Origin: Candidatus Omnitrophota bacterium | GTDB taxonomy: Bacteria; Omnitrophota; Gorgyraeia; Gygaellales; JAMWDD01 | Direction: 5' to 3' | Length of the DNA: 36,757 nucleotides | NCBI GenBank assembly: GCA_028717645.1 | Contig: JAQUNK010000013.1 | Span: 1-36,757 of the forward strand | Part shown: positions 1 to 36,757 of the stretch, one piece after another | Layout: each line of letters begins with the position of its first letter | How positions within the stretch are numbered: position 1 is the first letter of the stretch | Program-made: the position numbers and the translations under genes | The notes under the pieces: model-generated | What the model saw: only the letters and a program-made list of their open reading frames with translations | What the model was told of the DNA's origin: nothing | The model's database searches: none

Positions 1-319
1 CCACAAGGTCTTCTATTTTTTCCAGCGTCTGATTACGCAGGCCCTTAATGAGCTTTAAGTCTGCTAAATCCGTGAATCCGCCGTTGGCCTGGCGGTATTC
101 AATGAGTTTATGCGCGCTCACCGGGCCGATGCCCGGTAAAGAAACCAGCTGCTCCTCTGTAGCATTATTCAGATTTATCTTCTCTTTTTTAAAGCTAAGT
201 TGCGGCAGGTCCCTCACCCGTGCGTAGCGCTTAAATAATGCCTGCGCACCCAGGCCAAGCAATGCCAGGCCAAGTAAAAATAAAACTACCGTCTTTTCCT
301 GCTGGGTCAGACTAAACAT
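1..319 (-). CDS. ComEA-like helix-hairpin-helix DNA-binding protein (5' part, runs off the left edge)
   Basis: The reading frame starts at an ATG at 319 with a strong ribosome-binding site (AGGAGGG, about 4 bases upstream) and continues to the left edge without a stop, so about 106 residues are visible. Residues about 10-29 form one hydrophobic membrane anchor. From residue 48 there is a helix-hairpin-helix pair beginning INLNNATEEQL and containing LPGIGPVSA, then a second hairpin near LKLIKGL. This is the ComEA arrangement: an N-terminal anchor followed by a (HhH)2 domain that binds double-stranded DNA at the cell surface during natural transformation. The C-terminus is missing, so extra domains cannot be excluded. 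The match to the ComEA family is clear; a role in competence is inferred from the family. Confidence 0.85.
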   Translation of the reverse strand, partial: MFSLTQQEKTVVLFLLGLALLGLGAQALFKRYARVRDLPQLSFKKEKINLNNATEEQLVSLPGIGPVSAHKLIEYRQANGGFTDLADLKLIKGLRNQTLEKIEDLV

Positions 320-476
320 TTTCCCTCCTATCCCAATAGACGCAGAGATGAAGAAAATCTAACAGGATTTTTTCAGCAATGGGTAGCTCTGATCCACCCC
401 GTGGTTGTAGGCAAACTAATTGTTATTACTAAAGACGAAGCTTATTATTTCGTAGCGTGTATCTTGGCAGGGAAGA
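320..476. other. Intergenic gap between leuS and comEA
   Basis: This 157-base gap carries the comEA ribosome-binding site at its left end. The plus strand has one uninterrupted frame of about 50 codons through here, ending inside leuS. It has no supported start codon and I could not recognise the product. I see no strong promoter or terminator. Confidence 0.4.
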
Positions 477-2951
477 TTAGATTACGATATTGACGAGCTT
501 TTTGGGGACGACGATGAACTTTTTGATGGCCTGGTTATTCATCCAGGTTTTTACCCGCTCATCCGAGAGGATGAGGCTTTTCAGTTCTTCTTCGCCGATA
601 TCAAGCGGGGTTTCGATATTCGAACGCACCTTGCCGTTCACCTGGACCACCCAGTTGATCTTTTCTTCCTGAATAAGCGCAGGGTCAAACCTGGGCCAGG
701 GCGCCTTGAAGATACTTTCTTTGTTACCGAGCGACTGCCACATCTCTTCAGCCATATGCGGGCAGATAGGAGAAAGCAGCAGGACCACTGTCTTCACCGC
801 TTCTTCGATATCGGAATCAATATTTTGATAAATAGTATTTACCAATTCCATAATATTGCTGATGGCGGTGTTAAATTTAAACTCCTGGATATCTTCACTC
901 ACTTCTTTTATGGTCAGGTGGGTTTTACGGATGAGCTCTTTTCTTTTGTCCAATGTTTTTTCTTTCTCAGACGAAGGCTGATCCACCGCAGGCGGAAATT
1001 TCAGATTTAGGGTATCCAACAGCCTCCAGACGCGGTTTAAAAACCTGAACGCACCTTCTATGGCACGGTCGTCCCAGTTCATTTCTATTTCCGGCGGCGC
1101 GGCAAAAAGTATGTAGAGCCTGAGTGAATCTGCGCCATAGTTCTTGATCATCCCGTCGGGTTCAACGATATTACCCCGCGACTTAGACATCACCTCCCCC
1201 TCTTTTAAAACCATGCCCTGGGTAAGCAGGTTAATAAAAGGCTCATCTCCTCCGGAGGCAGAAAGATCCAACATACCGATATCTTTTAAGAATTTCGTAA
1301 AGAAGCGCGAATAAAGCAAATGCAGCACTGCGTGTTCAATGCCGCCGATATACTGGTCCACCGGCATCCAGTAGGCCGCTTCTTTTTTATCGAAGGCAGC
1401 CCTATCCGATTTCGGCGAACAGTAACGCAGAAAATACCACGAGGAATCGATAAAGGTGGCCATGGTATCGGTTTCGCGGCGGGCCGGGCCTTTGCACTTT
1501 GGGCAGGTCGTATTGACGAATTCCTTTATCTTTAATAAAGGGTTCCCTCCTTCGCCGGAGAACTCCGCTTTTTCCGGTAAAACCACGGGTAGGTCTTTTT
1601 CCGGCACAGGCACAATGCCGCATTTGTCGCAATAGATCATGGGTATGGGTGTGCCCCAATAACGCTGGCGCGAAACCAGCCAGTCGCGCAGCCGCCAGTT
1701 TGTCGCGCGCTTGCCGATCCTCTGTTCTTCCATCCATGCGGCGATCTTAATTTTCGCTTCCCTGTTCGGCAGGCCATTGAATTGGCCGGAATTTACCTGT
1801 ATGCCATCGCCTTCATAAGCCTCGGCGAGGTCCTGCGGGTTTTGATCTTTGCGGCCCGGGTCTTCGATCACAATGCGTAAAGTTAAATTATGCTCTTTAG
1901 CAAAAAGAAAATCTCGCTGATCGTGCGTCGGCACAGCCATTACCGCGCCACTTCCGTATTCCATCAATACATAATCCGCGGCCCAGATAGGGATCTCCTC
2001 ATTATTTACGGGATTAACGGCGTAGGCACCGGTAAAAACCCCTTCTTTTTTCACGTCCGCACTGCTACGCACCACCTTGCTTTCCTTTGCGACGCGCTCA
2101 GCAAATTTTAATACTTCTTGTTCCTGCGGTTTTCCGGCAACTAATTTCTTAACCAGCGGGTGCTCGGGAGCCAAGACGACATAAGTTGCGCCAAAAATCG
2201 TGTCCACGCGCGTAGTAAAAACGGTAATGCTCTCGTTTGAGCCTTTTATCTTAAAATAGATCTCGACACCTTCGCTTCTGCCGATCCAGTTTTTCTGCAT
2301 GGCCACTACACGTTCGGGCCAGTGCGGAAGCTTGTCCAGGTCGTTTAATAATCTTTCTTCATAGGCGGTGATCTTTAAGAACCATTGCTTGAGGTCCTTC
2401 TGTTTTACCTCTTTTTTACAGCGCCAGCACTTTCCGTCGATCACCTCTTCATTGGCGAGCGTAGTTTCGCAACTCGGGCACCAGTTGACCAAAGCCTCTT
2501 TTTTGTAGGCCAGGCCGCGCTCATACATTTTTAAGAAGATCCACTGGTTCCAGCGGTAATACTCCGGCGCGCAGGTAGAAACCTCCCTTTCCCAGTCATA
2601 GGAAAAGCCCATGTTCTTCAGCTCCCGGCGCATGAAATCGATACAGCGCCAGGTCCACGCCGACGGATGGGACTTATTTTTTATTGCCGCGTTCTCTGCC
2701 GGCTGGCCAAAGGCGTCAAAACCGATCGGGTGCAGGACGTTAAAGCCCTGCATTATTTTAAAACGGGCGTAGACATCGGCAATGGTGTAATTACGCACGT
2801 GGCCCATATGGATCTTCCCCGACGGATAAGGGAACATCTCCAGGCAATAATATTTCGGCCGGGAATCGTCCATCGAGACATTGAAGAGCCGCGCATTTTT
2901 CCAGTATTCCTGCCACTTCTTTTCTATTTCCGTAAAATTATATCTTTCCAT
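477..2951 (-). CDS. leuS: Leucyl-tRNA synthetase
   Basis: Class I aminoacyl-tRNA synthetase that charges tRNA-Leu in the cytoplasm. The HIGH-type motif PYPSGKIHMGH lies at residues 41-51 and the KMSKS-type motif MSKS at residues 588-591. Between them are the editing (CP1) domain, with TTRVDTIFGATY, and cysteine pairs typical of the zinc knuckles (CPSC...CWRC and CDKC...CPKC). At 824 residues it has the usual bacterial length. The frame stays open upstream for 28 more codons to 3035, but I chose the ATG at 2951. The family begins with a sequence like MERYNFTEIEKKWQ, and the upstream extension is not conserved in type. An AGGAG lies about 14 bases upstream, which is rather far. The gene is followed by a 157-base gap before comEA. 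Two tRNA-Leu genes occur within the next 2.7 kb. Confidence 0.97.
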   Translation of the reverse strand: MERYNFTEIEKKWQEYWKNARLFNVSMDDSRPKYYCLEMFPYPSGKIHMGHVRNYTIADVYARFKIMQGFNVLHPIGFDAFGQPAENAAIKNKSHPSAWTWRCIDFMRRELKNMGFSYDWEREVSTCAPEYYRWNQWIFLKMYERGLAYKKEALVNWCPSCETTLANEEVIDGKCWRCKKEVKQKDLKQWFLKITAYEERLLNDLDKLPHWPERVVAMQKNWIGRSEGVEIYFKIKGSNESITVFTTRVDTIFGATYVVLAPEHPLVKKLVAGKPQEQEVLKFAERVAKESKVVRSSADVKKEGVFTGAYAVNPVNNEEIPIWAADYVLMEYGSGAVMAVPTHDQRDFLFAKEHNLTLRIVIEDPGRKDQNPQDLAEAYEGDGIQVNSGQFNGLPNREAKIKIAAWMEEQRIGKRATNWRLRDWLVSRQRYWGTPIPMIYCDKCGIVPVPEKDLPVVLPEKAEFSGEGGNPLLKIKEFVNTTCPKCKGPARRETDTMATFIDSSWYFLRYCSPKSDRAAFDKKEAAYWMPVDQYIGGIEHAVLHLLYSRFFTKFLKDIGMLDLSASGGDEPFINLLTQGMVLKEGEVMSKSRGNIVEPDGMIKNYGADSLRLYILFAAPPEIEMNWDDRAIEGAFRFLNRVWRLLDTLNLKFPPAVDQPSSEKEKTLDKRKELIRKTHLTIKEVSEDIQEFKFNTAISNIMELVNTIYQNIDSDIEEAVKTVVLLLSPICPHMAEEMWQSLGNKESIFKAPWPRFDPALIQEEKINWVVQVNGKVRSNIETPLDIGEEELKSLILSDERVKTWMNNQAIKKFIVVPKKLVNIVI

Positions 2952-3109
2952 TTTTCGGGGATTTTCTCCTGTTTGGATGCAGTTAATTTTAGCACAGCCT
3001 AAGCGCTTATTCAAGGGAATGCTCTTGTTGACCACGCACCTTTGTCACATTCAATCTTTTTCCGAGAGATTAGTTTTTATTATTATTCGAACTTTAAAAA
3101 GGTGCGGGG

Positions 3110-3138
3110 TTGACAAAGGCGTATCTGGATGTTATATT
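3110..3138 (+). promoter_or_regulatory. Sigma-70-type promoter for tRNA-Ala
   Basis: TTGACA at 3110-3115 is the perfect -35 consensus. A 17-base spacer leads to TATATT at 3133-3138 as the -10 box. Transcription should begin about 7 bases further on, near the 5' end of tRNA-Ala at 3153. This is the best promoter match seen in the window and suits a stable-RNA gene. Confidence 0.8.
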
Positions 3139-3152
3139 AGCAGGATGAATTT

Positions 3153-3228
3153 GGGGCCGTAGCGCAGTTGGGAGCGCGCTTGACTGGCAGTCAAGAGGTC
3201 GCGGGTTCAACTCCCGCCGGCTCCACCA
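3153..3228 (+). tRNA. tRNA-Ala (anticodon GGC)
   Basis: The cloverleaf can be folded by eye. The acceptor stem GGGGCCG pairs with CGGCTCC, with one G-T pair. The anticodon stem is CTTGA/TCAAG with loop CTGGCAG, giving anticodon GGC, which reads GCC. The T arm is GCGGG/CCCGC around TTCAACT. The discriminator is A and the terminal CCA is encoded at 3226-3228. It reads from the promoter just upstream and is followed by small hairpins and a membrane protein gene on the same strand. Confidence 0.95.
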
Positions 3229-3267
3229 GAATTTTCTGACAAAGAAAATTATGGTGGCACTAAAGCG

Positions 3268-3296
3268 CCCGCCGCAGGCGGGTCAGCCTACGGCTG
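3268..3296. repeat. Two back-to-back GC-rich hairpins
   Basis: CCCGCC-gca-GGCGGG at 3268-3282 is followed directly by CAGCC-tac-GGCTG at 3284-3296. They lie between tRNA-Ala and the next gene. No T-run follows, so a Rho-independent terminator is doubtful. An RNA-processing or attenuation role, or a REP-like short repeat, fits equally well. A related small hairpin (CCCGC-gaa-GCGGG) occurs at 31493-31505. Confidence 0.5.
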
Positions 3297-3316
3297 AAGC
3301 GTAGTACCTCATAGAC

Positions 3317-3748
3317 ATGAAAGCAAGACTCGGCATTGCGTTCTTTGGAATAATCGAAATCCTCATCGGCGGTATAACCCTGGCCGCTGTTTCTCTGAGC
3401 CTGATCCAAGGAACTTCTGCCAAACCGCCAGAGGTATTGGCCTTCGTTATAGTCACCAGTCTTATCTCCTTAAGCTTGGGCATTGGCGTCTTAAAACATA
3501 GCCTGCATAGCTATCACATGCTTTTATTTTTCGCTACCGTCGTCATCTTAAGCAAAGTCCTAATCTTTGCTAAAATCATGTCCTTAAGCGGTGAATTGGA
3601 AACAGCCATTCCCGCTCATTTTAAAAATATTATTTCGATAATTTACCATAGTTTATTGATCTATTTCTTCAGCCGGCCGCAGGTGAAAAAAGAATTCGGC
3701 GAAAGAAGAAACGTTCTTTTCTCAATCAAACTTCCTTTTATAAAATAA
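3317..3748 (+). CDS. Small four-helix membrane protein, function unknown
   Basis: A 143-residue protein, mostly hydrophobic, with apparent membrane segments near residues 5-25, 38-60, 66-88 and 105-120 and a basic C-terminal tail (RPQVKKEFGERR). I do not recognise a family. The ATG at 3317 has no clear ribosome-binding site. The gene lies between two tRNA genes on the same strand and ends only 6 bases before tRNA-Leu(CAA), so it probably shares their transcript. The hydrophobicity pattern, absence of in-frame stops and matching strand argue that it is real. Confidence 0.7.
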   Translation: MKARLGIAFFGIIEILIGGITLAAVSLSLIQGTSAKPPEVLAFVIVTSLISLSLGIGVLKHSLHSYHMLLFFATVVILSKVLIFAKIMSLSGELETAIPAHFKNIISIIYHSLLIYFFSRPQVKKEFGERRNVLFSIKLPFIK

Positions 3749-3753
3749 ATTTT

Positions 3754-3839
3754 GCCGGGGTGGCGGAATGGCAGACGCGGCAGTCTCAAAAACTGTTGAG
3801 GGTAACCTCGTGTGGGTTCAACTCCCTCTCCCGGCACCA
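3754..3839 (+). tRNA. tRNA-Leu (anticodon CAA)
   Basis: The acceptor stem GCCGGGG pairs with TCCCGGC, the discriminator is A and CCA is encoded at 3837-3839. The anticodon arm GCAGT/ACTGT encloses the loop CTCAAAA, giving anticodon CAA for codon TTG. The long variable arm (around TGAGGGTAACCTCG) is the class II hallmark of leucine tRNAs. Confidence 0.95.
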
Positions 3840-3863
3840 ATTTAACACATCTTCTATCCCTAA

Positions 3864-5435
3864 ATGCTCATGCCGGAAAATATTCAGTATAAAAAACACG
3901 TCTGGTTGATCCTGGCCATCGCAGTATTGGGCTTTTTAGTCTATGCCAATGCCTTAAAAGGCGGCTTTCTCTGGGATGATGAGTTATTGATCATCAGGAA
4001 TCCGGACCTAAAGACCAGCGATCTTCTTTCTCTTTTCACCCGGCCGCTTTCTCCTTATTTTCAGGCCTATTACCGGCCGCTGCAAAATTTAAGCTTCAAA
4101 CTGGATTACCGCCTTTGGCACCTGGAACCTTTTGGTTTTCACCTGACCAATATACTCATCCATATTTTTAACAGCCTCCTGGTATACATTCTGGCCTACC
4201 TGGTTTCCCGCAAGAAAACCTTGGCTTTTTCAGCCGGCGTGCTATTCAGCGTACATACCCTGCTTTCCGAGCCGGTGAATTATATCTCCTCGCGTTCTGA
4301 CCTTTTGGTCGCGTTTTTCTGTCTTTTAAGCGTGATCTTTTACCTTAAGATAAAGGGGAATTTTTTAAAAAGCGGCCTTTTTTATTTTTCCCTCTTTAGT
4401 TTCGCACTGGCGCTCTTAAGCAAAGAGACGGCAGTTATCTTGCCTTTAATTTTATTGGCCTGGGGCCTTATCTTCGAAAGAAAAGTTCTCTTAAAGGTAT
4501 TGCCTTATTTTGGTGTTGCCGCGCTGTATTTATTTGTCCGCGCTGTTTTCTGGCTGAAAAGCGGGCAGAATACCGAGCATTTGCCGCTTATCCCGATCCT
4601 GCTTACGGACATCAATATCACCGCGATCTATTTAAGGCTGCTTATTTTACCTATAGGCCTGCACAAAGGCTGGCTCATCCGGCCGATCATTTCCGCAGCT
4701 AGCCTGAGCGTCATTCTCCCGGCACTGACCATTCTGGCTGGCGCCGTCGCCTGGAACATCCTCTACAAAAAAGACAAGGTGTTTTCCCTGGGAGTTTTAT
4801 GGTTCTTTATTTTCTTGCTGCCTGTACTGAATATATTTTTTACGCTTAACGCCCCTCTTTCCGAAGCCTGGGCGTACCCGGCGTCGGTGGGGATATTCCT
4901 GGCCTTCGCCAGTATCGTAAACCGCATTGCACAAAAGAAAAGGATTATTGCTTATTTGATCATCGCGCTGCTCGTTTCTTTTTACGCCTTACTGACCATG
5001 AACCGGAATAAGTTGTGGGCCGGGGACCCGGAATTCTTTTACCAGGATATCCTTAAATACAATCCTTATGATTTTACGGCGCATTTTAACCTGGGGAACA
5101 TATACTACAAGAAAAAATCATATGCACGCGCAGAAGAAGAGTACAAAAAGACGATTTCCCTGGCGCCGAATCTCGCCGATGCCCATACCAATTTATGCAG
5201 TATCTACGTGCTCAATAATTCCGCCGATGCAGCAATCGCCGAAGGGAAGATCGCCGTCCGGCTGGCCCCCGGCTATTTTCTCGCCCATTACAGCCTGGGC
5301 AATGCTTATTTCTTAAAAGAAGAATATGGCCAGGCAGAGGAAGAGTACAAAAAAACCCTGTTTTTGATGCCGGATTTTGCACCTGCACAAAGGCGGCTTG
5401 AGGCCGTAAAACAACGCTGGTCAGAAAAAAAATGA
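3864..5435 (+). CDS. Membrane glycosyltransferase-like protein with C-terminal TPRs (TMTC/GT39-like)
   Basis: A 523-residue protein with a polytopic membrane part (about residues 12-390, roughly ten or more helices) and a soluble C-terminal part with about three tetratricopeptide repeats (about 405-515; for example AHFNLGNIYYKKKSYARAEEEY and AHYSLGNAYFLKEEYGQAEEEY patterns). The first extracytoplasmic loop holds FLWDDE, a short acidic motif like those that bind metal and lipid-phosphate sugar donor in GT-C enzymes. YRPL and HLTNILIH follow, typical of bacterial TPR proteins related to TMTC O-mannosyltransferases. I infer transfer of a sugar from a lipid carrier to a protein or lipid outside the membrane, with TPRs for substrate docking. 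There is no clear ribosome-binding site, and a second ATG at 3870 is an equally possible start. A strong hairpin follows. Confidence 0.8.
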   Translation: MLMPENIQYKKHVWLILAIAVLGFLVYANALKGGFLWDDELLIIRNPDLKTSDLLSLFTRPLSPYFQAYYRPLQNLSFKLDYRLWHLEPFGFHLTNILIHIFNSLLVYILAYLVSRKKTLAFSAGVLFSVHTLLSEPVNYISSRSDLLVAFFCLLSVIFYLKIKGNFLKSGLFYFSLFSFALALLSKETAVILPLILLAWGLIFERKVLLKVLPYFGVAALYLFVRAVFWLKSGQNTEHLPLIPILLTDINITAIYLRLLILPIGLHKGWLIRPIISAASLSVILPALTILAGAVAWNILYKKDKVFSLGVLWFFIFLLPVLNIFFTLNAPLSEAWAYPASVGIFLAFASIVNRIAQKKRIIAYLIIALLVSFYALLTMNRNKLWAGDPEFFYQDILKYNPYDFTAHFNLGNIYYKKKSYARAEEEYKKTISLAPNLADAHTNLCSIYVLNNSADAAIAEGKIAVRLAPGYFLAHYSLGNAYFLKEEYGQAEEEYKKTLFLMPDFAPAQRRLEAVKQRWSEKK

Positions 5436-5458
5436 TTTAGCCCCGGCGGGAAAATGTT

Positions 5459-5489
5459 AAGAGCCGTCCTGAAATTCAGGACGGCTCTT
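5459..5489. terminator. Bidirectional Rho-independent terminator
   Basis: A perfect inverted repeat of at least 13 base pairs, AAGAGCCGTCCTG with its complement CAGGACGGCTCTT, encloses a 5-base loop. It sits between the plus-strand glycosyltransferase-like gene and the minus-strand tRNA-Leu(GAG). The flank has ATATTT on the plus side and a T/A-rich stretch on the minus side. It probably ends both converging transcripts. Confidence 0.8.
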
Positions 5490-5494
5490 ATATT

Positions 5495-5578
5495 TGGTGC
5501 GCGGGAGGAGAGTTGAACTCCTACACCTTTCGGCACAAGCCCCTCATGCTTGCGTGTCTGCCATTCCACCACCCGCGC
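5495..5578 (-). tRNA. tRNA-Leu (anticodon GAG)
   Basis: On the minus strand the acceptor stem GCGCGGG pairs with CCCGCGC, the discriminator is A and CCA is encoded (5495-5497). The anticodon arm CAAGC/GCTTG encloses ATGAGGG, giving anticodon GAG, which reads CTC/CTT. A long variable arm (TGTGCCGAAAGGTGTA region) confirms leucine class II structure. Confidence 0.95.
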
Positions 5579-5654
5579 GGTATTTTACGGATAATTATTA
5601 AAAAGCCCTGGCTTGTTATAAAATTATAACTGCCAAAGAGAAAATATCAATAGA

Positions 5655-7697
5655 TTAATAATTCTCGTAGCGGAAATAATCCTTGAGCATATCCATAAAT
5701 TCGCGATCAGGAGCGCTTCTACCCTCCAGAGGGTCTGTAAAATCTGCTCGCTCGTCAGCCTCGTATTGCGGGCTTTCCAAATCGAAAAATTTATTTAGGA
5801 TATTCCCTTCTTCCAGAAAACGCGAGACCCGGGTGAAAACGCTTGCGTTATCGTCAAAATAACTTCTCGCCGAGCGGTCGATATGGGGTTTAAGCACGAA
5901 TAAATTCTCTTTCGCGCGGGTAACTGCCACATAAAGGAGCCTGCGTTCTTCTTCCAGGGCGTCGTTGTCCTCTAACGATAGGTACGATGGCAGGTGGCCT
6001 TCGGCCGCGTAGATCAAAAATACCGTGCGCCACTCCAGGCCCTTTGCCGAATGGATAGTTGAAAGTGTCAGGCAACTATCGTCTTTGTCCTTTGCGCCCG
6101 CCTCGATGATGCTTCTTTCCGGCGGCTCAAGCGCCATATCCGTTAGGAATTTTTCCAGTGTTTCGTAGCGCGAGGCAATGCGCTCTAAGGAATCCAGGTC
6201 GTTCAGGCGTTTGTTAAAATCATCATATTTTTCTTTTAAGAGCGGCTGGTAATATTTTAAGAACGCCCGGATCAGGCTGACGGGCTTATCTTTATTTTTA
6301 TCGATGCCCTTCAATATCTTGAACAGACTATCCAGGTCTTCTATCCGGCCCAGCATCTTTTCATCCAGACTTAAGCCCTTATTCTGGGTAATGATATCCG
6401 TTACCAGTTTTTCCGCAGTTTTTGTCCCCACGCCGCGCATTAATAAAAGGGCTCGGTACCAGCTCACCTGGTCCAGGATATTATAGGCGATGCGTAAATG
6501 CGCGATCACATCCTTGATGTGCGCTGCCTCCACGAACTTTTGCCCGCCGTATTTGGCAAAAGGGATGTTCCGGTTGGCCAGTTCTATTTCCAGGTCATGC
6601 GAATGCCAGCCCGAGCGGAAAAGGACGGCCATCTCATTCAGTTCCATGCCTTCTTCCCTTAATTCCAATATCTTATCTACGATATATTTTGATTGGCTGT
6701 TTTCATCTTTGACCTCCACGAAAACCGGCGGCTTACCGCCCTGCTTCTGGGTAAATAGTTTCTTCGGATATTTTTCTTCGGCAAAACTGATCACCTCGTT
6801 GGTCATGTCGAGGATCGCCTGGGTCGAACGATAGTTCTCTTCCAGCGTGATCACCTTTGTTCCTTTAAAAATGCTGGGGAAGTCCATGATGTTCTTAAAA
6901 TTCGCGCCCCGGAAAGAATAAATGCTTTGTGAGTCGTCCCCCACAACCAGGATATTTTTATGTTCTGCGGAAAGGAGGGAAACAATGTAAGCCTGCAACT
7001 TATTGGTATCCTGGTATTCATCGACCATGATGTATTTGTATTTACGCGCCAGCTGGCTGCGCACCGCTTCATGCTCAACCAGCAAATTTTTAAAATAAAT
7101 CAGGAGGTCATCGTAATCAAGGAGCGATTTGGCGTGCTTATATTTGTTATATTCTTTCCTCACCTCTTCGATCTCTTTGGCCCATTCAACGAACTGCGGA
7201 TATTCGTCGTAAAGTATTTCTTCAAGCGTCTTTGCCCGGTTTATCGAACCAGAGATCACTTCCATGAGCGCCTTTTTACGGGGGAACCTTTTATCCTTTT
7301 TATTGAATCCCAGTTGTGTGCGGATAAGATTCACTGCATCTTCTGAATCCGCACGGTCGAGGATGGTAAAATTATGCGAGATGCCTACGAGTTTGGCGTA
7401 TTTCCTTAGAATGGAATTGGCAAAGGAGTGGAATGTCCCTCCCGAGACCCGGGAACAGCGTTCGTCCAGGATCAAAGACGCGCGCCGGAGCATCTCTTCG
7501 GCAGCCTTACGGGTAAAGGTAAGCAAAAGGATCTCTTCCGGCTTTATACCGTGTTCTACCAGGTACGCCACGCGGTAAACCAGGGTCCGGGTTTTGCCGC
7601 TTCCTGCTCCGGCAATAACCAGGTGCGGCCCGTCGATAGACTCTACCGCCTCCAACTGCGCCGGATTTAATTCTTTTGCGTAATTAATTTTTTTCAT
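5655..7697 (-). CDS. UvrD/PcrA-family ATP-dependent DNA helicase (superfamily 1A)
   Basis: A 680-residue 3'-5' DNA helicase. Walker A AGAGSGKT is at residues 29-36, after the Q motif LNPAQLEAV. Motif Ia is LTFTRKAAEEM, motif II DEYQD at residues 226-230, motif III VVGDDSQSIYSFRGA, motif IV LEENYRST, motif V LSTIHSAKGLEW and motif VI LLYVAVTRAKENLFV. All are intact, so the enzyme should be active in repair and replication-fork maintenance. It is a little shorter than typical UvrD (about 720 residues). The start ATG lies inside the last codons of the PilZ gene (14-base overlap), so the two are co-transcribed. I leave the symbol blank because UvrD, PcrA and Rep cannot be separated by eye. Confidence 0.93.
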   Translation of the reverse strand: MKKINYAKELNPAQLEAVESIDGPHLVIAGAGSGKTRTLVYRVAYLVEHGIKPEEILLLTFTRKAAEEMLRRASLILDERCSRVSGGTFHSFANSILRKYAKLVGISHNFTILDRADSEDAVNLIRTQLGFNKKDKRFPRKKALMEVISGSINRAKTLEEILYDEYPQFVEWAKEIEEVRKEYNKYKHAKSLLDYDDLLIYFKNLLVEHEAVRSQLARKYKYIMVDEYQDTNKLQAYIVSLLSAEHKNILVVGDDSQSIYSFRGANFKNIMDFPSIFKGTKVITLEENYRSTQAILDMTNEVISFAEEKYPKKLFTQKQGGKPPVFVEVKDENSQSKYIVDKILELREEGMELNEMAVLFRSGWHSHDLEIELANRNIPFAKYGGQKFVEAAHIKDVIAHLRIAYNILDQVSWYRALLLMRGVGTKTAEKLVTDIITQNKGLSLDEKMLGRIEDLDSLFKILKGIDKNKDKPVSLIRAFLKYYQPLLKEKYDDFNKRLNDLDSLERIASRYETLEKFLTDMALEPPERSIIEAGAKDKDDSCLTLSTIHSAKGLEWRTVFLIYAAEGHLPSYLSLEDNDALEEERRLLYVAVTRAKENLFVLKPHIDRSARSYFDDNASVFTRVSRFLEEGNILNKFFDLESPQYEADERADFTDPLEGRSAPDREFMDMLKDYFRYENY

Positions 7698-8157
7698 GCT
7701 TCTTAACTGCGGTCCTGCCGAATAATTGTGCGAATTTTTTGGAATAACGTTTTATCCATTCCCGGGAGGCGTCTTTAAAACTGATCTCTTTGCCCAACTG
7801 CAGAGAGCGTAGCGAGCGGTATTCATCTATCAGGTAAATCTGCTCGATAAGCTTGACCTTAAAGGCGTCGGAAAAACGGTAAAAGGAAACTCCGATATCG
7901 TAGAAACGGGGGTTTTCCTCGTCTTTATCCACATGCACCACCTTAGCACCCACCTTAAACAACCGGTTTAAAAGCGGTAACTTCAAAACAACGACCTTTC
8001 CCACTTCGGCTGCGTGATTGGATAAAAAAAGCAGCCCCCCTTCGCTGATATTCACCGTGCGGCTCATCTCGCCCGGCTTCTGAGCAGCGTATTCGAATTC
8101 GACGGGGTAACAAATGGGATGCCTAATAAAATGCCTTCTTTCTATTGTCGTGAGCAT
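7684..8157 (-). CDS. PilZ-domain protein (probable c-di-GMP receptor)
   Basis: A 157-residue soluble protein. The c-di-GMP signature is present: an arginine-rich RRHFIRHP near residues 7-14 for the RxxxR motif, and NISEGG near residues 38-43 for the (D/N)xSxxG motif. A beta-barrel-like stretch follows to about residue 105. The basic C-terminal tail (about residues 120-157) is not part of PilZ. The gene overlaps the helicase gene by 14 bases and has a GAGGTGA ribosome-binding site. A second PilZ domain occurs in the PilT fusion at 10691, so c-di-GMP signalling is present in this organism. The output of this protein is unknown. Confidence 0.85.
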   Translation of the reverse strand: MLTTIERRHFIRHPICYPVEFEYAAQKPGEMSRTVNISEGGLLFLSNHAAEVGKVVVLKLPLLNRLFKVGAKVVHVDKDEENPRFYDIGVSFYRFSDAFKVKLIEQIYLIDEYRSLRSLQLGKEISFKDASREWIKRYSKKFAQLFGRTAVKKHEKN

Positions 8158-8182
8158 ACCTCACCTCGCTTTTTAAAAACCA

Positions 8183-8557
8183 CTAACTTAAAGTTACCAT
8201 GGCGATGCCGATGACAATCAAGATCGTTCCCAGCCAGCGCTTATAGCCGACTCTTTCTTTTAAAAATATCCCGGAGGCAAAAGCAATAAAAATATAATGC
8301 ATGCTGTCTATTGAAAATGCAAGGTTTAAGTCTATCTTGGAAAGGACGAATAACCAGATAAATAAAGATGCCGTGGAAAAAAGCAGGGATAGATAGACCC
8401 GGGGGATAAGGATTAGCCTGAAGATAAACCGGATTACACTACTTATACTGTTTACGTTATGCTTCAAAGAATTTATCGACGACTTCAAAACAAGCTGGCT
8501 GGCCGTGTCAAAGCAGCTCATGATGATCAATAAAAGTATTACCACAAGAATACTCAT
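8183..8557 (-). CDS. Half-size EamA/DMT-family membrane protein (four helices), second of a pair
   Basis: A 124-residue protein with four predicted membrane helices. It ends in a typical EamA repeat unit: FLKERVGYKRWLGTILIVIGI, with the conserved glutamate and the G-x-x-L-I-x-x-G pattern. Full-size DMT transporters have ten helices, so four-helix members usually work as dimers (SMR, ArnE/ArnF). Its start overlaps the stop of the companion gene at 8554-8557 (ATGA), which implies translational coupling and a heterodimer. The O-antigen-type flippase at 9388 makes lipid-linked sugar or polyprenyl-phosphate transport plausible, but the substrate cannot be read from the sequence. Confidence 0.75.
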   Translation of the reverse strand: MSILVVILLLIIMSCFDTASQLVLKSSINSLKHNVNSISSVIRFIFRLILIPRVYLSLLFSTASLFIWLFVLSKIDLNLAFSIDSMHYIFIAFASGIFLKERVGYKRWLGTILIVIGIAMVTLS

Positions 8558-8970
8558 TCCGATGCGACACCTCTGTCTTTAGTGCTTAACGATACGAAGA
8601 TCACCCCGGCCATAATGAAGAATATCCCGGACCATCTTAAGAGCGATATTTTTTCATGAAGTGCAATAACCGAGACCAGGGGAACCATTATGTAGCTAAA
8701 ACTCGCTATGGGTACCGCGACGCTTAGGTCGATCTTGGAAAGGATCGTGCTCCAGAAGACGAATTCCGTGGCTACGATCACTATGCCCAGCCATAAAAAT
8801 CCGCTGGAGACGACCGCCTTCATAAAAACAAAGGCATCTAGGGCGTTGGAAACGATCAAACCGCTTTCCGGCAAAGCGGTCCTTTTAAAAAAGTAATGCG
8901 CTAATGTCTCTAAGACATCGGTCAATATGAGGAATAAAATTATTTTTAAGGTAACTCTGCTTTTACGCAT
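8554..8970 (-). CDS. Half-size EamA/DMT-family membrane protein (four helices), first of a pair
   Basis: A 138-residue protein with four predicted helices and the EamA-like C-terminal half (VIALHEKISLLRWSGIFFIMAGV). AAAGGA precedes the ATG at 8970. It is related in pattern to the downstream 124-residue partner: both contain LSKIDL followed by a helix and an E-(R/K)-(V/I) turn. The pair therefore looks like an ancient duplication that now forms a two-gene heterodimer, comparable to ArnE/ArnF or paired SMR proteins. It is probably co-transcribed with the PilZ and helicase genes downstream. Confidence 0.75.
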   Translation of the reverse strand: MRKSRVTLKIILFLILTDVLETLAHYFFKRTALPESGLIVSNALDAFVFMKAVVSSGFLWLGIVIVATEFVFWSTILSKIDLSVAVPIASFSYIMVPLVSVIALHEKISLLRWSGIFFIMAGVIFVSLSTKDRGVASE

Positions 8971-9050
8971 TTTCCTTTATAATTCCTGGTAGTTTCATCA
9001 AAATTTAAAATGGAGATGGGCTTATTCAGCACGGGCTTATTCTGGAAGTA

Positions 9051-9121
9051 CTGCCCCGCATGGACTCGAACCATGATAACAAGATCCAGAATCTTGTGTC
9101 CTACCATTAGACGACAGGGCA
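9051..9121 (-). tRNA. tRNA-Gln (anticodon CTG), CCA not encoded
   Basis: On the minus strand the acceptor TGCCCTG pairs with CGGGGCA (one T-G pair) and the discriminator is G, as is usual for tRNA-Gln. The anticodon arm CAAGA/TCTTG encloses TTCTGGA, giving CTG. The T arm is CATGG/CCATG around TTCGAGT. The gene continues with TAC instead of CCA, unlike the three other tRNAs in this window, so the 3' end must be completed by tRNA nucleotidyltransferase. Its 5' half lies inside a duplicated segment described separately. Confidence 0.9.
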
Positions 9122-9149
9122 AAAAATAACGTATCGAACCTACCATCCC
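9106..9149. repeat. Direct repeat copy 1, covering the 5' end of tRNA-Gln
   Basis: The 44 bases here (attagacgacagggc...ccatccc) recur identically at 9242-9285, an offset of 136 bases. Copy 1 contains the first 16 bases of the intact tRNA-Gln and its immediate upstream region. Both copies run into an ATCCC...GGGAT hairpin whose loop differs (9145-9182 and 9281-9306). Both hairpins are followed by TTAAAT. Confidence 0.9.
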
Positions 9150-9387
9150 TGGTTCAGTCGCTTGCGCTTCTTCGCCAGGGATTAAATTCGCACTTATAAC
9201 TTATGTCGTCCTTTGGACTCCATAAGTTATGTGCTCATTTAATTAGACGACAGGGCAAAAAATAACGTATCGAACCTACCATCCCCCTGGCGTAGCCGAG
9301 GGGGATTAAATGCGTAGGTTATTATACCACTTAAATTCAAATTTTTAAGGAGATTTTACTTATTTATGGTATATTATAGAAGTTAAA
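9122..9387. other. Intergenic region between tRNA-Gln and the flippase gene, three hairpins
   Basis: The region holds three stem-loops. ATCCCTGG/CCAGGGAT is at 9145-9182, ATAACTTATG/CATAAGTTAT at 9196-9230 and ATCCCCC/GGGGGAT at 9281-9306. It also holds the second copy of the tRNA-linked repeat. The last 45 bases before 9388 are very AT-rich and include TATATT at 9370, a possible -10 element for the flippase gene without a convincing -35. No protein-coding frame is supported. Confidence 0.6.
9242..9285. repeat. Direct repeat copy 2, orphan 5' fragment of tRNA-Gln
   Basis: Identical to 9106-9149. It contains only the first 16 bases of the tRNA (TGCCCTGTCGTCTAAT on the minus strand) and then diverges, so it is a truncated tRNA remnant. 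Between the copies is an inverted repeat, ATAACTTATG at 9196-9205 with CATAAGTTAT at 9221-9230. This suggests partial tandem duplication, or an insertion and excision scar, at the tRNA locus. Confidence 0.85.
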
Positions 9388-10644
9388 ATGAACCCTAAAG
9401 TAATCACAAAAAAAGAAAAAAAAGTCGTCTGGCAGAGTTTTGTTTCGCTTTCGACTCTGCAAGGCATAAACTACCTCCTACCTTTGGTCATCCTACCCTA
9501 CCTTTTCCGTGCGCTGGGTGCAGGAAAATTCGGGTTGATCGCCTTTGCCCAGGCCTTTGTGCAATATTTTATGATCCTCACCGATTACGGCTTCAGCCTC
9601 ACTGCCACCCGGGAAATTTCTTTATGTAAAGACGAAAAAGAACAAGTCTGCCAAATATTCTCTTCGGTCCTAACGGTCAAGGCCATTATGACCGGTATCA
9701 GTTTCCTGATACTGCTGCTAGTCCTAGACTTTGTGCCCAGGTTCGGTAAGGATTGGCTGGTCTATATACTCAGCTTCGGCGCGGTGATCGGGAATACCCT
9801 GTTCCCGGTCTGGTTTTTCCAGGGCAAAGAAAAAATGTTTTACATCACCGCCGTCAATATGATCGGTGGCGTGGCCGGTGTGATCTGTTTGTTCCTTTTT
9901 GTCAACGGGCCTGCGGACTACCTCTATGTGCCGCTGTTTAACTCACTCGTCGCCATACTCACCGGTATTTATTCTCTTTTCATCGCCTTCAGAAGGTTCG
10001 AACTAAAATTCGTTTTCCAGACTTATGAGGATATCCAGCAAAAATTAAAAGCAGGCCGCAGCCTTTTTATCTCTATCGTAGCGATAAATGCCTACACGGC
10101 AACGCGGGTTTTTGCTATCGGGCTACTCACCAACAATGTGATCACCGGATATTACTCTATTGCCGAACGCGTGGCTAATTTTATCCAGACATTCCCCCTA
10201 ACCTCCCTCTCCCAGGCGCTGTACCCCAGAATAAATAAAATATATTCCCGCAGTAAGAAACGCGCGGCAAGGTTGATGCATAAGATCCAGAATTCCACCA
10301 GTTTTATCTATTTATGCATATTGATCGCGGTCTATTTTTCTACACCGCTGATCGTAAAGATCTTCTGCCCGGCCGAGTGCCCTGAACTTGTTATTGCACT
10401 AAGGATCCTGCTAGTCTCGGTATTTTTTGTCTGCGCCAACGCCTTCAGGATACAATTCCTGCTGGTCCTGGGCAGGCCCGACCTTTATTCCAGGCTCCAT
10501 ATCAGTGCGGCACTTATCGGCCTTCCGCTTATCTTTATCTTGATCAACCATCTTTCTTTTGTGGGCGCTGCCCTGGCCACGGTGATCATCGAAGCCGGGA
10601 TTACTCTCTTCACCTTTAAGATAGTCCGAGACCTACTCAAATAA
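9388..10644 (+). CDS. Wzx-type polysaccharide flippase (MOP superfamily)
   Basis: A 418-residue polytopic membrane protein with about 12 predicted helices. The N-terminal pattern WQSFVSLSTLQGINYLLPL...LPYLFRALGAGKFGL and the following YGFSLTATREIS are typical of RfbX/Wzx O-antigen and teichoic-acid flippases, which move undecaprenyl-diphosphate-linked oligosaccharides across the inner membrane. Length is normal for the family. No polymerase or glycosyltransferase cluster surrounds it, so the substrate is unknown. The EamA pair and the TMTC-like glycosyltransferase nearby also suggest cell-surface glycan work. The gene ends 46 bases before the PilZ-PilT gene, which has its own promoter. Confidence 0.88.
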   Translation: MNPKVITKKEKKVVWQSFVSLSTLQGINYLLPLVILPYLFRALGAGKFGLIAFAQAFVQYFMILTDYGFSLTATREISLCKDEKEQVCQIFSSVLTVKAIMTGISFLILLLVLDFVPRFGKDWLVYILSFGAVIGNTLFPVWFFQGKEKMFYITAVNMIGGVAGVICLFLFVNGPADYLYVPLFNSLVAILTGIYSLFIAFRRFELKFVFQTYEDIQQKLKAGRSLFISIVAINAYTATRVFAIGLLTNNVITGYYSIAERVANFIQTFPLTSLSQALYPRINKIYSRSKKRAARLMHKIQNSTSFIYLCILIAVYFSTPLIVKIFCPAECPELVIALRILLVSVFFVCANAFRIQFLLVLGRPDLYSRLHISAALIGLPLIFILINHLSFVGAALATVIIEAGITLFTFKIVRDLLK

Positions 10645-10650
10645 TTTATA

Positions 10651-10680
10651 TTGAAAACAACTTAGTTTTAGTAGTATACT
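10651..10680 (+). promoter_or_regulatory. Sigma-70-type promoter for the PilZ-PilT gene; leader nearly absent
   Basis: TTGAAA at 10651-10656 and TATACT at 10675-10680 are separated by 18 bases. The expected transcription start near 10687 is only about 4 bases before the ATG at 10691, and no ribosome-binding site is present. The mRNA is therefore probably leaderless or almost so. Confidence 0.6.
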
Positions 10681-10690
10681 AATTAACACT

Positions 10691-12091
10691 ATGGCAGAAA
10701 ACTTTACTGAAAAAAGGAAATATTCAAGGATACCGGTAGCCCTGAAGATAAAATACACCAGGGCAAACGAGCCGGAACCCGTCTACAAAGATGCGCTCTC
10801 GACGGATATCAGCCAAAACGGCATACTTATCCGTACGGAAGAAGCCGTACCCGTATCCACTCCGATAGAACTATATATCTCCAGTGTCCGCCTGCCCAGC
10901 CCGATAAAAGCCACCGGTAAAGTGGTGCGCACGGAAATAATCGAAGAAGGTAAAGCCTATAATATCGGCATTTTCTTCACCGGCATAGAAGATAAATACG
11001 CAGATTTTATCAAGAAATATATCCAGGCGGTAGACCTGGACAAGATTTTAAATTTTGCTATTCAAAAAAAGGCCTCGGATATCCATTTTGTTTCTAACCA
11101 GCCTCCGATCATGCGGCTTTACGATGAATTGATCCCCGTGCATGATAAAGTGCTTAGCCCCGATGAAATCAAAGGCCTGATCTACGGGTTCCTGCCCGAC
11201 CGGCAGAAAGAAAAGTTTGAGACAGAACTGGAGCTGGATACTTCTTACGTAAACGATATGGGCCGTTTCCGTGTAAACGTCCATCAGGAAAAAGGCCAGC
11301 TCGGAGCGGCCTTCCGGCATATTTCTACACAGATAAAAAGTGCGACAGAACTTGGCCTGCCCAAGGTAGTGGCAGACCTGGCACTTAAGCCCAACGGCCT
11401 TATCCTGGTCACCGGCCCGACGGGCAGCGGTAAATCCACCACCCTGGCTGCGATGATCGAACTGATCAACCAAAGCAGAAAATGTATGATCATCAGCCTC
11501 GAAGACCCCATCGAATACTTGTATCAGTCGAAAAAAAGCATTATCCGCCAGCGGGAGATCGGCTTCGATTCACATTCTTTTATCGACGCGCTCAAACATA
11601 CATTAAGGCAGGATGTGGATGTCATCCTGATCGGTGAGATCCGCGACCTTGATTCTATTACCGTGGCACTTACTGCCGCAGAGACCGGTCACTTGGTCCT
11701 GACCACCCTGCACACTACGGATACCATCTCAACCATCAACCGAGTAATTGATGTTTTCCCGGCGGGCCAGCAGCAACAAGTACGAATGCAGCTGGCGGAA
11801 ACACTCAGGGGAATAATCGCGCAGATTTTGATCCCGAAGAAAGATAGGACCGGCCTGGCGGTAGCGACGGAAATTATGATCCAGACCCCGGCCGTAGCCA
11901 ATGTTATCCGGCAGGGAAACTCAGAACAATTGCGCAGTATCCTTCAAACCGGTGCACAGTTCGGTATGCAGACAATGGATAGTTCTCTACTGCAGTTATA
12001 TAAGGACGGGATTATTTCTCTCGAGGATGCCAAGACCTTTGTAAAAGACCCCACTATACTCTCTAAAGCCCAGGTAAAACCTACCGTTTAA
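10691..12091 (+). CDS. PilZ-PilT fusion: c-di-GMP-binding domain joined to type IV pilus retraction ATPase
   Basis: A 466-residue fusion. Residues about 8-115 are a PilZ domain, with RKYSRIP for the arginine motif and DISQNG for the (D/N)xSxxG motif. Residues about 120-455 are a complete PilT-type secretion ATPase: an N-terminal ASDIHF region, Walker A GPTGSGKS at 242-249, the Asp box (EDPIEYLY), Walker B with VILIGEIRD, the His box with TTLHTTDT, and a C-terminal ANVIRQGNSEQL segment matching the AIRNLIRE-type motif needed for retraction. PilT hydrolyses ATP to depolymerise type IV pili at the inner membrane. The fusion implies direct control of retraction by c-di-GMP in the same chain, whereas known cases mostly use separate PilZ proteins. 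Conserved motifs look intact in both halves. Confidence 0.92.
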   Translation: MAENFTEKRKYSRIPVALKIKYTRANEPEPVYKDALSTDISQNGILIRTEEAVPVSTPIELYISSVRLPSPIKATGKVVRTEIIEEGKAYNIGIFFTGIEDKYADFIKKYIQAVDLDKILNFAIQKKASDIHFVSNQPPIMRLYDELIPVHDKVLSPDEIKGLIYGFLPDRQKEKFETELELDTSYVNDMGRFRVNVHQEKGQLGAAFRHISTQIKSATELGLPKVVADLALKPNGLILVTGPTGSGKSTTLAAMIELINQSRKCMIISLEDPIEYLYQSKKSIIRQREIGFDSHSFIDALKHTLRQDVDVILIGEIRDLDSITVALTAAETGHLVLTTLHTTDTISTINRVIDVFPAGQQQQVRMQLAETLRGIIAQILIPKKDRTGLAVATEIMIQTPAVANVIRQGNSEQLRSILQTGAQFGMQTMDSSLLQLYKDGIISLEDAKTFVKDPTILSKAQVKPTV

Positions 12092-12110
12092 CGCGCCAAA
12101 ACGCGTGGCG
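12092..12110. terminator. Short hairpin between converging genes
   Basis: ACGCG with CGCGT, or alternatively CGCC with GGCG, can pair across a few A residues in the 26-base gap between the PilZ-PilT gene and the HAMP-like gene. The stem is short and the T-run weak, so a terminator function is only possible. Confidence 0.3.
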
Positions 12111-12117
12111 GCAAATC

Positions 12118-12546
12118 TTATTTCTCTGCTTTATCTATCAGTTTATTGATTTTTTCGACCAACGGCCAGAATTTATCCTTTTTTCTGACCAGGATATGGC
12201 CGATGATCTTACCTTCGACGCGTTCATCCAGTTCGCGCACGATGCGGTCGAAAGGGCCGATGATGGTGTGGCTTATCTTATAGGCCCAGAAAAGTATGGC
12301 CGTGATGATGACCGGAGTGGCAATAAGCAAGACCACGACTACTTTCTTTGCGGCGGGAATGATGTTGTAAGCAATTGCCTCGGGTATAGCCATTTCGCTG
12401 GCAGTAATGCCGAAAATCAAATAATAAAGGCCGACAATCAGAATAATCGCCGGCAAGAGTGCGGCCAGGGAAACCAGCTGAAAGATCTGCCGGTGCAGTT
12501 TGTTGGCAAAAATATATTTCCTTTTGTTGCTTTCTTTTTCATTCAT
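12118..12546 (-). CDS. Two-helix membrane protein with a HAMP-like C-terminus
   Basis: A 142-residue protein. A basic N-terminus (residues 1-18) precedes two membrane segments (about 22-46 and 70-92), separated by a short loop. The C-terminal 50 residues resemble a HAMP linker: a proline after the second helix (IIGPFDRIVREL) and a second amphipathic helix with FWPLVEKINKLI. No kinase, cyclase or chemoreceptor output domain follows. Family knowledge suggests a signal-transducing membrane piece that partners another protein, or a degenerated receptor. Its start overlaps the end of the DUF3047 gene by 8 bases, so the two are co-transcribed. Confidence 0.65.
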   Translation of the reverse strand: MNEKESNKRKYIFANKLHRQIFQLVSLAALLPAIILIVGLYYLIFGITASEMAIPEAIAYNIIPAAKKVVVVLLIATPVIITAILFWAYKISHTIIGPFDRIVRELDERVEGKIIGHILVRKKDKFWPLVEKINKLIDKAEK

Positions 12547-13210
12547 TTTTATACCCCACTTTTAGGTCGGTATATTCTGCTTCCGCAGTCGAAAGAGAAT
12601 TATCCGCATCGGTCATTATCGCTATGGCTCCCACTTCACCCGGATTTGAGCCAAAGGCCTTTTTGTAATCTTCGAACACGTTCCTTTCGACGGCAAACCA
12701 GCCTTTTGAATGTTTGGTGCCGGATTCAGCTACGATTATTTTGATATTACCGTAATATGGGCTGGTCATCACCGTATCCCTGGCCATAAATTCATCCCAG
12801 ACATATTCGATGCACCTGATATTGGTAAAAATAAGCGCAGGAAAAATAACATAGACCCGCGCGGCATAGTCGTCCTTTTCCAGCCATCCCCCTTCTGCCG
12901 TGCCGGCCTTTTTAGGAAATTGGAGCACCTTCCATTTCCAGCTGATCATCGGCTCATTATTGGGATTAAACCTGATCTTATAAAATATTCCGGAACAGGT
13001 CTGATTGCTGTCCGCAAGCAGGTAGCTTTTTTTCTTATCCGGTACGACTTCGTATAAAACCTTGCCCTTGAAAACTTTTTCTTCCCATTCTTTCAGGGCA
13101 TCTTTCTTATCGAATTCGAATAATTTGGGCAGGAAAGCGGTATAGGCACAATAAGCAGAAAATAGGACTATTATTACAGTAAGGATTGGAATTAATCTAA
13201 CTTTACGCAT
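12539..13210 (-). CDS. DUF3047-family exported or anchored protein
   Basis: About 223 residues from the ATG at 13210. A TTG at 13246 would add 12 residues, but the sequence MRKVRLIPILTVIIVLFSAY makes a better N-terminal signal anchor. The remainder looks soluble and beta-rich. DUF3047-type features include a W-x-W-K core (ISWKWKV), KDDYAARVYV, and near the C-terminus IAIMTDADNS followed by AEAEYTDL, the usual ending of this family. The family has no established activity. The overlap with the downstream HAMP-like gene suggests a shared periplasmic or membrane function. Confidence 0.75.
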   Translation of the reverse strand: MRKVRLIPILTVIIVLFSAYCAYTAFLPKLFEFDKKDALKEWEEKVFKGKVLYEVVPDKKKSYLLADSNQTCSGIFYKIRFNPNNEPMISWKWKVLQFPKKAGTAEGGWLEKDDYAARVYVIFPALIFTNIRCIEYVWDEFMARDTVMTSPYYGNIKIIVAESGTKHSKGWFAVERNVFEDYKKAFGSNPGEVGAIAIMTDADNSLSTAEAEYTDLKVGYKNE

Positions 13211-13304
13211 CAATTCAATTTTACCGCTAAGCAGGCACCGCGTCAAACAAATTCATGTTAGATTTGGCTAATTGCTACGTCTATTATAGTAGGAGGTAAA
13301 GAAT

Positions 13305-13476
13305 AGCAAATCCGAAATCCGAAATTCGAAATACGAAATCCAAAACAAATCACAAATCACAAATCCCAATTATCCAAAGCCCAAACGCTATGATTTAAAG
13401 GTCTCTATGAGTTTGGGGAATTGTGATTTGCAATTTCTAATTTGTTTCTAATTTGGATATTCGGATTTCGAATTTT
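13305..13476. repeat. Long imperfect palindrome, MITE- or REP-like (copy A)
   Basis: The left arm is built from repeated short phrases such as CCGAAAT, TTCGAAAT and ACAAATCAC. The right arm carries their complements in reverse order (GTGATTTG, ATTCGGATTTCG). The two arms can fold into a hairpin of about 170 bases with imperfect pairing. A second element with the same phrases lies at 33033-33173. It encodes nothing. It looks like a non-autonomous dispersed element. Confidence 0.85.
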
Positions 13477-13484
13477 AAAGAAGA

Positions 13485-13548
13485 GGCGCCGCTTGTTAAC
13501 GAATCCTTTTCCTTAAGACGCCCTCTTAAGGAAGGAACAAACAGCGCC
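13485..13548 (-). terminator. Large terminator of the giant gene
   Basis: The core is a perfect 10-bp stem, TTCCTTAAGA at 13509-13518 with TCTTAAGGAA at 13524-13533. It is enclosed by an outer GGCGC/GCGCC stem (13485-13489 and 13544-13548) and intermediate partial pairing. Read on the minus strand it begins 9 bases after the giant gene's stop and is followed by TCTTCTTT. This is the expected shape of a Rho-independent terminator, though larger than usual. Confidence 0.75.
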
Positions 13549-13557
13549 CTTTTTCGT

Positions 13558-16500
13558 TTATGCCAAAGGAATTGATCCTGTATCTTTCATCTCTCTAAAG
13601 AACTCTATGCTCTCCTCATCTAATTGCTCTTTCTGCCCCAACACAGTGAGCAACTTCATCAACAGATCTTTCTGCTGATAATCATTAGTGACATTATGCT
13701 TTAAAAGCGAAATTGCCTGTTTGAGATACAGCGCTGCTAATGCATCCCAGCCGTGCTTGAACATTCCTTGCGCAAAATAAATTTTCCTGTCCACCGGGTT
13801 AGCCGGTGCATCCTTGCCTAAGTCCATCTGCTTTATTTGGATGGAACTAAAATCTATCCCAGCGATATCTTGCTTTGAGAGCGGCGATGAAGATGAAGCC
13901 ACGCCAGACTCCTCTGGATCGCGGAATCGCTGAGGTAGCCGAGAGAAGTAAGGCGAGCCTTCTTTGGTAAGCAATTGGCTGATTGCCTGGCCTTTCCGGG
14001 GATATACCATAAACTGTATAGCACCATCGTTCCTGCCCGGGCCGTTAGAAACAAACAATAATCCTCTTTCATTTAATGCCGCTTTTAAATATTTTATCGC
14101 TTCTACCCGCTGGTGTATGTCGTAATATCCCAGGACATTGGAGACCAAAACCACATCTATATTTTCCAATCTTTTCCCATTGATATTTACCTTGCTTAGA
14201 TCAAAACTACCGTCATAATGCGTGAAGTACAGCTTAATGCCTTCTAGTTTTGCTTCGAGTGCCGGATCCTTCAAACTATCGTTCGCCTTCTTTACATATT
14301 CGGGCCTACTATCTACGCCGACCATAGTAATATCCTTAAAACCAGCCTCTTTCAATTTCAGCGCTAATTCTTTGGTTACCGATCCGCCGTCATATCCAAT
14401 ACCGACATCTACGACCAGCAAGGGCTTGTCCTTGGAGAATTTTTCCGCGGTGAACGAAAATCTTTGGGTAGAAATTGTTTCCCCTCCCAATATCTTTATT
14501 ATCTCATCATGCAGGCGATCCAGCCGCCCCGACCAGGTAAGGCCGCGGATCTGCGTGAAAACTGAATGCTCTTCTATTTCTACCGGCGAAGAGGCAAAAG
14601 ATTCTGATTCTGGAAATTCTCCAGCCGCTTTATCCGCAATAACTTCCGGCGCAATATCGTTTAATTTAGTTATATTGCTGCTGAATTCGTTAATAAGATT
14701 CTCTTCGGCCCGACGCGTTTCATAACCTTCCGCGCCAAGGACATGGAGTAAATTGGCCAAGAAATGTGTATGCTCAAAATAATAAAATGCCTTAAGTTCA
14801 TCTCCTGTAAATTTCTGGGCATAAGAAGGCTTGATAACAGGATAAACTTTATTGGTACTAGTGTTCCGATCAAATAACGGATCAACGCTTTCTAATTTTG
14901 GCATGCGGTCTACGGGTGACCAATATCTTGATACTCCGCTTTGATCCTGAGGATCATAATCTTTATAGGAAGAGACAGGGACGTTTTTATAGGTGAATGC
15001 CTTGTTAGCAAAATACATATAAAATACTTCAAAAGATATCCCTTCTTTGGTATTAAATGGCTTGAGATTAAGATTAAATATTCCGTTTGCTTTTTTTATA
15101 GCATCGCTATTCAGAAGGGTATCCCCGAAAAGTGAATCCGTGCCATGAAAATCATATCCTGAATCAGTATCTACGATCAGGATATGTTGCGTATCTTTAA
15201 AAACTCCCTGATCATAAAGATATTTCACAAAATAGGCTGCTTGTTCCGGGCTTTTCCGTATCGCATCATAGTTACCCATCGTCGCCCAAACGCTGTGCAT
15301 TCGCTCGGCAGGAAAACCCTGTTCGCCTAAAACTTCACTCATATATCTGGCAGCCTCATAAAGAGGATCTGCCCCTGCCCTCAAGAATACTATGCGCGTA
15401 TCCGGCTGCTCTTTCGCTTTTTCAAAAACCTTGCCCAGGAATTTAAAAACTGCCGTTGCCGTATCTCTACGTTCTTGATAATACTTTGAGGAAACGCTTG
15501 TAGTATAAACATCGGGGAATTTTTCTTTAAGCTGCGCAGTTGCTTTCTGCCACATAGCAAATGCTATTGTGCCTTCCACCGGCGAAGACGAGCCTTCGGC
15601 CACAGATTGGCGGATGATATAAGAACCTTTTTCTTTAGGGTCAATATTCCTCATATCTAATCCCACTTTGCCTGCTGCTTCTTCCAGCTCAAGGTTACGA
15701 TCAACGCTGCTAAGCAAAACAATGCCCTCGGGTTTTAAGGTCTTTTTCATGGCTAGAAGCATATGTTCATAAATCTCAGGATCGCCAGAACTACCTGCGA
15801 TAACAGGCTTAAACTCAGGGTTAAACAAGCCGCTGGAGAAGATAAAATCTACTTTTGCCTCGAAATCATAATCGCCGATGCCTTGGACGGGGATGCCGAA
15901 ATAACTGATCTTCCCTTCGTCTCTGGTCTTAAGGCGCGGGTCTACCACAATGATCCGGCTGTCCGGTAACTGGCCGGACAACTTTTGCGGAAAATCCTTG
16001 CTGGGCGTGCCGACCAGCATAATGGTCTCGCCGTCTAAGCGGCGCATAGTCTCTTGAGAAGTTATTTTTAATTGGCGGCTGTAGGCCCTGATCAGAGCAC
16101 CCCAAAACTGTTCCGAATGGTCGTCTGCCATCGGTGAAGAGGAAACGGGTCCTGTTATTTTCTCTTTTAAATAGGCCCTTATTTTTTCCGTCGCCAAGCC
16201 GGTAACTATATGATTTATTTCCTGCCTGCTCTCCGGAGCTTTATTCAGGTTATCGCTGATCTCTTGCTCCGTAAAGGGCTTAAAAAATGCGGTGAAATCA
16301 TTGTTGATCACACTTAAACTACTCTTAATGACGTCATTGTAATGCGCGGCGATCCGCGCATGGGGAAGACGGACGATGCTCAATTTATCCACATCGAAGC
16401 CTTTGATCTGGCTATTCCTATCAATGCCGTAGTTTTGGATCTTTATATCTTCATCCCAGACGCCCGTCTGTAGCACTTCCAAATGTCTTTTCTTTAACTC

Positions 16501-19500
16501 TTGTATTACGCGGCCTGCTTCTTGATAAGACGGTAATCTGTTTCTCTCTTGCGCGGATAGTCTGGCAAAGGCCTCTTCGCCCCCAGCTTCTCCCATTGCC
16601 CTGGAAGTGAGCGTTCTTAAATATTCGTCCAGCGGGATAAGCTTTTCTTGGATTATCGCAGTGGGAATGATCAAGTTTCGGCCGTCGGATTTTTTAATTT
16701 CTAAATTATCTATGGTTATGGTGGCGGCAAAATGATTATCCAGGTTCCCCTGCGCTATAGCTAGGCCGGGCTGTATTCTATTTATAAAATAGGCTCTATA
16801 CGCGGGCCAAAAAATTGGATGTAAAATCTTCACTACGAAATCCAGGCCCGGCCGGCTTAAGGCATCGATCTGGCCTCCTGGCTCAGCAAAATAAGTAAGG
16901 ACTCCTTGCCCTAGCGACGCTTTCACCGCCTGCTTAATAATGGCCATTAATTCCGCTTTCACTAACACAGGATCCAGCCCATATCTTGATAGCGCGTCTT
17001 TAAATTCTTGTGAGTCCGCTTTCCCTTGGTATAACTTTATGATCTTATCTATTTCCTGCTCCACCGGCGATGACGTGCCCGGCTTCTGCGGCTCCCTCGT
17101 GTCTTCAGGCGAACTATTGACATTCGGGACTCCGTTCGCTTCACTCACTTCGGCGGTTAGGGGCGAGGAAATAGATTTGTCTCCGGTCACCGCAGAAGAG
17201 ATAGGCTTAACCGGCAGTTTAATTACGAAGCTCGCGCCGCCGTATTGGCTGGAATTATCCGCGGCGATTTCACCGCCCAACATGCGGATGATCTGATAGG
17301 ATAAGGCCATGCCTGTGCCGCTGGTTCCCCGCGTTGAAAAGCCCAGTTCGAAGATCTTCTGCCGTCCATCTACAGTATTTCTTTCTAATACTTCTTTAGG
17401 TATACCCTGGCCGTTATCTTCGATGGCAATTTCTAACTGGCTGCCTTTTTTGCTTAAATTGACAAAGATATTCTTGATCCCCAGATGTACGCCATTGGAA
17501 ACAAACCTCTCTAAGGCGATTTGTAAGGCAAAGCGGTCTGTTCCCTCAATTATACTTTCCCCATCCTGTCTAATGCTCAATTCAGGAATAGGCTCACCCT
17601 TTATGTGCGCCTCTGCTGCTTTCTGGTGTATCTCTTCCAGAATCCCGGCAACGTCTACGCTTTCTTCATGGCGTAAATTTTGCTGCGGGAATCTTATCAG
17701 CAAGAAATACAAGACTTGCTCCAGCCGTAGAAGCTTCTGTTTGATCCGGCCAAGAACTCTTTCTTCGTATTTTTCTTCAAGCTTTGTCTTCCTTTCTTTA
17801 GCGAGCAAAACCTCGATGCCTTGTTCCGAAGCGATGAACATTTCCCATAATTTTTTATAACTCGAGACCAGTTCTTTATCTGACTTATTGGACGCTTTTT
17901 CCAAAAAGGGCTCCATTAATTCCTGATATCCCCTTACGAAATCCTCCATTGGAGCCATTGCTTGACTGAATTCTTCTTTTTCACCGGCTCTATAACCTAA
18001 CATGTGTATATCATCAAATAGGGTATGGAGTAAGCCGGATATGTTCCAATACGCGTTTCCGCCGTGGAAAAACATCCGCGCGCTGATCATCAAACGTTCT
18101 TTTGTCGCCGCCGCATCCTGCACCACCGGCGAAGAGGCAGAGGTTTCGCCTTCAACATATTCCCGCCGCGCGTCTATTACCGGCAGAGAAGGACTCAAGG
18201 CATTTCCCGCTCCTGCTCCTTTTCCACCTAAGGGGATAACTACCGGCTCCTCCGGTGCAGCTTCCGCAGTGGGAGACACTATTTTCTTCTCTTGCGGCCG
18301 AGGTATATTTTTTACTCCCAATTCATTTTTAAGCGCCTGGAAGTCTGCCCCGGACAAAGGCAGGAATATGGCTATGTCCTGGCCGAACATTGTTCCCCTG
18401 CCCGGGATCAGCTCCAGACCTATACTGGCTATTTGTTCTGCGTCATAGACGACCTGCAAGGTAAATTCTTTTTTATATTTTGCCGCCGAAACAAGGCTCT
18501 TTAAAAATACTCCTTTATAAGAAACCACGCCCCTGTTAGTCGCGGTAACCATTACCGGCAGGCTCTTGATACGACCAGCTTTAAGTTCTTTTGCTAACAG
18601 ATTGTAGGTATTTACCGCGAAGTCTGCGGAAAAACACGCATCTACGATAATATTGACCTGAGAAAGCTCTCCGTTGTATTTTTGGGCTAGTTTAAGCAGG
18701 TCATCGGCTAATTCCTGATAGCTATAGGCAATTGGATTCTGCAGATCATCGGAATCCTGCTGGCCCACCTGGCCGGCAGCCAACCAGAAGTGCTGTTCGC
18801 CGCCGTGGCCAGTAAGATAAATATCCACAGAACGAGGCAATACTTCTTTAAACTCTAAACCACTTACAGCCTTGCGTAAATTCGCTTTTTCGGAAGTCCC
18901 TTTAAAAGTTCTTATGTTTTCCTGTTTCAAGCCGAATCCTTGGAATAAACTTGTTACTTCTTCCGGTTTAAAGACCCCTTCCTCGTGAGCAGCGACGATC
19001 AAAAAAGTATCGCTATTGCCTAAATTCCTCTGGCTATAAACTTCTCTTGCCTTCAGAACATACGGCAGGGTTATTTCTATATTCCGGTCGTCTATTTTCA
19101 CGCCAAAGCGGTTCAGGGTAAGTTCTATCGCGCGGGCCACGGAAAATTGATTAGCCGCAGCAAAAGATGCGGTTTTCTCGGCAAAAGCGGGGTTATCCCA
19201 AATACGCATTATGTCCGCGGGAGACATCGTTCCCTCTAATATCTCATTGCTTCTATTGCCTAACTGAAAAAATAAATTCCGCTGCCTTTCATCTTTTACC
19301 CGTAGCGCCAAAGCACCCAGGCCATTCGCTGCCTGCGCGCGGACAAGCGGCTCCGGATCTTCCAATAATATTTTTATTAAATGATCCACCACCATAAGGT
19401 CCCCCACTTTGCCCAGGGCCTCTGCCGCTGCCCCACGGACAAGTGGATGAGGATCTTTTAGCGCTGTGATTAATGCCGCAGTTGCTTCTAGGCCTCCTAT

Positions 19501-22500
19501 TCTACCCAGGGCCTCTGCCGCTGCCTCCTGGCTAAACCGATTTGGACCTTTTAATATTTCTATTAAAACACCTGTGGCCCGCGGGTCACCTATCTTACCT
19601 AAGGCCTTTACCGCTCGCACAGTAACATTGGAATTGTCATCAGGATCATTTAAGCTCTTGATTAATGCTTCTACTGCCGAGGGATCGCCTATCTCGCCCA
19701 GGGCCTCTGCCGCGTAGAGGCGTATGGCCGGCTGAGGATCTTTCAATGTTTTGATCAGCACACTAATTGCCCGACGATCCTTTATTTGGCCCAAAGTTTG
19801 TATCGCATTGATGCGGACCGCATCTTTCGGATCGTTTTGCAAAAGATTGATCAAATATGGAACAGGATCTTCTATGCCCAGGCCCGCTCTTTGCTCCGCG
19901 TCCAGAGGACTGAATATCAGTATTTTCCGTACCTTGGCGGTATTTTCTTGATCAAACGCTGTTTCTGGCTGGGTTAAAGTTATTGCCGGCGGGCTTTGGA
20001 TTTCCCTTGCCGGCTTATGGATAATACCGGCGATAGAAGACACTGGTGAAAAAGAAAATATCAATCCGGAGAGAAGTGCTATTTTAGCGAATTGTTTGAA
20101 GCTGCTTTGCGTAACCGGAGAAGAAGTCCCCATCTTCTGCGGCGCGGCCAGCGGCGAGGAGGCGGCGGGTTCGATAGAAAGAACGCGTTTATTCAAATCA
20201 TCGACCGTCCGAAGGGCTTCTTCCGTAAGGTCGCCTTCTGAATTAAAATATGGCCGCAATGGGTAAAGATCATCGCCTTTTTTGGAAGCTATAACTTGAC
20301 TGCCTAAAGGTTCAAGGTAATTAGTCAAAAAATCATTTTTATCCCTAAACGTCGCGGTAAATTCTCTTATTATCAAATCTTCGTTAGTGATATCGTAACT
20401 AAGGTCAAAATACGCCTTAACGAATTGTCGTTCGCTTTCTGAAAGGCTCAACCATAAATTTCTTGCGGCCTGACGATATCTCGGATTCGTAAAATACTCC
20501 GCGTGGTTTAATTCATGTTGAATTGTTGCCTGGTAGTTTATAGCTGCTCCAAAGCCACCGCCTTGCGGCACAGAGCAACTCACGATCGCGGCATTCTCAG
20601 GGCTGGCTGTATACGTGTCGCCGTTATTAATCAATAATTTTAACCCGAGTAATTCTTTTTTTAGCCTTTGTTCTACGATATTTAATTTAATCCCTTCTTT
20701 TTCAGCAAGGGTATAGAAATTTGCTATATCCGCTAATTTGTAATCGTGCCCTGCCCCTCCTTTGAAATTGGATCTTTTTGCTTCTTCCAACAATTTTTCA
20801 TCTGACAATAGGCCAGTTTCTGTTTCCACAGCAAAATAGAGCCGATCAAACGCCAAGCCTTGCATTGAAGCGTCGCTGAACTTAAAGAAAAATATCGGTT
20901 TGGATTTATGCCTGAATATCTGATAAAGCTTATTTTCCTGCAAATCTATATTCAAAATGTCTTGCCATTGGCTAAATTTTTCTAACTGTCCTGAAGATTG
21001 AAGCGGATAAGCCGGCAGTGATATTTCTAATGCAGACAATTTTTCTGACTTTGAATTATTGTAGTCAAACCAACTATAAGTATTTAACCCTAAGGCTTCT
21101 AGGACCTTTTTGTCTGATAATAGAGGCAGTGTTTTTAAATTGGGCTTGCTAAAAAACAGATAGGGAATTGGAATTTTTATATTATCTCCCGATATCATAA
21201 ACGGCAGGGCAAAAAACGAAGCCAATAATACTATCTTATTGAATATTGAGTGCGTTTTTATTTTCTCCTTGTTAACCGGCGACGAAACCCCCGTCTTCTG
21301 CGGCGCGGTAAGGGGCGAAGAAGTGAACTTGCCATCATTATGTATATTGTTGACAAGCGGGCCTTTACCTATCAAATCCACAAGGATCTCGCCATTCACT
21401 AAATTTACCGTAATCGTCCCACAGGTCAGGACCCTAAACGGCTCCTGCGTGACAAAAAATCTTTCTAACTTAATTTTGCCTGCGGGTTTTTTTTGTCCTT
21501 TTTCAAACACGTTTTCTAAATCTACGTTATAGGCAAAATCTTCTATTTTTGTACCCGGGTAAATTTCATTTTTAAATAATTCTGATTTCCCGGCAGCAAA
21601 GATAGCGTCAACGTCTTTCGCTCTTGCGGCATCCCACTTCTTTGTATTTTCCAGCCCTGCTGACTGCGTTTTGAGATAGCTGATCAACCGGGCCAGGGCC
21701 TCTTTAGAATCCTGCCTACCGAGTAAAGTAACCCCGACCTTATTATCAAACGGAAGCTGTTCCAACTCCCAGACGAAGAACTCTAAAAACAGTTTATGCA
21801 CAGAACTTCCCGCGCTGAATAAATATTGCCCTTGAGTATCAAGCAGAGGTTTTACGCCAATTTGTTGCATTATACTCCTGACGTTGTTAACAAAATCTTT
21901 CCTTAAATACTGCATTGATTCTTCATCAAGCACAGGGGAGGCCACCGGCGAGGATGCGGATTCAACAATTGCGCGCTCCCAGGCCTGGTGGATGGTCAGG
22001 CCTGGTTCATAGGTAGTTTCATATTGGCCTAATCTGCCGTAGTCCACATAAATGGTAAAACTGCCGCCCTTAGAAAGAAAATCTTTAATTATATTATCCT
22101 GGGCGAGGCGGTCGCTATCTGCTATTTCCATAACTTGGCCGGTATCGTGATGCGTAAATACCCATAAACCTGGTTTTACTTTAGCGGCTTCTGTCCCTGT
22201 AACTTTCTGTGTGCGCCAAAGTTTTTCCCTGGCCCAAATGTATTCGTCAAAAGCTTCGGGCAGGGCGTATTCAATATCCGCGGTTGAACCTACTACCTCT
22301 ACCTGGTGTATCAAATCTTCCACCAAATCCATGCGCGGATGAGAATGCAATTTAAGTTCGGCAGTGGGAGAACCGCTTGCCCCCACGGATGCGCCACTCT
22401 CAATGCCTTTTCTAAGTATAAAGAAGGATTTTGCGGGGTTCCTGTCCTGGGAAAGCGCACAAAGCGAAATCTCCGTTTCGATCTGGCCGGCCAGCCAAAA

Positions 22501-24906
22501 AAGCGCTCTGTCTTCGCTTGCATTCTGCGGCAGGCTTTTTAAGAAAAAGAATGGCGTATTTCTGTCTTCACGAAGCCGTTCGGCCGCTTCAGTAATATCG
22601 ATTTCCGCTGTCCTTAACTCAGAGATAATTTTTTCGCCGAGGTCAATAGAGTGCCCTGCTTCAACCAGCGCCAAAGCCCATTTATTCTTCTCTTGCGTAC
22701 CGGCCTTTGTGTATTCTTCAATAAGCTTCTCCTTAAGCCGTATTAATTCCTCTTGTTTTCCTCCTTCTTTATACGATTGGGCCAGCTTGCCTACCGCAAT
22801 AGCGGCGGAATCCCAGACTGCGTATTCATTTTGTTCTTTTAACGCCCTAACCAAAAAATCCGTGCTTTGCGGGGATAGGGCCTGGAAATCTGCCTGTTTA
22901 GTAATAATCTGAATTAGAGACGGGGCGATTTCGGCCGAGGCCTGCTTAAGAATGGCGTTTAATACCTCTACATCAATTGCGCTATTGCGGCTCAAGGGCG
23001 CGTAGATGTAGCGGACCAAATAGTTGACCATATATTCATTGCCTCGTTTTAAAACAGGTAAGAATGTCCGCTGTGTTTCAGGTCCGAGCCTCGGTATAAG
23101 TAGAGATGCGTAACTTATTGTATCCAGTACTTTTTTAGCAGCATCTTCTTGCGCGCATATTCCGGCAATGCCTTTAAATACCGCGTCGGGCAATTCTAAT
23201 GCCGAACCGATATGAACAAGCACCGTCAGGGTATTTAAATCACCGTTCCTTAAGTCTGATAAAAGTGAATCTATTAAACTGTTGGTCTTTTGAGTATCCC
23301 TGGTCAGCGCCTGTAAAAAATATTTTTTATAGAACGGCTGCTGGGAATAGAACACTGGATTAGCCTGCAGATCCCAAAGCAACTCAACTGCCGCCATTTG
23401 AATATTCCTATCCGGATGGTTAACTAAGTTTACGAGGATCTCCAGAGATTGAGTTTCTGCCTTACCCATAAGGAACTGGTTAGAAAAATCCGTTCTATCT
23501 ACGCGAAAAGATTTTTTTTGCCTCTCGCGAATCCAATGAATAACTTGTTCTTCCGATAATGGGGCCGTTGGCTGCTTTTTGTCAAAAAGATCAAAGAGCC
23601 ATGAATCTGGTTCTGATTTATTCCCAAACCCCGTAAAACTCTCCAACGGCGATGAAGTCTTCAATTCCGGCCCGACCTCGACGAAAGAAAATCCGCCATT
23701 AGTGCCCAATTTGTCCCCCAGCGGGCTGCTGGAAATATCCGTGGTATCTTTTACCGGCGTGAGCACGATAGGAGTTGTTGCGAAATCTATACCGCCGCTA
23801 AAATACTGGATCTGTATATTGCCTTGCGCTACTTTCGTTTTATATTCACCTTGTTGTAAAGATCTAATATATTGCTGCCAGATGTCTTCTTTGGACCAGG
23901 GCGTAGCGGATATTAGGTCTTCGGTAAGGCCGCGGCCAATATTTGCGGCTAAGGGTGCCGACTTTCCCTGGTATTGCTGTTTAAACCACTGCGCCAAAAT
24001 CAAAGCATTATAAACCTGGCGAAGTCCTGCGTAGGCAGAAATAGTATTTACTTCTTTGGTCAGTTCCGGAAGGATGGTCTCCTTCATCAGATTTTCAGCA
24101 AAGGCCTGCGTATCATCCTGCGGCGTTTTTTTCAGGTATTCGTTTTCCAAGAGGACTTTCAAAGAAGACTCAACCACCAAAACGCCGTCCTCCGTCTGCC
24201 AGACCTCGGCCTTATCCGGGACGATCCAGAGCCTGTTCTGCGTAGTGACCTGGGCATTATTGCCTAATTTCTGGAATATCTTTGACCAGAAGATTTTTCC
24301 CTGCGGGTGCTCCGGGTGCAGGAGCCTGGCCGCATCTTTTTTCAGGCGCAGGTCCGCCTCCAGGAGGACTTTGCCCAGGTCTGTTCTTTCCAGGTCCTGC
24401 GGTAAGATACTCTCTTTTTCATTGGGCTTTAAATTCACCCAGAAGTTTTCATTGGGCAAAGCAATACCGATCTTAAAATAGGAAATGAGTTTTTCCGCTT
24501 CTTTATTCAGGTTAGAAGTAGTGAGGTGGCTATCGCCTTTATCCAGCAGGAAATTGAAATAATTGTAGGGATTGTCGCGTTCTACGTTTAAGAACCTTAA
24601 AATAGGCGGGTTAAAAGAAGTTAAGCTGGAAGTAAAACTGATCTGTTGTAAATGGCTGGCTAAAGCAGGGCCTAGCTCTAATGGAGAAACGCCAGCAGCA
24701 AAAACCAGCTGCTGGCTCAAGAAGACAATTAAAATAACTGAATTGAGCACCCGCCGGGCAAGCGAAAACTTATGAAAACAACTTATTTTGGCTTGCCCAT
24801 TAAACGAAATCCTCCGAAGCAATACCCTAGCATTGACTACTTGGATTGCGAAGGAGGAAAAAACTTTTTTAAATCTTTTAGAAAGTATGGAAAAAAAATA
24901 TTCCAT
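13558..24906 (-). CDS. Giant 3782-residue multidomain protein with recurrent SSP linkers; possible polyprotein
   Basis: One uninterrupted frame of 3782 codons. An N-terminal hydrophobic segment at about residues 53-71 ends in QQLVFA-AG, a plausible signal peptide, although it sits behind about 50 basic residues. Twelve short linkers centred on S-S-P-(V/L/M/E) cut the chain into about eleven segments, each described separately. In order they are an N-terminal domain, a HEAT-like helical region with a trailing domain, an unknown domain, an HExxH metallopeptidase-like domain, HEAT repeats with a caspase-like domain, a GHKL ATPase, a protein-kinase-like domain, a degenerate Rossmann domain, an unknown alpha/beta domain, a SAM methyltransferase, and a C-terminal helical tail. 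The start codon (ATG 24906) has only a weak AAAGGG upstream and sits beside leader hairpins. A terminator follows the stop. The whole is unlike any single family I know. Giant proteins are reported from Omnitrophota, but this domain set is not one I recognise. Confidence 0.9.
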   Translation of the reverse strand: MEYFFSILSKRFKKVFSSFAIQVVNARVLLRRISFNGQAKISCFHKFSLARRVLNSVILIVFLSQQLVFAAGVSPLELGPALASHLQQISFTSSLTSFNPPILRFLNVERDNPYNYFNFLLDKGDSHLTTSNLNKEAEKLISYFKIGIALPNENFWVNLKPNEKESILPQDLERTDLGKVLLEADLRLKKDAARLLHPEHPQGKIFWSKIFQKLGNNAQVTTQNRLWIVPDKAEVWQTEDGVLVVESSLKVLLENEYLKKTPQDDTQAFAENLMKETILPELTKEVNTISAYAGLRQVYNALILAQWFKQQYQGKSAPLAANIGRGLTEDLISATPWSKEDIWQQYIRSLQQGEYKTKVAQGNIQIQYFSGGIDFATTPIVLTPVKDTTDISSSPLGDKLGTNGGFSFVEVGPELKTSSPLESFTGFGNKSEPDSWLFDLFDKKQPTAPLSEEQVIHWIRERQKKSFRVDRTDFSNQFLMGKAETQSLEILVNLVNHPDRNIQMAAVELLWDLQANPVFYSQQPFYKKYFLQALTRDTQKTNSLIDSLLSDLRNGDLNTLTVLVHIGSALELPDAVFKGIAGICAQEDAAKKVLDTISYASLLIPRLGPETQRTFLPVLKRGNEYMVNYLVRYIYAPLSRNSAIDVEVLNAILKQASAEIAPSLIQIITKQADFQALSPQSTDFLVRALKEQNEYAVWDSAAIAVGKLAQSYKEGGKQEELIRLKEKLIEEYTKAGTQEKNKWALALVEAGHSIDLGEKIISELRTAEIDITEAAERLREDRNTPFFFLKSLPQNASEDRALFWLAGQIETEISLCALSQDRNPAKSFFILRKGIESGASVGASGSPTAELKLHSHPRMDLVEDLIHQVEVVGSTADIEYALPEAFDEYIWAREKLWRTQKVTGTEAAKVKPGLWVFTHHDTGQVMEIADSDRLAQDNIIKDFLSKGGSFTIYVDYGRLGQYETTYEPGLTIHQAWERAIVESASSPVASPVLDEESMQYLRKDFVNNVRSIMQQIGVKPLLDTQGQYLFSAGSSVHKLFLEFFVWELEQLPFDNKVGVTLLGRQDSKEALARLISYLKTQSAGLENTKKWDAARAKDVDAIFAAGKSELFKNEIYPGTKIEDFAYNVDLENVFEKGQKKPAGKIKLERFFVTQEPFRVLTCGTITVNLVNGEILVDLIGKGPLVNNIHNDGKFTSSPLTAPQKTGVSSPVNKEKIKTHSIFNKIVLLASFFALPFMISGDNIKIPIPYLFFSKPNLKTLPLLSDKKVLEALGLNTYSWFDYNNSKSEKLSALEISLPAYPLQSSGQLEKFSQWQDILNIDLQENKLYQIFRHKSKPIFFFKFSDASMQGLAFDRLYFAVETETGLLSDEKLLEEAKRSNFKGGAGHDYKLADIANFYTLAEKEGIKLNIVEQRLKKELLGLKLLINNGDTYTASPENAAIVSCSVPQGGGFGAAINYQATIQHELNHAEYFTNPRYRQAARNLWLSLSESERQFVKAYFDLSYDITNEDLIIREFTATFRDKNDFLTNYLEPLGSQVIASKKGDDLYPLRPYFNSEGDLTEEALRTVDDLNKRVLSIEPAASSPLAAPQKMGTSSPVTQSSFKQFAKIALLSGLIFSFSPVSSIAGIIHKPAREIQSPPAITLTQPETAFDQENTAKVRKILIFSPLDAEQRAGLGIEDPVPYLINLLQNDPKDAVRINAIQTLGQIKDRRAISVLIKTLKDPQPAIRLYAAEALGEIGDPSAVEALIKSLNDPDDNSNVTVRAVKALGKIGDPRATGVLIEILKGPNRFSQEAAAEALGRIGGLEATAALITALKDPHPLVRGAAAEALGKVGDLMVVDHLIKILLEDPEPLVRAQAANGLGALALRVKDERQRNLFFQLGNRSNEILEGTMSPADIMRIWDNPAFAEKTASFAAANQFSVARAIELTLNRFGVKIDDRNIEITLPYVLKAREVYSQRNLGNSDTFLIVAAHEEGVFKPEEVTSLFQGFGLKQENIRTFKGTSEKANLRKAVSGLEFKEVLPRSVDIYLTGHGGEQHFWLAAGQVGQQDSDDLQNPIAYSYQELADDLLKLAQKYNGELSQVNIIVDACFSADFAVNTYNLLAKELKAGRIKSLPVMVTATNRGVVSYKGVFLKSLVSAAKYKKEFTLQVVYDAEQIASIGLELIPGRGTMFGQDIAIFLPLSGADFQALKNELGVKNIPRPQEKKIVSPTAEAAPEEPVVIPLGGKGAGAGNALSPSLPVIDARREYVEGETSASSPVVQDAAATKERLMISARMFFHGGNAYWNISGLLHTLFDDIHMLGYRAGEKEEFSQAMAPMEDFVRGYQELMEPFLEKASNKSDKELVSSYKKLWEMFIASEQGIEVLLAKERKTKLEEKYEERVLGRIKQKLLRLEQVLYFLLIRFPQQNLRHEESVDVAGILEEIHQKAAEAHIKGEPIPELSIRQDGESIIEGTDRFALQIALERFVSNGVHLGIKNIFVNLSKKGSQLEIAIEDNGQGIPKEVLERNTVDGRQKIFELGFSTRGTSGTGMALSYQIIRMLGGEIAADNSSQYGGASFVIKLPVKPISSAVTGDKSISSPLTAEVSEANGVPNVNSSPEDTREPQKPGTSSPVEQEIDKIIKLYQGKADSQEFKDALSRYGLDPVLVKAELMAIIKQAVKASLGQGVLTYFAEPGGQIDALSRPGLDFVVKILHPIFWPAYRAYFINRIQPGLAIAQGNLDNHFAATITIDNLEIKKSDGRNLIIPTAIIQEKLIPLDEYLRTLTSRAMGEAGGEEAFARLSAQERNRLPSYQEAGRVIQELKKRHLEVLQTGVWDEDIKIQNYGIDRNSQIKGFDVDKLSIVRLPHARIAAHYNDVIKSSLSVINNDFTAFFKPFTEQEISDNLNKAPESRQEINHIVTGLATEKIRAYLKEKITGPVSSSPMADDHSEQFWGALIRAYSRQLKITSQETMRRLDGETIMLVGTPSKDFPQKLSGQLPDSRIIVVDPRLKTRDEGKISYFGIPVQGIGDYDFEAKVDFIFSSGLFNPEFKPVIAGSSGDPEIYEHMLLAMKKTLKPEGIVLLSSVDRNLELEEAAGKVGLDMRNIDPKEKGSYIIRQSVAEGSSSPVEGTIAFAMWQKATAQLKEKFPDVYTTSVSSKYYQERRDTATAVFKFLGKVFEKAKEQPDTRIVFLRAGADPLYEAARYMSEVLGEQGFPAERMHSVWATMGNYDAIRKSPEQAAYFVKYLYDQGVFKDTQHILIVDTDSGYDFHGTDSLFGDTLLNSDAIKKANGIFNLNLKPFNTKEGISFEVFYMYFANKAFTYKNVPVSSYKDYDPQDQSGVSRYWSPVDRMPKLESVDPLFDRNTSTNKVYPVIKPSYAQKFTGDELKAFYYFEHTHFLANLLHVLGAEGYETRRAEENLINEFSSNITKLNDIAPEVIADKAAGEFPESESFASSPVEIEEHSVFTQIRGLTWSGRLDRLHDEIIKILGGETISTQRFSFTAEKFSKDKPLLVVDVGIGYDGGSVTKELALKLKEAGFKDITMVGVDSRPEYVKKANDSLKDPALEAKLEGIKLYFTHYDGSFDLSKVNINGKRLENIDVVLVSNVLGYYDIHQRVEAIKYLKAALNERGLLFVSNGPGRNDGAIQFMVYPRKGQAISQLLTKEGSPYFSRLPQRFRDPEESGVASSSSPLSKQDIAGIDFSSIQIKQMDLGKDAPANPVDRKIYFAQGMFKHGWDALAALYLKQAISLLKHNVTNDYQQKDLLMKLLTVLGQKEQLDEESIEFFREMKDTGSIPLA
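13561..13878 (-). other. Giant protein segment L (residues 3677-3782): C-terminal helical tail
   Basis: About 106 residues, mainly helical, with YFAQGMFKHGWDALAALYLK resembling a TPR-like helix pair, then two more helices. No sorting or autotransporter signal is visible at the C-terminus. Confidence 0.4.
13879..13896 (-). repeat. SSP linker 12 (SSSSPL)
   Basis: Residues 3671-3676, between the methyltransferase segment and the C-terminal helical tail. Confidence 0.7.
13897..14580 (-). other. Giant protein segment K (residues 3443-3670): class I SAM-dependent methyltransferase domain
   Basis: Motif I VVDVGIGYDGGS (about 3498-3509) is close to the V-x-D-x-G-x-G-x-G consensus. MVGVDSRPEY is motif II with the acidic ribose-binding residue, followed by FTHYDGSF and IDVVLVSNVLGYYD (motif IV). 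The SAM site looks complete, so activity is likely. The substrate is unknown. Confidence 0.7.
14581..14595 (-). repeat. SSP linker 11 (ASSPV)
   Basis: Residues 3438-3442, directly before the methyltransferase segment and after an acidic stretch. Confidence 0.75.
14596..15576 (-). other. Giant protein segment J (residues 3111-3437): unknown alpha/beta domain
   Basis: Contains RIVFLRAGADPLYEAARYM near residue 3174 and HILIVDTDSGYDFHGTDS near 3250. The pairing of an R-x-G-x-D-P-L-Y motif with a later D-T-x-x-x-x-x-x-G-T motif hints at a nucleotide- or phosphate-binding fold. I cannot assign a family. Confidence 0.35.
15577..15591 (-). repeat. SSP linker 10 (SSSPV)
   Basis: Residues 3106-3110, ending the Rossmann-like segment. 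Confidence 0.7.
15592..16131 (-). other. Giant protein segment I (residues 2926-3105): degenerate Rossmann (methyltransferase-like) domain
   Basis: A 180-residue alpha/beta domain. ETIMLVGTPS, then RIIVVDPRLK, VDFIFSSGLF and a final KPEGIVLLSS follow the strand order of class I methyltransferases. The glycine-rich SAM loop is lacking, so it may bind something else or be inactive. Confidence 0.4.
16132..16143 (-). repeat. SSP linker 9 (SSSPM)
   Basis: Residues 2922-2926, between the kinase-like and the Rossmann-like segments. Confidence 0.7.
16144..17061 (-). other. Giant protein segment H (residues 2616-2921): protein-kinase-like domain
   Basis: The key kinase positions occur in order. K2693 is in FVVKI (beta-3 lysine), there is a hinge-like QEKLIPLDEYL near 2753-2763, D2820-I-K-I-Q-N2825 matches the D-x-K-x-x-N catalytic loop, and D2838 in FDVD matches the metal-binding DFG. 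The N-to-D spacing of 13 equals that of classical kinases. The glycine loop is not obvious. I call a kinase-like fold with moderate confidence. Confidence 0.5.
17062..17169 (-). repeat. SSP linker cluster 7 and 8 (SSPL ... SSPE ... EPQKPGTSSPV)
   Basis: Residues 2580-2615 contain three SSP units in 36 residues. The last, EPQKPGTSSPV at 2605-2615, is the third occurrence of the PQKxGxSSPV module. Confidence 0.85.
17170..18123 (-). other. Giant protein segment G (residues 2262-2579): histidine-kinase-like helices and GHKL ATPase domain
   Basis: The first half is helical with FFHGGNAYWNISGLLHTL, where H is in the position of a dimerisation/phosphoacceptor histidine. The second half is a HATPase_c domain, with a diverged N box (LERFVSNGVHLG), the G1 box E2496-DNGQGIP and a G2 box GTSGTGMALS near residue 2525. 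The ATP lid looks usable. Whether autophosphorylation occurs is unknown, and no receiver domain is present in the chain. Confidence 0.75.
18124..18138 (-). repeat. SSP linker 6 (ASSPV)
   Basis: Residues 2257-2261, between the caspase-like segment and the GHKL segment, after a Pro/Ala/Gly-rich stretch. Confidence 0.75.
18139..20112 (-). other. Giant protein segment F (residues 1599-2256): signal-like helix, HEAT repeats, caspase-like domain
   Basis: Again a signal-peptide-like start follows the linker (about 1603-1627, FKQFAKIALLSGLIF then SSIAG). Residues about 1670-1870 hold six or seven PBS-lyase/HEAT repeats of about 31 residues, with consensus AVEALIKSLNDP and RxxAAEALGEIGD. Residues about 1960-2190 form a caspase-like domain, with H2034 in LTGHGG and C2091 in VDACFSADF. 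That His-Cys dyad is characteristic of clan CD peptidases (caspases, metacaspases, legumains). A Pro/Ala-rich stretch leads to the next linker. Confidence 0.7.
20113..20163 (-). repeat. SSP linker 5, long module SSPLAAPQKMGTSSPV
   Basis: Residues 1582-1598. Twelve to thirteen of sixteen residues match linker 4. The DNA also shares blocks such as cttctgcggcgcgg. A signal-like helix follows here too. Confidence 0.85.
20164..21273 (-). other. Giant protein segment E (residues 1212-1581): signal-like helix plus HExxH metallopeptidase-like domain
   Basis: Directly after the linker comes a basic stretch and a hydrophobic helix (about 1225-1240, IVLLASFFALPFMISG), shaped like a signal peptide. The zinc motif is H1464-E-L-N-H1468, in QHELNHAEYF, preceded by a predicted helix. 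A downstream NEDLIIREFTATF offers a glutamate as a third zinc ligand, in the gluzincin manner. Peptidase activity is inferred; no family name can be given by eye. Confidence 0.6.
21274..21324 (-). repeat. SSP linker 4, long module SSPLTAPQKTGVSSPV
   Basis: Residues 1195-1211. Nearly the same module occurs at residues 1582-1598, and its second half at 2605-2615. A signal-like helix follows. Confidence 0.85.
21325..21930 (-). other. Giant protein segment D (residues 993-1194): unknown domain
   Basis: About 200 residues between two linkers, mixed alpha/beta. It contains AGSSVHKLFLEFFVWELEQL and later RFFVTQEPFRVLTCGTITVN. I do not recognise the fold and see no catalytic signature. Its isolated size and the linkers on both sides suggest an independent domain. 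Confidence 0.35.
21931..21957 (-). repeat. SSP linker 3 (ASSPVASPV)
   Basis: Residues 984-992, a double S-P-V linker. The preceding 20 residues (GLTIHQAWERAIVES) close the former domain. Confidence 0.75.
21958..23643 (-). other. Giant protein segment C (residues 422-983): HEAT-like helices and a possible degenerate JAB-like domain
   Basis: Residues about 460-770 are almost entirely helical with HEAT/ARM-like spacing (for example NLVNHPDRNIQMAAVELLWD). The last about 200 residues look alpha/beta and hold H854-S-H856-P, with S874-T-A-D877 further on. JAB1/MPN metalloproteases carry HxH followed by SxxD, normally after 7-10 residues. Here the gap is 17, so this is at best a divergent relative. 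Confidence 0.4.
23644..23733 (-). repeat. SSP linkers 1 and 2 of the giant protein
   Basis: Residues 392-396 (SSSPL) and 417-421 (TSSPL) flank a 20-residue glycine-containing stretch. They mark the end of the N-terminal domain. Confidence 0.75.
23734..24906 (-). other. Giant protein segment A (residues 1-391): signal sequence and N-terminal domain
   Basis: Residues about 53-71 are hydrophobic and end in a signal-peptidase-like A-x-A context. The rest is a soluble domain with WIVPDKAEVW, then NTISAYAGLRQVYNALILAQW, and finally IQYFSGGIDF before the first linker. I have the impression that the Y/L-R-Q-(V/I)-Y-N-A plus YFSGG pattern recurs near the N-terminus of other giant proteins from this lineage. 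I cannot verify that here. No catalytic motif is visible. Confidence 0.55.
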
Positions 24907-24908
24907 TT

Positions 24909-24962
24909 GGCCCTTTCACTTCTACTCAGGGCCAATCCCCCTAAAAATAATCAAGGGATTGG
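24909..24962 (-). promoter_or_regulatory. Structured leader of the giant gene: two abutting hairpins at the start codon
   Basis: GGCCC/GGGCC (24909-24913 with 24929-24933) ends 2 bases before the ATG and contains the weak AAAGGG ribosome-binding site. CCAATCCC/GGGATTGG (24932-24939 with 24955-24962) lies directly upstream and shares two bases with the first stem. The stems therefore compete slightly, and the first can hide the translation start. This suggests translational control. I could not match it to a known riboswitch class. Confidence 0.6.
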
Positions 24963-25003
24963 GCGTCTTTTTGATCACCTGGCGTTACGGATTCGTTATA
25001 TTA

Positions 25004-25031
25004 AATATATAATAAATAAATGAAAATACAA
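25004..25031 (-). promoter_or_regulatory. Candidate promoter of the giant gene
   Basis: On the minus strand TTGTAT (25026-25031) and TATATT (25004-25009) are separated by 16 bases. The start would be near 24997, giving a leader of about 90 bases that contains the two hairpins. The surrounding sequence is very AT-rich, so alternative -10 boxes exist. Confidence 0.5.
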
Positions 25032-25088
25032 GGCTATAATTGGCGGTTTAGGAAAACGGTTTCATTAACTAAGCGATGTGCTAATTAT

Positions 25089-25129
25089 AATTGTCCAATT
25101 TAAATTATTTTTACTTAAATTGTCCAATT
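25089..25129. promoter_or_regulatory. Pair of operator-like repeats AATTGTCCAATT
   Basis: The 12-mer AATTGTCCAATT occurs at 25089-25100 and again at 25118-25129, 29 bases apart, close to three helical turns. Each copy is itself a dyad (AATTG-tc-CAATT). They lie about 60-100 bases upstream of the giant gene's candidate -35. The right copy overlaps the stop codon of the small lipoprotein gene. This is the arrangement expected for two dimers of a regulator on one DNA face. Confidence 0.6.
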
Positions 25130-25325
25130 AAGGAAGATTTAGCGGAGTGGTGTTATTGCTGATGTCACTTGTTTCCTGATTTACAGTAACATTATCTGGT
25201 TGCGTATCAAAAGGGATGCCTAATTTCGGCTTTCCCTTATCCACAGAATATTGTAAAGAAGAACATCCAATGACTACGGCTAAAATCAATAAAGCTATGC
25301 TAAATAAACCGTTAAAATTTTTCAT
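25128..25325 (-). CDS. Small lipoprotein, function unknown
   Basis: 65 residues from the ATG at 25325. I chose this over the upstream GTG because AGGGAG lies at the right distance only for the ATG. A basic start and hydrophobic stretch lead to the lipobox VIGC near residue 20, so the protein should be cut by signal peptidase II and lipidated. The mature part is about 45 polar residues rich in Thr, Asn and Asp. No family is recognised. It follows another lipoprotein gene by about 10 bases, and its stop codon overlaps an operator-like repeat of the giant gene. Confidence 0.7.
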   Translation of the reverse strand: MKNFNGLFSIALLILAVVIGCSSLQYSVDKGKPKLGIPFDTQPDNVTVNQETSDISNNTTPLNLP

Positions 25326-25334
25326 TCTCACTCC

Positions 25335-25787
25335 CTATTCTTCGATATGTATCTTCCAGCGCCTGTCTTCAAAATGCATTACCACTTTGTCCGGTTCTTT
25401 GTTCTCTTCTTGAACGTCTAAATAGGCCGTTGTTCCTGTTATTCTGGATAGCGTAACCTTAGGGTTATTTTTCTTAAAATTTTCTGCGACTATTTCCTGG
25501 TTAGTGCACATAGCAATAAAACGTTCCTTGCCGGAAGCATATTCTTTTTTCTTCGCCCTATCGCCTTTAAAGGTATGCGCGAGGTCCGCCATTATTTTAA
25601 GCGAGGTGTTGATCACGCCCCGGGAATACTCATCGATATTGAGATAGACATATTCCCAGTTGCCCTTATTGGCGTTCTCTACTATTTTTAAGTATGCGGC
25701 TACCGGAGACTGTGTCCTGGCGCAACCGGAAAACAGAACAAGCACGAACAATCCCGCGAAAAAAGTCCTGATTATTTTTTTATCCAC
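25335..25787 (-). CDS. Lipoprotein with a DUF4878/NTF2-like domain
   Basis: A 150-residue protein with a lipobox (LFSGC, Cys at residue 22) after a hydrophobic signal, so probably a membrane-anchored lipoprotein. The mature part has AYLKIVENANKGNWEYVYLNI at the start, a long helix, and a terminal beta strand with DRRWKIHIEE. That layout is seen in DUF4878 and other NTF2-like lipoproteins. The start overlaps the end of gltX by 16 bases, so it is translated from the same mRNA. Function unknown. Confidence 0.7.
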   Translation of the reverse strand: MDKKIIRTFFAGLFVLVLFSGCARTQSPVAAYLKIVENANKGNWEYVYLNIDEYSRGVINTSLKIMADLAHTFKGDRAKKKEYASGKERFIAMCTNQEIVAENFKKNNPKVTLSRITGTTAYLDVQEENKEPDKVVMHFEDRRWKIHIEE

Positions 25788-27052
25788 TTCTCTAACCTCT
25801 GCCTGGTACTTTCCAGGCCCAAATAATAGATCACCTCAAAAAGCCCCGGGCCGATGGTCTTTCCGGTAAGCGCAACACGGATAGGATGGATCAGTGCTTT
25901 GCTTTCGATATTCAGCTCTTTGACCACGGCGCGGAACGCCTCTTCAATTGTAGCAATATTAAAATCTTTTATCAATTCCAATCTCTGGATAAACAGGCGG
26001 AATTCTCGCGAAAGGTCCTTAGAGAGGAATTTTTCTTGGGCCTTTGGTTCGATATTTATTTCTTTCTGGAAAAAGAAATCTGCCCAGCCCGGGAAATCTC
26101 CCAGGGTATTTAGCCGCGGCTGGAATAATTTCACTATGCTTAAAATATGATCTTTATCTGGGTTATCTTTTTCGATCAAGCCTTTTTCCGCTAAAAGCGG
26201 GATAACCAGGCCAAGCAATCTCTGGGGATCGGCATTTTTGATATAAAAATTATTTATCCAGTTCAGTTTATCTATATCGAATACCGCAGCGGTCTTATTT
26301 ACCTTGGCTATATCGAAACGCTGGATAGCGCCGGCGACATCGATGATCTCCTGGTTTTCACCCGGCGACCAGGCGAGCAACATAAGGTAATTCATCAACG
26401 CCTCGGGTAGATAGCCCATTTTGCGGTAATCGCTGATCGCCGTGGCACCCGTACGCTTGGAAAGCCGGCCGCCTTCTTCGCCCATGATCAAAGGGATATG
26501 CGCGAATTTGGGTAAGGGAAAACCGAGCGCGTTATACAAAAGCACCTGCTTGGGCGTATTGGATATATGGTCATCGCCGCGGATGATGTGCGTGATGTTC
26601 ATAAGCGCATCATCTACGACGCAGGCGAAGTTATAGGTGGGTGTACCGTCGGTCTTGATCAATACCTGGGGCTTGATGGTCGATGAATCAAATTCTATTT
26701 CCCCGCGGATCAGGTCTTCTACCTTTATTATCTGCGGGGTCACCTTAAAGATGATCGCCGGCCCTTCTAAGTAGGCCAGGCCCTTATCCAGTAATTTTTG
26801 CGCGTGTTCTTTATAGATTGAAAAACGCTGGCTCTGATAATACAGCTCGTCCCAATCCATGCCCAGCCATTTCAGGCTTTCCAATATCTCATCCAGGAAT
26901 TCTTTTTTGGAGCGCGCCTGGTCAGTATCTTCGATACGTAAAATAAATTTTCCGCACCGAGCCTTGGCATAGAGCCAATTAAACAGTGCGGTGCGCGAGC
27001 CGCCGATATGCAAATACCCCGTCGGTGACGGAGCGAACCTAACCCGAAGCAT
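25772..27052 (-). CDS. gltX: Glutamyl-tRNA synthetase (short form)
   Basis: Class Ib synthetase, 426 residues. The HIGH-type motif is PSPTGYLHIGGSR at residues 8-20, the KMSKS-type motif is RLSKRTG near residue 211, and FNWLYAKARCGKFILRIEDTD follows the usual Rossmann start. Typical bacterial GltX has 460-490 residues, so the C-terminal anticodon-binding part is shortened. A non-discriminating role (charging tRNA-Gln for GatCAB) is possible but cannot be read from the sequence. The start lies within the oxidoreductase gamma gene (14-base overlap) and the end overlaps a lipoprotein gene, so it is in a tightly packed operon. Confidence 0.93.
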   Translation of the reverse strand: MLRVRFAPSPTGYLHIGGSRTALFNWLYAKARCGKFILRIEDTDQARSKKEFLDEILESLKWLGMDWDELYYQSQRFSIYKEHAQKLLDKGLAYLEGPAIIFKVTPQIIKVEDLIRGEIEFDSSTIKPQVLIKTDGTPTYNFACVVDDALMNITHIIRGDDHISNTPKQVLLYNALGFPLPKFAHIPLIMGEEGGRLSKRTGATAISDYRKMGYLPEALMNYLMLLAWSPGENQEIIDVAGAIQRFDIAKVNKTAAVFDIDKLNWINNFYIKNADPQRLLGLVIPLLAEKGLIEKDNPDKDHILSIVKLFQPRLNTLGDFPGWADFFFQKEINIEPKAQEKFLSKDLSREFRLFIQRLELIKDFNIATIEEAFRAVVKELNIESKALIHPIRVALTGKTIGPGLFEVIYYLGLESTRQRLEKWIKK

Positions 27053-27578
27053 ATTTTATCCCTTCTGCCAGTGCTTTTTTATTGATCGCGATCAGGTCTT
27101 GCCTGCCTTGAGGCGCTAAGTCCTCTATCGCCTTTAAAACATTTTTCTCGGAAATAGTTTTTCTCCTGGCCAAATATGCGCCTAAGGCCACGGTATTGGC
27201 AACTTTGATATTACCCAGCTTCGAAGCTATGTCCGTAAAAGGGGCCTTTACTACTTCACCGGTTTTTAGCTCGATATCTTTATCGACCAAAGAGGTATTG
27301 GCAATAAGCAGGCCTTTGGGAGTTAAATTCGGTTTAAATTTTTCCAGCGATATCCCGTTCATCGCGATCAGGGTATCCGCCTTCTCCAGTATCGGAGAAG
27401 CGATCTCGTCGTCGGAAATGATCACCATGCAATAAGAAGCGCCGCCGCGCACTTCTGCGCCATACGCAGGAAACCAGGTGACATTCTTACCTTCGTTTAA
27501 GGCAGCCTGGGCAAGTAATTTTCCCAGAAGCATTATCCCCTGCCCGCCGAACCCCGAAATGATCACTCTCTCTGTCAT
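27039..27578 (-). CDS. 2-oxoacid:ferredoxin oxidoreductase, gamma subunit (KorC/VorC type)
   Basis: A 179-residue protein with GFGGQGIMLLGKLLAQAA at the start and WFPAYGAEVRGGASYCMVIIS, the hallmark of the gamma domain of pyruvate/2-oxoglutarate/2-oxoisovalerate:ferredoxin oxidoreductases. These enzymes make acyl-CoA, CO2 and reduced ferredoxin in anaerobes. The gamma subunit normally sits beside alpha and beta subunits and a ferredoxin-like delta. None is in this window: the neighbours are gltX and an aldolase gene. Either the other subunits are elsewhere or this copy is an orphan. Length and motifs are normal. Confidence 0.88.
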   Translation of the reverse strand: MTERVIISGFGGQGIMLLGKLLAQAALNEGKNVTWFPAYGAEVRGGASYCMVIISDDEIASPILEKADTLIAMNGISLEKFKPNLTPKGLLIANTSLVDKDIELKTGEVVKAPFTDIASKLGNIKVANTVALGAYLARRKTISEKNVLKAIEDLAPQGRQDLIAINKKALAEGIKYASG

Positions 27579-27591
27579 ATTTTTTAAGCGG

Positions 27592-28584
27592 TTACTTGAT
27601 CTTTACCTGTTTAAATAATTCAAAAAGGCGCGTAAACGGCACGTACCAGCGGGAAAGTTTTCCCAATTCGCCTTTTAACTTCATTTTTCCCTGCATCGTG
27701 GCCACAAACGGGTCGAGCTTACCCAAAAACACCATTTCCCAGACATCGCGCGGTGCCGAAATCACAAAGGGCGCATTTTCATCAGCATCCAGCCTGATTA
27801 TTTTCCCTTTCTCGATCACGAATTTATAAACATCTTTGGCGCCGTCTAATTTTATGGCCAGTTGCAAGGTCAGGTCCATTTCCTTGCCTTTTTGCCCGAT
27901 AAATTCATCCTTGTTCACTAAATCCACGATGGCCTGGATGTGTTCCTTGGAAAACATTAAATAACTTTCATCGCTAGTCAAGTCTTCCTTTAGGGCCTTG
28001 TCCAGGCCGTCGAGAATATCTTTTTGATACAGCCGCGCCACACTGGCTACCTTAACCGCCTCTTCCAGGGCCTCGATCAAATAAAGCGCGTCGCTGAATT
28101 TTTCACCCAAAGCCACCACGCCGTGATTTTTTAAGACCACTAAATTTGCCGATTTTAGCGCAGCGATAATTAATTCCGGCTTGGTCACTGTGGGTGTCTC
28201 CTGTTCCACTACCGGGATATCACCCAAATAAAATTTACTTTCGAAAGTTAAGGTCTTTAATGTCTGGTGGCTGGCAAAATAGGCATTGGTCAGCGTCGGA
28301 TGGCAATGGATGATCACTTTTGCCGGAAAGTTCTTGTAGATCAAACTATGCATAGGAAATTCAGAAGTTACGCCCGGCGGCGGTATTTTAGTCAAGTCCA
28401 CTTTCAGGATATCTTCGCCTGTTAAATTACCGAGGCTGGCGCCGGTGGCCGTGATCAGGATATTATTTTCATCCAGCCTGGCGCTTAAGTTCCCCGAGCG
28501 CGCCACGACCAGGCGCAGGGTGTATAATTTCCTGCCCAGTTCGATAATTTCGTTTCTTAGCGAAGCCTCTTTGCCGAGGATCAT
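27592..28584 (-). CDS. Class II aldolase/adducin-family protein fused to an SCP2-like domain
   Basis: A 330-residue fusion. Residues 1-205 are a class II aldolase/adducin fold: SGNLSAR phosphate-binding loop near residue 30, zinc histidines H93 and H95 in IIHCHP, and H154 in KNHG. Family members include FucA, AraD and MtnB. Residues about 220-330 resemble SCP2: a curved sheet, DVWEMVFLGKLDPFVATMQGKMKLKG and a helix. SCP2 domains bind hydrophobic ligands, which is unusual on a sugar-phosphate aldolase. The gene overlaps the nucleoside phosphorylase gene by 4 bases. Together they suggest removal of a base from a nucleoside and cleavage of the resulting sugar phosphate, but no substrate can be proved. 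Confidence 0.78.
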   Translation of the reverse strand: MILGKEASLRNEIIELGRKLYTLRLVVARSGNLSARLDENNILITATGASLGNLTGEDILKVDLTKIPPPGVTSEFPMHSLIYKNFPAKVIIHCHPTLTNAYFASHQTLKTLTFESKFYLGDIPVVEQETPTVTKPELIIAALKSANLVVLKNHGVVALGEKFSDALYLIEALEEAVKVASVARLYQKDILDGLDKALKEDLTSDESYLMFSKEHIQAIVDLVNKDEFIGQKGKEMDLTLQLAIKLDGAKDVYKFVIEKGKIIRLDADENAPFVISAPRDVWEMVFLGKLDPFVATMQGKMKLKGELGKLSRWYVPFTRLFELFKQVKIK

Positions 28585-29330
28585 TTTCCCTCTAATTTTT
28601 TGACTGTTTCTAACGCGATATCGATCAATTTTGTCTCAGCCATATAATAAAGCGGGTTCATAAAACCCATCTCGCCCGTGATCACGTTATCGCTCACCGC
28701 CAGAATTGAGCCGGCCCTGATATGATAGGTCTGGGCGATAGTCAGGAGGGTCGAGGAAACCATATCCACGGCCAGGGCCCCTTCCTTGCGCTTTGCCTCG
28801 ACTATTTCCCTGGTCTCGCGTAAAAGCGCATCCGTGGTCCAGACTGTTCCGCGGTGTACATTGACACCCATACTTTTTGCCACCGCATATAAGGTATCGG
28901 CCAATTTTTTATCCGCTTGCGTCTGAAAATCCTTGTCCACATAATAAGGCGTCACCCCGTCTCCACGGATGATCTTATCCGCCACGAACAGGTCCCCGAC
29001 CTTGATATTTTCATCCAACGCGCCACAAGTACCGATACGGATGATATTCTCGATCTTGGCATTGCACATTACCTCACTGGTGATAGAGGTATCCGTGGAA
29101 AATCTTCCGCCGTTCATTGCGGTAATCTTGATGCCTTGGTACATACCGGTGTACATAGAATATTCCATAAAGGAAAAATTACGCACCGGATTTTCTATTT
29201 TTTTCAGCAGCACATCCAGCCTGTCGCGCGGACCGGGGACAATAGCGTATTTGCCCACATCCTGGGGCCTGAGTTGCACCATGCCCGTCAGGTCTTTTCC
29301 GGTCAAATGAACTTCTTTCTGCATCTGCAT
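28581..29330 (-). CDS. Nucleoside phosphorylase (PNP/UDP family, uridine phosphorylase-like)
   Basis: A 249-residue protein. PGPRDR at residues 33-38 replaces the usual PGDPxR phosphate-binding loop, and NGGRFSTDTS, IRIGTCGAL and a late VDMVSSTLLTIAQ follow, matching the family where the ribose-binding Met-Glu region is M-V-S-S. Such enzymes split a nucleoside with phosphate into free base and ribose-1-phosphate. The first ATG (29330) has AAGGAG 7-8 bases upstream. It starts an operon with the aldolase-SCP2 gene. A 5'-deoxynucleoside salvage route fits, since radical SAM chemistry makes 5'-deoxyadenosine. This is an inference. Confidence 0.85.
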   Translation of the reverse strand: MQMQKEVHLTGKDLTGMVQLRPQDVGKYAIVPGPRDRLDVLLKKIENPVRNFSFMEYSMYTGMYQGIKITAMNGGRFSTDTSITSEVMCNAKIENIIRIGTCGALDENIKVGDLFVADKIIRGDGVTPYYVDKDFQTQADKKLADTLYAVAKSMGVNVHRGTVWTTDALLRETREIVEAKRKEGALAVDMVSSTLLTIAQTYHIRAGSILAVSDNVITGEMGFMNPLYYMAETKLIDIALETVKKLEGK

Positions 29331-29343
29331 AGTTTTTCTCCTT

Positions 29344-30249
29344 TTAACTGAATATCTTCTCTAAATTCTTACCCAGGATATCCTCTTTATCCGCTGCGGA
29401 TATCTGCAGGTCTTTTACCGCCTGGATAGAACCTGCGATATCTTTTTTCGCCGGCCAGTCGCTGCCCCAGAGAATATGCCCGGGCCCTAGCAATTCCAGG
29501 GATGCGGCAAAATTACTCTGTGTTTTATCGCCTGAAGTATCCACATAAATGCGCTTTAGGAAATCCGTAGGATTACCTTTCAGGTCTTTGACAAAATTTA
29601 TGCTGCGTAACATTGAATATGTTGCGTCAAAACGGTGCTGCAGGAACGGGATCACCCCGCCGAAATGGGCAAAGATGAATTTTACCTTATCGTATTCGCG
29701 CAAGATTCCCGACATCAAAAGCCTGCCGATACAAATGGTCGTATCAAAAACGTATTCGATCACCGGCGTGAGCAACGGGTCTTCAACGCGCTCAGAGCCG
29801 ATAGGGTTAACTATTTGAGAATGCACAAAAATGGGGATATTATCCTGTTGCGCTTTCTTATATATAGGTAAGAACATGCCTTCATCAAGGTATATCCCGT
29901 TATAACTCGAGGCCAGGGAGATCGCCTTAAAACCTGAATCCATGGCCCTTTTAAATTCATCCATCACTTCCTTGGAATTACCCACCGGTAATATCGCAGC
30001 ACCGATGAATCTTCTGGGATAGCGGCTAATGATCTGCGCGATGCTATCATTATAGATCCTGGCCGCTTCGTTAAAGCTGCCTAATTTTATGTGCGCATCA
30101 GATGTGGGATAAGTAAGCACGGCTCGATCGATGCCAGAAGCTTTCATCATCTCCAACTGGCTCTCGATATCGCCCCAGCTTTTGTGATAAAAATGCGCAT
30201 TCTCGATGATCTTCGCCGGCAGCCAGTGGCTATGGGCATCAATGATCAT
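29344..30249 (-). CDS. Amidohydrolase-2-family metal-dependent hydrolase or decarboxylase
   Basis: A 301-residue TIM-barrel enzyme. D4-A-H-S-H8 provides the first metal pair, VHS near residue 155 a further histidine, AHFGG near 205 another, and GSDWP near 275 the catalytic aspartate. This order matches the amidohydrolase-2 family (ACMSD, gamma-resorcylate decarboxylase and relatives). The substrate is unknown. Decarboxylation of an aromatic acid would fit the polyketide-like genes upstream but is not shown. The gene overlaps the upstream 138-codon gene by 4 bases and is 14 bases from the phosphorylase gene. Confidence 0.8.
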   Translation of the reverse strand: MIIDAHSHWLPAKIIENAHFYHKSWGDIESQLEMMKASGIDRAVLTYPTSDAHIKLGSFNEAARIYNDSIAQIISRYPRRFIGAAILPVGNSKEVMDEFKRAMDSGFKAISLASSYNGIYLDEGMFLPIYKKAQQDNIPIFVHSQIVNPIGSERVEDPLLTPVIEYVFDTTICIGRLLMSGILREYDKVKFIFAHFGGVIPFLQHRFDATYSMLRSINFVKDLKGNPTDFLKRIYVDTSGDKTQSNFAASLELLGPGHILWGSDWPAKKDIAGSIQAVKDLQISAADKEDILGKNLEKIFS

Positions 30250-30662
30250 TTATGCTCCGTGTTTTTCAGTATCCTCTCAATGGTTTGTTTCTCGTAGAGT
30301 TGTTTTATTTCTTTCAGGCCCTTGGCGCCGAAATACTTTTTGATCGCAGCCTCTACGGCGTTTAATTTTACATCCAGCCAGATAAAGTCCGGGTTTATCC
30401 TTTTGCCCTTATATTTCAGCTGCAAACAGGCCTTTTCTTTATCGGCTATATAGTTCCTAAAATCATTGACGAACTTTTCCAGTTCTTTTTTCTCACGCGG
30501 CAGGTAAGAATCCTTCAGCTCTTCTTCTATTTCTTTTAAAAGGAACTCATCCACCAAAAGCTGGGTGAACTTCCTTTCGTATTTATCAAAATCATCTTTT
30601 ACCGTCTTGTATAGCCAGATCAAATAGCGCTTGGTCAGATTGGTTACGTCTTGCTTATCCAT
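30246..30662 (-). CDS. Small helical protein, function unknown
   Basis: 138 residues, highly charged and almost wholly helical, with heptad-like stretches (for example KEIEEELKDSYLPREKKELEKF). I see no signal peptide, metal motif or membrane segment. It overlaps the amidohydrolase gene start by 4 bases (ATGA), so the products are made together. A small DNA- or protein-binding adaptor is conceivable, but I recognise no family. Translational coupling and sharp end positions support its being real. Confidence 0.6.
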   Translation of the reverse strand: MDKQDVTNLTKRYLIWLYKTVKDDFDKYERKFTQLLVDEFLLKEIEEELKDSYLPREKKELEKFVNDFRNYIADKEKACLQLKYKGKRINPDFIWLDVKLNAVEAAIKKYFGAKGLKEIKQLYEKQTIERILKNTEHK

Positions 30663-30705
30663 TTTTTCTCCTTCGGCGTATCACTTATCTCCTATCCCTA
30701 TACCC

Positions 30706-31479
30706 CTACTTCTGCGGATGGGTTTGTTTAAAGGGAATGACCGGCGCTGTCCAGGGCGTCTGCTGGTTTATCACTGCGATCTCCAAGGGGCAGACGTTCG
30801 CCGGCACGGTCAACGCGAATTTTACTGCGTTTTCGATTGCTTCAGTGCTCATTAATCTCGAATTATCTCCGGTGACCTCTTTAAGCTTTCCGGTAAGGTC
30901 GGTGTCGGTGACCCCGGGAAGTAAAGAAGTTACCTTTATGCCGTGATCGCGTAACTCCCAGAAAAGCGCTTTGGAAAATGCGCGGAGGCCAACTTTAAGG
31001 GAACTATAGACGATAAAGTTACGCGGCAGGGGATCGCAAAGTGTCGAGCCGGAAACCATATTGATGATCGCACCTGATTTAGCCTTGATCATATCGTTGA
31101 TCACCAAGCGGATTAGGCGCACATAGCCCAAATAATTGGTATGCGCCAGCCTCTCCAGGTCCTCTAAAGGCTGCTCCTGGAACGGATACTGGCTGGATAC
31201 GCCGGCGTTGTTGATCAGGATATCCACCTTGCCGAATTTTTCTTTTGTTTTATTGACCAGGTTTTCCAGGTCCTCTAACTTGGTCACGTCGGTCACCACC
31301 GGCAGGACCTTTACCTTATATTTTTTTTCTATCTCCTCGGCTGTTTCTTTTAACGGGCCTTCTGTGCGCGCAGCTAAAGCCAGATTGATCCCCAGGCTCG
31401 CAGCCACACAAGCCAGCGCCTTACCGATACCGCGGCTGGCGCCGGTAACAATTGCGGTCTTTCCTTTTAAGTCTGTCAT
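30706..31479 (-). CDS. Short-chain dehydrogenase/reductase (3-ketoacyl reductase-like)
   Basis: A 257-residue classical SDR. TGASRGIG at residues 13-20 binds the cofactor, with LNLALAARTE following, and NNAG, the catalytic Ser in MVSGS, and Y-x-x-x-K as YSSLK are present. R at the end of the second strand suggests NADP. Downstream of ACP, ketosynthase and cyclase genes it is best seen as the ketoreductase of a type II polyketide or fatty acid-like pathway. A short hairpin (CCCGC/GCGGG) lies in the 39-base gap upstream. Substrate specificity cannot be read. Confidence 0.88.
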   Translation of the reverse strand: MTDLKGKTAIVTGASRGIGKALACVAASLGINLALAARTEGPLKETAEEIEKKYKVKVLPVVTDVTKLEDLENLVNKTKEKFGKVDILINNAGVSSQYPFQEQPLEDLERLAHTNYLGYVRLIRLVINDMIKAKSGAIINMVSGSTLCDPLPRNFIVYSSLKVGLRAFSKALFWELRDHGIKVTSLLPGVTDTDLTGKLKEVTGDNSRLMSTEAIENAVKFALTVPANVCPLEIAVINQQTPWTAPVIPFKQTHPQK

Positions 31480-31518
31480 ATTCCCTCCGAGCCCCGCGAA
31501 GCGGGACGAACACCTTTA

Positions 31519-31956
31519 CTATTTACACGCTTTTTCTATCGACTCTTTGAAGATCACCAGATTCTCTTTGGAATGTTTATTGATAAAACCTTCGACCTGC
31601 TCATCATTGAACTTTGCCTTTTCATCCATTTCAAAATGCTGTATCCAGACCAGCTCCACGCCTTCAGGCTTAGGCGTATAGAGCCAGATGATCTTCATAT
31701 ATTTAAATGGGAATTTCGGCTCTTCTCTTTCCGCGTAAGCAAGGTAATTACTTTTAAACAACAAGCGCCAGGACTGCCAGGATTTTCCTTCGTCATCGGT
31801 CAGGCGAAAAGTAATTTTGTTCCCTTCTTTCTTCACTACCTCTGCCTTCTGATATTCACCGCCGAATAATTGCGTCCAGCGCGGGATATCATTAGAAATA
31901 TCAAAGACCTTTTCGTATGGTGCGTTGATGATCACGGAATTACAGGTATGGCCCAT
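31519..31956 (-). CDS. SRPBCC-fold protein (polyketide cyclase/aromatase-like)
   Basis: A 145-residue protein with START/Bet v 1-like order: an N-terminal strand (CNSVIINAPYEKVFDISNDI), the W-x-x-L turn, a seven-strand sheet and a long C-terminal helix (NKHSKENLVIFKESIEKA). In type II polyketide clusters such proteins guide ring closure and dehydration. The neighbours (SDR, ACP, ketosynthase pair) support that role. SRPBCC domains also bind other lipids, so alternatives exist. It precedes the SDR gene by 39 bases. Confidence 0.75.
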   Translation of the reverse strand: MGHTCNSVIINAPYEKVFDISNDIPRWTQLFGGEYQKAEVVKKEGNKITFRLTDDEGKSWQSWRLLFKSNYLAYAEREEPKFPFKYMKIIWLYTPKPEGVELVWIQHFEMDEKAKFNDEQVEGFINKHSKENLVIFKESIEKACK

Positions 31957-31971
31957 TATATTCTCCTTTAG

Positions 31972-32769
31972 CTAAACAATAGCGACAACCCGCGCCCAGG
32001 CGGCACCGGTATTCTTTATCCTCACCGGGAAACAAACCACTTTAAAGCCGGAATCAGGCAATTTCTCTAGGTTCGCCAGGCGCTCGATATGGATAAATTC
32101 CCTCTTCCTGCCATAGAAATGTGCGGGGTATAAATATTTTGTGTCCTTTTTTTCTAAGAATTCTTTGAGCATAAAGCGGTACGGCCGGTCGATACCCATG
32201 GTATCTACACCGAAAACTTTTATCCCCCTATCCAAAAGGTAATCAATGGCAGAAACGTCTACGCCCGGGTAATCCGAAAAATATTTCGGCGTGCCCCAGG
32301 ATTTATCCGCGCCGGTGCGTAAAAACACGATATCCAGCGGTTTTAATTTGTAATTTATCTTGGCCAGGGCTGTTTCAATATCCTGGGCTCTTATGATCTC
32401 ATTAGGAAGTTTGTGGGAAAAATCGAGCCTTACACCGTCCTGATAGCAATATTCCAGGGGTATTTCATCCGCGGTCTTCGAAGGGCGGTTCTCAGAAAGC
32501 GAGCCGTAATGGAAGGAATAATCCAGGTGTGTGCCGATATGCACCGGAGAATGCACGATCTCTAAAGAAAGGAATTCTTCATCCGGCAGGTCTTCTTTTT
32601 TGACGATTCGTTTGCCCAATGCATATTTTAACTTGCCTAAAAGCGTCTTACCCATGATCACGCGGTTAAATTTTTCTACACCTGCTTTATGGTCCACGCG
32701 TTCGATCTGGACCTTATGCACCTCAAAGGCCTTTTCGTCTATGGGCAGGCTTAAATCGATTATTTTCAT
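31972..32769 (-). CDS. Cyclase-family metal hydrolase (kynurenine formamidase-like fold)
   Basis: A 265-residue protein from the ATG at 32769. The A of this ATG is also the last base of the ACP stop codon (TGATG), which shows tight coupling. The metal motif H-x-G-T-H-x-D is present as HIGTHLD, with the late D-x-x-G-x-D of FGVDTMGID. This fold includes kynurenine formamidase and proteins called cyclases in polyketide clusters. Placed directly behind an ACP gene, a thioester- or lactone-handling role is plausible. Confidence 0.78.
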   Translation of the reverse strand: MKIIDLSLPIDEKAFEVHKVQIERVDHKAGVEKFNRVIMGKTLLGKLKYALGKRIVKKEDLPDEEFLSLEIVHSPVHIGTHLDYSFHYGSLSENRPSKTADEIPLEYCYQDGVRLDFSHKLPNEIIRAQDIETALAKINYKLKPLDIVFLRTGADKSWGTPKYFSDYPGVDVSAIDYLLDRGIKVFGVDTMGIDRPYRFMLKEFLEKKDTKYLYPAHFYGRKREFIHIERLANLEKLPDSGFKVVCFPVRIKNTGAAWARVVAIV

Positions 32770-33005
32770 CAACCACCAATTTTTGAATTAACGATTTTTT
32801 CGATGTCGTTGATCGTCGATGCCTTGGTTATCTCTTTCGGGCTCAACTTGGTATTAAAGGTCTTTTCTAAAGCGATCACCGTTTCTACCATTTCGGTTGA
32901 ATCTACGCCGATGCCGGACTCCAGCGTCACGTCATCCTTTAGCTCTTCCGGCTTCACCCTCAATAATTTCACCAATACTTCTTTAATCTTAGTTTTTGTA
33001 TCCAT
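32769..33005 (-). CDS. Acyl carrier protein
   Basis: 78 residues from the ATG at 33005, with GGAGGAG 4 bases upstream. A TTG at 33017 is also in frame but overlaps that site. The four-helix ACP layout is clear, with phosphopantetheine Ser36 in GVDSTEMVE (DST instead of the common DSL) and acidic helix II. It is a dedicated ACP beside a ketosynthase/chain-length-factor pair rather than the housekeeping one, which usually lies beside fabD/fabG/fabF. A radical SAM gene lies upstream, past a palindromic repeat. Confidence 0.9.
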   Translation of the reverse strand: MDTKTKIKEVLVKLLRVKPEELKDDVTLESGIGVDSTEMVETVIALEKTFNTKLSPKEITKASTINDIEKIVNSKIGG

Positions 33006-33032
33006 CTGCTCCTCCAACTTATATATTCGGTA

Positions 33033-33173
33033 AAATTCGAAATTCTAAATCCGAAATTCGGAACAAATTAGAAATCTCAAATCACAATTTTCCAAACTTA
33101 AATGTTTGGAATTTGAAGAATCCGAATTTATGATTTGTTTCGGATTTCGATATTCGGATTTCGGATTTCAAAT
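33033..33173. repeat. Long imperfect palindrome, MITE- or REP-like (copy B)
   Basis: Same phrase structure as 13305-13476 (ATTCGAAATTCTAAATCC...CCAAACTT then AAGTTTGG-like sequence and ATTCGGATTTCGGATTTC). Its right edge overlaps the last bases of the radical SAM gene, including the TGA stop at 33168-33170. It separates the radical SAM gene from the ACP gene. Confidence 0.85.
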
Positions 33174-34628
33174 ATGGGTTTCCCCTTTTGTCGCTGCAGC
33201 TTCCCATTTACCGACTCCGGCCATAACGTCCTGAAAACAAAGCTTGGCCAGCGGATCAAAATTGCTTTCCATGATCCGGTTTATCCGTCCGGGTTTCGAG
33301 AAAAATTCGCGCATACACCATGAACCAAGCCTGCCTAAGTCTTCGATACTAAGGTGATCTGTGGGAATTACCGGATGCAGGAAATCCCAGGTGCTGAAAT
33401 CCACTTTCTTCGGGTCGATCCAGTTCTTTTTTAAGGATATCTTCCACATCGGGGAATTCGGGGCCGGCGTAACATAGCCCACCCAAAGGATATCCGGGTC
33501 CACCTGGTCGGTAAATTCAAAACGCTGTTTGACGATCTCCTCGGTATCATAATCAAAGCCCATCATGATATCGGCGACGATGGCGATATCCTGCTTACGC
33601 AGAATCTCGATGGTCTTCTTGATCTGCTCGATGGTGGTGCCCTTGGCGATCTTTTTCAGTTCCGACTGCGTGGTCACCTCGATGCCGAAGACGCCCATAA
33701 ACAAACCGGTCTCTTTCATCAGGGGCAATATCGATTCGCAATTCACCCAATCCACCGCCCGGCCCAGAGACACCCATTTGATATCGATCTTTTTCTGTTT
33801 TTTTAGCTCGCAGAACCTTTTAACACGCGCGGGGTCGACATTAAAATTGTCGTCCTGGATGACCACTACTTTTACCCCGTATTTATTCTGCAGGAGTTCC
33901 ATCTCTTCGATCACCCGCTCAGGGCTCTTGGCGCGCCATTTTAAAAAGTCAGAAGGTGAACGCGGGTCAAACTGGTCCCACTCGTAACAGAAGGTACAGG
34001 CCGACGGACACCCGCGGCTGGTAACCATATCCACGAACGGTTTCCAATAAGTATGTCCGACGTATTTGTCCATCGGGAACAGGTCATACGCGGGAAGCGG
34101 AAGTTTATCCAGGTCGGTCATCAAAGGTTTATGCGGGCCCATCACGATCTGGCCGTCAATGCGCGAGGTCACACCGCCCACATCCTTAAGATTCTTCTTT
34201 TTGTCTATTGCCTCGATCAGGTCGCCGAAAGATTCTTCTTCGCCCATGACCACGAAGTCTACTGCGGCATTTTCTTCTAAGGTCGGCACCGGCATGGCCG
34301 AATACCACAGGCCGCCGAGGATGATCTTGGTTTTGGGAAGCACCTGTTTAATTTTCTGCGCCGCTTCTTTAAAATAACGCAACACGCCATACCCGCCGTA
34401 ACCGTGGATCTGCTCACCCATCACCACCACGTCGGGATTTTTCTGCTTGACCTGCTCTACGATCTGCTCCATCGGTATCTCCAGCGCCCTTCCGTCGATA
34501 ACCGATACGTCGTTATAACCCCTTTCGCGCACATACGCTGCCCAATGCGCGTAGAGCTGGTTAGGCGAACGGTGAATTCCGTGCGTTGCCCAGGCACCTA
34601 CTTTCGGCATTACAAATAATATCTTCAT
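33168..34628 (-). CDS. B12-binding-domain radical SAM enzyme
   Basis: A 486-residue protein. Residues about 1-150 form a Rossmann-like cobalamin-binding domain (VMGEQIHGYGGYG, KIILGGLWYS), without the base-off histidine motif DxHxxG. C207-x-x-x-C211-x-x-C214 (CPSACTFC) binds the iron-sulfur cluster of the radical SAM domain. Family members methylate unreactive carbons or make rings (BchE, HpnJ-like, PhpK). In a polyketide-like cluster it could methylate, cyclise or rearrange the product. GGAGGA precedes the ATG at 34628. The last residues (KGETHI) and stop run into the palindromic repeat, so the natural end may have been altered by its insertion. Confidence 0.9.
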   Translation of the reverse strand: MKILFVMPKVGAWATHGIHRSPNQLYAHWAAYVRERGYNDVSVIDGRALEIPMEQIVEQVKQKNPDVVVMGEQIHGYGGYGVLRYFKEAAQKIKQVLPKTKIILGGLWYSAMPVPTLEENAAVDFVVMGEEESFGDLIEAIDKKKNLKDVGGVTSRIDGQIVMGPHKPLMTDLDKLPLPAYDLFPMDKYVGHTYWKPFVDMVTSRGCPSACTFCYEWDQFDPRSPSDFLKWRAKSPERVIEEMELLQNKYGVKVVVIQDDNFNVDPARVKRFCELKKQKKIDIKWVSLGRAVDWVNCESILPLMKETGLFMGVFGIEVTTQSELKKIAKGTTIEQIKKTIEILRKQDIAIVADIMMGFDYDTEEIVKQRFEFTDQVDPDILWVGYVTPAPNSPMWKISLKKNWIDPKKVDFSTWDFLHPVIPTDHLSIEDLGRLGSWCMREFFSKPGRINRIMESNFDPLAKLCFQDVMAGVGKWEAAATKGETHI

Positions 34629-34646
34629 TTCTTCCTCCGTTATATT

Positions 34647-35876
34647 TTAAGCTTTTTCTACTACTAAGACAGAATTAATTCCGCCCCTGCCGCGCGAAAT
34701 GATCAGGGCCTTTTTAATTTCAGAAGGTTTTGCTTCTTTAGTTACATAATTTAATCCGTTCGGGCTCGGCTCGTCCAGATTCACGGTAGGCGGGACCAGG
34801 TTATGCTCCATGGCCTGGATGGTGACAATGAGGTCCATTGCTCCCGAGGCGCCCAGCAAGTTCCCGAACATCGATTTCGGGCAGCTTATGGGTATGTCTT
34901 TTGAGCGCGTGCCGAAAACATTCTTTATCGCAGCTGCCTCGGAATTATCCCAGATGTCTATGGCTGCGCCGTCTAAACTGATATAATCTATTTCATCTTT
35001 GGATATCTTGGCGTCGGTAAGTGCCAGGTTGATCGCCCGGCTCAATTCTTTTCCGTCGGAGGCGGGATTGATCCGGTTCACTCCGTCACAGCTGGTGCCA
35101 TAGCCTGAAATATAGGCTGAGATATTCGCGGATCTGGCCTTAGCGCGCGCGACGGGTTCCATCACTACAATGCCTGCGCCTTCACCGATGACCATACCAC
35201 TGCGTTTCTTGTCAAAAGGCCGGTATGCACTTTCCGGATGTGCGTTATCTTTAGAGAGGCCGCCGTAAGTATTGCAGCATAACAAAGCGTAAGGAGTGAC
35301 CGGCGCCTCCATCCCTCCGGCGAGGATCATATTCAGTCTATTTTTATTCAATGTTTTTGCCGCGTAGCCGATGGCCATCAGCGAACTTGCCCTGTCTGCG
35401 ACCACGGTCTTGCTGAAACCTTTTATACCGTAATAAATGGAGATCTGCCCCTGGGGCGCAGCCGGGAACCAGGCCGAGGCCATGTAGGGCGAAACTCCCT
35501 CGCGGCCCTCGATGTATAGATCGCGTAGTTCCGTTTCCGCGTAGAGCCATCCGCCGATGGCATTACCTAAAAATATGCCTACCTGATTCGGATCCTCTTG
35601 GGCGATCTCGATACCTGCATCCTGCAGGCTCATTTCCGAGGCGATCAGGGCCATGTGCGAGAAGGCGTCTATCTTTTTTAAGAGCCGCTCGGAAACATGG
35701 CTGTATTTTTCCAGGTCGTCAATCTGCCCGGCGATATGCGACGGGTAGCGGGACGCGTCAAAACGGGTGATCTTTTTGATAAATGACCTGCCGCTTTTTA
35801 TATTCGCCCAGAATTGACGGCGGCCGATGCCTGAAGGCGCGACTACTCCTATTCCTGTAACTGCTATTTTATCCAC
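34647..35876 (-). CDS. Chain-length factor (KS-beta-like ketosynthase without catalytic residues)
   Basis: 409 residues from the GTG at 35876, which has AAGGAAGG 6 bases upstream. An in-frame ATG at 35894 has no ribosome-binding site. The thiolase-fold order of FabF/KS enzymes is complete, but the active-site Cys position holds Arg162 (VVADRASSLMAIG), the first His position holds Asp302 (SLDGAAID) and the second His position holds Asn339 (MFGNLLGASGA). All three catalytic residues are thus lost, as in chain-length factors that pair with an active ketosynthase. In classical ones the Cys is replaced by Gln, so Arg is unusual. The active partner lies directly upstream at 35982. Confidence 0.88.
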   Translation of the reverse strand: MDKIAVTGIGVVAPSGIGRRQFWANIKSGRSFIKKITRFDASRYPSHIAGQIDDLEKYSHVSERLLKKIDAFSHMALIASEMSLQDAGIEIAQEDPNQVGIFLGNAIGGWLYAETELRDLYIEGREGVSPYMASAWFPAAPQGQISIYYGIKGFSKTVVADRASSLMAIGYAAKTLNKNRLNMILAGGMEAPVTPYALLCCNTYGGLSKDNAHPESAYRPFDKKRSGMVIGEGAGIVVMEPVARAKARSANISAYISGYGTSCDGVNRINPASDGKELSRAINLALTDAKISKDEIDYISLDGAAIDIWDNSEAAAIKNVFGTRSKDIPISCPKSMFGNLLGASGAMDLIVTIQAMEHNLVPPTVNLDEPSPNGLNYVTKEAKPSEIKKALIISRGRGGINSVLVVEKA

Positions 35877-35894
35877 CCCGCACCTTCCTTTCAT

Positions 35895-35981
35895 TCTTAT
35901 TTCTTAAACAATAGTTTAACTCTCTTCCTACCCACAGCCTTCTTCAAATTCATCTTGAATATCAAGAAGGTGCGGGGTCCA
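35895..35981. other. Gap between the two ketosynthase genes
   Basis: About 105 bases when measured to the chosen GTG start. It contains the phrase AAGGTGCGGGGT close to KS-alpha's end; the same phrase occurs near the chain-length factor start and in front of the tRNA-Ala promoter. I see no clear promoter or terminator, so the pair is probably co-transcribed. Confidence 0.4.
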
Positions 35982-36757
35982 TTATCCACCAAACCTTTTC
36001 AAGATTAACGCCGAATGAATTCCGGAAAAACCGCTGCTGGTCTTGATGATAGTATCCACCTTTTTTTCGCGGGCAACATTCGGGATATAGTCCAAATCAC
36101 ACAACGGGTCTTTTTCCTGCTGATTTATCGTCGGGGGAAGAAGGTTCCTTTGAAAGATCATGGAGCAAACCACCAGCTCAATGGCATTGGCCGCAGCCAG
36201 GGGATGCCCGATCATGGATTTAAGCGAACTGGCGGGCAGTTTATAGGCATAGTCGCCAAAAACCATTTTATAGGCTGAGGTCTCGAAGATATCATTCATG
36301 CGCGTGGATGAGCCGTGGGCATTGATATAATCTATCTGCTGCGGTTTCATCCCTGCGTCTTTAAGCGCTAAATTGATACAATTGGCCATGGCCGATCCGT
36401 CGGAGGGCAAGTCGGTCATATGGAAGGCATTGCAGCTGGTGCCGAAACCCATGACCTCGGCATAAATAAAGGCATTGCGTTTCAGCGCGTGGTTCAATTC
36501 CTCTAAGACGAGTATTCCAGAACCCTCGGATAAAACAAAACCGTCGCGTTTTTTATCAAACGGCCGGCTGGCTGCTTCGGGGTCGTCGTTACGCGCCGAT
36601 AAAACATTGACCACGTCGAACGCGCCGAAAGTGATCGGCGTGATCGGCGCTTCCGCAGCACCGGTGATCATAATGTCCTGCTCGCCATCCTGAATAGTTT
36701 CCAGGCCGAAGCCCAAAGAATCTGTTCCGGCGGTACAGCCTGTAGAAAGGGTATTAC
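35982..36757 (-). CDS. Ketosynthase alpha subunit (KS-alpha/FabF-like), C-terminal part, runs off the right edge
   Basis: About 257 residues are visible, with the frame open to the window end, so the N-terminal third is missing. The catalytic Cys is present in TGCTAGTDSLG (codon 36735-36737). The first His follows in NAHGSSTRMND (36315-36317) and the second in SMIGHPLAAA (near 36205). It is therefore active, unlike the following chain-length factor. It would condense malonyl-ACP units on the ACP at 32769. A TTG at 36716 is in frame but lies inside the conserved core and is not the start. Confidence 0.92.
   Translation of the reverse strand, partial: NTLSTGCTAGTDSLGFGLETIQDGEQDIMITGAAEAPITPITFGAFDVVNVLSARNDDPEAASRPFDKKRDGFVLSEGSGILVLEELNHALKRNAFIYAEVMGFGTSCNAFHMTDLPSDGSAMANCINLALKDAGMKPQQIDYINAHGSSTRMNDIFETSAYKMVFGDYAYKLPASSLKSMIGHPLAAANAIELVVCSMIFQRNLLPPTINQQEKDPLCDLDYIPNVAREKKVDTIIKTSSGFSGIHSALILKRFGG

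Follow-up and report, generated by a model that had tools for sequence, protein, structure and literature searches.

Giant open reading frames (ORFs) have been described in the phylum Omnitrophota, including one in Ca. Velamenicoccus archaeovorus for which a protein of 39,678 amino acids is cited (PMC10066038, citing Kizina et al. 2022). Their conservation has been described as poor and their function as obscure (PMC10066038), and a predatory or epibiotic lifestyle has been proposed for relatives (PMC10066038, PMC12583861). Membership of the same phylum, very long ORFs and a scarcity of annotated domains link them to the locus described here. Likenesses are also seen to three other kinds of protein: the MARTX toxins of Vibrio, in which conserved N- and C-terminal arms surround a string of modular domains, one of which can be a cysteine protease (PMC5218395, PMC6315884); the polyvalent proteins of phages and conjugative elements, which carry many unrelated domains in each chain (PMC5512222); and viral-type self-processing polyproteins, where several proteins share one chain and a short joint motif is repeated.

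The locus lies in a window of 36,757 nucleotides (contig JAQUNK010000013.1 of assembly GCA_028717645.1, from a Candidatus Omnitrophota bacterium), where one intact, open 11.3-kb frame encodes a chain of 3782 residues containing 15 Ser-Ser-Pro (SSP) tripeptides, against 0.9 expected from its composition (residues 393 to 1595 in the first half of the chain, 2258 to 3673 in the rest; Table 1). Fourteen have the form SSP[VLIM], whereas 2000 shuffles of the same protein average 0.23 and never exceed 3, the fourth residue being V in seven cases, L in six, and M and E in one each. The SSP-linker-rich protein proposed in a first-pass annotation of this DNA is thus real, and its figure of twelve linkers is better given as 15 sites at about 11–12 joints, because some sites are doubled or tripled. 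None of the 14 other confident proteins of the window (5817 aa) contains an SSP, and a degenerate DNA pattern of the motif, which represents about 60% of the ORF's SSP sites, formed no cluster outside this ORF in the 1.44-Mb genome. Because the motif clusters only inside this ORF, a linker DNA repeat spread over the genome was ruled out. Translation starting within the ORF right after SSP was ruled out as well, NTG being present in only about half of the following codons.

Judged by its sequence, the window protein is a member of a large, previously undescribed header–cargo–footer family of Omnitrophota, its own chain comprising a signal peptide and a header of about 320 residues, some ten cargo modules and a footer of about 105 residues. 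The header follows directly on the predicted signal peptide, behind a basic N-terminus, and is recognised by the header HMM at E 7.7e-132; its AlphaFold model, which is confident (pLDDT 82), gave no fold match in the PDB below E 1e-3. When the N-terminal 1875 residues, which reach past the header, were used as a query, matches were obtained in 109 of 128 genomes of the order, mostly over residues 50–380. An alignment built from 31 headers found matches in 10 of 12 chosen genomes and in 22 of 117 genomes drawn from the whole phylum, belonging to several families of the class; in GTDB species it gave 491 loci, 78 of which were kept, nearly all labelled Omnitrophota. Copy number reaches about 27 matches in one genome, compared with one in that of the window, and header-bearing frames vary in length between a few hundred and 6849 aa. 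SSP is scarce or absent in many header proteins, so not every member needs the tripeptide, and some SSP giants have no visible header, these being contig ends or the giant frame of genome G007.

At the other end of the chain, the AGIDF of the footer (aa 3682–3686) keeps the invariant G-I-D, and the domain is divergent, with 13–24% identity to the common GGIDFR type. The motif GI[DN][FLM], typically GGIDFR, occurs in 55 of the 61 family tails examined, and the sister-genus protein has the form GGIDL. The footer gave no match in Pfam or NCBIfam and no credible one in a PDB sequence search. The window protein's footer domain also ends several other frames in two further genomes (L081–L090 in G005 and G003) and is found alone in frames of 127 aa.

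Table 1. Features of the modular ORF in the window; aa, residues of the 3782-aa chain.
Feature	Position	Strand	Remarks
Whole modular ORF, 3782 aa	13558..24906	(-)	
Signal-peptide region, hydrophobic core aa 52-76	24679..24906	(-)	hydrophobicity and header alignment
Header domain, aa ~77-392, conserved family	23731..24678	(-)	no match in Pfam, NCBIfam or PDB
SSPL joints, aa 393 and 418	23644..23730	(-)	both also at sister-genus locus
Weak HEAT/Arm-like repeats and further C-terminal part, aa 421-984	21955..23646	(-)	
SSPV joint, aa 985	21943..21954	(-)	
Module aa 988-1195	21322..21945	(-)	no match in family and PDB sequence searches
Double joint SSPLTAPQKTGVSSPV, aa 1196-1211 (SSP at 1196, 1208)	21274..21321	(-)	
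Zincin-like module, own hydrophobic N-terminus, HELNH at aa 1464	20161..21273	(-)	
Double joint SSPLAAPQKMGTSSPV, aa 1583-1598 (SSP at 1583, 1595)	20113..20160	(-)	
HEAT-repeat part of module, hydrophobic N-terminus aa 1609-1629	19300..20112	(-)	
Caspase-like part: His2034-Gly, Asp-Ala-Cys2091	18136..19299	(-)	motif-level
SSPV joint, aa 2258	18124..18135	(-)	
Histidine-kinase-type ATPase module, aa 2262-2579; HATPase_c 2457-2567	17170..18123	(-)	
Triple joint SSPL...SSPE...SSPV, aa 2580-2615 (SSP at 2580, 2598, 2612)	17062..17169	(-)	
AceK/protein-kinase-like module	16141..17061	(-)	weak match
SSPM joint, aa 2923	16129..16140	(-)	
Rossmann/methyltransferase-like module	15589..16128	(-)	fold by eye only
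SSPV joint, aa 3107	15577..15588	(-)	
Module aa 3111-3438	14593..15576	(-)	no match in family and PDB sequence searches
SSPV joint, aa 3439	14581..14592	(-)	
SAM-methyltransferase-like module	13891..14580	(-)	kept in sister genus at ~52%
SSPL joint, aa 3673	13879..13890	(-)	
C-terminal footer, AGIDF... type, aa 3677-3782	13561..13878	(-)	counterpart of family's GGIDFR footer

The cargo had earlier been read as separate protein-like segments that include two protease-like domains, two ATP-binding domains and a methyltransferase. Their modular nature is borne out, domain borders matching the SSP sites, and the individual assignments differ in firmness. Those of the histidine-kinase-type ATPase and the HEAT repeats are firm, those of the methyltransferase and the AceK-like kinase come from weak, sub-threshold matches, and the two protease-like segments, which do carry HELNH and caspase-type His/Cys motifs, are putative assignments at motif level, the only family match of the zincin-like module being very weak (MPTase-PolyVal, E 0.19). 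This last module has homologues at 47–52% in proteins of genome G064, one of them header-bearing, so that single modules are indeed found in other contexts, as had been anticipated. The caspase-type pair His2034/Cys2091 is conserved in one 29%-identical homologue, the AlphaFold model of the segment (pLDDT 38) being too poor for fold use, while the AceK/protein-kinase-like and Rossmann/methyltransferase-like modules have homologues at 33% and 26% in a 42,913-aa frame of G007 and an 11,118-aa frame of G006, respectively. PDB sequence searches of four modules gave no credible match. Signal-peptide-like hydrophobic stretches are also present directly after two SSP joints (21178–21249 and 20020–20082, minus strand; aa 1220–1243 and 1609–1629), and the modules that follow look as if they had once been separate exported proteins.

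Cargo varies between members of the family, with PGK, TIM and FBPase in relatives and HEAT, zincin-, caspase-, histidine-kinase- and methyltransferase-like modules in the window protein. Individual header-bearing loci carry FBPase and TIM (L162), PGK (L149) or a glycosyltransferase (L168), and the tally over 42 members is PGK 4, PGM 3, TIM 2 and FBPase 2, along with enolase, iPGM and GAPDH. In L162, SSP 1395 and SSP 1674 bracket the TIM module, whose Lys, His and Glu motifs are intact. SSP chains with no visible header contain an amylase, a starch synthase, two PFKs, methyltransferases, an adenylate kinase (ADK) and MtaB. The idea that such giants are the sole source of housekeeping enzymes was ruled out by the free ADK and PFK found in the same genomes, which make the giant-borne copies extra; the PFK copies inside giants are divergent. 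Similarly extended chains occur in the same order as the window, namely an open frame of 30,185 aa whose 55 SSP sites begin at residue 4834 (G055:C4, L233–L239), and the frame of 42,913 aa, with SSP mostly in its second half (G007:C2, L062–L072), from a genome in which the header alignment found no match.

The modular ORF is flanked by a glutamyl-tRNA synthetase-like gene and other chromosomal genes, conserved on both sides in the sister genus, and no phage or plasmid genes were seen near it. At the same syntenic locus of the sister genus the header is 70–77% and the C-terminal part about 52% identical, and window residues ~455–3440 have no counterpart there except a paralogous methyltransferase, in a comparison that covers part of the interior of the G001 locus, which is split at the first joint over two contigs. 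Relative to the sister genus, the n-region of the signal peptide contains an insertion of about 38 aa (24745–24858, minus strand), which has a strong RNA fold (z -4.1), is single-copy in the genome and has no Rfam match. Elsewhere in the window (33168–36757), two ketosynthase-like genes and a B12-binding radical-SAM-like gene were identified by eye near a short-chain dehydrogenase-like gene.

That SSP is a real joint between modules, and the place where modules are exchanged, is well supported by sequence comparison of close relatives. Genomes G048 and G108 are sisters, about 80% identical, and share a giant ORF whose homologous blocks have been deleted, inserted or moved; 11 of 16 block ends fall within 12 aa of an SSP, compared with 9% expected, and the median distance to SSP is 5 versus 76 aa. 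One module (6957–7219) has shifted as a unit, and the segment 9407–9545, bounded by two SSPs, is absent from the sister. Set against the more distant G055, 7 of 12 block ends are no more than 12 aa from SSP, and SSP[VLIMA] was never found within Pfam domains (0 of 67 sites in six proteins; 14 expected). G048 also contains a duplicated PFK module (L074:3010–5277), 1166 bp long and 100% identical, which begins exactly with the first nucleotide of an SSP; the contig has an N gap, and an assembly error is possible. Free variation of SSP sites among close relatives, with domain boundaries lying elsewhere, had been named in the first-pass annotation as the pattern that would speak against its proposal; between sister species the sites do not vary freely and the domain borders match them.

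With a signal peptide, a conserved header and footer and a large family to take into account, the best picture is no longer that of a polyprotein standing alone but that of a modular carrier predicted to be exported. Export is predicted from the signal peptide, the basic N-terminus and the low cysteine content, which agree with it (six Cys in the chain, 0.16%, compared with 0.31% in header ORFs and 0.9–1.0% elsewhere). In the explanation we favour, signal peptide and header are followed by a changing series of enzyme and binding modules and then by the footer, with [S/A/T]-S-S-[P/A]-[V/L/I/A] as the joint linking the modules. Recombination at the joints causes modules to be gained, lost, duplicated or moved, the ends staying as the cargo is replaced. 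The shared ends may carry the chain out of the cell, and the pentapeptide would be kept because it is recognised, most probably by a protease that frees the modules after export. The anatomy and the module swapping, taken alone, we hold to be highly probable; for the whole, i.e. a Sec-exported modular multi-enzyme Omnitrophota protein whose joint pentapeptide is kept for recognition, most likely by a processing protease, we put the chances at about even.

The main rival is a permanent fusion, in which the same modular exported chain is never cut and SSP is a plain linker, copied by linker recombination and kept for flexibility or by descent; this is a genuine possibility, which we would place somewhat short of even. 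Modules do recombine at linkers, which alone would spread one linker sequence, and linker codons are uniform within a genome, but a compositional linker needs neither a motif held so sharply to five residues with an aliphatic end nor lineage-specific codons. Over 177 sites the motif reads [S 49%, A 21%, T 11%]-S-S-P-[V 42%, L 24%, I 16%, A 13%], and the positions outside it show no marked preference. SSP is held between sister species in 42 of 49 cells, against 0.28 expected from linker Ser and Pro, whereas adjacent linker Ser and Pro outside SSP are held at only 63–70%. Of the 33 interior sites 28 persist, and deletion accounts for two of the five losses; the canonical interior sites lost number three, two by deletion and one by substitution, which also sits poorly with a permanent fusion.

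Codon usage bears likewise on whether SSP could be the by-product of a recombination-promoting DNA motif (TCNTCGCCG...), the peptide itself having no role. The middle Ser codon is TCG in 12 of the 15 sites of the window ORF (about 10–13% overall) and at many SSP sites of G048, G022 and G001, and the PFK duplication starts exactly at SSP codons. However, AGC/AGT is favoured instead in G007, G013, G028 and G006, header proteins also use an enriched SSA form ([AST]SSA[VLIM], 59 vs 2.5), and it is the peptide that is common to lineages, not the DNA, with sites in frame and at domain borders; a DNA-level site is improbable. Most improbable of all is an assembly artefact or decaying fusion pseudogene. 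Most of the genomes are MAGs and the perfect identity of the PFK duplicate, on a contig with an N gap, would fit an artefact, but the window frame is open all through, synteny on both sides is kept in an independent MAG, and dozens of separate assemblies repeat this architecture. A sharp pentapeptide coded differently by lineage is as expected if something recognises the peptide, and we infer that the motif is such a recognised peptide, for which a protease site would be the simplest reading.

Returning to the exported modular carrier, proteolytic processing at its joints is plausible, and a role in a predatory or epibiotic lifestyle might be inferred from the lifestyle proposed for relatives. 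The fullest version we consider less likely than not: a new exported polyprotein system in which interchangeable enzymes, glycolytic ones included, leave the cell on a header–footer carrier and may enter prey or host cells, the joints are cut by a dedicated protease, and recombination there reshuffles the payload between species. The shared header, footer and joint peptide raise the question of whether predatory or epibiotic bacteria export PGK, TIM and FBPase and free them from giant chains; no SSP-type or exported glycolytic fusions in Omnitrophota were found in the open-access literature.

Considering the known systems again, viral-type polyproteins differ in that the members of the present family are not known to have a protease in common, and none was seen that the relatives' SSP chains all carry. 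Unlike MARTX toxins, header-family relatives carry metabolic enzymes as cargo, and neither RTX repeat arms nor an InsP6-activated cysteine protease domain was matched in the window chain by Pfam or NCBIfam. The very weak MPTase-PolyVal match of the zincin-like module is a further likeness to polyvalent proteins, from which the window ORF differs in being chromosomal, between housekeeping genes, with signal peptide, header and footer. As to the giant ORFs of Omnitrophota, the published accounts, as far as they are available to us, mention neither a header or footer nor a joint peptide in common, and no swapping of modules. Together, header, footer and joint peptide would provide a grammar for reading Omnitrophota giant genes, with which modules can be excised in silico for assignment and comparison and swap sites can be predicted. 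The window ORF, at 11.3 kb, falls below the 20-kb limit applied to those giant ORFs, whereas its SSP-jointed relatives exceed it.
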